From contig OU015499.1 of assembly GCA_907164885.2 (NCBI GenBank), positions 165,424,330 through 165,488,329 on the forward strand: 64,000 nucleotides of DNA, read 5' to 3'. Numbering within the stretch: the stretch's first letter is position 1; each line of letters starts with the position of its first letter. Shown here piece after piece: positions 1-64,000 of the stretch. Below the pieces are notes generated by a model. That model searched no databases. It was not told the DNA's origin and saw only the letters and a list, made by a program, of their open reading frames with translations. This stretch comes from Dolomedes plantarius (taxonomy: Eukaryota; Arthropoda; Arachnida; Araneae; Dolomedidae). A program made the translations under genes and the position numbers.

Positions 1-1639
1 GTAGATCAGTGGAGCGCCAACTTTTTCCGATGTTCTGTAAATACAAAACCACGCCAACCCAATGGAAATTTATTGGTAATAGCAAATTTTTTTTTAAAAA
101 AAATAGGAAAATGTTAACAAAAGAGTAGAAAAACAAAATAAGCAAATTCTGAGGAACTATTTCAAAAATCACTGAACTGTAGATTTTGGTTACATATATT
201 TACTTTGCATAATAACAATAAAATTCCTTACCAAGTACATTTTTTTTTTTTTTGCCAAATCTTAGGTGACTCAAACCTCCTGTTTAAGTATCAATATGCA
301 TTTGTATTTCATTTAGATAAAAACTAACAAAATTTAAAATCGCAAAAGACCAGGATTTTAAAATGATAAGTTTCTTATTAAAATACTGAAAATTATAAAT
401 TTCATTTATGTATACAACACTAAACTCGAAAACAAAATCAGTGAGAAGGGTGAACCTGGATCTCGGATTGTATTTGGAAAAATGTTTCGTGATGCTACTC
501 TCATATCATGGTTATTCCCATTTTGAAAACCCATTCTCGCACACAAAAGTAAAAGCGATGGAAGCCTCGCAAGACTTTTCGACACCTTATTTATTAGTAC
601 CGTAGAGAAAAAATGACACCTTATTTATTAAAGGAAAGGTTTTAATTATCTATTAAAGGAAGGTTAATTAACACCTTATTTATTAGTTTCGCAGATCTGT
701 AACATATAAAAAATATAAATAAAAATATGTAAATATAGAAAGTGCTTTTTAATTCAGTAATTCCCATTATGACATATATTTACTCCAGATTATCCGCGAC
801 CCCTCTGTAGGCAAGTGCTCGAGAACATTTTCGGTAATTGTTCGTTTTGTTTACGACCTCGCTTTTGCTCTTTCCCCGAACTCTCAAGTTGTCAGTTCTA
901 AGCTAGAGCATAACACGGGTTTGCAAATTTTTTGGTGATTTCGCCTAGTTAGAGGTTTTCGAACCAAAAGTGTTGAAACTGCTATGAGCGACAATTATCA
1001 CTTTACTTCATTATTCAGAGGGTTTCTTGTTTGCATTATGTAAAAGGTAGCCTAAACGATTCCTTTTCCCTTTTTTAGCATCTATTAAATTGTAATGTCC
1101 GACCGAATTGTATGAAAATATCCACATTCCTATATCCGATCATAGGTCTACCTTAGCAAATGTACATTGCATATCTACTATTAATGCATACTCTTGCAGG
1201 GTATACATCAATAGTAGAAATTTCAAAATGTTCATACATGTAACTTAGATACAAAGCAATCGGATATTCATCCCAAAACTTAACGCCAAAAGTAAGTGTG
1301 TTGCTTAGCACACACTCAAATTTCAGTATACGAAGAAGAGGTTCTCGTTGGAAGCCCTTCCTAAGTTTTTTCCATCTGCGTTGTAACTATTTTACGTCTT
1401 TCATTAACGTGCAAATAAGCGCCAGATCTTCCTAAAATTCATGATTAGTCAGAATGTGCGTTTCTTCTGGAGACATTGCATTTCAATGTCGCTGCTTTAA
1501 AGAGAGCTTCAGAAGAACAATTTTAGGCTGCTGTGTGCTAACACATTGGATTCTCTCACCTCCATGTGAACCCATGGAGAAAATGTGTCTACTTTTGACA
1601 GCTCCATAAATGCTGATCATACAATAAAAATGGTATTTT

Positions 1640-3066
1640 CAGATAGCCTGAACTTTTCTCCGGGATCTTGCAACAGGATTCATTTTATAAAATGCTTCCA
1701 CGGGTGGAATTGGGGAGCGCTTAAAACACTATACCAAATTCCCCCCTCCCCCGAATAATTTAAACTTTAAAATATTATTTGCATTTTTTTCAAGAGACGA
1801 AGAATGCCCCGAGGTCTAAAGTGTCTTTCTCCATTACAGAGTTTATTTATTTATTTAATCTTTCAATCCAAGTCGGCCATCCCTGGACAAGTTTTCTTAA
1901 CATTGAGGTTAGCGTATCCAAAAGGGTTAGTACACAACACCCTAAGAATTTAAAAGACTTGGTTCTATCTCGACCTTTTCTTCTCCACTATTCGTAGACA
2001 CGACAACAACAAAGACAACAAGTCTTTTGAAAAAACACGAAATCTATCACATAACTAAGTTCTGCGTTTTTAAATTATCTCGATGCCTCTTTTAACTACG
2101 TACAGCGCCCGTTAGTAAAAGCAAGGAACTAGTATGATATACCCCCCCCCCCAATGGCGATTTTGGCGATTTTTTTTTGTCGCCAAGCAGAACGCGTGTC
2201 TTTGAAACGGGAAATTCCGGAAATTCCCAAAAATACGGATTTTTTATACTGTTCAACCACAGAAAAGCACAAAAAACACATAAATATAAAAAATAAAAGC
2301 TGAAAAATAATAAGAAATTTGTTAGGTGGGGAGATTGCCACCCCCCAACCCCCCGCGAAAAAAATCAGTATAGTACAACTAATAATAATTCATTTAAATA
2401 AACATAAAATACATCTTGCTTAAATATATATTTCTTGATTGAACATAAATTAAATCACAAATACAATAGAAAATAATACATGTTGGCAATAGAATTTTAA
2501 AAAAATGTATCTATACCGAAATTTTGTACTCCTCCCAGTTAATCCCCGAAACGATTTCAATGAATTAATCAAAACAATTTACATTTGCCGCTAGACATGA
2601 TTTCTGAAACACGTACATCGCTAGGTAGAATTTAAAGTCTGCCTTACGATTGTACGTAGGCAACGTTGCTTTTACATGCCTGCACGTACTTTCAGTTGTA
2701 TTCGTGTGAATAGATTTCTCGGTGTTACATTGCTTCCCCCAAATAACTTTCATACAAACAAACGTAAAACCATCAGTAGAAGAACTTTTAACTTTAATCC
2801 TCATCTCTGACCCACATTGTTTGCAATTCGCGCTCCTTAACAACACACTACTACCAAAACAAAGGGCGCCAGATTTGGCGAGAAATCTCTTGGGGGGAGA
2901 TATCATACTTGTAGCAAAAGGGGGAAAGGGATCAAATAACCTTTCTATGTTAAAGTTTTGGCTGTATTTTTCCCCGTTCTGAGCCGTGTTTTGGAAAAAT
3001 ATACAATACTGATTTAAAACGCATACATTTATTTCAAATGGGATATAAAATCTTGAAAACATAGCA
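1640..3066. other. Block of about 1.4 kb present only in copy 1 of the long repeat
   Basis: Copy 2 joins directly across this interval near 61830, so it is an insertion in copy 1 or a deletion in copy 2. I see no clear terminal repeats or target duplication at its edges. Inside are C- and G-homopolymer runs near 2143 and 2341 and two overlapping open frames on opposite strands at 2565-3062, neither recognisable. No coding call is made. Confidence 0.5.
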
Positions 3067-3732
3067 TTTTAAAAAATAGGAATTTTTAAAAAGTTTTTAG
3101 CAAAATTTAACTCTTACGCCAGACGCACTGCACTCCCTCTAACTAAATATATTTTACGTTATATACTGCTGTGACATTTCCCTGTGTCATGTACAACATT
3201 TCCGAAAATCACTGAAATATATATCAAAGTATGCAGAAATACTTAGATTTATGCTTTGTTTTTAAATTATCTTTCTTTCATGTAGAGGTACCCGTAAAAG
3301 GATTTAATGAACACCTAGAGTTTAACTTTTATTTCAAAACATAGCCGTGGAATGTGCGACTTCAATTCCCAATATTGAGAAATTTGGAATGAATCAGAAG
3401 AAAAGGGATGGAGCATTTTGGGAAGTGCTGGCCAAAAATTATATTAGGTGACATCATTTTGCCATCTTATACATATTGAATATTCGGAGGGAATATACAT
3501 AGGGGATTCTAAAATGTAGTAAAAACTAATCCTCATTTAACATACAGAGCAAAAAATTTAAAATTTAAAACAGAGGTTGAAGGTGCATTAAAAATTCAAA
3601 TTCGATGTTTCAAATGTTCCGAAATACATCATTTTGACTGAATGAGTTGCAATTTCGGCTTTCCTGGCAGCGAACTCACATCACGCGGTACCTAAACCAG
3701 ATCCTACCCTCCAATTTTAGCAGTCAAAACAA

Positions 3733-3964
3733 GATTTCCCAGCATGCGTCAGCGACCCGGGAAGACGAAATCGTCCATTTCAATGGCCACAACTTACTTC
3801 ATCGGATGGCTCGCCCTGTTCGGCAGAACGCCTGTGCACAAGATAGCACAAGAAAAGAACGAAGAAAACTCCAAAGATGATAGCGTACAACATACTTTGA
3901 AGCGGCTCAATATCAGAGTGACGAAATCTTTGGAACACGGTGGTCTTTACAATGTTTTCATTGT
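3733..3964 (+). other. Perfectly conserved block between the two long-repeat copies; possible exon
   Basis: These 232 bases are identical to 62516-62747, whereas the roughly 90 bases just upstream differ at about six positions. A reading frame from an ATG at 3744 is open across the block (starts MRQRPGKTK, includes MATTYFIGWLALFG) and runs 99 codons in copy 1; the matching frame in copy 2 starts at 62389. A possible splice acceptor (TTTTAGCAG) lies just upstream. I do not recognise the peptide. Constraint, gene conversion or chance could each explain the identity, so coding is not claimed. Confidence 0.4.
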
Positions 3965-4119
3965 TGTTTTTATGGTTAACTGTTGGTTTATGGCTACCCG
4001 GTGCCTTCCGTTCGTTTATTTGTCATTGTTAAGTCATTGTTGACAGTTATCTTTGTTACCGAAAGCATTATGAATCCAATATGGCGGAAGTTCTTGAAAG
4101 GGAATACATCATCTAGAAG

Positions 4120-4370
4120 GACGTGAGGTAGCGTAGAGGCAGCACGTCAGCTTTCGGAGCTAAGGGTCCTCGATTCAAAAACCTCCGAGTCGAGGTCGGA
4201 TAAGTCCGTAGACAGGAGAGTTCCTCTACGAGTTGAGAGAGGATTCGACCCTCAGACGTCACCCTTTGGGGTGCTCGGTGAAAATGGAGTTGGCACCAGT
4301 CTAAACCGGAGCCGTACCTCTCAGCCCGATAGCCTATATAGACAGGGCCTAGAATGAATTCCGACCAGAG
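4120..4370 (+). mobile_element. tRNA-like SINE candidate (copy 1)
   Basis: The start reads like a tRNA-derived promoter region, with a box-A-like GAGGTAGCGTAGAGGC stretch and, about 40 bases later, a box-B-like TCGATTCAAAA. The paralogue at 62900 has TCGATTCGAA here, closer to the B-box consensus. The body after the tRNA-like head is unlike a tRNA, so this is a SINE and not a tRNA gene. It sits at the same place in both long-repeat copies. Family and exact 3' end are not certain. Confidence 0.5.
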
Positions 4371-4943
4371 AAACGACAACATATCATCTTGAAAAGAATA
4401 TTTGAACTCATAAAAATCAGAACGCGATTCAAACAATTCTCGTCTCTTTTAATGGTCTATAAGAGGATAATGGGCAGTTTTTACGACTCCAGGCAGCTGA
4501 GTTTTATAAGAAAGAACTTTCCTTCTATGGAAGTATCTGTAGGACCCATTATTTGGATCAAAATATCACTTGTGGCGACCGGCTACACCAGACTCCTTGC
4601 AACCCAATTTACGAAACTTTGACAAGCGTACGAGCCACATCCTTCAGCTCTGATGTAAAATTAGTTTTTCGCATCACGGTGCTACCAGCTCATTTTCTTG
4701 ACGTTTCATTCTTTGTTCTCGAGGAAGGTTCTCTATTAAATGTCATACGACCAATTGGTGTGTTTAATTGGTTGGATTTTCTGTTAAAATGTTGTGCTAT
4801 CTATTTTGAGCATTTTTTTTCGTTTTAAATGGATTCAGATGTTGCCAGCCTAACTTAAATAAGCAGACACTAAATATATAGATGGAAAAATAATATGCTT
4901 AAACAACTTTCGGTTTATTTTTTTAAATTCTATCTTTCCATAT

Positions 4944-4967
4944 CTACACACACACACACACACACAA
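4944..4967. repeat. (CA)n microsatellite
   Basis: A short CA run lies between the SINE block and the Tc1-like pseudogene. The matching run in copy 2 near 63707-63721 is shorter, as expected of replication slippage after duplication. Confidence 0.85.
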
Positions 4968-4968
4968 G

Positions 4969-5645
4969 GAACTTAGTCTCTTTGAAAGAGGTGTTATAGT
5001 TGGTTGTCACATTAGTGGCAAATGGCCGTAGAATTATCCCAGAGACGGGCAACTATTGGTACAGTTGACCAATGGTACAGTTGACCCAGTGAAGAAGTTG
5101 AAGACCACGGGAGTACGAACTGCACTCGTTGGTCGTCCCCGTAAGCTGACAGAACGGGATCGGCGTGTCCCGAAGCGTGAGGTTCGTAAGAACAGCCAGA
5201 AACCACTCCAAATCATCAACAGTGAGTTTCAACAGGCAGCAGGGGTACGGTGCACCCCAATACTTTGCGGAAAGAACTGCACGCACTCGATATCCCCGGA
5301 TGTGTTGACGCACACAAACCAAACATCACCCCATCCAACAAAGCCGGCAGACTCGCCAACGTCGCAACTGGACTGCGGACAACTGAAAAAATGTTTTAAG
5401 GAGCGACGAGTCACGCTACACGCTCTTCCGGTCGGATGGGCGTTCTTGGGTTTAGCGAATGCCAGGCGAACGTCTGTTACCCGAGTGCATCGTTCCAACT
5501 CTCGAGTTCGGTGGTGGTGGTGTACTTGTTTGGATCTCATTTCTCTCGACGCAAGACATCCTACGGTAAAAAGGGACGCCTCAAAATTTTGAAGAGTTGC
5601 TATTCAAATGTTTATAAAGGGAATAGGCGTCGCTCGTCATTGTAG
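4969..5645 (+). pseudogene. Tc1/mariner-superfamily transposase pseudogene (copy 1)
   Basis: Reading across frameshifts gives Tc1-like transposase landmarks in order. The N-terminal helix-turn-helix start is ELSLFERGVIVGCHISGK. The GRPRK hook between the two helix-turn-helix units follows, in GRPRKLTERDRRVPKREV. A linker resembling the family's TLRKELHALDI stretch comes next. The catalytic-domain signature SDESRYTLFRSDGR lies near 5400 and is followed by MPGERLLPECIVPTLEF and a GGGGVLVW stretch. There is an in-frame stop just after the first block and several frame changes, so the gene is dead. Known members make a cut-and-paste transposase of about 340 residues; this remnant covers roughly the N-terminal two thirds. 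No terminal inverted repeats were identified. Confidence 0.85.
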
Positions 5646-5649
5646 TGGA

Positions 5650-6284
5650 TTAATTAGTTTTTGTTTCCATCGGTATGCATCGCAAATGAGAATGAATTTT
5701 TAAGCAATTTTTCTGTGCATCAGTACTTATAATTGCTACAGCCTCTGGGATGAACAGAATATTAACTCGAGAACACTCTATTCCCTAAAGATCTTCATTC
5801 TCCAATTTATAAAATAATAATATGCTTGTTTCTTTTTGAGTAATCCTGTTTTGCAGAAATGTCCAATTCGCACCCAACTTTCACAGTTTATTCCCCCAAA
5901 AAAATTATTTTAATGTAACTGCTCCATTTTTATTTGTTTTTCGAACTTTCAACTAACATCTCACGATAAAAATAGATAAAAAAGTAAAATTAAGAAAATT
6001 CGAAAAACCCCTTCGAAGGTGTACGGATTCCCTCGTCTATGTTCCTCTGGTTAGAATGACATTCAAAGCAGATTGTTATGCATGGGCCAGTAAAGTACAT
6101 GCAATTTTCAAATAGATATAGTAAAATCTGTATACTTAATATGTGGATCTAATTTAACCAGTTTTCCGATATTTTTCCCAATTTTTGATCGGAAACTCAA
6201 TTTTGAAAATTCCTATTCTTATTCCATTTTATTACTCAGATAGTTTTTGAAGCACAGTCATTAAAACGGAGTCTCCAATGCAGA
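5650..6284. other. No recognisable feature
   Basis: AT-rich sequence downstream of the Tc1 remnant. No long reading frame, clear terminal repeat or RNA gene is visible. Confidence 0.5.
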
Positions 6285-6480
6285 GGCACTTGTCGCCAAG
6301 ACATTCGCCTATAATTCACCGCAGTTTTGCTGGCCACTTTATTATGGGGGCGCCATATAGGCATTGCCCCCTATGAAGGGACGACACAAACGGAGGCATT
6401 TTAGTGGCGTTTCGCCAGCACCCTCAGCACCAAAAACCAGCGCGCTGTACCACAAGGCCGCCACGGCCCTTGATTCGGAA
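6285..6480 (-). mobile_element. SINE-like fragment, minus strand
   Basis: Read on the minus strand, the block opens with a GC-rich tRNA-like head (GGCCGTGGCGGCCTTGTGG and TACAGCGCGCTGG) and then passes into an unrelated body. It is much more GC-rich than its surroundings and lies just beside the TIR element starting at 6506. The B box is poor, so the SINE assignment is tentative. Confidence 0.4.
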
Positions 6481-6505
6481 TTAAAATGGAATTAAAGTTT
6501 ATTAT

Positions 6506-8765
6506 GGGTCATTCTCCTGAAAGTGTACATTTTATGTCTTTTTTACGATACATCATTATGGTTATATTTGCCTTGAATATTTTTCATTGATATTTACCAT
6601 AATAATGGGCTAATTAAAACTAATAAATTTTTGTACTTTATTATAAATAAATTTAGTGATTTTTTTGGATCATAATATATCAAACCTCACATGTCCTTAC
6701 CTCTATGTTGTCATACATTTCCCTCTTTTATTCATTTTAAATTCAAAAATATTTCTTTTTGCTTAATAATTCTGCACTTTAGATAGTAAAAATTAGTTAT
6801 TCCAAATATTTTTTATTAATATTTTAAGATCAACAATTACTATATAAGTGAAAAGTTTTGTCTCAAAAACTGTTTTCACCTCCATGAGTATTCAAGAATG
6901 CTGTTATAAACTGGCACTCGATAGCAGTGATGTCTTCAGCAAATGGTATTCTGACAACACACAATTAGCCATTTTGTTTTGGTGAACAGCTCGACTTGCA
7001 ACAAGATTCTTCTCATGAGCTTTATGTGATGTCCATTGTGAAATCCGTAAACGGTTACACATAAATCTAACATCCGTGAACCTTTATTGCAGGTAAGAAT
7101 ATGTTCAAGTAATAATTTTAATATTATCACAAGTTTAGTTATAGAGATCATTTATTAATAGCAAATGTTCAGTTTTATGATTCCACATATTTAGAATAAA
7201 GTTTTGTGTTAAATATAATGTTTCTCACCTCCGTGAATCTCACTTCCATGAATGATTTCTGGGGTCAGTTATCATGGAGGTCAGATTAAATTACGGAGGT
7301 GATAACTAAATTCAGTTACATTATTCATCAGCATTCAGTTAAACTAATCATGATTTTTTAGTGGAAGAAATTTAGTTCTTTATAAAAAACTAAGTGCAGT
7401 GATCATTTATTGATGACATGTAAGCTATATATTGAATTATAAAAAATAGATTATACAATTAAAAATTTTACATTCATAGCAATTTACTGAATGATAATAT
7501 AACAGTAATTTTGGCATAAACATACAAGCCAATTGACTAAAAATTTAAAAATTTCAGTTTTAATCAATAACTGAAAAATATTTTAAAGATGTTTTTTCTT
7601 ATTGGTACATTTTTGGCCTCAAAGTTACAGTATGTTAAGTCATTAAATTGGCACTGCTCGGAAAGTGGTCATGGAAAGGGTGCTCCAGATGGTGTAGATG
7701 TTTGTCTGAAAAGAACGGTAGACTATCTTATAGCACAAGGAGAAAATTTAAACAACTTTATCAAACTAATATCAGCCCTTAAAACAAATGTAAAAAAATT
7801 GCAAATTTTTTTCAATCCCATCAAAAGATATTGATGATATAGATAAATTATTGCCAGAAGAACTTGCACAATTTAAAGGGACAGTGAAAATTCGACAGAT
7901 AACCTGGTCAAGAAAAGATCCTATGAACGTTCATGCCCGAAAATTAAGTTGTTTAACTTGTGGGTCTGATGGATTTTGTAAACATTTTGAGATTGGAATT
8001 ATTCAGTTACAGCCTACAAATAAACATACCACAAAGAAGCCGCATACTGGTGACAAACAAGCGTCTCATCGAACATTGACTGATCATTATAGACAAAGAG
8101 TGAAAATTAACGAGCAGGACTATGTTGTTGTAAAGTATGTTGTAAAAAATTTGTAAAATTTTACATAGGTACAATTCTTTCGCAAGATGCCAGAAATGGA
8201 TATAACATTAAGTTTATGAAAAAGTGTGGAGATGGAAAATTTAAATTTCCTGATGTTGCTGATACTGGGGAAGTAAATGCCAAAGATATTGTTAAGGTAC
8301 TTCCCCCAACCTGCAATCAAAAATAGAGAACAATATGTATTTAGAAATTTAGAAGAAATCAATATCTGTTAATTTCAATGGATTATTTCAATGTCAGTTT
8401 TAAAATAAATAATTATGTCCATTATTAACTAATGCTCTATTTAAACTTTTTATTTCTAATTCAGAAATTTTAGTTGTATTATGTGTAATAAAATTAAATA
8501 TCACTATATACATACTGTTTTTTTAATTGAAGTAATATTTTTGTGAAACTTATCACCTCCGTGAATTCCATCTCACTTCCGTTAACCTAAAATATTAAAA
8601 TTATTAATTATAACTATATTATAACTATTTTTTAGAATAACCATAAATGATTCTAAACTACTATATGTAAGTAGAATGTCATCATATACACAAATTAAGA
8701 AAAAAAATTAACTAATTTTTGTCATTTTTACAACTGGAAAATGTACAGTTCTGAGAGAATGACCC
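6506..8765 (+). mobile_element. 2.26-kb TIR DNA transposon with 4-bp target duplication
   Basis: The left end GGGTCATTCTCCTGAAAGTG and the reverse complement of the right end, GGGTCATTCTCTCAGAACTG, form imperfect terminal inverted repeats that continue into a shared TGTACATTTT. TTAT flanks both sides (6502-6505 and 8766-8769), giving a 4-bp target duplication. The interior has a repeated CACCTCCGTGAA-type motif in both orientations and a broken transposase-like CDS at 7637-8326. Four-base duplications are known for the Sola superfamily, which makes Sola a hypothesis only; no catalytic triad was located. Confidence 0.8.
7637..8326 (+). pseudogene. Transposase-like protein remnant inside the 6506-8765 element
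   Basis: Three open stretches in changing frames read as one protein. The first contains SESGHGKGAPDGVDVCLKRT followed by DYLIAQGENLNNF. The second, from about 7833, contains DIDDIDKLLPEELAQFKG, a Cys/His-rich LSCLTCGSDGFCKHFEIG and a basic NKHTTKKPHTGDKQ. The third, near 8165-8325, contains YIGTILSQDARNGYNIKF and FPDVADTGEVNAKDIVKVLP. The HGKGAPDGVG-like block and the FPDV/VKVLP tail resemble, from memory, proteins of unknown function that recur in animal genomes and look transposon-borne. At least two frame breaks separate the parts, so the copy is inactive. The N-terminal catalytic part was not found, and the superfamily is unassigned. Confidence 0.6.
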
Positions 8766-8769
8766 TTAT

Positions 8770-9350
8770 GCTTATGTGCGTTTAGCGATGCATCAGCTGA
8801 TGTCGCAGAACTTCAATCCTTAGGTTGAGCGACTGGAAGAACTTACCTAATCACAGATCAGCTAAAGCATCTTTTGAATCCTGCTATCTGCACCGGACAG
8901 TATGTCTGAAAAAAAAACATTTATCTTATTTCAGTTTTCACCAAAAGAATAGTGGTTAGCATCAACAATTAAATGCCCTCTAAAAGAATGAACCAAAGAA
9001 AAATTTAAAATTTTAAGAACTGCGGAGTTTTTAGTTTTATTCAGCTTTCATCTGCCAAATGTAGATTTCAAAAACACGCATATTTTAATCTGAGAAAAAT
9101 TCCCCATAGCTCTAGTGACTGTTTAATATTTTATTGCGAATGAAGTAGTTTACCATACTATTATGTCCAACACAACCGATAACACATATAACTTGCACAG
9201 TGACTCATCTTCATGAATACAACATAATAAACACAGCGCCTGATTGATACTACAAAATTTTGCTAAATATCTTTCATAGGATCACAGAATGTGATCTAGC
9301 TTCCCAGCAGTTTATTACTGAAGGTATGCATGTATAAATTACATGTTTAT
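8770..9350. other. No recognisable feature
   Basis: AT-rich spacer between the TIR element and the SINE. No reading frame or repeat structure is supported. Confidence 0.5.
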
Positions 9351-9353
9351 TTT

Positions 9354-9790
9354 GGGCGCGGCGGCTCGGTTGGCGTCAAGCCAGTGATCTGAACGTCCCT
9401 GGTTCGATGCTCGTCGCTGAAAATCCACCGCCGTGTTCACAAATGGTGGCTGTTGCACGTAAAATAGGTCTTGGCTACAATGTCCTCCAAGTTCTGAAAT
9501 TGACCTCTGGAGGTGCGGGGTCTCGTCACTCGACTCGGTTCAAAATGTTCTTGGAGGTCAAGTCAGACTTGAGCCATAGTGGTACCTCGCCTTAAAGTGA
9601 AACTGCTTACCTATCACATTCCTGATTGGTCAGTGCTTTAATCCTTGCCTATGTATATATACCGCTGTTTATGTGTCTATGTAAGTCTTGTACTTGTGTT
9701 GTCAATTCAACCCACGGTATTTTGTACCTCTGATGTCGTTCTTGAATTTCTTACAGATACAAAACAAAATAAATAATAAATTTAAAATAT
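9354..9790 (+). mobile_element. tRNA-derived SINE
   Basis: The head GGGCGCGGCGGCTCGG carries a box-A-like segment (GGCTCGGTTGGCG), and a near-consensus B box (GGTTCGATGCT) starts at 9401. A non-tRNA body follows and the block ends in an A-rich tail (ACAAAACAAAATAAATAATAA) near 9760-9785. This is the layout of a tRNA-derived SINE of about 430 bp that depends on LINE machinery for mobility. Its GC content is far higher than its flanks. Direct repeats at the ends were not resolved. Confidence 0.75.
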
Positions 9791-10400
9791 TTCATTGACA
9801 AAGTCAGAACTGAATGTAAACATTCCATAGAAACCTTAAGTGTTCCCAAATATACATTACTGATACTTGCATACTTCCAATAACAAAAAGTGAATAAAAG
9901 GCAAAAATCTTTCTAGAATGCCATCGATTATTATTGGTTCTGTGCAGTCGGCCAGAGATCAGTAAATACCTATATTTATTATTTTTGGTCACATAAGCAC
10001 ATATCACCAATTTATAAATGAATTTAAAAAATATAGAGATAGTAACTCAAACTATCAATGAATTTTGAGTAAAAGAATTTGCGCATTTTGTTTTTTAAAT
10101 CACAATTTGAACAGTCTTTACCTCCTCTCAAACGCTTCCGATAATTCAGATCGAAAATTCTCGGTCTCCTCCTTTAATGAAAATGGCAAACATAAAATTA
10201 CTGTATCAATAATGCTTCTAGTCCAATGAATGGACAAATTCTAATCAAATGGGAGGAAGTGGGCTAGCCAAGTAACTTCGCCAACTGAAAACTGGTATAC
10301 TCTGTGAACCTCATGACTTGGTAGCAGATAACAGTGATTCATCGCCAGTAACTAACTTACATTATTTGTTGGTTCAATGGCAACAGTATCTCTTAAGCGC
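9791..10400. other. No recognisable feature
   Basis: Spacer between the SINE and the left target duplication of the giant hAT element. No supported gene. Confidence 0.5.
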
Positions 10401-10408
10401 GTAGTATA
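10401..10408. repeat. Left 8-bp target-site duplication GTAGTATA of the giant hAT
   Basis: GTAGTATA lies immediately outside the left terminus and is repeated without mismatch at 24965-24972, immediately outside the right terminus. Eight-base duplications are diagnostic of hAT insertion. Confidence 0.9.
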
Positions 10409-10423
10409 TAGAGATGCCAAAAA

Positions 10424-10515
10424 CGAGTATTTTTCAGTAACAGGTACAACTGATCCAGATAGAAAAAAATACCTGTTACAAATACCTGTTACAAAATACC
10501 TGTTACTCTAACTTC
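10424..10515. repeat. Subterminal ACCTGTTAC / GTAACAGGT motif cluster, left end
   Basis: GTAACAGGTAC occurs at 10437-10447, and ACCTGTTAC occurs three times between about 10471 and 10505. The right end (24870-24940) holds the same motif in both orientations. In hAT elements such clustered subterminal motifs are typical transposase-binding sites; that role here is inference. Confidence 0.7.
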
Positions 10516-11830
10516 ATCTTCCAGTTTCATTCCCGTGGTCCCGCCATCCTCTCTCCCCTCCATACTCATTTACCGAGGTCTATATCCCGTACCTGTTAAC
10601 TCATCGCCTAGTGCCTAGTCTGCTATGAAATGGTGGGCGGAACAAAAATTTAATTACCCGTCTCTTAGCCAATTGCCAAAAAAGAAGCTTTGTGCCCTCG
10701 AAACTTCTGTCCCGTGAGAGAGAATATTTTTCTAGTCTGGTAAAATAATATCCGATCGCCGTTCTTGGTTAGATGGCGAAAAAGTTAACTTTTATTTTTA
10801 AACACGAACGCTCAATTTTGCTTATAAAGGGCTTCGAAATTTGGCAATTATCATTAGAAATTAACTACCAATCTTTTTATTACTTACTGTCATTATTTTT
10901 CATTGTTTTATTTATTGATAGTTATTAAGCTATTTTGTATTCATATAAAAATAGAAACTAATAGACCAATTCTGTGGTGATTGACCGTCTATCGTGAGCA
11001 ATTATTTTAAGATTAAAAATAAATAAAGAAAATAAACAAATAAGTAACGAAACCAAAAATTTAAGTGTAACAACTTTTTTGAAGATTAATGTAATATTTT
11101 TACAAATGACATGTACATTTTAACAATAATGCGTAATAATTAATGTAATGCGTTTATATTTAAATACCTATTCAGTTTTGTTATTTGATTTGGATACAAA
11201 AAGTTAGTATTAATATTAAGGTAGCTGTTAATACTGTTAATTTTTAGAACATTAAATAATATTCTATTTTTTTTTATTCAATAAAACTTTATTAAATAGA
11301 CTTTCTGTAATATTAATATAATTGTATTAGGTACAGTTTATTTCATATTTACATAAAGGGATAATTAAAATTTATGTGCAAACTACAATTGTTCAGTTGA
11401 TTATTTATAAAATATGTATACCTATTGTACAATAAATACATTTATACGAAGTTGTTTTTTCTAAAAAATATTTATGTTTTCCTAATGATAATCTTGTTTA
11501 ATATAAAATAAATTTTTTTTCATAAGGCGTTGTTTTTATTATCATCAACAATTTAATTCACAAAATCCTGACAAGTGAGCAGATACAATTTTTTCACCTG
11601 TCATAAAACACATAAATTATTACGAATAATATAATGAATAATCAGTGAATTTTATCAACAACATTAACCCAAAAATTTTATTTTATTTCAAAACCAATGA
11701 AAGTAAATATTTTTATAAAGGTATTTGGGTGTATTAGTATTTAATAATAGTCATGAATTAAAATGAAGAAGAAGGTAAGAATATGTCCAACGAAATTCAG
11801 ATCAACTGTCAATTTTATTGGAAAATTATG
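10516..11830. other. AT-rich left interior of the giant hAT
   Basis: About 1.3 kb of very AT-rich sequence with no recognisable reading frame or transposase fragment. It may be internal deletion-derivative filler or host DNA captured between the left end and the array. Confidence 0.5.
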
Positions 11831-12040
11831 GTTATAAACGAACGTGAAAATGTTTAGGTAAGCGAATATTTCCTGGTAAACAGTAAGTGGGGAAGGTCAC
11901 AAGACAAGTAGAAATACTTGTCTATTTGTTTTGTATGCCCCCGGCGACCCTTCCTACGTACCACGTAGAAATATAAATTATAAACGAGTGTGGAAATACT
12001 CGTTTAGGCAAGGGAGTATTTTCTGGTAACAGGTACGGAA
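11831..12040 (+). repeat. Proto-units at the left edge of the 66-bp array
   Basis: Two diverged copies of a TTATAAACGA...TTTAGG..AAG...GTATTT.CTGGTAA segment begin near 11833 and 11980, about 150 bp apart. The second runs straight into the first regular 66-bp unit. They look like older or edge units that escaped homogenisation. Confidence 0.55.
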
Positions 12041-15000
12041 AAATACTCGTACACTTATTTCGTCCCCTCCCAGGCAAGGGAGTATTTTCTGGTAACAGGT
12101 GCGGAAAAATACTCGTTTACTTATTTCGTCCCCGCCCAGGCAAGGGAGTATTTTCTGGTAACAGGTACGGAAAAATACTCGTTTACTTATTTAGTCCCCG
12201 CCCAGGCAAGGGAGTATTTTCTGGTAACAGGTACGGAAAAATACTCGTATACTTATTTCGCCCCTCCCAGGCAAGGGAGTATTTTCTGGTAACAGGTACG
12301 GAAAAATACTCGTTTACTTATTTCGTCCCCGCCCAGGCAAGGGAGTATTTTCTGGTAACAGGTACGAAAAAATACTCGTTTACTTATTTCGTCCCCGCCC
12401 AGGCAAGGGAGTATTTTCTGGTAACAGGTACGGAAAAATACTCGTTTACTTATTTCGTCCCCGCCCAGGCAAGGGAGTATTTTCTGGTAACAGGTACGGA
12501 AAAATACTCGTATACTTATTTCGTCCCCTCCCAGGCAAGGGAGTATTTTCTGGTAACAGGTACGGAAAAATACTCGTTTACTTATTTCGTCCCCGCCCAG
12601 GCAAGGGAGTATTTTCTGGTAACAGGTACGGAAAAATACTCGTATACTTATTTCGTCCCCTCCCAGGCAAGGGAGTATTTTCTGGTAACAGGTACGGAAA
12701 AATACTCGTTTACTTATTTCGTCCCCTCCCAGGCAAGGGAGTATTTTCTGGTAACAGGTACGGAAAAATACTCGTATACTTATTTCGTCCCCTCCCAGGC
12801 AAGGGAGTATTTTCTGGTAAGAGGTACGGAAAAATACTCGTTTACTTATTTCGTCCCCGCCCAGGCAAGGGAGTATTTTCTGGTAACAGGTACGGAAAAA
12901 TACTCGTTTACTTATTTCGTCCCCGCCCAGGCAAGGGAGTATTTTCTGGTAACAGGTACGGAAAAATACTCGTATACTTATTTCGTCCCCGCCCAGGCAA
13001 GGGAGTATTTTCTGGTAACAGGTACGGAAAAATACTCGTATACTTATTTCGTCCCCTCCCAGGCAAGGGAGTATTTTCTGGTAACAGGTACGGAAAAATA
13101 CTCGTTTACTTATTTCGTCCCCGCCCAGGCAAGGGAGTATTTTCTGGTAACAGGTACGGAAAAATACTCGTTTACTTATTTCGTCCCCGCCCAGGCAAGG
13201 GAGTATTTTCTGGTAACAGGTACGGAAAAATACTCGTTTACTTATTTCGTCCCCGCCCAGGCAAGGGAGTATTTTCTGGTAACAGGTACGGAAAAATACT
13301 CGTATGCTTATTTCGTCCCCTCCCAGGCAAGGGAGTATTTTCTGGTAACAGGTACGGAAAAATACTCGTATACTTATTTCGTCCCCTCCCAGGCAAGGGA
13401 GTATTTTCTGGTAACAGGTACGGAAAAATACTCGTTTACTTATTTCGTCCCCGCCCAGGCAAGGGAGTATTTTCTGGTAACAGGTACGAAAAAATACTCG
13501 TTTACTTATTTCGTCCCCGCCCAGGCAAGGGAGTATTTTCTGGTAACAGGTACGGAAAAATACTCGTTTACTTATTTCGTCCCCGCCCAGGCAAGGGAGT
13601 ATTTTCTGGTAACAGGTACGGAAAAATACTCGTATACTTATTTCGTCCCCTCCCAGGCAAGGGAGTATTTTCTGGTAACAGGTACGGAAAAATACTCGTT
13701 TACTTATTTCGACCCCGCCCAGGCAAGGGAGTATTTTCTGGTAACAGGTACGGAAAAATACTCGTTTACTTATTTCGTCCCCGCCCAGGCAAGGGAGTAT
13801 TTTCTGGTAACAGGTACGGAAAAATACTCGTTTACTTATTTCGTCCCCGCCCAGGCAAGGGAGTATTTTCTGGTAACAGGTACGGAAAAATACTCGTATA
13901 CTTATTTCGTCCCCTCCCAGGCAAGGGAGTATTTTCTGGTAACAGGTACGGAAAAATACTCGTTTACTTATTTCGTCCCCGCCCAGGCAAGGGAGTATTT
14001 TCTGGTAACAGGTACGGAAAAATACTCGTATACTTATTTCGTCCCCTCCCAGGCAAGGGAGTATTTTCTGGTAACAGGTACGGAAAAATACTCGTTTACT
14101 TATTTCGTCCCCGCCCAGGCAAGGGAGTATTTTCTGGTAACAGGTACGAAAAAATACTCGTTTACTTATTTCGTCCCCGCCCAGGCAAGGGAGTATTTTC
14201 TGGTAACAGGTACGGAAAAATACTCGTTTACTTATTTCGTCCCCGCCCAGGCAAGGGAGTATTTTCTGGTAGCAGGTACGGAAAAATACTCGTATACTTA
14301 TTTCGTCCCCTCCCAGGCAAGGGAGTATTTTCTGGTAACAGGTACGGAAAAATACTCGTATACTTATTTCGTCCCCTCCCAGGCAAGGGAGTATTTTCTG
14401 GTAACAGGTACGGAAAAATACTCGTTTACTTATTTCGACCCCGCCCAGGCAAGGGAGTATTTTCTGGTAACAGGTACGGAAAAATACTCGTATACTTATT
14501 TCGTCCCCTCCCAGGCAAGGGAGTATTTTCTGGTAACAGGTACGGAAAAATACTCGTTTACTTATTTCGTCCCCGCCCAGGCAAGGGAGTATTTTCTGGT
14601 AACAGGTACGGAAAAATACTCGTATACTTATTTCGTCCCCTCCCAGGCAAGGGAGTATTTTCTGGTAACAGGTACGGAAAAATACTCGTTTACTTATTTC
14701 GTCCCCGCCCAGGCAAGGGAGTATTTTCTGGTAACAGGTACGGAAAAATACTCGTATACTTATTTCGTCCCCTCCCAGGCAAGGGAGTATTTTCTGGTAA
14801 CAGGTACGGAAAAATACTCGTTTACTTATTTCGTCCCCGCCCAGGCAAGGGAGTATTTTCTGGTAACAGGTACGGAAAAATACTCGTTTACTTATTTCGT
14901 CCCCGCCCAGGCAAGGGAGTATTTTCTGGTAACAGGTACGGAAAAATACTCGTTTACTTATTTCGTCCCCGCCCAGGCAAGGGAGTATTTTCTGGTAACA

Positions 15001-18000
15001 GGTACGGAAAAATACTCGTATACTTATTTCGTCCCCTCCCAGGCAAGGGAGTATTTTCTGGTAACAGGTACGGAAAAATACTCGTATACTTATTTCGTCC
15101 CCTCCCAGGCAAGGGAGTATTTTCTGGTAACAGGTACGGAAAAATACTCGTATACTTATTTCGTCCCCTCCCAGGCAAGGGAGTATTTTCTGGTAACAGG
15201 TACGGAAAAATACTCGTTTACTTATTTCGTCCCCGCCCAGTCAAGGGAGTATTTTCTGGTAACAGGTACGGAAAAATACTCGTATACTTATTTCGTCCCC
15301 TCCCAGGCAAGGGAGTATTTTCTGGTAACAGGTACGGAAAAATACTCGTTTACTTATTTTGTCCCCGCCCAGGCAAGGGAGTATTTTCTGGTAACAGGTA
15401 CGGAAAAATACTCGTATACTTATTTCGTCCCCTCCCAGGCAAGGGAGTATTTTCTGGTAACAGGTACGGAAAAATACTCGTTTACTTATTTCGTCCCCGC
15501 CCAGGCCAGGGAGTATTTTCTGGTAACACGTACGGAAAAATACTCGTTTACTTATTTCGTCCCCGCCCAGGCAAGGGAGTATTTTCTGGTAACAAGTACG
15601 GAAAAATACTCGTTTACTTATTTCGTCCCCGCCCAGGCAAGGGAGTATTTTCTGGTAACAGGTACGGAAAAATACTCGTTTACTTATTTCGTCCCCGCCC
15701 AGGCAAGGGAGTATTTCCTGGTAACAGGTGCGGAAAAATACTCGTTTACTTATTTCGTCCCCGCCCAGGCAAGGGAGTATTTTCTGGTAACAGGTACGGA
15801 AAAATACTCGTTTACTTATTTAGTCCCCGCCCAGGCAAGGGAGTATTTTCTGGTAACAGGTACGGAAAAATACTCGTATACTTATTTCGCCCCTCCCAGG
15901 CAAGGGAGTATTTTCTGGTAACAGGTACGGAAAAATACTCGTTTACTTATTTCGTCCCCGCCCAGGCAAGGGAGTATTTTCTGGTAACAGGTACGAAAAA
16001 ATACTCGTTTACTTATTTCGTCCCCGCCCAGGCAAGGGAGTATTTTCTGGTAACAGGTACGGAAAAATACTCGTTTACTTATTTCGTCCCCGCCCAGGCA
16101 AGGGAGTATTTTCTGGTAACAGGTACGGAAAAATACTCGTATACTTATTTCGTCCCCTCCCAGGCAAGGGAGTATTTTCTGGTAACAGGTACGGAAAAAT
16201 ACTCGTTTACTTATTTCGTCCCCTCCCAGGCAAGGGAGTATTTTCTGGTAACAGGTACGGAAAAATACTCGTATACTTATTTCGTCCCCTCCCAGGCAAG
16301 GGAGTATTTTCTGGTAACAGGTACGGAAAAATACTCGTTTACTTATTTCGTCCCCGCCCAGGCAAGGGAGTATTTTCTGGTAACAGGTACGGAAAAATAC
16401 TCGTATACTTATTTCGTCCCCTCCCAGGCAAGGGAGTATTTTCTGGTAAGAGGTACGGAAAAATACTCGTTTACTTATTTCGTCCCCGCCCAGGCAAGGG
16501 AGTATTTTCTGGTAACAGGTACGGAAAAATACTCGTTTACTTATTTCGTCCCCGCCCAGGCAAGGGAGTATTTTCTGGTAACAGGTACGGAAAAATACTC
16601 GTATGCTTATTTCGTCCCCGCCCAGGCAAGGGAGTATTTTCTGGTAACAGGTACGGAAAAATACTCGTATACTTATTTCGTCCCCTCCCAGGCAAGGGAG
16701 TATTTTCTGGTAACAGGTACGGAAAAATACTCGTTTACTTATTTCGTCCCCGCCCAGGCAAGGGAGTATTTTCTGGTAACAGGTACGGAAAAATACTCGT
16801 TTACTTATTTCGTCCCCGCCCAGGCAAGGGAGTATTTTCTGGTAACAGGTACGGAAAAATACTCGTATACTTATTTCGTCCCCTCCCAGGCAAGGGAGTA
16901 TTTTCTGGTAACAGGTACGGAAAAATACTCGTTTACTTATTTCGTCCCCGCCCAGGCAAGGGAGTATTTTCTGGTAACAGGTACGAAAAAATACTCGTTT
17001 ACTTATTTCGTCCCCGCCCAGGCAAGGGAGTATTTTCTGGTAACAAGTACGGAAAAATACTCGTTTACTTATTTCGTCCCCGCCCAGGCAAGGGAGTATT
17101 TTCTGGTAACAGGTACGGAAAAATACTCGTATACTTATTTCGTCCCCTCCCAGGCAAGGGAGTATTTTCTGGTAACAGGTACGGAAAAATACTCGTTTAC
17201 TTATTTCGACCCCGCCCAGGCAAGGGAGTATTTTCTGGTAACAGGTACGGAAAAATACTCGTATACTTATTTCGTCCCCTCCCAGGCAAGGGAGTATTTT
17301 CTGGTAACAGGTACGGAAAAATACTCGTTTACTTATTTCGTCCCCGCCCAGGCAAGGGAGTATTTTCTGGTAACAGGTACGGAAAAATACTCGTATACTT
17401 ATTTCGTCCCCTCCCAGGCAAGGGAGTATTTTCTGGTAACAGGTACGGAAAAATACTCGTTTACTTATTTCGTCCCCGCCCAGGCAAGGGAGTATTTTCT
17501 GGTAACAGGTACGGAAAAATACTCGTATACTTATTTCGTCCCCTCCCAGGCAAGGGAGTATTTTCTGGTAACAGGTACGGAAAAATACTCGTTTACTTAT
17601 TTCGTCCCCGCCCAGGCAAGGGAGTATTTTCTGGTAACAGGTACGAAAAAATACTCGTTTACTTATTTCGTCCCCGCCCAGGCAAGGGAGTATTTTCTGG
17701 TAACAGGTACGGAAAAATACTCGTTTACTTATTTCGTCCCCGCCCAGGCAAGGGAGTATTTTCTGGTAACAGGTACGGAAAAATACTCGTATACTTATTT
17801 CGTCCCCTCCCAGGCAAGGGAGTATTTTCTGGTAACAGGTACGGAAAAATACTCGTTTACTTATTTCGACCCCGCCCAGGCAAGGGAGTATTTTCTGGTA
17901 ACAGGTACGGAAAAATACTCGTATACTTATTTCGTCCCCTCCCAGGCAAGGGAGTATTTTCTGGTAACAGGTACGGAAAAATACTCGTTTACTTATTTCG

Positions 18001-21000
18001 TCCCCGCCCAGGCAAGGGAGTATTTTCTGGTAACAGGTACGGAAAAATACTCGTATACTTATTTCGTCCCCTCCCAGGCAAGGGAGTATTTTCTGGTAAC
18101 AGGTACGGAAAAATACTCGTTTACTTATTTCGTCCCCGCCCAGGCAAGGGAGTATTTTCTGGTAACAGGTACGGAAAAATACTCGTATACTTATTTCGTC
18201 CCCTCCCAGGCAAGGGAGTATTTTCTGGTAACAGGTACGGAAAAATACTCGTTTACTTATTTCGTCCCCGCCCAGGCAAGGGAGTATTTTCTGGTAACAG
18301 GTACGAAAAAATACTCGTTTACTTATTTCGTCCCCGCCCAGGCAAGGGAGTATTTTCTGGTAACAGGTACGGAAAAATACTCGTTTACTTATTTCGTCCC
18401 CGCCCAGGCAAGGGAGTATTTTCTGGTAACAGGTACGGAAAAATACTCGTATACTTATTTCGTCCCCTCCCAGGCAAGGGAGTATTTTCTGGTAACAGGT
18501 ACGGAAAAATACTCGTTTACTTATTTCGTCCCCGCCCAGGCAAGGGAGTATTTTCTGGTAACAGGTACGGAAAAATACTCGTATACTTATTTCGTCCCCT
18601 CCCAGGCAAGGGAGTATTTTCTGGTAACAGGTACGGAAAAATACTCGTTTACTTATTTCGTCCCCGCCCAGGCAAGGGAGTATTTTCTGGTAACAGGTAC
18701 GGAAAAATACTCGTATACTTATTTCGTCCCCTCCCAGGCAAGGGAGTATTTTCTGGTAAGAGGTACGGAAAAATACTCGTTTACTTATTTCGTCCCCGCC
18801 CAGGCAAGGGAGTATTTTCTGGTAACAGGTACGGAAAAATACTCGTTTACTTATTTCGTCCCCGCCCAGGCAAGGGAGTATTTTCTGGTAACAGGTACGG
18901 AAAAATACTCGTATACTTATTTCGTCCCCGCCCAGGCAAGGGAGTATTTTCTGGTAACAGGTACGGAAAAATACTCGTATACTTATTTCGTCCCCTCCCA
19001 GGCAAGGGAGTATTTTCTGGTAACAGGTACGGAAAAATACTCGTTTACTTATTTCGTCCCCGCCCAGGCAAGGGAGTATTTTCTGGTAACAGGTACGGAA
19101 AAATACTCGTTTACTTATTTCGTCCCCGCCCGGGCAAGGGAGTATTTTCTGGTAACAGGTACGGAAAAATACTCGTTTACTTATTTCGTCCCCGCCCAGG
19201 CGAGGGAGTATTTTCTGGTAACAGGTACGGAAAAATACTCGTATGCTTATTTCGTCCCCTCCCAGGCAAGGGAGTATTTTCTGGAAACAGGTACGGAAAA
19301 ATACTCGTATACTTATTTCGTCCCCTCCCAGGCAAGGGAGTATTTTCTGGTAACAGGTACGGAAAAATACTCGTTTACTTATTTCGTCCCCGCCCAGGCA
19401 AGGGAGTATTTTCTGGTAACAGGTACGAAAAAATACTCGTTTACTTATTTCGTCCCCGCCCAGGCAAGGGAGTATTTTCTGGTAACAGGTACGGAAAAAT
19501 ACTCGTTTACTTATTTCGTCCCCGCCCAGGCAAGGGAGTATTTTCTGGTAACAGGTACGGAAAAATACTCGTATACTTATTTCGTCCCCTCCCAGGCAAG
19601 GGAGTATTTTCTGGTAACAGGTACGGAAAAATACTCGTTTACTTATTTCGACCCCGCCCAGGCAAGGGAGTATTTTCTGGTAACAGGTACGGAAAAATAC
19701 TCGTATACTTATTTCGTCCCCTCCCAGGCAAAGGAGTATTTTCTGGTAACAGGTACGGAAAAATACTCGTTTACTTATTTCGTCCCCGCCCAGGCAAGGG
19801 AGTATTTTCTGGTAACAGGTACGGAAAAATACTCGTATACTTATTTCGTCCCCTCCCAGGCAAGGGAGTATTTTCTGGTAACAGGTACGGAAAAATACTC
19901 GTTTACTTATTTCGTCCCCGCCCAGGCAAGGGAGTATTTTCTGGTAACAGGTACGGAAAAATACTCGTATACTTATTTCGTCCCCTCCCAGGCAAGGGAG
20001 TATTTTCTGGTAACAGGTACGGAAAAATACTCGTTTACTTATTTCGTCCCCGCCCAGGCAAGGGAGTATTTTCTGGTAACAGGTACGAAAAAATACTCGT
20101 TTACTTATTTCGTCCCCGCCCAGGCAAGGGAGTATTTTCTGGTAACAGGTACGGAAAAATACTCGTTTACTTATTTCGTCCCCGCCCAGGCAAGGGAGTA
20201 TTTTCTGGTAACAGGTACGGAAAAATACTCGTATACTTATTTCGTCCCCTCCCAGGCAAGGGAGTATTTTCTGGTAACAGGTACGGAAAAATACTCGTTT
20301 ACTTATTTCGACCCCGCCCAGGCAAGGGAGTATTTTCTGGTAACAGGTACGGAAAAATACTCGTATACTTATTTCGTCCCCTCCCAGGCAAGGGAGTATT
20401 TTCTGGTAACAGGTACAGAAAAATACTCGTTTACTTATTTCGTCCCCGCCCAGGCAAGGGAGTATTTTCTGGTAACAGGTACGGAAAAATACTCGTATAC
20501 TTATTTCGTCCCCTCCCAGGCAAGGGAGTATTTTCTGGTAACAGGTACGGAAAAATACTCGTTTACTTATTTCGTCCCCGCCCAGGCAAGGGAGTATTTT
20601 CTGGTAACAGGTACGGAAAAATACTCGTATACTTATTTCGTCCCCTCCCAGGCAAGGGAGTATTTTCTGGTAACAGGTACGGAAAAATACTCGTTTACTT
20701 ATTTCGTCCCCGCCCAGGCAAGGGAGTATTTTCTGGTAACAGGTACGAAAAAATACTCGTTTACTTATTTCGTCCCCGCCCAGGCAAGGGAGTATTTTCT
20801 GGTAACAGGTACGGAAAAATACTCGTTTACTTATTTCGTCCCCGCCCAGGCAAGGGAGTATTTTCTGGTAGCAGGTACGGAAAAATACTCGTATACTTAT
20901 TTCGTCCCCTCCCAGGCAAGGGAGTATTTTCTGGTAACAGGTACGGAAAAATACTCGTATACTTATTTCGTCCCCTCCCAGGCAAGGGAGTATTTTCTGG

Positions 21001-24000
21001 TAACAGGTACGGAAAAATACTCGTTTACTTATTTCGACCCCGCCCAGGCAAGGGAGTATTTTCTGGTAACAGGTACGGAAAAATACTCGTATACTTATTT
21101 CGTCCCCTCCCAGGCAAGGGAGTATTTTCTGGTAACAGGTACGGAAAAATACTCGTTTACTTATTTCGTCCCCGCCCAGGCAAGGGAGTATTTTCTGGTA
21201 ACAGGTACGGAAAAATACTCGTATACTTATTTCGTCCCCTCCCAGGCAAGGGAGTATTTTCTGGTAACAGGTACGGAAAAATACTCGTTTACTTATTTCG
21301 TCCCCGCCCAGGCAAGGGAGTATTTTCTGGTAACAGGTACGGAAAAATACTCGTATACTTATTTCGTCCCCTCCCAGGCAAGGGAGTATTTTCTGGTAAC
21401 AGGTACGGAAAAATACTCGTTTACTTATTTCGTCCCCGCCCAGGCAAGGGAGTATTTTCTGGTAACAGGTACGAAAAAATACTCGTTTACTTATTTCGTC
21501 CCCGCCCAGGCAAGGGAGTATTTTCTGGTAACAGGTACGGAAAAATACTCGTTTACTTATTTCGTCCCCGCCCAGGCAAGGGAGTATTTTCTGGTAACAG
21601 GTACGGAAAAATACTCGTATACTTATTTCGTCCCCTCCCAGGCAAGGGAGTATTTTCTGGTAACAGGTACGGAAAAATACTCGTATACTTATTTCGTCCC
21701 CTCCCAGGCAAGGGAGTATTTTCTGGTAACAGGTACGGAAAAATACTCGTATACTTATTTCGTCCCCTCCCAGGCAAGGGAGTATTTTCTGGTAACAGGT
21801 ACGGAAAAATACTCGTTTACTTATTTCGTCCCCGCCCAGGCAAGGGAGTATTTTCTGGTAACAGGTACGGAAAAATACTCGTATACTTATTTCGTCCCCT
21901 CCCAGGCAAGGGAGTATTTTCTGGTAACAGGTACGGAAAAATACTCGTTTACTTATTTTGTCCCCGCCCAGGCAAGGGAGTATTTTCTGGTAACAGGTAC
22001 GGAAAAATACTCGTATACTTATTTCGTCCCCTCCCAGGCAAGGGAGTATTTTCTGGTAACAGGTACGGAAAAATACTCGTTTACTTATTTCGTCCCCGCC
22101 CAGGCCAGGGAGTATTTTCTGGTAACACGTACGGAAAAATACTCGTTTACTTATTTCGTCCACGCCCAGGCAAGGGAGTATTTTCTGGTAACAAGTACGG
22201 AAAAATACTCGTTTACTTATTTCGTCCCCGCCCAGGCAAGGGAGTATTTTCTGGTAACAGGTACGGAAAAATACTCGTTTACTTATTTCGTCCCCGCCCA
22301 GGCAAGGGAGTATTTCCTGGTAACAGGTGCGGAAAAATACTCGTTTACTTATTTCGTCCCCGCCCAGGCAAGGGAGTATTTTCTGGTAACAGGTACGGAA
22401 AAATACTCGTTTACTTATTTAGTCCCCGCCCAGGCAAGGGAGTATTTTCTGGTAACAGGTACGGAAAAATACTCGTATACTTATTTCGCCCCTCCCAGGC
22501 AAGGGAGTATTTTCTGGTAACAGGTACGGAAAAATACTCGTTTACTTATTTCGTCCCCGCCCAGGCAAGGGAGTATTTTCTGGTAACAGGTACGAAAAAA
22601 TACTCGTTTACTTATTTCGTCCCCGCCCAGGCAAGGGAGTATTTTCTGGTAACAGGTACGGAAAAATACTCGTTTACTTATTTCGTCCCCGCCCAGGCAA
22701 GGGAGTATTTTCTGGTAACAGGTACGGAAAAATACTCGTTTACTTATTTCGTCCCCTCCCAGGCAAGGGAGTATTTTCTGGTAACAGGTACGGAAAAATA
22801 CTCGTTTACTTATTTCGTCCCCGCCCAGGCAAGGGAGTATTTTCTGGTAACAGGTACGGAAAAATACTCGTATACTTATTTCGTCCCCTCCCAGGCAAGG
22901 GAGTATTTTCTGGTAACAGGTACGGAAAAATACTCGTTTACTTATTTCGTCCCCGCCCAGGCAAGGGAGTATTTTCTGGTAACAGGTACGGAAAAATACT
23001 CGTATACTTATTTCGTCCCCTCCCAGGCAAGGGAGTATTTTCTGGTAAGAGGTACGGAAAAATACTCGTTTACTTATTTCGTCCCCGCCCAGGCAAGGGA
23101 GTATTTTCTGGTAACAGGTACGGAAAAATACTCGTTTACTTATTTCGTCCCCGCCCAGGCAAGGGAGTATTTTCTGGTAACAGGTACGGAAAAATACTCG
23201 TATACTTATTTCGTCCCCGCCCAGGCAAGGGAGTATTTTCTGGTAACAGGTACGGAAAAATACTCGTATACTTATTTCGTCCCCTCCCAGGCAAGGGAGT
23301 ATTTTCTGGTAACAGGTACGGAAAAATACTCGTTTACTTATTTCGTCCCCGCCCAGGCAAGGGAGTATTTTCTGGTAACAGGTACGGAAAAATACTCGTT
23401 TACTTATTTCGTCCCCTCCCAGGCAAGGGAGTATTTTCTGGTAACAGGTACGGAAAAATACTCGTTTACTTATTTCGTCCCCGCCCAGGCAAGGGAGTAT
23501 TTTCTGGTAACAGGTACGGAAAAATACTCGTATACTTATTTCGTCCCCTCCCAGGCAAGGGAGTATTTTCTGGTAACAGGTACGGAAAAATACTCGTTTA
23601 CTTATTTCGACCCCGCCCAGGCAAGGGAGTATTTTCTGGTAACAGGTACGGAAAAATACTCGTATACTTATTTCGTCCCCTCCCAGGCAAGGGAGTATTT
23701 TCTGGTAACAGGTACGGAAAAATACTCGTTTACTTATTTCGTCCCCGCCCAGGCAAGGGAGTATTTTCTGGTAACAGGTACGGAAAAATACTCGTATACT
23801 TATTTCGTCCCCTCCCAGGCAAGGGAGTATTTTCTGGTAACAGGTACGGAAAAATACTCGTTTACTTATTTCGTCCCCGCCCAGGCAAGGGAGTATTTTC
23901 TGGTAACAGGTACGGAAAAATACTCGTATACTTATTTCGTCCCCTCCCAGGCAAGGGAGTATTTTCTGGTAACAGGTACGGAAAAATACTCGTTTACTTA

Positions 24001-24804
24001 TTTCGTCCCCGCCCAGGCAAGGGAGTATTTTCTGGTAACAGGTACGAAAAAATACTCGTTTACTTATTTCGTCCCCGCCCAGGCAAGGGAGTATTTTCTG
24101 GTAACAGGTACGGAAAAATACTCGTTTACTTATTTCGTCCCCGCCCAGGCAAGGGAGTATTTTCTGGTAACAGGTACGGAAAAATACTCGTATACTTATT
24201 TCGTCCCCTCCCAGGCAAGGGAGTATTTTCTGGTAACAGGTACGGAAAAATACTCGTATACTTATTTCGTCCCCTCCCAGGCAAGGGAGTATTTTCTGGT
24301 AACAGGTACGGAAAAATACTCGTATACTTATTTCGTCCCCTCCCAGGCAAGGGAGTATTTTCTGGTAACAGGTACGGAAAAATACTCGTTTACTTATTTC
24401 GTCCCCGCCCAGGCAAGGGAGTATTTTCTGGTAACAGGTACGGAAAAATACTCGTATACTTATTTCGTCCCCTCCCAGGCAAGGGAGTATTTTCTGGTAA
24501 CAGGTACGGAAAAATACTCGTTTACTTATTTCGTCCCCGCCCAGGCAAGGGAGTATTTTCTGGTAACAGGTACGGAAAAATACTCGTTTACTTATTTCGT
24601 CCCCGCCCAGGCAAGGGAGTATTTTCTGGTAACAGGTACGGAAAAATACTCGTTTACTTATTTCGTCCCCGCCCAGGCAAGGGAGTATTTTCTGGTAACA
24701 GGTACGGAAAAATACTCGTTTACTTATTTCGTCCCCGCCCAGGCAAGGGAGTATTTTCTGGTAACAGGTACGGAAAAATACTCGTTTACTTATTTCGTCC
24801 CCGC
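12006..24804. repeat. 66-bp satellite array, about 194 units, with higher-order structure
   Basis: The unit starts AGGCAAGGGAGTATTTTCTGG and continues TAACAGGTACGGAAAAATAC then TCGTTTACTTATTTCGTCCC. It contains an inverted repeat, GAGTATTTT ... AAAATACTC, so each unit can fold. Two main versions alternate (CGTTTA...CCCCGCCC and CGTATA...CCCCTCCC). Rare variants recur at fixed spacings: CGACCCCG at 660 or 726 bp (10 or 11 units) and several markers at exactly 6,599 bp. Single-base deletions (CGCCCCTCCC) occur at 12261, 15890 and 22489. Because 66 is divisible by three, one minus-strand frame stays open for 2,093 codons, which reflects the period and not selection. Confidence 0.97.
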
Positions 24805-24964
24805 TCCCTGCCTGGCGGCCCTATTCTATTCGCCTGGCGGGAGTATTCTATCGTTTGACACGTACGCCGTACCTGTTACTTTTGAAAATGGGTAACAGGT
24901 CCAAAGTTCAGTTAACACATACCTGTTACAAAATAACAGGTCCAGTATTTCCGATCCATCCCTA
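24805..24964. other. Right end of the giant hAT
   Basis: After the last unit the sequence leaves the repeat through a GC-rich CCTGGCGG repeat pair and then shows ACCTGTTAC and GTAACAGGT motifs. It ends in CCATCCCTA, the inverted terminus. Confidence 0.75.
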
Positions 24965-24972
24965 GTAGTATA
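24965..24972. repeat. Right 8-bp target-site duplication GTAGTATA of the giant hAT
   Basis: Exact match to 10401-10408, directly abutting the right terminus. Confidence 0.9.
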
Positions 24973-25339
24973 GGTTATGGTGCGTATTGCATTTAACTCT
25001 TCATAATCATAGTAAATAAATATAAATATGTGTTGCCCTTGGTGAGAAACTTTCACAGGTTTTCGGATGAATGACGGTCTAAAATAATACTTCAGATGAT
25101 GCTGGTAAAATAAACAGCTATTCAAGTAAGTTTAATTTACAGGTTATTTTTTTCTGTATTGTATGACAGAACTGTTTTGTTAAGATGTTGAAAATGATAA
25201 TATGATTTCTACATTTTACTCTATTTTTTTCGTGAGTGAAGCTAAATTCTAATACAATTCTTATAACTTTTAAACTGTTAAAAACTGTATGTTCAGGCAT
25301 GGTGTGTGGTTTTCAGCATATAAGTAGATTAGGGTGAAA

Positions 25340-26330
25340 TGGGGTAATTGAGAACGCAAAATCATGTTGTTCCACTTTGAATCTAAATAAGTTTTTAACA
25401 AGTTGTTGTATGTAAATTTGCATCCATATTTTTGGTTATATTCTACATTTATAGTTTTATTTTTTTAAAAATCTGTTCAAAACTTTTTTTGCAGTAAATA
25501 TTTAAAGTTTTTGTGTTTTGCGTTCTCACTTTCTCCCGCACTTGGGGCAAGTGAGAACGCGGGTCCCAATAAATCATAGTTGCTTATAGCAAAATAGATA
25601 GGGCAAGGGAAAGAATGGATATTTTATGCTGAACACAAGGCTTTTTTTTTTTTTCCTTTTAACATTCGTTCATTATGGAGGTAGTTGTTTAAGTTACTGG
25701 TGTTAGTAACGTCTGAATAGTAACAAAAGAAGTATATTTGTATTATTTGTTTTAGAGTAACAAATGTATGTTAAAAGTTCAAAAAAAGTTTTTTTTTTTC
25801 CTTCGCATAGGCCTTATTGAATGTTGTAGGACCAAAAAGACATGGAAAATATTAGTTCACTTTCTGTTTTTCCAGGAACACTAATAAGTTATGATCTGGT
25901 ACAAAAGGCAATTCAGAAATAGTGAGAACAAAATTAGAAATTCAATAATTTCACACATAGTTTGTAATATCCACTCCACTGACATTCACTAACAGTTAGT
26001 CTAAACATGTTATTTTATTGCAATTCACTTCTTCAAACCTACAAAAAAAAAATCTAGTTTCAGTTGCATAATTTCCTATTTTGGAATGTTAAGGACTTAA
26101 AAACAATCATCAGCTGTTGAGGAAACATGGCAAAAGGTGGTTGGTTATGAAGCTTCTCCATCTAGAAAACATATGTTGGGAAGAAAAAAACTATTTATAT
26201 GGCTGTTATAACACAGAGGTATGTTTTTTTTTTCAGTATAAGGAGCTAGTTCTCACTTGTTTCAACCTTTGTGTTCTCACTTGCTCCGACACAAAATTTT
26301 TATGGGGCAAGTGAAAACACTGCAGTATTG
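25340..26330. repeat. Block rich in GTGAGAAC / GTTCTCAC motifs with two hairpins
   Basis: The motif occurs at about 25350, 25520, 25551, 25921, 26249, 26272 and 26310 in both orientations. Two hairpins are clear: a perfect 12-bp stem pairing 25520-25531 with 25549-25560, and a 17-bp stem with two mismatches pairing 26271-26287 with 26304-26320. This looks like the subterminal zone of an unidentified DNA transposon. No transposase frame or target duplication was established. Confidence 0.5.
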
Positions 26331-26426
26331 AAGTAATATTGCAAAAAAATGGTTTTTATATATTTTATCTGTATTTTTCGTTTCTTAATGAATAAAGGGG
26401 GTTTTTCAAAATAACTGTGCGGTTAA

Positions 26427-26471
26427 TTAGTTATGATTTTTTTTTTTTTTTTGTGGGGGGGGGGGGGGGGC
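26427..26471. repeat. Homopolymer tract poly-T then poly-G
   Basis: A run of T followed by a long run of G, ending in CTAGTACTCG. Length may be unreliable in the assembly. Confidence 0.9.
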
Positions 26472-29400
26472 TAGTACTCGAACTTGGGTACCTTAGTTAA
26501 AATTCAAGGGTTTAGTAGGTATAAAAATTCCAATTTATAATATTTTTTCGCTAAATAAAAACTATACATAACAGTAGAGCAAGAATTTTCCTACAAAGTT
26601 CACTTGAAATTATTTTTAAAAAGTTAAAATTTTTAGGGTTTTAAGCCCACTTTATACTAATACTTTTTGGTCGATTTTCGCGGGCTATTAAAATATACAC
26701 TCTACGATTTCAAAAGATTGCTAAAAGTTGCCAATTTGATAATTTTATTTACAATTTTTATCCTAAATTTATCAGTATATTATAAAAGTCTGAGATAACG
26801 TATTTAGAAACTTTGCTGGTTATGACTTATACAACTGATTTTGAACTGTTAATAATCATGATAAAAGATAAAATATACAAGGAAGAGTTCCATATACTGT
26901 GTTGTTCAGCTTAAAGGTGTCAAACTCCACCAAGTAGAGTTCTCCTTATGAGAAATTTAGAAAAATAACATTTAATACTGTTTTAAAACTTCTAATCTGA
27001 CAATCAACACTTTGTATAAAATCCAACAATAAGAACCTAATAAAGAACCGTAGAATATTTTAAGAAAGAAACACTGAATACAGCATTTAAATAATAAATC
27101 AGGTATAAATAATTAAAACAGTCTAAATACTTGCAAAGTGTCCAAAATGTATCAATCGGTTATAGAAAATGTAGGTAAGCAATATATTCAAAATACAATA
27201 CTATTATTTAAAAAAAAATCATAAAAATTCGAAAATAAGCATGTAAAAATATCAAGAAAAAGATAAATAAAAATACAAAAGTAGTGAAAAATTAAATGAA
27301 GTATATAAAGTAATGAATAGTTTGCAGCGAGGTAATTTCAACATGTAAAGAAGAATGAAAAAAACAATGACAATAGGAAAGTTTATAAAATTAACTAAAA
27401 TCATAAATTGGGAATCTTCATTTGAAAAATTAAATTTTAAAAACACTGACATACGAAAACTGATGTACTAAATGCATTCAGACCTGGATAAGACCTATAA
27501 ATGAAATTTGAATATCCAAGGGTAAGTTCTCATCTACTGGGTGGTATTCCATGAAAAAGTGGAAAATAAAAATTTTATAAAAGGAATTCAAAATTTTTTC
27601 ATTATCTGAAGCTAATCTCTAATTTCATTGGCTTAAAACATCTAAGTGATCATCATTAAAATTCAATTAATTGAAACTGAAAAAAACCTATGTGATATTT
27701 CTAAGATATAATCTCTGACCTTTGGTGAAATAAGAGCAGAGCTTAGCTGCTTCAGGTTTGCAGTGTATTGAACCATAAACCCAAATAATAAAAATATTTA
27801 TTATAAAGATTACAACCTAAGAGGAACAGAACATAAGCAAAGTATATACTTCTATAATCACCAAATTTGAGGCCATAAAAAATCCAGCACTTTTTGCAAC
27901 ACTCATGTGTTTTGTGTTTTTTTTAATTGTATTTCATGCTTAAAGAATTATAAAATTGCGAAAACATCTAAAGCTTTTTGAATTTAAGAAACTATCATTT
28001 ATGTGTATTAAGTTTTTTAAAATTAGAATAAAATCCATACACACTGTTAATTTCATGTGAACCTTATAGACAGGACTAATTAAATAATTATATATTCCAT
28101 ATAATTGATGAACTGGCACAAAACTTGGTGAGTTTTACAGCTTGGTACCATGAGCAGCAATCTGCAGAGTAGCCATTGCTTTCTCATATTATTCCTCTAT
28201 CAGGGAACTTTAATTTAAAATTGCATTTGAAATAATTTTTTAAAAATTATTTGTTTCTGTATTTATTGTTTTAAAATGTTCTTGACAAGATTTAGTAAAT
28301 AACTTTCATTCTTATCTTTTATTATAACAAAGATAATGGCAATAGTATTAAATGCAATACTCCTAAATAGTCATCATTTTAGATTCATTATACTATGCTT
28401 GTTTAAAGTTTTAAATGAATGTATTTCAAACAAGATGATTAAAAGTAATATTTAATTTAAAGTAATATTTCAAAGTAATATTCATTCTTATCTTTTATTA
28501 AAACAAAGGTAAAGGTATTAAATGAAATACTCTTAAATAATTATCATGTTAGGTACATCATTCATTATAATATGCTTGTTTACAGTTTTAAATGAATGTA
28601 TATCAAACTGAATGATTGAAAGTAATACTTGGTATTTGAAATTTAAGTTCATTTTAAAGAAATATTATATTATTTCACACATCAAAACTGTACACATTTA
28701 TTAGTATATAAAATGTTTCATTTTCTCTGCCCTATGTATTCTAAAGATTTCTTTGTTAGAAACATTTCAAAATTTAAAAAATCTGTATTCACTGATATTT
28801 CTGACTGCCTTGATATGATATTTTAAAAATTTTTAGTGTAAAAATTGTGCTTGGGTCAGTTTAGAACTAGATTTATATTATCTGCTCTTTTACCTGCATA
28901 TTCTTTTTTCTGAATAGATAATTTTAACAATGGTAAATTATCATTTGCCAGTGTGCAAATTTGTACAATTGTGCAAATTAATTGTTTTAATTAATTTTAA
29001 CCTCTAAAAGCTTCTTTATCTAATCCTCTAGTTATATGAATTGTTAATAATATTCTTAAAGATATAAAAGCATTTAAGAAGCCAGTAGCTGTCATTTATA
29101 GCAATTGTAGAATTTTTATAGGGTTTCCGAAAAAATAGGTTTTAATTCTTCTATTTATTTGACCAGCCTAAAGATATCTATATCTGCATCTTTTATAGAC
29201 TTCACCTGGTCATTATTCTGAGTCAATTTTTATATCTGTCAAGATAATTTCTAGTACCGATGCATGTTCCTTATATTCATTCTATTGAATCATATCAAAT
29301 TAACTTGTCTAGCTTTATACAGTATATGTTGAAAACAATGCACCTCAAACATTTCTTTCCAGTTACTTGTTCGTTAATACTCGTAATTAAATATCCTTTT

Positions 29401-32400
29401 TCATTTTCGTAAATGTGTTCCTTAAAATTCTGGAGTGACTTCTAAATCAGTTACAAGCTCTGTGACTCCAACTTAAACTTGTTCGAAATCAGAGTGGCTA
29501 TATTTTGTCATGCGGTCTAAAAGGTTTCTAAATGATTACAGGACTTCCCTTCAGAAATTTAAAATTTTTCTTCATGTGGGACTTTGTACTAGCATGGGGC
29601 CCAATTGCTTCAAATAAATCCAATGGTATTAAAGCAAGCCCTGCCTTTCATAATTAATTCTTTACATATTTTCTATCCTTTTATTCATAGTATTCCTGAG
29701 GTTGTGTTGTGATTATTCATATCATTTTAATTCTGTGGTGAACTGTGGGGAGTTTGGTTTCACAGACTTTAAAATTTTATGAAGAGAACTCTGACTAGTA
29801 GCCAAAATTTGTTGGTTTGATATAGCCATGTAAATCTACTCAGGGCAGAAAAATTGTGGGTGTTTTTCATCTTTCACATTGCATGTTCTCTCATTGATTC
29901 ATCATTTGGTAAGTCAAGATTCAGTAGGTATTTAGCTCTATTAAACCCTTCAACTATTTAAAGGAGTTTTTCAGAAACTTTCAAAATTTGTGGGCCTTTT
30001 TTCACAAGAGAATCTTTGTGGTAGATTTTCTATTTTCAGCTTCTAGTTTGAATAGCTCTTAACTTGCTACAAGAATAAGGAAAAAATTTATAACCTGAAA
30101 AAACTTTGAGCTAACCTCCATATTTCTTTGTAATCTGAATACAATGATTTCTGAATCACAAAGTCTCTTGTTAAAAAACATGTATGAAGTATGATATTTG
30201 TACCATTGTGGTGAGATTTTACTCCAAAATGCTAATTTTCTCCGTTTGATTCTTCTGTTTGTTCTGTAAAGAAGCTATACACTGCAGGCATGAAAGATAC
30301 TCTATATGCACAGCAGTGAAAATGCAAGGCAGGGAAAGCACCCAATTATTTTAAGCTTTTAGTGGATTTCTATTTTTAGACTTTTGAGATTATAATCTCC
30401 TCCTGCTTCTGACTAATATGTGAGATTTACTTCCTGCTTTAATTCTGTAGGAATAAATATAGATGACAAAAGGCTTCCAAGATGTAAAAATACCAAGGGA
30501 AAAATAATATTAGTAATCGTTTGTCGGGAAATCAGATAATTCTGAGTTATGTGTAGTACCTCCTTGAAAATCTAACCTTTCTTGAGCATTGCTATTAAAA
30601 ATGGTCAGAATGGGATTTTTGTGTTTGTGGCTTCATTAATTCAAATTTATGTTAGCATATTCAGGTTTTTGTGTGGCGATTTTCTTGCACCTCATATTAC
30701 AGCTTTTATATCTGATCTATTTATTAGTGATGATTTTGTTGAGGAACCTCAAAGTGGCTCTGAATTTTATGAAAACATAAGTTTGTAGACAAAGGTAATG
30801 TTAATTGAATTAAATTACTTTAAATTCTCTGTCTGTTTTGTACTCTGTAATCCAATCACAAATGTTATAGATTTTAACTGTCTACCTCAAAAAGTGGGTA
30901 TTTATGAAAGTTCAAAATGCTCCAAATCAAAACCCTATACCCCAGATATATTGAGTTTTCTGATTTTTTGCATTCTGGTATAAGCTTTACATTCCATTGT
31001 TATTAACTGCCTTATACCAGTGTGTAAATATTGAATACTCTAATGATTGGTATATAAAAGAATTTTCTTGTACAAATTATTTTGAGATTGACAATAACTC
31101 ATTTTTTAGGCAATATCTTAAAATAAAGACAATAAATGTTTTGCTAATATCCTCACTGGAGCAAAAAATATAGAAATTTCACTTTTTCTTATTCCTGTCA
31201 AGTATATTCCTTCTAAAGATTTAAATTTATTATTATATAAATTGTGTAAAATTTCCACCATTTGGAAAGAGATGGGAATGGAAAAATTGTGTATGGGAAG
31301 TAATTTGTAAGAAGACCATAACATGTTTTTATATGAACTAAACAGTTTTAATTTCATGGAAGTAATTTTATATGACTGCAGATTTTGTCTTTTATTTATT
31401 TAGACTTTTAAAATATTTACAAGTTACATGTGAGAATTACTGTTCTGTATACTATGCATATATGTTTCTTAAATCATTGTTTTGGTAAATATGATATTAA
31501 ACTTTTGCTGTTACTCTAAATGTATACATTCATGACTGCAGAATAAAATATTTCATACTCTATCATGAAAAATTATTTATATTGACAATTACTTTTCTAT
31601 GTCATTGTTAATGAAATGGTAGGGGGGATTTTCTCTAACCAAGAAGTGTTATAATAGGTATAGCTTAATCTTCATCTGATTTCCTGTAGCGCAGAAGTGT
31701 ATTGTAGAGTTTTGATGAAAAGAATTCCAGTCATGTGAATATTTTAAAATCAATTGACTTGATACACACAATGAAAAATGTGATGAGATTATCATATCCT
31801 ATAAGAACAAAATGGTTTTCGAAATATTATAATACTTAAGATAATCTTAAGAATCTTCCGAAATACTTAAGATATCCGATAATCTTAAGAATCTTTCGAA
31901 ATACTTAAGATAATCATAATGTAATTCAAATTATTCTTAACTTATCTAATTTCATTTTTATAATTCTAATTCTTATGATTGCTAGATTTATAGCAAAAGT
32001 ATTTTAATATTATCAACAAGAAGTTTGGTAGAGTTTTTAAGATAATATAAGTCCCCAATTCACAATTGTAATCCCAGTGTACATTTTAATAGACAAGCAT
32101 ATTTATTTTTAGTGCATTTATTATGTAGTAGTCTCCTTTGTGCTTACGTAGCTCGCTGGGTAGATGTTTGCAAAGCAGAATTGAAGAAATGTTTGTAGTT
32201 CTAACCACACAATCTTAAAGAATGTCATACATCTCTAGAATTTCTGTTTAGTCATATATTTTGTTAAGGTCTCTTTGCCCTAATATCCACTGTGAAGAAT
32301 ATAATAGTTAATGGAGACATTTTATCCTTGGAAATGCATAAAGGATCATTAATAAGAAAGAATTTTAATTTCGAAGCTTATGTAACATGAATATCCATTC

Positions 32401-32860
32401 CGCAAAATAGAGAAATATATTTTTTTAAATGACAAATGAGAAAGCCGTGCCAAAATCAGGATATATAAAGTTTGCAAAGTTTTTAAACTATACAAAAATG
32501 CAAAAACATAATTCTTTTAGAAAAATTGAACTTTAATTAAAAACCTTACATAAATTTAAACACTCCCCTCCACCTGTACTCCAAAATTTTTTTATAAAAA
32601 TTTTACTAAAAAATGAAATATGAGAAATTTAGAATACTTCAAAATTTTTTAATATAGAAATACCAAAAAATATCTTTTTTTTTCAAAACTATCTTTAATT
32701 ATGTTACAATTTAATGAGCCACAATCACCCAGTACTCCCTCTTGAAAACTTTTTTATTCTCAAAATTAAGATTTAAAATAAGAAAAGATCTTTTAAATGT
32801 ACAAATACATCCTTAAAACAATTGTTATCAATTCATTTATAATTTATTACAGAGCGGAGA
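26472..32860. other. Long AT-rich region without recognisable genes
   Basis: Over 6 kb with only short chance reading frames on both strands. None shows a known domain or a convincing splice pattern. It holds a diverged tandem duplication near 28305-28632 and short AAGATAATCTTAAGAATC repeats near 31830-31920. It could be intronic, intergenic or a decayed element. Confidence 0.5.
28305..28632. repeat. Diverged tandem duplication, about 180-bp period
   Basis: The stretch from CATTCTTATCTTTTATTA through AAAGTAATA occurs twice, at roughly 28305-28455 and 28485-28632, with small indels. Confidence 0.7.
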
Positions 32861-32869
32861 AGCCGACAT

Positions 32870-33160
32870 TTCAGTACTAAAAAATCCCGTTTCTAAACAA
32901 ACACGTCATGAAATGAGTGAGTACGGTTACCGGTAATTCGGAGGTTACCGCAGAGAAATTTTCACTGCCCCACTTCGCGCATGAGTATGAGTATCGTACT
33001 TCAACCAAAATTTTAATTACAAAGAATCCTTATAATAGTTGCCGTGTTCTGTAGTCGACTCTGTCCGTAACGCGTCCGGAGCGACCACCTCATATCCATC
33101 CATTTGGCATCCATTTTGTTTTATGAGTTAGGCTTAACAAGTTAAAAGTAAAGTTCAAAA
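32870..33160. promoter_or_regulatory. GC/CpG-richer island, possible promoter
   Basis: Within very AT-rich surroundings this block carries many CpG steps (for example ACCGCAGAG, TTCGCGCATGAG, AACGCGTCCGGAGCGACC). It may be a promoter or first exon, or the head of a mobile element. No transcript signal proves either. Confidence 0.25.
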
Positions 33161-33699
33161 AGATTATTTGCCAACTAAATCCAAATAATTGTAATTAAAA
33201 CAGCGTAATATCGACACAAATCAACTTTATTTCGATCAATTTTATTTCAAAATTATCTCTTCATTAGAGAATTATCTCTTTTCCGCCACCTTTCGCGTTA
33301 TCATAGTGTTTCTCAGAACTTGAAAATGTAAACACAAGTGAGTCATTCATTCACCGTGATTCGTTAATTTAAGAAAAATTGAATAAGAATTTTTTTCACA
33401 GTAAAACAGGTTTTCATTATTTTAACCATATATAATATATATATTTTAATATATACTATATATTTTTTAATACATAATATATAATATATATTACAATACA
33501 GTATTACAATTTAATATTACAATAATGTCGAATTTAGTTGCAAACTTGACGCATGCGCAGTGATATGTTCCAAACTGTACGTCACAAAAGCTAGCCGGTT
33601 CAAAAGGCAAAATCTTCAGTATACAGATTTTTTGCATTTACAACACATGGAATTCTATATATTCCACATCTAATACGTGTTTAGTAACGATTCAATAAC

Positions 33700-35045
33700 T
33701 TTGTATGATTTTTAATCAGAATTTCTTTAGTTTATATATATTATTTTTGCTTAATATATATTTATACATATATTTATATATACATATATATATATACATA
33801 TACATATACATATATATAATACATATATATATATATATATTTAACAATATATAATATATGTACATTAAATTGAAATACACATGCAAAAATTTTTTGCACG
33901 TGAATAATTTGTATGATATTTTAATCTGATTTTCTTTATATATTTTATTTTTGCTTAATATATTTATACATAGCCTATTATACATATATATAGCATAAGA
34001 TATAATATATGTACATTAAATTGAAATACACATGCAAAATTTTTTGCACGTGAATAATTTGCATGATATTTTAATCTGATTTTCTTTATATATTTTATTT
34101 TTGCTTAATATATTTATACATAGCCTATTTATACATATATATAGCATAAGATATAATATATGTACATTAAATTGAAATACACATGCAAAAATTTTTTGCA
34201 TGTGAATAATTTGCATGATATTTTAATCTGATTTTCTTTATATATTTTATTTTTGCTTAATATATTTATACATAGCCTATTTATACATATATATAGCATA
34301 ATATATAATATATGTACATTAAATTGAAATACACGTGCAAAAATTTTTTGCACGTGAATAATTTGCATGATATTTTAATCTGATTTTCTTTATATATTTT
34401 ATTTTTGCTTAATATATTTATACATAGCCTATTTATACATATATATAGCATAAGATATAATATATGTATATTAAATTGAAATACACGTGCAAAAATTTTT
34501 TGCACGTGAATAATTTGCATGATAGTTTAATCTGATTTTCTTTATATATTTTATTTTTGCTTAATATATTTATACATATATATAGCATAAGATATAATAT
34601 ATGTACATTAAATTGAAATACACATGCAAAAATTTTTTGCACGTGAATAATTTGCATGATATTTTACTCTGATTTTCCTTATATATTTTATTTTTGCTTA
34701 ATATATTTATACATAGCCTATTTATACATATATATAGCATAATATATAATATATGTACATTAAATTGAAATACACGTGCAAAAATTTTTTGCACGTGAAT
34801 AATTTGCATGATATTTTAATCTGATTTTCTTTATATATTGTATTTTTGCTTAATATATTTATACTTAGCCTATTTATACATATATATAGCATAAGATATA
34901 ATATATGTACATTAAATTGAAATACACATGCAAAAATTATTTGCACGTGAATAATTTGCATGATATTTTAATCTGATTTTATTTATATATTTTATTTTTG
35001 TTTAATATATTTATACATATATATAGCATAATACATGATTATATA
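33700..35045. repeat. 152-bp AT-rich satellite, about eight units
   Basis: The unit includes TTAAATTGAAATACAC, then a palindrome centred on the A/T run, then GAATAATTTGCATGATATTT. One unit near 34570 lacks 15 bp. In the best unit, 34332-34356, the palindrome is perfect: CACGTGC, five A, T, five T, GCACGTG. The first unit (33720-33870) is diverged and expanded in TA steps. Confidence 0.9.
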
Positions 35046-35267
35046 AAATATTTATATTACATTGAAATAGATTGAATTAGCAGTATTGTTTCTAAATATC
35101 TGGCTGTATTAGTTAGACTGTACAAGTCGGATTTTAAAATCAGCTGCAAGCATGGTTTTTTTTTCCAAGAACGTTTTTTAATTATAAACTTCAATATTTT
35201 TTTAAAAAAACCTCACTGTAATAATTTTTAGTAAAGCATTTTATTGCGATGATGGTGTATCTTTTAA

Positions 35268-36104
35268 GGTGACTGCCTACGTTGAAAATTTCATTTTTTG
35301 ACTATTTTGGTCAATTTTATTTTTTCCAGGAATCGTGCAATTCAATCTTTTCTCTTTTCAAAACCGTTTTGATTTTCATTCTACATCAATTAGAAGCAGA
35401 GTTATAGCTATTTTAAAAAAAGTCTGCTACAAAATTGAAGTGGCAAACAACTTGAACTGAGTTTTTCTCAGAATTATGTTTTTAGCACAAATCTTTACCG
35501 TTATCATGATATTTCACACAATAATACATATAATTTGATAAAATTTTCGGGAAATGTTTTAGATGCTATTGTTAATGAAATGACGCTCAATAATTGATGC
35601 ATAATAATAAATAGTTAAATAGTTTTTGTTTGGGCAGCAGCATACGCCGAAATTTTCAAAAGTGGGGGGGGGGGGGTTTACTATGAAAAAGTAGTTTTCA
35701 GCAATCAGTGCAGAGCTTGAACCTATTTAAGTAATATATGTAATCAGAAAAAATGGGGGGGGTTAACCCCCATCAACCCCTCCCCTGCATACGCCACTGT
35801 GTTTGGGGCTGTTTTTATAAGGAGAGGAATGATGAATTGGGGGAAATTTTCATATTGCAACATTTTTGCATTTTAAAATTTCTCTTAGATTGTGGGTCAT
35901 TTAAGATAACTGTCAGATGTGTCGCATTTTAGCTAATTTTCATTGAAAATTACTTCAAATTGACCAATTTATAAAAAAGTATGGTATTTACTGGCAAGTT
36001 TTTGTTTATTTTTTAATTTTCAAGTGCTATTTTACGATAAAAAACAAAAAAATCTTTAAAAATGATTTTTTTAAAAAAATTGGCCCCAAATGTAGGCAGT
36101 CACC
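35268..36104. mobile_element. 837-bp TTAA-flanked TIR element
   Basis: The ends GGTGACTGCCTACGTT and (right, reverse complement) GGTGACTGCCTACATT are inverted repeats. TTAA lies outside each (35264-35267 and 36105-36108), the target preference of piggyBac and Kolobok elements. No transposase frame is present, so it is non-autonomous. A hAT MITE is nested inside it at 35635-35799. Confidence 0.75.
35635..35799. mobile_element. 165-bp hAT MITE nested in the TTAA element
   Basis: The left end is CAGCAGCATACGCC and the right end read inverted is CAGTGGCGTATGC. A perfect 8-bp duplication, TGTTTGGG, flanks it at 35627-35634 and 35800-35807. The interior is mainly G and C homopolymer runs. The 8-bp duplication and the CAGTG terminus fit hAT. 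Confidence 0.8.
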
Positions 36105-36339
36105 TTAAAACAATATTTCAGGTGATTATAAGGGGACATTTTATTATTTTGTTTTGTGCCACTTTCTCGAATTATATTACTTTATTTTTCAGATCTAATA
36201 AAAAAAGTATTAAAAAATTTCACCTTCAAATTAGAAAACAATTTAAAATTAACAAATCAGACAGCAAACATTCAAGTAAATTTCAATGTTCTAAATTGCA
36301 ACACATCAGGTTGCAAAACAGTATATTATTTTCTAATAT

Positions 36340-37165
36340 TCACGTTTTTACATGTACTATCTACGGTATGTACTGTATAGTAGTGTGCTTTTCAGAGCGA
36401 ATACCTAACATAACAGCAAAATTTTCTTAAATTTTTAAAAGTCTGTAATTTTCCGATACCTTTCACGTTTTCATAGCGTTTCAATTAAATTAATAACAAG
36501 TATTCATTTTATATATTCGGGACATGAAAATGTAAACATGAAGTTAGTCATTCATTCATCTTTTTTTTTTTTATAAGATGAATGAATGACTAACTTCATG
36601 TTTACATTAATTCATGTTTACATTTTTACAGAATATTATTTTCTAATATTCTGTAAAAATTTCTTATATTTTAACAAGGTTATGAATCTTTTTTTTATTG
36701 GAACTGTTCAATTACTTACCATCAAGTTTTGACAGGTACTGTCTACGGTATGTACTGTATAGTAGTATGCTTTTCAGAGCGAATACCTAACATAACGGCA
36801 AAATTTTCTTAAATTTTTAAAAGTCTGTAAATTTTCCAATACCTTTCACGTTTTCATAGCGTTTCAATTAAATTAATAACAAGTATTCATTTTATATATT
36901 CGGGACTTGAAAATGTAAACATGAAGTTAGTCATTCATTCATCACGTTTTTACATGTACTATCTACGGTATGTACTGTATAGTAGTGTGCTTTTCAGAGC
37001 GAATACCTAACATAACGGCAAAATTTTCTTAAATTTTTAAAAGTCTGTAATTTTCCGATACCTTTCACGTTTTCATAGCGTTTCAATTAAATTAATAACA
37101 AGTATTCATTTTATATATTCGGGACATGAAAATGTAAACATGAAGTTAGTCATTCATTCATCTTT
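36340..37165. repeat. Helitron-related tandem repeat, three units
   Basis: A unit of about 220 bp, from TTTTTACATGTACTATCTACGG through TCATAGCGTTTCAATTAA to AGTTAGTCATTCATTCATC, occurs near 36345, 36737 and 36945. Related but diverged sequence lies at 33280-33350 and 38290-38360. An arm-to-arm inverted copy follows the first unit. The second unit is preceded by a decayed Helitron-type end (CATCAAGTTTTGACAG, 36720). Confidence 0.75.
36529..36608. repeat. Perfect 34-bp inverted repeat with 12-base loop
   Basis: 36529-36562 (starting AATGTAAACATGAAGTTAG) is the exact reverse complement of 36575-36608. The spacer is mostly T. It would form a strong cruciform or RNA hairpin. Confidence 0.9.
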
Positions 37166-37205
37166 TTTTATATATATATATATATATATTTATATTTTAT
37201 CCATA

Positions 37206-37233
37206 CTAGCCGCTGCGTGACCAGCATGGTCAC
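37206..37233 (-). mobile_element. Helitron 3' terminus, minus strand
   Basis: On the minus strand the order is hairpin GTGACC-ATGCT-GGTCAC (37233-37217), seven bases, CTAG, then T. This is the Helitron 3' signature: a short hairpin just upstream of CTRR, inserted before T. The element body would lie to the right; its 5' end was not fixed. Confidence 0.65.
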
Positions 37234-37474
37234 TTTTAGTTTTAAATTTCCTTTTGCAAAACAACGCAACTGAAAGTGACATATGTAAGGAATGTTACAA
37301 TTACCTGTCATCATAAATATATGTTGTTAAGGGGTATTCTCTATTAAGCTGATTCTAAAACATCGTGATCAAAAAATGTGAATTTCCATTACCTTAGAAC
37401 AGAGTTAAAGATAAGACTGAGAAAGCCCACATCAATGATTTTAAAAATTACATCCCTCTTTGTATGTACTATTT

Positions 37475-37870
37475 TTCAAAATTAAGATATCTATACTTTA
37501 TCATTACAACAAATAAGAAATTGCAGGGGGAAAATTTTAAATATAGTGTTGATTACATCACTCTCTGTATGAATTACTGTTAACAATTCAGATATCTACA
37601 CTTAATCATATTAAATAATAAATTGCTGGAAAAATTTCTTCATTTATAAAATGGAGCAAAAATTCAGCAATTTTTCAAAATTATGATATCTACACTTTAC
37701 CATTACAAGAAATAAGAAATTGTTGGGGGGAAATTTTAAATACAGTGTTGATTACATCACTCTCTGTATGTATTACTGTTCACAATTCAGATATCTACAC
37801 TTAATCATATTAAATAATAAATTCTTGGGAAAATTTCCTCACTTATAAAATGGAGCAAAAATTCAGCAAG
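37475..37870. repeat. Tandem duplication, about 200-bp period
   Basis: Two copies of a block running from AAAATTAAGATATCTA through GATTACATCACTCTCTGTATG to AATGGAGCAAAAATTCAGCA lie side by side with few differences. They fall inside the putative minus-strand Helitron body. Confidence 0.8.
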
Positions 37871-38189
37871 TATTTAAAATATAGTGTGGATTTCAACTAT
37901 GATATTCATAAAACTTCTTGATATACAGATTTGAGTATTTCAAAAGTAGGAGATACTAAAGCGACAGAATCAAAAGAATGAATTCTAGATAAACCTACAT
38001 ACAACTGTCCATGGTTAAACACTGGATTTGATAGGTCTAAACATGTATTGTCAAAAGATCAGCGGTTGTAACTTATGCGGCCACTACACACACGCGGTTT
38101 TAAATTGCGGACAGCCGCTGTTTACATCCGGTAGTTGCAGCCGTTGCCATTCGAAGTGTAGAAATATCGTAGATTTTTGTGCCGCATAC

Positions 38190-38511
38190 CTACGCGTTTT
38201 ATATATAGGGATTATTTTAACCAGATATTACAATAATATCAAATTTTGTATTTTCGGAAAGTTGCAAACTCGGCGCATGGATAGTGATATGTTCAAAAGT
38301 GTCTGTACGGTAGCGTTCTTTTCAAAGGGAATACCTAATATAACCGCAAAATATTCTTACATTTTTTTGAAGTGTTTTATTGAATATTTCTAAATTACCA
38401 GCACACGTGGCTTTCATATGAATTTCTAATATTTCAATAAGGTTATGAACCCTTTTTTTATTATTGGAATGTTTACTTAATAACCGTCAAGTTTTGACGG
38501 GTACCATCTAG
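38190..38511 (+). mobile_element. Helitron 3' region, plus strand
   Basis: The end has a 7-bp-stem hairpin, CCGTCAA-GTT-TTGACGG (38484-38500), seven bases, CTAG (38508-38511) and a following T. Upstream sequence (GTTGCAAACTCGGCGCATGG and the ACCTAATATAACCGCAAAAT stretch) matches the repeats at 33540 and 36400, tying them to one family. The 5' end is not resolved. Confidence 0.6.
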
Positions 38512-39001
38512 TGTAATATAGTTATTTTCATACTGATCGGTATAATATGTAATTTTCTTTTCCTTTTAAGGCTGGAAATTCTGCTTATTTACTAAATTAC
38601 CGAGCTGTATCGAATCAGTATGTGACTGGTTGAGTCTGAAGTCACGCCCCCCCTTTGGCATATTTTTTACAATCCGGAGAAAATTTTCAAATATAAATCG
38701 CGTGAGAGATAACTAAGGTAAAACTTGTTTAAGCAGTTCTGAATTAGTTTTTCTAAATATGAAATTTTAAATTGATTTTATAAGTGATTTTTAAGGAGCA
38801 TCGCATGATAGCCGTATAGATTTATTTTGTTTAGAATTTTTATTATGTGTTTATATTCTCGTAATACAATATTTAAAAGATGTCGGTCTGAAAAAGACCT
38901 TATCGGCCGTGTATTCCTGACGTATATCACACAGACTACGGGAGGTCCACAGATAACTGTTTTGAAACGTTTGAAAATGTAAAGAATCATAAAAAAGTAC
39001 T

Positions 39002-39009
39002 ATTGTACA
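39002..39009. repeat. Left 8-bp target duplication ATTGTACA
   Basis: Identical to 40072-40079, directly outside the 1,062-bp hAT element. Confidence 0.9.
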
Positions 39010-40071
39010 CAGGGTTGGGGTTCTTCCAGGACAGTGGAAGAAATTGAAAAACCGAACAGAAAACAAAACAGATGCTCAAAATCAAAATTACAATATATTA
39101 ACTATATAAAAGAATTAAACTCAAAGCATAATATATCAAATCTTATGTGCATAACTTAATTAAAGATATTAATGTTATTTAAAATGCAATCCTTTGTATG
39201 AGCTGGTACTGACAAGTTCATTGCCCTCTCCCTCCCCCCATTTCATTTGCACCTTACCTTACACACACCTGCAATGTTTTATTATCTCCTATTGTTCAAG
39301 TCTGGCCCCATAAGGCTAGAAAGAATGTAGTGAGTCATAGGCACCCATTGATTGTGTCTCTGACTATTGCACACCATATTGTGTGCTGGACATGTAAAGG
39401 AGAGTAAGAACAAGTCATTTTTTAATTTTTTCAAGTTTGTTTGTATTACCAATACAACAGGAAATGAGGTGGACATACCAAATAAATTTAAAGATATTTG
39501 CAAGTGCAGTGACATACCCTATGTGTATGTCGAAATGCTTTAAACTCTCCTTAAGTTCTGCAGGACTTGAAAGAATTTTTCTTCTTTTACATTCAAAGAA
39601 TTTTTCTTCTTTTACATTCATCCATTCGAAGTTGAGAAACCGACTGCTAAAAAACTTTTGTTTTGTTATACAATGTTGCACTGTAGTATGGAAAATGATG
39701 AAGTTGATGACATTTTTCAAATACAATAATTATTGGATATTAGTTAAACTAATAAAAAATTATGCTGGTTAAATTGAATTGGATAACTTTTAATGGAGTT
39801 TGTGTATTTTGCATAAAATTTCTCTTGTTCAGGTATGTGATCTGATCTTGGCTAAAAAACTGATGTAATTATTAATTTTACATATATAATCAATTAAATT
39901 TGTATAGGTCTAATTGAATTTACTTAAGGTTATCTATAAGAAAAATGCATTTATTGTACCTTCGAAGTTGCAACTTATATAGTAAATTCTAAAAGAAAAG
40001 CAGTTTCTTCCATTTCTTCCAGCCGGTTTTTTCCATGGTTTTTCCACTTTGGAAGAATCTTGCCAACCCTG
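39010..40071 (+). mobile_element. 1,062-bp hAT element with decayed transposase end
   Basis: The left end CAGGGTTGGGGTTCTTCC and the inverted right end CAGGGTTGGCAAGATTCTTC form TIRs that fit the hAT YARNG start. A perfect 8-bp duplication, ATTGTACA, flanks them. The plus strand retains a remnant of the transposase C-terminal domain at about 39437-39728. The N-terminal zinc finger and catalytic core are missing, so it is an internal deletion derivative. Confidence 0.88.
39437..39728 (+). pseudogene. hAT transposase C-terminal dimerisation domain remnant
   Basis: The reading contains LSSAGLERIF followed by FIHSKLRNRL, the hallmark hAT C-terminal motif (SSxxxERxFS ... RNRL). After a frame change it continues KKLLFCYTMLHCSMENDE and VDDIFQIQ before a stop at about 39728. 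A tandem duplication of about 29 bp near 39570-39620 separates LERIF from FIHSKLRNRL. The remnant is about 95 codons, compared with several hundred for an intact hAT transposase. Confidence 0.75.
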
Positions 40072-40261
40072 ATTGTACAGTAGATGAACATACCGAACTT
40101 TGAAGAATTTATTCTATTGCCAATTCTAATGTATTTCATACACAACATTCTGTTTAAAATAATGAGAGAGCGTGTTGAAAAATAGCTGTTGCTACCAAAC
40201 TACAATACAAACAAGTATGCCTATACAGATCCATAGGCTGCATATTTGCTATTTCCTGTAA

Positions 40262-40948
40262 TCTATATATATATATAAAACATTTCCGTAACTGACTCAC
40301 TCACTCACTGACTGACTGACTGACAGACATACAACGCACAGACCTAAAGGGGACCGCTGGACCTAAATGGCTGAAATTTTGCATGGCGATTCTTCTTATG
40401 GTGTAGGGGTGCACTAAGAAAGATTTTTGAAAAATTCTTAGTTTTTTTAAAATTAAATTTTTAAGCTTTTTTGTAACTTTTTTAAATTTGCATTTAAAAT
40501 AATAATTTGAGGGTTATAAAATTTACATCACGAGAAAGATCCTAAAAATTCCTTTAAAATGAAATCTTTTTCGAACCATTACCTCGATTTTCTGATTTTT
40601 GGTGAATTTTTAAAGATTCATTTTTAGAATTTAATTTATTAAATGCCTATCACGTGATTTCTTTTTTTGGTCCTTTAAATAAATTTATCGTCACGTGCAT
40701 AACAACTAACTAGACAAAAAAAATTTTTTTTTTCTTTCTAATGCAGCAGATGATTGGATATTATCCAAAAAAATTATCCCTTACGATTTTTTTTACAAAT
40801 ATATATACATATATTTTACATTAATTGTATACATTAATCGTCGCATTTATTATAAATATATATATTCTTTTTTTGGCATTAATTGCATACATTGACCGTT
40901 GTATTTAATTTGAATGTACTCCGTAGCAAAGCGCGGGTTTTCAGCTAG
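40262..40948 (+). mobile_element. Compact non-autonomous Helitron, 687 bp
   Basis: The 5' end TCTATATATATATATAAAAC follows an A and the 3' end TTTTCAGCTAG precedes a T, matching A/T insertion with TC...CTRR termini. Near the 5' end are tandem CTGACTGACTGAC steps and the segment ACGCACAGACCTAAAGGGG. The 3' part has GTAGCAAAGCGCGGG before CTAG, although the terminal hairpin is weak. No Rep/helicase frame is present. Confidence 0.8.
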
Positions 40949-41443
40949 TAATTTTATATATTTCATTACAGTTATAAACTTTTTAATCTGATGGTAACCA
41001 AAGCTTTTTCATCATATGTTCATAGAATTTCTCTGGGCATTAAGCTAAAGAATTAATGATGAAATTATTTTTAATTACGGTTAACTAAAATGAAAATAAA
41101 GGGAAAAATGTGAATATTGCTTATGAGTTTTTGATCAGGTCGATATCGTATTCTGGAGATCCCTACAAACCGAAACATACCAAATCCGTGCGAGTCCTTA
41201 TGATCTACCAGGACAAAACAATAAGAATTGCTAAGGAACCTCGTGCCCTAATAACAATAAATTTAAAATGCTCAGAACTTTCATTAATCCAGAACGTAAT
41301 TTATAACATCATAATTCATATATATCTCATTTCCAAGCACAAACATTTATATATTGCTATTCATTTCACGGGAAAAAATAAAAAAAGCGTGATGGTACAG
41401 TGTTAATATATCATATTCAAATTCCTTTCTCCTCTCTTTTCAG

Positions 41444-41561
41444 GTTCTTCATACAGTTTGTCAGGTGGGAAACTAAAACGTTTCTGGTGTCATAAAATTC
41501 AGAAAGTCAACGTATGCCTGGCAGTTGCAGTTTTCTAATCATCCTGTGAAGGAACGTCGGC
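41444..41561 (+). other. Probable intron end and 5' untranslated exon of the zinc-finger gene
   Basis: A polypyrimidine run and AG (CTCCTCTCTTTTCAG) ends at about 41444, 118 bases before the zinc-finger ATG. An in-frame TGA lies 15 bases upstream of that ATG, so coding does not extend back through this exon. The call is inference from splice-site likeness. Confidence 0.4.
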
Positions 41562-43187
41562 ATGCCAGCAGAGCAAATGTCGTGTATTTCCAGCATAAAT
41601 ACACTTTCCAACAAATGCCATTCCTGCGATCAGAACCCTGTTCAAGCCGAAAATGAATGCACTCCGTATGAAACGTGTAGAAGTAGTTTATATATAAAAA
41701 GTTCCAGTGGGGAAACCTTTTCTGAACAGAGTAAAAGGTGTTCTTCACAGAGCGATTTAAAAAGACATCTCCGCATCCTCACTGGAGAGAAAGCTTTCGA
41801 ATGCACTATATGTGGGAAAACCTTTTCTGAACGCAGTAATTTAAATGCACATCTTCGCATCCATACGGGAGACAAATCTTTCGCCTGCAGTGTATGCGAT
41901 AAAAGGATTTCTTCACAGAGCCATTTAAAAAGACATCTCCGCATCCACACGGGAGATAAACCTTTCGAATGCACTGTATGTGGGAAAACCTTTCTTGAAC
42001 AGAGTAGATTAACATCACATCTTCGCATTCACACGGGAGAGAAACCTTTCGCCTGCGCTGTATGTGGGAAAACATTTACTATTCAGAGTAATTTAACAGC
42101 ACATCTTCGCATCCATACGGGAGAGAAACCTTTCACCTGCACTGTATGTGATAAAAAGTGTTCTTCACAGAGCGATTTAAAAAGACATCTCCGCATCCAC
42201 ACTGGAGAGAAAGCTTTCGAATGCACTGTATGTGAGAAAACCTTTTCTGAACAGAGTAATTTAACAGCACATCTTCGTATCCATACGGGAGAGAAACCTT
42301 TCGCCTGCACTGAATGTGAGAAAACCTTTTCTGAACAGAGTAATTTAACAGCACATCTTCGTATCCATACAGGAGAGAAACCTTTCGCCTGCACTGTATG
42401 TGATAAAAGATGTTCTTCACATAGCGATTTAAAAAAACATCTCCGCGTCCACACGCGAGAGAAACCTTTTGCATGCACTGTATGTGAGAAAACATTTTCT
42501 GAACAGAGTAGTTTGAAAAAACATCTCCGCGTCCACACGGGAGAGAAACCTTTCGCATGCACTGTATGTGGGAAAACATTTTCTGAACAGAGTAGTTTGA
42601 AAAAACATCTCCTCGTCCACACGGGAGAGAAACCTTTCGCATGTACTGTATGTGATAAAAGGTGTTCTTCACAGAGCAATTTAAAAAAACATCTCCGCAT
42701 CCATACGGGAGAGAAACCTTTCGAATGCACTATATGTGGGAAAACCTTTTCTGAACAGAGTAATTTAAATGCACATCTTCGCATCCATACGGGAGACAAT
42801 TCTTTCGCCTGCAGTGTATGCGATAAAAGGATTTCTTCACAGAGCCATTTAAAAAGACATCTCCGTATCCACACGGGAGATAAACCTTTCGAATGCACTG
42901 TATGTGGGAAAACCTTTCCTGAACAGAGTAGATTAACATCACATCTTCGCATCCACACGGGAGAGAAACCTTTCGCCTGCGCTGTATGTGGGAAAACATT
43001 TACTATTCAGAGTAATTTAACAGCACATCTTCGCATCCACACGGGAGAGACACCATTCGTTTGCCCTGTATGTGGGAATACATTTTCTAAACAGAGTACT
43101 TTAAAATCACATCTTCGCATCCACACGGGAGAGAAACCTTTTGCCTGCACTGTATGTGGGAAACATTTTCTAAAAAGTGGAATTTAA
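41562..43187 (+). CDS. C2H2 zinc-finger protein, 16 complete fingers
   Basis: The 541-residue product has about 55 non-finger residues, a half finger without its cysteine pair (residues about 56-73), and then 16 consecutive C2H2 fingers joined by TGEKPF-type linkers at 28-residue spacing. A 17th finger is cut short by a frameshift at its end (CGKHFLKSGI). Such arrays bind DNA in the nucleus and usually act as transcriptional regulators. No KRAB, ZAD or BTB domain is visible. Fingers 1-4 and 12-15 are almost identical in DNA and lie 924 bp (11 fingers) apart, showing internal unit duplication. The start is the first ATG after an in-frame stop. Whether the gene is expressed cannot be told, and a recently truncated paralogue is possible. 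Confidence 0.75.
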   Translation: MPAEQMSCISSINTLSNKCHSCDQNPVQAENECTPYETCRSSLYIKSSSGETFSEQSKRCSSQSDLKRHLRILTGEKAFECTICGKTFSERSNLNAHLRIHTGDKSFACSVCDKRISSQSHLKRHLRIHTGDKPFECTVCGKTFLEQSRLTSHLRIHTGEKPFACAVCGKTFTIQSNLTAHLRIHTGEKPFTCTVCDKKCSSQSDLKRHLRIHTGEKAFECTVCEKTFSEQSNLTAHLRIHTGEKPFACTECEKTFSEQSNLTAHLRIHTGEKPFACTVCDKRCSSHSDLKKHLRVHTREKPFACTVCEKTFSEQSSLKKHLRVHTGEKPFACTVCGKTFSEQSSLKKHLLVHTGEKPFACTVCDKRCSSQSNLKKHLRIHTGEKPFECTICGKTFSEQSNLNAHLRIHTGDNSFACSVCDKRISSQSHLKRHLRIHTGDKPFECTVCGKTFPEQSRLTSHLRIHTGEKPFACAVCGKTFTIQSNLTAHLRIHTGETPFVCPVCGNTFSKQSTLKSHLRIHTGEKPFACTVCGKHFLKSGI

Positions 43188-43600
43188 CACACATCATCGC
43201 ATACACATGGGAGAGAAACCTTTCGCCTGCGCTGTGTGTGAGGAAAGATATTCTCAGCAGTGTCATTTAACAGCACATCAAAGTACCCACACATGAGAGA
43301 AACCTTTCGCATGCACTGATTGTAAAAAAAGATTTTCATTGCAGGGGAATTTCAAAACGCATCTCCTTATGCATGGAGGAAAGTCTTTTGGTCCGCATGA
43401 TATGTGAGAAACGGCTTTCTGAACTCGGATTTTTTAAAATACATGTTCGTACCTACACAGAAATCTTTCTTCCTCTGTGTGCGAGAGATTTTCCTTGCAG
43501 AGTTCCTTAAAAACGCATCTCCGTACCCTTACAGAAGAGAACCTTTCGATTGCTTTATGTGTGACAAAAGATTTTCCGGAGAGGGTAATTTAAAATGAAA
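43172..43600 (+). pseudogene. Decayed extra fingers downstream of the zinc-finger CDS
   Basis: Shifting frame after 43172 continues finger 17 (THHRIHMGEKPFACAVC) and then FACTDCKKRFSLQGNFKTH and related pieces, interrupted by TGA stops near 43297 and 43405 and by further frame changes. The ancestral protein therefore had at least three or four more fingers. A possible polyadenylation signal AATAAA lies at 43679-43684. Confidence 0.75.
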
Positions 43601-43699
43601 AACCCTTGCATCTGTACTGTATGAGGGATAGGCTTGAGAACAGAGGAAATACGCATATCCCTACATATTTAAGAATGCAATAAACTGTACTGTCTTATA

Positions 43700-44718
<1,019 letters not shown>

Positions 44719-45112
44719 CGATACAAACGTTAGCCGACCACAATGTTTGTTATTGTATTTGTTCGGTGTTACGTTGATTATCATGTTTCCTCTGCAGAAC
44801 TGTCCCCACGGCACCTGTTCCAACAAGGTTGGCGTGTGGCAACCCTACTTCCGAGGGGAGCGCGTTGTTGTTGAGAGGGGAGTTGAACGGCAGAGGAGAA
44901 CACATACGCCAACAAATATGGCTCTGTATGCCAAATCGATCCTGCATTAATCATTTTTTATGTGTTGTGTCCCTTAAAAACAATGTAAAAAAAGCTTGGG
45001 ACAAAATTCTGGAAGTCTTTTTTCTGTCGTCTCTGTTCCTCGTATAAAAGAACCCCCACGCAAAGCGGTTAAAAACCGTTACATACCTGCTAATCAGTTT
45101 TTAACATTTCAA

Positions 45113-46535
45113 CTACAGGAAGGGTGCAAGAAAAAAGTTTTCTATGGTTGTTTGACGTAAAGAAGTTTTTAGGAGGCTGTTTATACCAATTTCAATATCA
45201 TAAAATGTCCCGTAAAGGTCTTCAGAAGCTCCTCTATATTCAAGAGTTCTTCTAAGAATACTCAGCGCTTCTCTGGATTCTTTTGATGGTGGCGGTTTTT
45301 CTGGGAATATGTCATTCATTTCGTCTTCGTCCTCAGTTTTATCGACAGTTTTTTTATTTTCTTCGAAGATTCCATCTTCTGTCCATTCTTCCGAAGTGTT
45401 TAGGTTTTCGTCGATTTCAATCCACTCACCGCGGGATTCCTTAACAGGATCAGTTTCTGCTTGACTTAATGAGTTATCAGTCTCACAAAAAAATCCTGCT
45501 TTTCGGAAGCAATTAGCAATGCAGTGATTTGAAACTCTTCTCCAGGCACTTGCAATCATATGTTATCAAGCATACACATGTGTTTTTTTTACTTAGTAGT
45601 TCTGACACAGATCCCTTTCCTTCGTCGATTGCGTCAACAATTGTTTCTTGCAAGTCAGAGCGATATAGCGTTTTAAAAGTTTTTATGATTCCTCGATCAA
45701 AAGGTTGTATTACTGATGTTGTATTCGGTGGCAAAAAACAAAGCTCTATATTTGTGAGCTTTACAACTGGATGAGCCGGACAGTTGCTCAAAATCAGAAC
45801 AATTTTTTTCTTCCCCAGTTAGCTCCTTATCCCACTTTAGAAGGAAGTTAGGGAAGATCCTGCTACGCATCCTAGCATTTTTTGAATTTTCGTAAGACAC
45901 AAGGGGGATTTTTATTTTCGTGCCTATTACCAATGGCGTTTTCTTTACGCTCCCAGTCATATTTGTCGTCCAAAGAACTGCAACGCGTTCCAACAGAAGA
46001 AAAATCTGTTTAAAACATCATCATTCGATCAGGCATCGCTCTAAAATAAGCCCAGTCTCATCTGTATTAAAAATTTGGTATGGGCGTAGTTTTTCATTAT
46101 TGCAGGCAAGCAGTGGAGAGCCAGTTTTCAGCTGATTCCGTAATTTTTTTTATAAACAATATTGTTCTCTCTTCCATCGGTAAGCCAACCTTCTGTAGCA
46201 CGGGAATGGTTTTCTTTTAATTTGTCTTCGGCCTTTTGCAGCAACAAAGTCCATTTTTCAATCGGGCTCCTGTGAACCACTGCAAGAGAAGCCTCTTCTA
46301 GCGTCGACTGAATTTCGATTTTCTATCAAGATACCATTTATGCTAATGGTGGCCGAAAATTTCCTCTCGACCTTTTAAAATTTTACTAAGAGTAGACCGA
46401 GTTACACCCAAACGGGAGGCAGCTTCTCTTTGGCTGTTCATAACAGCAGCTTAATATCTAATTAACAAGTTATGTCTAAGAGTTTTCCTTGTTTTGAATT
46501 GGACACTAGCTGGTAATTTTCTTAGTAAATTAAAG
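45113..46535 (-). pseudogene. Pogo/Tigger-type transposase pseudogene
   Basis: On the minus strand the remnant starts near 46535 with an N-terminal Psq-type helix-turn-helix (NSQREAASRLGVTRSTLSKI, then LKGREEIFG; about 46424-46340). A decayed CENP-B-like DNA-binding part (ATEGWLTDGREN) follows. The DDE catalytic domain begins RPYQIFNTDETGL near 46085, includes KTPLVIG and WDKELTGEEK, and has CPAHPVVKLTNIELCFLPPN then TTSVIQPFDRGIIKTFK near 45730. It ends in an acidic tail and RQTTIENFFLAPFL before a stop at 45113. At least three frame breaks and in-frame stops make it inactive. Family members are nuclear cut-and-paste transposases related to jerky/TIGD proteins. Confidence 0.85.
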
Positions 46536-47267
46536 TGATGCAACATTCACCTTCTAGCTTAGGTTAAGGGGCTGAATCTACTAATGTGACGCTCGCTTAA
46601 GTGATAGTGGACACTTATGTGTTGCAGGATCCAGGAATTGGGGATGGGGCAAAAAGAGTTCCTGTCTCTGAGAAAAGTCAACTCTGACCTGAACGGGCAG
46701 AGATGTCCCTGGACAAGCTTGTGGCCGGTTTAAACGTATCCAGGCGTGCAGTAATGGTAATAAAATAATTATATAGATAAAAACATTATTTGTTTACTAT
46801 AGCCAACCACTCCTTTGGTTACACAATAAATGACTCGAAGCAGTAAAGGTGAACGAATCATCTAACGTTACATAGGCATGTCCTGTTCCCTGCAGCTCAT
46901 TTCCTTTGTGCGGGAAGCTCCTTTAATGTGCTAGAAATGAACACGTGCCGTGGGCGTGTTCAAATTTGCATATTGCATTAAAATTTGCATTTCTGCATAA
47001 GTATCGCCGCAAGCTAATAGGACAGTGTTTAGCTAAATCGTTTACCGGAAACTATGATGTGATATCTAACAAAGAAATGGATGCATGGTACGACTGTATT
47101 CCATCCCAAGTCTTATCAGTATTTTCAAAAAGTAAAGCAACAACTTTGGTGCGATTTGAGGTTTTTAGGTAGCTTTTTGGAAAGCGAAGATTGTAAGATG
47201 ATTCTTGTAAAATCGAAATTTAAAATGGAAATAATACATTTGCCTTTGTTTTTGCGATATTGGTTCC

Positions 47268-47301
47268 TATAACCACGAATCACTATAAGCGGTGGTTACT
47301 G
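47268..47301 (-). mobile_element. 5' terminal inverted repeat of the Tigger-like element
   Basis: On the minus strand the sequence reads TA then CAGTAACCACCGCTTATAG and TGATTCGTGGTTATAGG, the CAGT...GGTTATAG style known for pogo/Tigger termini, with TA as target. The partner repeat beyond 45113 was not found, so the 3' end looks lost. Confidence 0.6.
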
Positions 47302-47330
47302 TATTAAAAAAATTTAAATTTTTCTCAGCA

Positions 47331-47915
47331 CTAGAGACGCCATTAATCATACTAAAGGACAAAAGACCTCTGCTCAGATACCCTAAAATATGCTCCGTAT
47401 TAGCCGTGAAAGCGGTAACGTTCATTATCGAATTTACATATTTTCTCGCTGCCGATCGAAGTAATGCGCAGCTTTCGGTAACCAACGCGTCGGGTGTCGC
47501 AGAGCCGCAAGGATACTCGAATTCTCGAGATATTTAAAATCCCGAGGAGGACAGGGCGATGCGGTCTCGTATGACGTCATACCTTTGACGACTTTCTGAA
47601 AGGCCTTCCTAAAGCTTTTTTTTAGTCCTAGGCCACTACGCTTTGCCAAATGCATCCCCAAAACAAACAAGGTGGCTCAGGTTTGAGGTTACTCGTGAAA
47701 GCCGTGACATCATCGAAACCGCCGTATGAGTGTATCGTTTTTTCGGCACCTAACTGGTAATAAGTAGAACTAGAGGCGCCATTAATTCATCCTAAAGGTC
47801 TATTACTCCGAAAAATCTCTTCCCGAAAATATAGCGTTGACGCCGATTCCGTATTAACCGTGAAAGCTGTGACGTCAGATTATCGAAATTACCTATTTTC
47901 TCGTTACCGTGTGAG
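47331..47915. repeat. Diverged direct duplication, about 440 bp apart
   Basis: The segment from ACTAGAGACGCCATTAATCA through CCGTATTAGCCGTGAAAGC to CATATTTTCTCGCTGCCG (about 47331-47458) recurs diverged at about 47769-47905. No coding meaning is clear. Confidence 0.65.
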
Positions 47916-48593
47916 AAACGTAACCGCCATGAGAGGATCTGCAAAGACAACGAGTTAGAAGCTTCTCATCTCGATCTTACCGTATGTTGGTGAAGATTGA
48001 TCGTCTCATTCTGAATCAGCAACCGCAGCTTTTGCGATCGTTCCACCATATGAAAGACAGCACTTCTTACGGATGCCCACAAAAATGCTGTTTCATGCTG
48101 TCCATTACCCCTACCTCGTCTTAAGGTATTACCCGTGAATAACGTCCGCCATAATGAACATTTGTTGTGAAGAACATTGCTTTTTGCTTCAAAAGGAGCG
48201 CCATATGGTGGACATATATATCTAATAAATCTTTCTCATTTCACTTATTATTTTTTCGGGGGGAGGAAGGGAGGGCGGTTTGAAATGTTATATCATTGAA
48301 ATACACGTACTGTTTATTCACTCGCGCCTCCAACCCCGGGTCGGACCGGTAACCAAGATCTCCGTTTTCCTCGGTTCAGTGCACTTCGATCCAGTATGTA
48401 TGCCTGAGAGGACGAGCAACAGGTTTTTCCGAAGCCGTTCGCATCGAGATTATCTCACGAGGCAAAACCAATAGAGGAAAGTCATTTGTCAATTGTGCTT
48501 ATTACCTTCAAAATTTGAGAAATAATAAGACGGACAAATGAAAAAAAGGACAATGATGTGTTGCTATTGCTTTTATTTCTATTGCTTTTGGCT

Positions 48594-48665
48594 GGCTACA
48601 CATGTTATTGCAGAAATGGTTGGAGGCGAGGCGACTCTTGCGAAATTCTTATTGACATTTGTTTT
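48594..48665 (+). other. EGF-like motif fragment
   Basis: The frame starting at 48558 begins MLLLLLFLLLLAG and then reads YTCYCRNGWRRGDSCEILID IC, which has the CxC...G..G..CE..IDxC spacing of the end of an EGF-like domain. It could be a remnant exon with an acceptor at TTATTGCAG (48613), or chance. The frame then enters the minisatellite. Confidence is low because only one partial domain is present. Confidence 0.25.
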
Positions 48666-48686
48666 AACACATTCACGTATTTAAAT

Positions 48687-49560
48687 GTATATACACACAT
48701 TTACAAATTCACTTTTGCGTGCCTATATACATATTTACAAATTCGCTTTGCATGCCTATATACATATTTACAAATTCGCTTTTGCATGCCTATATACATA
48801 TTTACAAATTCGCTTTGCATGCCTATATACATATTTACAAATTCGCTTTGCATGGTTATATACATATTTACAAATTCGCTTTTGCATGCCTATATACATA
48901 TTTACAAATTCGCTTTTGCATGCCTATATACACATTTACAAATTCGCTTTTGCATGGTTATGTACATATTTACAAATTCGCATTTGCATTGCCTATATAC
49001 ATATTTACAAATTCGCTTTTGCATGCCTATATACATATTTACAAATTCGCTTTTGCATGCCGATATACATATTTACAAATTCGCTTTTGCATGGTTATAT
49101 ACATATTTACAAATTCGCTTTTGCATGGTTATATATATATTTACAAATTCGCATTTGCGTGCCTATATACATATTTACAAATTCGCTTTTGCATGGTTAT
49201 ATATATATTTACAAATTCGCATTTGCATGCCTATATACATATTTACAAATTCGCTTTTGCATGCCTATATACATATTTACAAATTCGCTTTTGCATGCCT
49301 ATATACATATTTACAAATTCGCTTTTGCATGGTTATATACATATTTACAAATTCGCTTTTGCATGCCTATATACATATTTACAAGTTCGCTTTTGCATGG
49401 TTATATATATATTTACAATTTCGCTTTTGCACGCCTATATACATATTTACAAATTCGCTTTAGCGTGTTTATATACATATTTACAAATTCGCATTTGCGC
49501 GTATAAATGCATAGTTAAAAATTCGCTTTTGTATGCCTATATACATATTTACAAACACAT
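48687..49560. repeat. 34-bp minisatellite, about 25 units
   Basis: The unit is ACATATTTACAAATTCGC followed by TTTTGCATGCCTATAT, with a common variant GCATGGTTATAT and some 33-bp units. It lacks stops in all forward frames, so three long overlapping frames arise that cycle through the same peptide. These are repeat artefacts. Confidence 0.95.
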
Positions 49561-50600
49561 ATTTACAATACAGTCACATTTACATTTTTATATATTTATA
49601 CAGTTTATAGATTTACAAAGTACATTTACATTTACATACACTTTTACATACATAATAATTATTTTTACAAAGACATTGATAACTTTTCACACAGATATTT
49701 AAATACATTTACACACTTATATAAATACAGCAGCATAAAAATATTTTTAAACATATTTGAACTTTTTCTTACATTTTTAACACATTTAAAATTTCGACTT
49801 GCATTTCTAACACATTTTAAACTTTTTTCTTACATTTTCAACATATCTTAAAACTTTTTTCTTACATTTTCAACATATCTTAATATTTTTTTCTTACATT
49901 TTGACATTTTTTCAAAACTTTAAAAGGAACTTCAATCAATTTAAACACTTCACTGGTGATGGCGGCATAATACTTTTGAAAAATCTTAATTCTGATTTAT
50001 TATATGTCCTAATTTGATCCGGCCTGTAAGAAAAAGTAATTAACAATACAGACATATGAAAAAAACTCTTTTAAAAAAGTAACCATAAAGCCCACATTAT
50101 AATAATTTCTCATTAGAACCCCCTTAGTGTTTTTAATTTATTTATTCAAGTGCATTAATGGATAACGGGGAGTTCAGGATACTCTTTTCCATGTTTGCAA
50201 AATTAAACCTTCATTTGCAAATTACAGCTGTGCTTAGATTTTCGTCACAAATCGTAAAACTCATGTAAAATATTTCTTACGGATATTAAAGTCTCCTGTA
50301 TTTCGAATATAGTTTAATAGATATTAGATTTGTATTGTAAAATGGCACAACATATAATATTTTAATTGCAAAAAGAAATGTGGTTGATAGGTAATTTGTT
50401 CACTTAGTTTAATGACACGTGCGATGCTTATTTGTTAGCGCAACACCTACGGAGCCTGTTAGATAGATCTATAAACAGAGGCCTTCACCAACCGTAAAGG
50501 CCGTTCAACTGTTTCATAACTGGTAGAGATAAAAAGTACCCTTATGATGTCAGAGAGGGTGGAAGAAGGTACGAGCCCACCTGATGTCTCCCCTTTGCAG
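49561..50600. other. AT-rich flank with short TTACATTTT-type repeats
   Basis: The minisatellite decays into short imperfect repeats of ACATTTTTAACACATTT near 49560-49920. The rest shows no supported gene. Confidence 0.55.
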
Positions 50601-50629
50601 CGGGTTTCCATACAGCGAAGGGTATCGAA

Positions 50630-51040
50630 TAAACAGCGCCAAATTTCAACGAATAAATTCGGCGTTCTGTTTGAAATACGGTTTGCCGTCCATATTAACA
50701 AACCGAAAACTTGCAAAGCCGTTCGTTCATTTTTGTGTAGTGAATTCCTGGTTTGAGTTACTTTTCTAACTTTATCGAGTTGCAGTAGCGAAGAACGATA
50801 ATGAAGTGTCCTTCTCGAAATGAAATTTACAAGCCAAAACATTCCAAGCTAGACTGCAAGCTCGTACACATACAGCGAAAGACGGCCAATGAACATTCAT
50901 CAACTTCCATTGATATACCGCCTAATGAGCGAACCCTGGCAACGGCAAAACGTTCGTTGATGTTTGTTGCTATGTATACATTTACCGAACAACTTTGTTC
51001 GTTAGTCTTCGTTCACATTATTATACGTGCCTTTATAATC
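50630..51040. repeat. Local repeat family, copy A
   Basis: Shares GCGCCAAATTTCAACGAATA, then CGAAATGAAATTTACAAGCC and CTAATGAGCGAACC with copies near 52020 and, for the second half, 56740. Copies are diverged but keep the same segment order. Confidence 0.65.
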
Positions 51041-51089
51041 TTTATTTTAAAAATTTTTAATGAGGGCGAATTTTGGAATAATTGAGAAA

Positions 51090-52000
51090 AGCTAATTGTC
51101 TCTAAATATTGTTTTCTCATTCTTTCAGCATTCGACCCCCCCCCCCCCAAAAAAAAAATAGGTGTTTATTAGGTTTACGTATCAGGAATTACAAATTCAG
51201 TCCAACTATGGAATTTGATCTGGCTGAAATAATCTAATTTCACTGAAAATTAAACTTTAACTGAAATACTGCAGTCAACCTGCGTAATACTGAATTCTAA
51301 GCTTGGTCACCAGTCTACCTGTGACAGAGTGCGATAAAGCCATGCTTCATGGAACACGACATCTCTGAGACATAGAATAAACTTCGTCGATCGCACAAGA
51401 GTTACGAACTATACATATTCAAAATGTTCGTCAAGTTTAGAATAAAAGTACCATTCGTTTCTAATTTCATTCCTGTTTCGAACCATCGACTGAATATAAT
51501 AAATTTTTTTTTCATGAAAACATGTTTCTAACTCAGTTATGTGACTCAATAAAAATTTGAATAAAATATTGAAAATTATTTAAAAAACTAAAAGTATAAA
51601 TATTCGAGCACTTACCGACTTTTTACGCGAGAACCTTTTGAAAAATTTTCTCAGTCCTTTGAATTTTTTCCTTTTTCGGTGCCTGTGAACGAAAACGAAA
51701 AAGATGGATAGAGGTCGATGCAAGATTTTATAACCTTAATAGCATTAACACTGTCACAGGTGCAGTTTTTATCTCCTCGTTCCATAAGTCAAAAAATCTT
51801 TTAGGGGTAGGAGATTTCTATTAATTGTACCCGTTCTGAAAGAGCAGTTTGCAAAGAGCAACAAAAGAAGCATTCAGTCGATGCCGAGATCATTTTTCTT
51901 AAGGACACCCTTGAACAAACCTGTGAACATTATAAATCAACACACTCTCCTGGCCTTGTCTGTTTCTGGGTTCTGGAAACGTATTAAAACGAACGACGGG
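51090..52000. other. No recognisable gene; C/A homopolymer near 51137
   Basis: Contains a poly-C/poly-A tract. No reading frame or repeat element is supported. Confidence 0.5.
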
Positions 52001-52019
52001 TTAACAAAGGACAACGAGC

Positions 52020-52460
52020 AAATTGCGCCAAATTTCAACGAATAAATTCGGAGTTCGGCCTGAAATTCGATTGGCCCCCACATCAACAAAACCGAAAAGC
52101 TTCTTCAACCATTCTTTCATTTTCCTGAACAGACATGACAGAATTTAATGACAGAGAATTTCTCCAGTCCATACTATATTTCGAAAACTCAGTTTCCGAT
52201 AAACGAACAACAAATTAAGTTTCTTTTTCGAAATGAAATTTAGAAGCAAAAAGTAAAAAGATTGCAAGCTGAACTGTGGGCTCTACAACATATGGCGGAC
52301 GACGGCCTAATGAAGAGTAACGAAGTTCCTTTGATGTACTAGATTGCTTAGGGAGCGAACCGTGGTAGCGCAAACAAATGCGCCCGTTCCTACAAACACA
52401 TTTAGCGAACACCTCCTTCGTTCGCCTTTGTTACGAACAACGCCTTTAGTAAAAATCTGT
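52020..52460. repeat. Local repeat family, copy B
   Basis: Same order of segments as copy A: TGCGCCAAATTTCAACGAATA-type start, CGAAATGAAATTTAGAAGC, and GGGAGCGAACCGTGG. It lies just downstream of the last exon of the minus-strand gene. Confidence 0.65.
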
Positions 52461-52731
52461 CAGAGCCGAACGGATAACTGGATGGAAGGAAGAAAAAAAC
52501 TCATTTAACTCGCAGAAATGGGTTATGATGTAAAGGTCAATGTAATATTCATCGAAAACGTCGATAGTTTCTAAGTCTCCCCCAACCCCTCTCTTCTGAA
52601 CACGTAGAGTGTGACAGTTGTGTCATCATGACATAAGTTCGGTTGAATAAAACTGAAATTTTCATACCCTGTAACGCATAGTTGATCCAACAGGTCCTGG
52701 AGAACTTTTAAATATTCGGGACTCGGAGCTC

Positions 52732-52804
52732 TTATATCCAGTATTTTTCCGATAATCCACATCCATTTTCATTGTACCTTTCAAGTTGAGCTAACGGAGG
52801 TCTG
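52732..52804 (-). CDS. Exon 9, terminal coding exon
   Basis: An acceptor pair GACAGCAG allows either of two sites three bases apart. The coding part reads RPPLAQLERYNENGCGLSEK then YWI and a TAA stop. The frame follows phase 2 from exon 8. Confidence 0.55.
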
Positions 52805-55800
52805 CTGTCATTCTACGATTAGGTAACAACAGCCATTATGATGGCCAAGCTGCCGGGCGATGCTCGGATGATGATTTACAGATTCCGCGAATCTCGAAAT
52901 GTGCCAGGTCTGTAAACATCGCAATTTGACTCTTTGTGTGGATGTCGTAGTTCCCCCACTATCAGTCCATTCACAAAATTATGATATCGTGGAGGAGTTT
53001 TTTTATTGATTAAGAATGTTGACTTATGCAATCCTAGCATACAAATTCCAAGGCATGATGAGAATGCTTTTATGCAATTTTCGCCAAGTCCAGCTCTGGG
53101 TAACTCACCTCCCGCTGCTATTTTCCAGTATTTTAATGCGGAAGGCAATAATTGTCTCTGACGGCTGACATTGGTTTTTGAAAGTACAGGAATTTATCCT
53201 TTGATGTAATCTTTGTTTTAGTTTCGTTTCTACTACTCGTTTGAATATGGATGGGAAAACTCACCCAGAGGTGCGATATTTAACTGACTGCTTTTATCAG
53301 CTTCATCTTTTATCACTCTTATATATCACCGCTTTATCATACTTAAATTTTAGTGTTTCTAAAATCGCTGTGTTTAATAATTATACCCGACTGTTTTCAC
53401 CACCTTTTAATGTAACTGCTTCTATCTCTTTTTAATTTTGACTGACTTTATCACCTTCCGCTTAGCATTCATTGTTCTTATCACCTCTCATATCGTTGTC
53501 TGTTTCTTACATTTGTAAGTGCATAGTAGTTCTGCTGTTGTCGGGCGTTTGACATAGCTTGTCCTTTCTGGACTTTTCCCATTTTCACTCTGTCCTTAGG
53601 TATTAAAAATGTGTGTATTGTTGTAACAAGACATACCTCAACGTCAGTAAGGGAGGTGACCTTCCAATTCCAGTTCGTCCTCGCAGTAGACAGAAAATAC
53701 AGGGCGTTAGTTGGGGCACGAGGCCTGGAGAAAAGAGATGATTATTTTGTAACAAACACACACATATCGACATATTAATGAACTTCAAGCGTCTAGAGAT
53801 GTTCGTTGCCTAGTCGGGTTCTTCTAAAATGAGAGTTGATATGTGTTCTAAAATCTCCCAATTTTTGAACAACACGGTAACGCCTTAATTCGGGATTTTA
53901 ACCCAAGCGCAATGCTCGGAAGTTCACCACGTGGAAGGCATTAACATCATAATTGGTGGACATTTTAAAATTAAGTTTTCAAGTCGAAGCCAGTGGATTT
54001 ATTTATTTCTCGCAGTAATGACGAAAATCTCTGTGCCGGCCCTGGGACGGAAACTATTTTGCTTAGAGGTAAAACGTGGTCCGGCTTCTAAGTTTTTCAT
54101 TAAGTTGTAGTGTTTATACGATCATGTAGTGCTACAGATCGATGTCATTAATATGCTGTTCGTCAACCACTTTTCGGTTGTGTCCAATTTTACTAAAACC
54201 ATTCTGGGTTTTTTCCACTAACTTTTCATATAAATCTCTCTGTGTATCATCTGTAAACAGAAGGAATAGAAGCGACACAAAGCTGGAAAGATGACGTAAG
54301 CACGGAACAAACGACTTAATGGTGAAAGCGGAGGGCCGAGCTTCGATCGAGACTTTGAAATAGACGCCAGTTTAACAAAGAAAAAAATGAGTGCTTAATT
54401 ATATGGATTAATTTGTATCTGCTTAAACTTGGAATTGCAAATGCAACCTTATCATTAGATATTTAATGGCGTGGTACAGGAGAAAGAGTACTTTTGTACT
54501 TTGAATTTTGTGTTCACCCACTATTAGTCAAGAAGCCAAATTAGTTGCGGAATTTCTTCTTTTATTGCCTATCACAGGACGTCATACACAATACTATAGT
54601 AGATTAGATGACAGATTGTTAATTTATTAAACTAAAAATTGCATTTGCCTGAGGTACGATGGGTGATATCCACGCCACGAAAGAATATTCAGCAAGGCGA
54701 ATTTCATAGCTTGGCATATAGTTTCCTTAGTTACCTTGTGGTTTTGTAATTTTTAGGTCATTTTATTGTCATACTCTGTTCAAATTTTAAGCTAAGCTTT
54801 TTAGAACTGAACACGTATAATGTTGCAAGAACTAAATACAAAACAGAAGCGATTGGCTCTAACTCGTATCTCTCCACAGCAACTTGTCAGTTCAGTTTTA
54901 ATGTGATTTTATTCCCACTATGTATCACTGTATTGCTCTCCTGACCACGGTAATGATGAAATTTTTAATATTCTGGATGTCGTATTCATTCAACTCCAAC
55001 TTCATTTTTCAGAGATTTTCCTTCACATAACTGTCTTTACAAACTTTTCCCAAATCACATTTTTCAATTTCCAGATTCTCACGCGGCAGTAAAAAATGAT
55101 TTCGAGCGGGGAAAAGGAAAATGTACGCCTAAATGTCGGTCTATATTTCACTTACTCGACATTTTCTGAAACCTCTTTTTGGGTGTTAAAAGCAAATTCA
55201 GGCTCAGAAAAGATTTCAACTGACGGCTCGCTGAAGTGATCAGGCAAATTCTCCAGGTCTTCTGAGCACGGTTCGGCGCCGACTGGCTTGTCTACTTCAC
55301 TGTGAATCAGAAAAAAGAGACTATAAAATAACATTTTCGAAGAACGGACAGTTTTGTATGCGTGAAAAATTGAATTCATTTTTCCCACCATTTTGCAAAG
55401 GTGCAGTAACATATTGTACAAAATTTCACTTACTTTGTGTTATTTGGAGTCTCGGATCCCGGATCTTTGAAAGTAGGTCCGGCTATCGGTTGGGTGAGGT
55501 CTTGGAGTGTAGTCCAGTGGCGTAAGTATATCGGTTCGGAGAGTGAACGGACAGCTGTCAAGTTCTCGGGGATGATGCTGAGGCGGGAAATTTCGATATC
55601 ACTGTGAATCAGAAAAATCCGTTATTGCTCAAACCCATGATCAGCTGTTATGCAAACTAATGATACGTGTGTTGGTTGGGATTTCATGGCGTCCGATCCA
55701 AAATTGGACATAACACGCCAACACAGAAGGTAGGAAAACCGTAAAGCTTAAAAGCCAAAAGGCAAACAACAAAAGTGAAAAATAAAATAAATAGAAAGCA

Positions 55801-57649
55801 AAAACAAAAACAAAGACTGTGTACAGAAGCAGCAGAAAACAAAAGGGCAAACGGAAAAGTGTGGTCACGAGATCCAACAGATTATATGAACTTTAAAGGA
55901 AAAAAGGCTATTTTTCTAAGATTGCAGATATGTGAGACTGAAAATGGAGACCGGCATTGTTCACAAAGAGGAGCCCATCCACAAATGCCGATGAGTGAAA
56001 TGTGTAAGTAAGAGATGTGTGGAGCAGATAGCCAAGCACCGATACAAGACTTTGCATCTTGTTATCGAACTGTACTTAACAAGTGCGTTAGATAGAGTGC
56101 GTGAGTGAGTGAGTGTACGTGTGACAGCGAAACAGTACAGCTCACCTTTTATCACCATCAGCTCCTCTTCCGGAATGGTCACTGGCTGGTATAGTGTCCG
56201 CACTCAGTCTGTCGTCAAAATCTTTTGTATTGGTCAAGGATGAGGCGGAACTGCAACATATAAAATTTTATTATTACTCTTATGCCCGCGATCTCTCAAT
56301 ATCAATAAAAAGTTGAAATTGACGGTTTGTTTGTTTGTTTTTGTTTCATTACAGCATAGACGGGGTACAATATTTATTTTAAAACGAAACCCTTAATAGA
56401 AATAGAAACGAAATAAAACTAGTGGATTGAAAATCGAGACAAGGGTTACTGATATAAAAGGATTTGAAATAAAAATTTCAAAATCTATTTCTCTTTGAAT
56501 TTAGACTTGCGTAAATGGAGGGTGTTATTTCACAGCAAATTTCCCTTCAACAGTCCTTCCGAGAGAGAGCATTTTGTCTAGATCATCATTTCAGGGAAAC
56601 GTTGAAAACGCAGCTTGAAAAGAAATTGAACTGTCGAAATTTAATTGCTAAACATCGTCATGAACTATAAAGGTTTTTTTTCTGCTACAGATTAGAACGG
56701 ATAAGATGATATTTGATCTTGCACTGGAGAATGAAGTTTCCTACTCGAAATGAAGTTTCCAAGCAAAAAGTAAAAAGATTCCGAGCTGTACCCATACAGC
56801 GAGCGAAGAGTCGCCAACTTCCTTATTTGATGTACCGCCTACTGAGCGAACCGAAAGAAGGACGTACTAAAGGTGCAGAAATGCGTTCTGTGGTGTTTGT
56901 TGACATTTAGCGGGCAACTTTCGTTCGGCTTCGTTTGCTGTAAGTATAGGCGCCTTTAGAGGTGGGTGAAAGCGGTTTTGCCGTCACTATGTACCGTCGG
57001 CAAAGGTCATCTACAAGTACGCTGCATATCGAATTCAGAAGCAGGATTATGGCGGACAGTGATAACGGGACAAGAGACTGGGAGTCGAATTTATGTTGAG
57101 AGACGACTCTGTACGGATGATGCTTCGTCCAGTGAGGCTGTGCAGAAAGATCTGGGGTCCGACCCCGGACATTTTGAGCAAGACTTAATTCATGTATCTA
57201 ACTCTAGAAGAGTATTATCGAGTGTGCTGCACTACAAGTAATTATTTTATGACCGCGTTTGGGCTGTCACATCGACCATAGCATACATTTCCTATCACAA
57301 GTAAATTGTCATTCATGATTTATGGCATCTCACTGAGCTCATATTAGTTACCCATAGAGGGGTAGATATTGACATACTCGTATAGAACAAAATTATGAAC
57401 ATAAATATTGAGTTCCTATAATGCTTCAAATATAAAAGACGAACTCAATTAATTGAGCTAGTATTTCGAAAGCACACTCACAGGCATACACGCACATATA
57501 CATATAGTGGCATCTCGATCTATTGTTTTCCAAGGGACCGACTGAACTGGACGATAAATGCGGGAACATAACAAAGCAATAGGATCGCCGGGACTGGGTG
57601 AAATAAACGACACATACGGGAACGATCGATCGAGATTCCACTGTATATA

Positions 57650-57705
<56 letters not shown>

Positions 57706-59945
57706 CGTCTTAGTAAGGAGAGTAGAAAAGGTCTACGGAAGCGACTCACCCAAAATTCTGGTCGTGTTCTTCATCCTGTGACTGTTCCACCTCTACCACG
57801 TGTCCTCCTAAGGTGTTGACGGAGGAACGCTGAATGAGGAGGAGAGAAACAAAAAGCGTATGTATTAATTGTGCAACAAATTCCTTCATTGTGCGTCTAT
57901 GTCTTTATCACGTATCAGTGATACAGATTTAATAGTCTAACGTTGAAGATTGATGCGGGCTAATGTAGCCTCTTGAAAGTGCCTGTGTGGCATCAACCAT
58001 CGTGTAAAACATCGATTTCGTCTCTCATATGATTTTAAAATACAGGGTGCCCACCTATATCCGTTATACCCCCTTACCTTCTAAACGGTGACAGCTTAGG
58101 CTATAAATTTTGTGTCTAGGTATAGTAAAAGGGCTATGCGCTACTCGATGAGACAACTTACAACGCCATCTATATATAAATTTTGGAATGAGCGTTTTTA
58201 TCTCAAAAATAGTACGCGATACAGGAAAAAAGTCAATTACAAAGTTGTTCAGCATCATCGATTTTGTAAGAAAAGACACATCGCGAACATTAATACTTAA
58301 AACAAAATGTAGAAAATGAACATGTGTTTGGTCGAAAATTGTCAAGTCATAAAGAGTGGAAAAAAGAAACTGAGACACTTCCCTAAATTCAGGATCATTT
58401 ATTTAAGAGGCTGAAAATGCTCTCCATTAGACACTATATACATTTTCATTCTGGACTGCATTATCTGGTCTTTTCGAGCTTCGCTCGCGTTTCACGACGC
58501 CATAGTGTTGAAAATCATTACCAAACAAATGTTCATTTTCTGCATTCTGTTTTGAGTATTAATGTGCGCAAGGTGTCTCTTCCTACTAAATCGATGATGT
58601 TGAACAACTTTGTTACTGACTTTTTTCCCGTATCTCGTACCGTTTTTGAGATAGAAACTCTAATTCCAAAATGTGCCCATAGATGACGTTGTAAGCTGTC
58701 TCGTCGAGTAGTGCATAGCCCTTTTACTATACCTAGACACCAACTTTATGACTTAATCTGTCACCGTTTAGAAGTTAAGGGGGGGTGTAACGGAACCTTG
58801 TATATAGGGGTAATATGAACCTACAGTATATATTTTCTAAGTATTTCCGCAGAAGATGCTTTCTATTATCCCCAAAAAATAAAATTTATCTCATATTTTA
58901 TCAAACTATTTCATAGATATTTTTCTCCTGGTTGTAGGAGTTAAGTTACTCATGTCATAGTTAAGAACTGAAACTGAATTTCGTTTGTTTCTCGAACTGA
59001 AAATCTTTTTGGGTTATTTACATTTTCCTGTTCTTCTTTTTATGTGCCTTAACAAAGCAACGAAGATTTGAAAGGAAAGGAAACACTTTCCGCGCATTTG
59101 ACGTTACTGAGCATCTGGCATAGATTCGAGAAAAAGCAATACCGTGAGCACGAAGATCTGATTTCAAGTTATATAGTTACCTTTAATGTATCGGACATCT
59201 GAAAAACATATCATGTCAATTTTCTTTTGTTTAAATATAGTACTCGTGTTATTAAATACAGTGAAACTTCTCTAGCCGGCCACCCACTTTATTCTTAACC
59301 ATTACTGACCGCCGTAGAGAAGTTTCATTGTGTAACATGCCGACCCGATGTCCGGAGTCGGCACATTACAACAGGAGAGAAGAGATAGCTGAAGACGACA
59401 CATTGGATAAAATATTTATCAGACGGGAATTGGCGCAACCTCTCGGGGCAACAGAAAAGCGGATAGAGCCAACCTGTACATGGCGCAGAGCCTTTAATAG
59501 ACTTGTGAGACTAGCTCGTCATGTGATCTTGATAGGAGCAGTTAATTGGTTAAAGTTTAGGACTGGCGTGATGCTTGCGCGAAAGTAGTTAATTTACGTA
59601 CCCACGCCACGCAGGTTTGGTTTTTAAGCAATAGAGCCGCCATTTAAAAAATTTCGCCCAAGGGAATTTAGAATAAGCTAAGATTTGAAAGGCTAAAGGG
59701 ATTTTTAATGTTATATATATATTCCGAAAAGTTTTCAATTCAACGTATGTAGTCGGTATTAAAATAAAGATTAAAAGCGGAATCAGCAGGAATCTCGAAT
59801 GGTCTTAGATTTAGTAAGAAAGAGCCATCTGTTTAGATCTCTTCTAAAGCGTAAAAATCAGTATCTTGAGTTTGTCTCTGGAGAGAGGTGTGAAAAACGA
59901 ATGGGTTGTTCTTACCCGAGAACTGGCACGAGCGGACCCTTGATC
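52732..59945 (-). CDS. Spliced gene of unknown function, at least nine exons (253 codons visible)
   Basis: Nine minus-strand exons with GT donors and AG acceptors join without a stop into 762 bases that end in TAA. In order they are 59916-59945, 59181-59198, 57750-57829, 56146-56250, 55434-55601, 55156-55299, 53637-53724, 53109-53164 and 52732-52804. Exon phases match at all eight junctions. The protein is acidic and hydrophilic, rich in S, E and D, with no signal peptide, membrane segment or domain that I recognise; it may be largely disordered. The 5' end is open: exon 1 has an acceptor, so more exons lie upstream, probably beyond the window's long repeat. Alternatively translation starts at the ATG that opens the 18-bp exon. 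Function is unknown. Introns carry MITEs and a foldback element. Confidence 0.65.
53109..53164 (-). CDS. Exon 8
   Basis: Acceptor ACTTTCAAAAACCAATGTCAG (weak pyrimidine tract), 56 bases encoding PSETIIAFRIKILENSSG, donor GTGAGT. It starts in phase 0 and ends in phase 2. Confidence 0.55.
53637..53724 (-). CDS. Exon 7
   Basis: Acceptor ATCTCTTTTCTCCAG, 88 bases encoding PRAPTNALYFLSTARTNWNW and ending SLTDVE, donor GTATGT. It starts in phase 2 and ends in phase 0. A second frame is also open across it, so the frame rests on phase continuity. Confidence 0.55.
55156..55299 (-). CDS. Exon 6
   Basis: Acceptor TTTTTCTGATTCACAG, 144 bases starting EVDKPVGAEPCSEDLENL and ending QKEVSENV, donor GTAAGT. 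Phase 2 at both ends; strongly acidic. Confidence 0.68.
55434..55601 (-). CDS. Exon 5
   Basis: Acceptor TTTTTCTGATTCACAG, 168 bases encoding DIEISRLSIIPENLTAVRSL and ending SETPNNT, donor GTAAGT. Phase 2 at both ends. The acceptor context is shared with exon 6. Confidence 0.65.
56146..56250 (-). CDS. Exon 4
   Basis: Acceptor TATATGTTGCAG, 105 bases encoding SASSLTNTKDFDDRLSAD and ending GRGADGDK, donor GTGAGC. Phase 2 at both ends. Confidence 0.65.
56740..56965. repeat. Local repeat family, copy C (partial)
   Basis: Carries the second half of copies A and B: CTCGAAATGAAGTTTCCAAG, the AAGTAAAAAGATTCCGAGCTG stretch and CTACTGAGCGAACCG. It lies inside an intron of the minus-strand gene. Confidence 0.6.
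57505..57643. mobile_element. Tigger/pogo-like MITE, 139 bp
   Basis: The left end TAGTGGCATCTCGATCTATTG and the inverted right end CAGTGGAATCTCGATCGATCG are imperfect inverted repeats. TA flanks both sides (57503-57504 and 57644-57645). The CAGTGGAA.CTCG terminus fits pogo/Tigger. A (TA)n run follows the right end. Intronic. Confidence 0.75.
57644..57702. repeat. (TA)n microsatellite at MITE edge
   Basis: A TA run that begins at the MITE's TA target site and may have grown from it. Confidence 0.9.
57750..57829 (-). CDS. Exon 3
   Basis: Acceptor CTCCTCCTCATTCAG, 80 bases beginning RSSVNTLGGHVVEVEQSQ, donor GTGAGT. The other two frames contain stops, so only the frame that continues from exon 2 is open. 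It ends in phase 2. Confidence 0.65.
58041..58804. mobile_element. Foldback element with arms of about 300 bp
   Basis: 58060-58345 pairs with the reverse complement of about 58505-58795: CTAAACGGTGACAG, TGTCTAGGTATAGTAAAAGG and CAACTTTGTTACTGAC-type blocks appear inverted in the two arms. The spacer is about 150 bp. Open frames inside are mirror artefacts. It sits in the intron between exons 2 and 3. Confidence 0.8.
59181..59198 (-). CDS. Exon 2 visible (18-bp microexon)
   Basis: Acceptor ATATGTTTTTCAG, six codons MSDTLK, donor GTAACT. It is phase 0 at both ends and opens with ATG, so it could also hold the start codon. Confidence 0.6.
59259..59332. mobile_element. 74-bp palindromic MITE
   Basis: Left CAGTGAAACTTCTCTAGCC and inverted right CACAATGAAACTTCTCTACG are near-mirror ends around a short spacer. 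TA flanks both sides. It lies about 60 bases upstream (in gene direction) of the 18-bp exon. Confidence 0.65.
59916..59945 (-). CDS. Exon 1 visible (30-bp microexon)
   Basis: Acceptor TCTCTTTTCAG, ten codons reading DQGSARASSR, donor GTAAGA. It begins and ends in phase 0, so it can be skipped without changing frame. Confidence 0.6.
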
Positions 59946-60220
59946 CTGAAAAGAGACAACAGCCGTTGAAGAAATTGACACCAATCATTCAAAGAATTAT
60001 TCATTGGTTAAGATTCGTTTCAGCCGTTGAAAATAGCTTCATCGGCCACGTGAAAATCAAAGTAATATCCTTGAAGTTTTGACAACATAAAGGTTAATAA
60101 AGCACAGAAAAAAAAATGGCGTATCTAAATCCCCGAGCTATATGCCTGCACGGAGTCACGCGGTAAAATATAAAATTCCGGAATTCAGCGATAAAGGATA
60201 CATCAAAAGTGAATGTCGGA

Positions 60221-60342
60221 CAGTGGCGTTGTGATCATAACTGGCGCCCGGGCCATGATACCTTTTAGGTGCCCTTTTGGGGTACTTTTTTGGAAAATCT
60301 TGTTTGTCTTGGGGCCATTTGGCGCCCCTCGCCACGCCACTG
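60221..60342. mobile_element. hAT-like MITE, 122 bp
   Basis: Ends CAGTGGCGTTGTGATC and, inverted, CAGTGGCGTGGCGAGGGGCGCC. The flanks ATGTCGGA and GTGTTGGA agree at six of eight positions, consistent with an aged 8-bp duplication. Confidence 0.6.
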
Positions 60343-62899
60343 GTGTTGGATCAAACATTTGAAAACAATTCTTTCTTCCCACGCGTGTTGTTTTATCGTG
60401 GTTTTTGATTCCTAATACTGTTTAACTGATATTTAATTTATAATGTAGTAGTAGATCAGTGGAGCGCCAACTTTTTTCGATGTTCTATAAATACAAAACC
60501 ACGCCAACCCAATGGAAATTTATTGGTAATAGCAAATTTAAAAAAAAAATATAGGAAAATGTTAACAAAAGAGTAGAAAAACAAAATAAGCAAATTCTGA
60601 GGAACTATTTCAAAAATCACTGAACTGTTGATTTTGGGTACATATATTTACTTTGTATAATAACAATAAAATTCCTTACCATGTACATTTGTTTTTTTTT
60701 TTGCCAAATCTTAGGTGACTCAAACCTCCTGTTTAAGTATCAATATGCATTTGTATTTCATTTAGATAAAAACTAATAAAAATTAAAATTGCAAAAGACC
60801 AGGATTTTAAAATGATAAGTTTCTTGTTAAAACACTGAAAATTATAAATTTCATTTATGTATACAACACTAAACTCGAAAAAAAAATCAGTGATAAGGGT
60901 GAACCTGGATCTCGGATTGTATTTGGAGAAATGTTTTGGGATGCTACTCTCATATCATGGTTATTCCCATTTTGAAAACCCATTCTCGCACACAAAAGTA
61001 AAAGCGATGGAAGCCTCGTTAGACTTTTCGACACCTTATTTATTAGTATCGTAGATAACAAATTCACCTTATTTATTAAAGGAAAGGTTTTAATTATCTA
61101 TTAAAGGAAGGTTAATTAACACCTTATTTATCAGTTTCGCAGATCTGTAACATATAAAAAATATAAATAAAAATATGTAAATATAGAAAGTGCTTTTTAA
61201 TTCAGTAATTCCCATTATGACATATATTTACTCCAGATTATCCGCGACCCCTCTGTAGGCAAGTGCTCGAGAACATTTTCAGTAATTGTTCGTTTTGTTT
61301 ACGACCTCGCTTTTGCTCTTTCCCCGAACTCTCAAGTTGTCAGTACTAAGCTAGAGCATAACACGGGTTTGCAAATTTTTTGGTGATTTCGCCTAGTTAG
61401 AGGTTTTCGAACCAAAAGTGTTGAAACTACATGGAACTTAGATACAATGCAATCGGATATTCATCCCAAAAATTAACGCCAAAAGTAAGTGTGTTGCTTA
61501 GCACACACTCAAATTTCAGTATACGAAGAAGAGGTTTCTCGTTGGAAGCCCTTCCTAAATTTTTTCCATCTGCGTTGTAATTATTTTACGTTTTTCATTA
61601 ACGTACAAATAAGCGCCAGATCGTCCTAAAATTCGTGATTAGCCAGAATGTGCGTTTCTTCTGGAGACATTGCATTTCAATGTCGCTGGTTTAAAGAGAG
61701 CTTCAGAAGAACAATTTTAGGCTGCTGTGTGCTAACACATTGGATTCTCTCACCTCCATGTGAACCCACGGAGAAAATGTGTCTACTTTTGACAGCTCCA
61801 TAAATGCTCATCATACAATAAAAATGGTATTATCACATTAAAAAATATGAATTTTTAAAATTTTTTAACAAAATTTAATTCTTACGCCAGACGCATTGCA
61901 CTCCCTTTAACTAAATATATTTTACGCTATATACTGTACTACTGTGACATTTCCTGTGTCACGAACTAAAAGTTTTACAACATTTCCGAAAATCACTGAA
62001 ATATATATCAAAGTATGCAGAAATACATAGATTTATGCTTTGTTTTTAAATTGTCTTTCTTTCATGTAAAGGTACCCGTAAAAGGATTTAATCAACACCT
62101 AGAGTTTAACTTTTATTTCAAAACATAGCCGTGCAATGTGCGACTTGAATTCCCAATATTGAGAAATTTGGAATGAATCCGAAGAAAAGGGATGGAGCAT
62201 TTTGGGAAGTGCTGGGCAAAAATTATATTAGGTGACATCATTTTGCCATCTTATACATACTGAATATTTGGAGGAAATATACATAGGGGATTCTAAGTGT
62301 CTTCAATGTAGTAAAAAAGGTCCTCATTTAACATATAGAGCAAAAAATTTAAAACAGAGGTTGAAGGTGCATTAAAAATTCAAATTCGATGTTTCAAATG
62401 TGCCGAAATACATCATTTTGTCTGAATGAGTCGCAATTTCGGCTTTCCTGTCAGCGAACTCACATCACGCGGTACCTAAATCAGATCCTATCCTCCTATT
62501 TTAGCAGTCAAAACAGATTTCCCAGCATGCGTCAGCGACCCGGGAAGACGAAATCGTCCATTTCAATGGCCACAACTTACTTCATCGGATGGCTCGCCCT
62601 GTTCGGCAGAACGCCTGTGCACAAGATAGCACAAGAAAAGAACGAAGAAAACTCCAAAGATGATAGCGTACAACATACTTTGAAGCGGCTCAATATCAGA
62701 GTGACGAAATCTTTGGAACACGGTGGTCTTTACAATGTTTTCATTGTGCTTTATGGTTAACTGTTGGTTTATGGCTACCCGGTGCCTTCCGTTCGTTTAT
62801 TTGTTATTGTTAAGTCATTGTTGACAGTTATCTTTGTTACCGAAAGCATTATGAATCCAATATGGCGGAAGTTCATGAAAGGGAATACATCATCTGGAA

Positions 62900-63150
62900 G
62901 GACCTGAGGTAGCGTAGAGGCAGCACGTCAGCTTTCGGAGCTAAGGGTCCTCGATTCGAAAAACCTCCGAGTCTAGGTCGGATAAGTCCGTAGACAGGAG
63001 AGTCCCTCTACCACCCTCAGACGTCGCCCTTTGGGGGGCTCGGTGAAAATGGAGTTGGCACCAGTCTAAACCTGAGCCGCACCTCTCAGCCCGATAGCCT
63101 ATATAGACAGGGCCTAGAATGAATTCCGACCACAGAAACAACAACATATC
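62900..63150 (+). mobile_element. tRNA-like SINE candidate (copy 2)
   Basis: Same head and body as the copy at 4120, with a better B-box-like TCGATTCGAA at 62951. It lacks about 28 bases near 63010 that copy 1 has. Confidence 0.5.
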
Positions 63151-63722
63151 ATCTTGAAAAAGAATATTTGAACTCATAAAAATCAGAACGCGATTCAAAC
63201 ACTTCTCGTCTGTTTTAATCGCCTGTATGAGGATTAATGGGCAGTTTTTACGACTCCAGGCAGCTGAATTTTATAAGAAAGAACTTTTCCTTGTATGGAA
63301 GTATCTGTAGGACCCATTATTTGGATCAAAATATCACTTTTGGCGACCCGGCTACACCAGATATTCGCAACCCAATTTACGAAACTTTGACAAGCGTACG
63401 AGCCACATCCTTCAGCTCTGATATAAAATTAGTTTTTCGCATCGCGGTGCTACCAGCTCATTTTCTTGACGTTTCATTCTTTGTTCTCGAGTAAATGTCA
63501 TACGACCAATCGGTGTGTTTAATTCGTTCGAATTTCTATTAAATGTTGTGCTATCTATTTTGAGCATTTTTTCGTTTTAATGGATTCAGATGTTGCCAGC
63601 CTAACTTAAATAAGCGGACACTAATGCATACATAAATAAATAAATGAAAAAATAATATGCTTAAACAACTTTCGGTTTATTTTTTTAAATTCTATCTTTC
63701 CATATCTACACACACACACAAG

Positions 63723-64000
63723 GAACTTAGTCTCTTTGAAAGAGGTGTTATAGTTGGTTGTCACATTAGTGGCAAATTGCCGTAGAATTATCACAGCCAC
63801 GGGCAACTATTGGTACAGTTGACCAATGTTACAGTTGACCCAGTGAACAAGTTGAAGACCACGGGAGTACGAACTGCACTCGTTGGTCGTCCCCCTAAGC
63901 TGACCGAACGGGATCGGCGCGTCCCGAAGCGTGAGGTTCGTAAGAACCGCCAGAAACCACTCCAAATCATCAACAGTGAGCTTCAACAGGCAGCAGGGGT
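63723..64000 (+). pseudogene. Tc1-like transposase pseudogene (copy 2), cut by window end
   Basis: Reads ELSLFERGVIVGCHISGK at its start and keeps the helix-turn-helix hook region, with PKLTERDRRVPKREV in place of PRKLTERDRRVPKREV. Frame breaks are in the same places as in copy 1, so the copy was already dead when duplicated. Confidence 0.8.

Follow-up and report, generated by a model that had tools for sequence, protein, structure and literature searches.

How a 12.8-kb block of tandem repeats comes to lie inside what otherwise looks like one clean transposon insertion is the question raised by this locus. A sequence-only reading had offered two answers, mobile satellite cargo or runaway expansion after insertion. 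The insertion spans 10409-24964 (14,556 bp) of the window, i.e. the whole 64-kb stretch of spider DNA analysed, with outer ends TAGAGATG...CATCCCTA. The perfect 8-bp target site duplication (TSD) that had been claimed is present: GTAGTATA occurs on the plus strand of the window only at 10401-10408 and 24965-24972, and its reverse complement is absent. As inverted repeats the ends match at 7 of 8 positions, the contiguous terminal repeat being short (~8 bp), and with TAGAG and TAGGG they are of the YARNG type, as first noted, YARNG being the start motif of the short terminal inverted repeats of hAT elements. TAGRGATG and CATCYCTA each occur twice in the window. The features, in order, are:

10401..10408, no strand: left TSD GTAGTATA, from the sequence, with one copy in the empty site described below
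10409..10416, plus strand: left terminal inverted repeat TAGAGATG; first 8 bases identical in 16 printed copies
10409..10600, plus strand: left subterminal region with TAACAGG/CCTGTTA five times (10438, 10472, 10485, 10499, 10592)
10616..10792, plus strand: remnant of the hAT transposase C-terminal dimerisation domain (Pfam PF05699, E=2.1e-7)
10811..11830, plus strand: AT-rich spacer, 21% GC
11831..12005, plus strand: pre-array stretch; by alignment, 11832-11883 is a diverged version of the array entry at 11978-12032
12006..24804, plus strand: 194 tandem 66-bp units (Tandem Repeats Finder: period 66, 194.0 copies, 97% matches)
13325..16557, plus strand: first copy of a 3,233-bp block (units 21-69) that recurs further along the array at 19924-23156
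19924..23156, plus strand: second copy of the 3,233-bp block, units 121-169
24805..24964, plus strand: right subterminal region with CCTGTTA/TAACAGG four times; whole-length genome matches at 97-100%
24957..24964, minus strand: right terminal inverted repeat TAGGGATG; last 8 bases identical in 16 printed copies
24965..24972, no strand: right TSD GTAGTATA, from the sequence

Assignment to the hAT superfamily, as originally proposed, is supported by the agreement of TSDs, ends, dispersed copies and transposase remnant. The PF05699 match scores 31.1 bits (cut-off 21.4), and translation of the matched stretch meets three in-frame stops, of which the first lies at its edge; a protein search with the remnant returned nothing from 14 candidates. 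A six-frame search of the left 1.6 kb (E<=0.1) found no catalytic core of the transposase, and the window copy is therefore non-autonomous. With complete sister copies of 1.68-5.44 kb, and a coding remnant in the window copy, the label MITE does not fit, and the element is better called a Ds-like deletion derivative, the family being comparable to maize Ds in this respect. In the sections describing them, maize Ac/Ds share with it an 8-bp TSD, multiple short subterminal repeats and internally deleted defective derivatives, and their end C/TAGGGATGAAA has its first 8 bases, TAGGGATG, in common with the right end here, whereas their repeated motif is AAACGG as against GTAACAGG and, unlike here, those passages describe no array of satellite size (PMC3260210).

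The empty site for which the sequence-only reading had proposed a search is present in a duplicate segment ~86 kb upstream, in which the flanks are joined through a single GTAGTATA. This empty site is without footprint and identical to the window flanks at 1012 of 1021 bases; two further, more distant duplicates of the site are also empty. The divergence of the flank duplicate (0.88% over 1,021 bp, ~2% over 4 kb) is an upper bound only for the age of the insertion. Large blocks inside the array diverge by 0.25% only, so that the most recent of the big duplications seems to postdate that upper bound, though the blocks may appear too young through gene conversion within the array.

The terminal sequences, far from being present once only, lie at dozens of places. 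Near full-length matches to the left end were found at at least 40 genome places and whole-length matches to the right subterminal region, at 97-100%, also at at least 40, the window being included in both and the counts covering only the 40 places scored per end (of 352 and 272 candidates, respectively). Perfect 8-bp TSDs, all different, flank 17 of the 18 complete sister copies tested (15 of 16 in one set, both in another), the mismatched pair, at L061, agreeing at 2 of 8 bases. Ten of the copies L051-L078 (L065-L068, L071, L073, L074, L076-L078), being incomplete or rearranged, are outside this comparison. At sister loci the 66-bp unit occupies the identical internal place, and the pre-array stretch adjoins the array at 95-100% (80-83% in L067). 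Compared by unit number, the sisters have 1-9, with 22 and 19 in two rearranged copies, against 194 here, sister counts being numbers of BLAST pieces; the 29 right-end loci besides the window likewise have 1-9 each, L022-L050 overlapping partly with L051-L078 in the elements shown.

Within the insertion the array makes up 12,799 of the 14,556 bp, a length known from one assembly. The claim of about 194 units is confirmed by splitting as well as by Tandem Repeats Finder (190 units of 66 bp, three of 65 and one of 67), and mean pairwise identity among the 190 is 97.7%. There are 26 variants, with type A (73) and type B (61) together accounting for 134 of the 194 units, and both are units of the family's common short array, B-A-A-end. 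Among 17 split copies the array starts with exact B in nine and with B plus one change in two more; a point against growth from such a seed is that the arrays of L056, L058 and L061-L064 begin without it. The two 3,233-bp blocks are 99.75% identical (8 mismatches), and block copies within the array are a matter of direct observation. Being a long, homogeneous tandem with higher-order block duplications, the array is satellite-like, though no sign was found of an abundant family forming long arrays at multiple loci: the exact 24-base unit core occurs 460 times in the 2.78-Gb genome, 165 of these within the window. That an assembler inflated a short array is very improbable; the array does rest on one assembly, but the variants are ordered, in nested blocks with private differences, the window contains no N, and on either side the flank runs on just as it does in the empty duplicate.

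Of the junction of A followed by B the genome has 44, with 43 in the window element and one in a 4-unit copy elsewhere; by this measure the same long array was not found at a second insertion. No cluster of more than seven cores is seen among 100 places listed, and 88 of the 460 cores are at uninspected places, taking the core list in contig order, which is a point against growth in place. The few units of the sisters together with this junction distribution favor expansion after insertion over cargo, and of the cargo alternative only a part stands: a short seed array travels with the family. Searches further afield were negative, with no exact match to unit core or left end in viral_contigs or to the core in genome_contigs, no blastn match of 24700-24964 (right end plus ~1.6 units) to phage records and, for a translated array piece, no protein at E<=0.01 from 7,995 candidates.

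Very probably, then, a short array grew in place to 194 units within a young member of a dispersed family of non-autonomous hAT elements. Family elements carry a short array of a 66-bp unit, related to subterminal sequence, at a fixed place between the transposase 3′ remnant and the right end. An ordinary ~2-kb element, presumably with few units, inserted here and left an 8-bp duplication, a step documented by the TSD, the empty site and the sister copies. Growth would have followed in steps mixing units A and B and in duplications of blocks of ~10 to ~50 units, partly ~3-kb blocks, as expected of unequal exchange or of replication or repair slippage in an already tandem array. On that account the array is likely an emerging satellite rather than cargo moved at full size.

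Expansion at an earlier time in a donor copy, with later movement here near full length, is improbable. Short arrays do travel with the family, and L059, a sister of 5.4 kb, combines 22 units with a perfect TSD, but the mixed A/B array is nowhere else in the assembly, the latest of the large block duplications appears more recent than the insertion bound and the five closest sisters, differing by 0.6-1.0%, hold 4 units each. (L061 was omitted from the tree and L063 included but not relied on, its 204 differences stemming at least in part from an insertion near the array and the way the copy was cut.) Even these five are questionable as direct source: they have the ~250-bp spacer repeat (11404-11658) twice, where the window has it once and many sisters have 2-4 tandem copies, and an end unit differing at one site from the window's last. 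Among the sister copies compared, the direct source was not found in the assembly, a point against growth in place; a donor with a long array may have been lost or be unassembled.

What drove the growth is a separate matter. Besides GTAACAGGTAC, the consensus unit contains 15 bp of the left end, read on the minus strand (AAACGAGTATTTTTC); shuffled versions of the left end reached as high a score in 0 of 500 cases, those of the right end in 2 of 500. A variant compatible with growth in place, though unlikely, would have selection or transposase action operate on the repeated subterminal motif, the unit supplying extra putative transposase binding sites or transposase breaks fueling repair-based expansion. 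Consonant with it are the presence in the unit of the motif of both subterminal regions, the left-end sequence, the other tandem growth in the family (spacer repeat, 415/481-bp composite, 73-bp arrays, 77-bp left-end repeat) and the discussion of extra binding sites in the relevant parts of a study treating Galileo and Tetris (PMC4079207). Selection on the motif left no sign, with 6 of 20 distinct array mutation events falling in it against 3.3 expected by length, i.e. they are not rarer there. More doubtful still is the broader notion of an amplified putative docking sequence in which the family would repeatedly tandem-copy a transposase-binding-like module, breaks from cutting and repair at hAT ends would drive growth, and the array might serve as transposase sink and give rise, on one chromosome, to a new satellite.

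The beginnings of satellite arrays are usually inferred from old, homogenised arrays. Here the pre-insertion site, sisters of 1-9 units, units A and B as seed, and the array after expansion are found together in one genome, with timing bounded, and the step from transposon to satellite becomes testable via alleles of one insertion. Cases of this kind are already known, from Tetris and from hAT derivatives in cod; what is unusual is how complete the record is. No paper on this hAT family was found in one open-access collection, searched neither by family sequence nor by organism, which makes this a weak negative. In the portions concerned, Tetris/TIR-220 of Drosophila virilis is presented as DNA-transposon tandem repeats, of suggested terminal-domain origin, expanded as here into satellite-like arrays, in which ~220 bp are repeated up to 66 times; unlike here it is a foldback element of classification left open, with repeats inside long TIRs and strong signals in pericentromeric heterochromatin, and no long array is shown in those portions with its empty site (PMC4079207). 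The passages on gadMor-hAT-1784 and -8043 of Atlantic cod likewise concern non-autonomous elements derived from hAT and built of 167-169-bp tandem repeats, which however form TIRs of ~600 bp rather than a single internal 12.8-kb array, with mean insertion lengths of 1.3-5.8 kb, at inversion breakpoints (PMC12368964). With miDNA4 and Xstir, MITE-borne satellites of Xenopus, the birth of a satellite unit in a DNA transposon is shared, but the elements differ from the hAT here, miDNA4 being listed under Tc1-Mariner and Xstir without a superfamily in the part at issue (PMC9659126).

Open frames running the length of the array (up to 3,430 aa) were rejected as genes since 66 is divisible by 3 and three of the six unit frames are open. 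Rfam at gathering cut-offs gave no match in the window, and a strong unit hairpin was discarded as growth driver, the unit showing no folding advantage over shuffled sequences (z -0.64, -1.03). A modest advantage is seen at the two end regions (z -1.83 left, -2.41 right) and stems from inverted copies of the subterminal motif.

The element at issue belongs to hAT and holds a long tandem array, the extent of both and of the bounding target-site duplication (TSD) being as follows.

10409-24964: hAT-derived element, bounded by an 8-bp TSD
10401-10408 and 24965-24972: the TSD, GTAGTATA, an 8-mer present nowhere else in the 64 kb
12006-24804: tandem array of 194 units, 66 bp each, its length resting on a single assembly

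Only a short repeat is shared by the two termini (TAGAGATG against TAGGGATG); within the 64-kb window there are two occurrences each of the end motifs TAGRGATG and CATCYCTA, and TAACAGG/CCTGTTA is repeated in both subterminal regions (five times in the left 300 bp, four in the right 160 bp), with 2 copies outside the element in the remaining 49 kb of the window. When the left 1.6 kb was searched against Pfam in six frames, stops being written as X, Dimer_Tnp_hAT (PF05699) was matched at 10616-10792 (E=2.1e-7, above the curated cut-off) and no other Pfam domain was found; the matched stretch has three in-frame stops, the first at the edge of the match. The right end also has its first 8 bases in common with the Ac end, C/TAGGGATGAAA (PMC3260210). 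A ~250-bp spacer stretch, at 11404-11658 in the window, is present in 1 to 4 tandem copies, varying among family members. CpG observed/expected is 1.09 in the array, i.e. no depletion, versus depleted values of 0.72 and 0.57 in the left and right 1-kb flanks.

The left flank is a member of a cluster of duplicated segments, with 43 of 43 matches on the window's own contig, C9. In the nearest duplicate, L079 (C9:165348680-165349700, ~86 kb upstream), the flanks meet at a single GTAGTATA, which is the empty site that the sequence-only reading had asked for, and 1012 of 1021 positions are identical to the window flanks, gap-free. Two more duplicates (93%) are likewise empty, with GTAGTTTA at the insertion site, and an excision footprint is absent. 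Since all three are empty, absence of the insertion is most simply the older state. On the right, the nearest duplicate agrees with the flank at 98% over 4 kb, its match beginning at the first base past the TSD. Flanks 10001-10400 and 24973-28972 fall in a large duplication cluster at C9:151-167 Mb, all 43 and 129 matches from the flank searches being on C9 at 75-99% identity, the window itself aside; the contig ends about 4 Mb from the window. Segments 1-1644 and 3069-5246 recur at 60451-64000 (~3.5 kb, 92-97% identical), probably through another duplication of this sort.

Across the 2.78 Gb and 390 contigs of the genome from which the window comes (window at C9:165424330-165488329), the left end was matched over 257-292 of its 292 bases at 40 places, window included (the best 40 of 352 first-look candidates), with five short matches besides, and the right end over its whole length at 40 places (the best 40 of 272). 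Single-copy terminal sequences would have refuted the sequence-only reading; both are multi-copy, at 40 places each among scored candidates. Both ends stand in order in 18 of the 28 sister stretches fetched (L051-L078), with a perfect 8-bp TSD in 17, every one different, the exception being a rearranged copy, L061. These complete sisters measure 1.68 to 2.94 kb, apart from L059, which reaches 5.44 kb. Among the best-scoring 40 per end, C9 carries 22 left and 25 right ends, window included, with 2.4 expected by length; local hopping and chromosome-specific retention are alternatives. At C9:93371427-93371734 four tandem 77-bp copies of the left tip, terminal repeat included, precede a full left end.

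A miniature form of the array characterises the family, occupying the same position in the sister copies with few units: 1 to 9 at each of 29 right-end loci besides the window, and 1 to 7 in L051-L070, L059 and L067 excepted, the two sets partly showing the same elements. The earlier choice between mobile satellite cargo and expansion after insertion called for copies to be compared by unit number, and the comparison sets mostly 1-9 in sisters against 194 in the window. L059 (C9:83908969-83915405, perfect TSD) has 22 units across eight composite repeats in tandem, 415/481 bp in length, which combine spacer, pre-array and 66-bp units, and is a second expansion in another register. In L067 (C9:79852000-79858000) the 19 units are of a 73-bp variant and form two arrays in inverted orientation (11.9 and 7.2 copies); the locus resembles a head-to-head pair of elements, and the 73-bp form is possibly an older unit. 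The usual sister order is B, A, A, (A...), then a 64-bp end unit, A and B being the two commonest variants in the window. The first unit is exactly B in 9 of 17 split copies and B with one change in 2 more; in L056, L058 and L061-L064 the start is not B. The main types of the window array are likewise A, with 73 units, and B, with 61, so it is built from ordinary family units.

Exact copies of the unit's 24-base core number 460 genome-wide (control 0), and 165 of them lie within the window. Among the 100 places listed, clusters have at most 7 cores; of the other 360 cores 272 are in fetched loci and 88 elsewhere, if the list runs in contig order. The A-then-B junction, rare in sister arrays because B stands first there, occurs 44 times genome-wide, 43 in the window and the remaining one in a C9 copy of 4 units, a test blind to long arrays of A units only, which the 88 further cores bound. 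As far as cores and junctions report, only the window locus has a long array.

Units 21-69 differ from units 121-169 (3,233 bp) at 8 bases, 0.25%, median identity of the former stretch at other lags being 97.6%; the best block score is 70.7, against a maximum of 17.0 in 200 shuffles of unit order. A and B alternate above chance: 115 of 189 steps do so, against a mean of 89.4 and a maximum of 111 in shuffles. The flanks bound insertion at 0.88% over 1 kb, or about 2% over 4 kb. Unless gene conversion reset the clock, one or more duplications of ~3.2 kb would seem to postdate that bound. In single-copy parts the window copy differs by 0.6-1.0% from its five closest sisters, which have 4 units apiece, and has 5 private substitutions in 1,489 bases.

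Insertion of a hAT derivative, a short array family-wide and block duplications in the long array are thus observed. The short array probably lent itself to unequal exchange or slippage, by which a few units would have grown to 194 at this locus. Counting against such growth in place, no direct source copy was found, the ~250-bp spacer repeat is single in the window copy versus double in the five closest sisters, and the last unit of the window copy differs from theirs at one site. Containing both the subterminal motif and 15 bp from the left end, the 66-bp unit probably originated when a subterminal module was duplicated; directly before the array stands a diverged copy of its entry. Beyond the A/B differences the array has 20 distinct substitutions, and 6 of these 20 events fall in the motif, 11 of 66 positions. 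The motif is thus no better kept than other parts of the unit, an argument against strong selection for putative transposase binding.

Comparable cases are on record, in the passages cited: Tetris of D. virilis, with repeats resembling its own terminal domain expanded up to 66 copies (PMC4079207), cod hAT derivatives with tandem repeats of 167-169 bp (PMC12368964) and the MITE-born satellites catalogued in a review (PMC9659126). Compared with those passages, the window case is of a kind already known, and a larger, unusually complete variant of it, in a hAT family and with a verified empty site.

Elsewhere in the window there is a C2H2 zinc-finger gene at 41732-43598, with many 84-bp finger repeats, and on the minus strand, at 45603-45812, a DDE_1 transposase domain remnant (E=5.7e-14), which we take to be pogo/Tigger-like. 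Two further tandem arrays are present.

33810-35031: tandem array, period 152 bp, 8 copies
48690-49555: tandem array, period 34 bp, 25 copies
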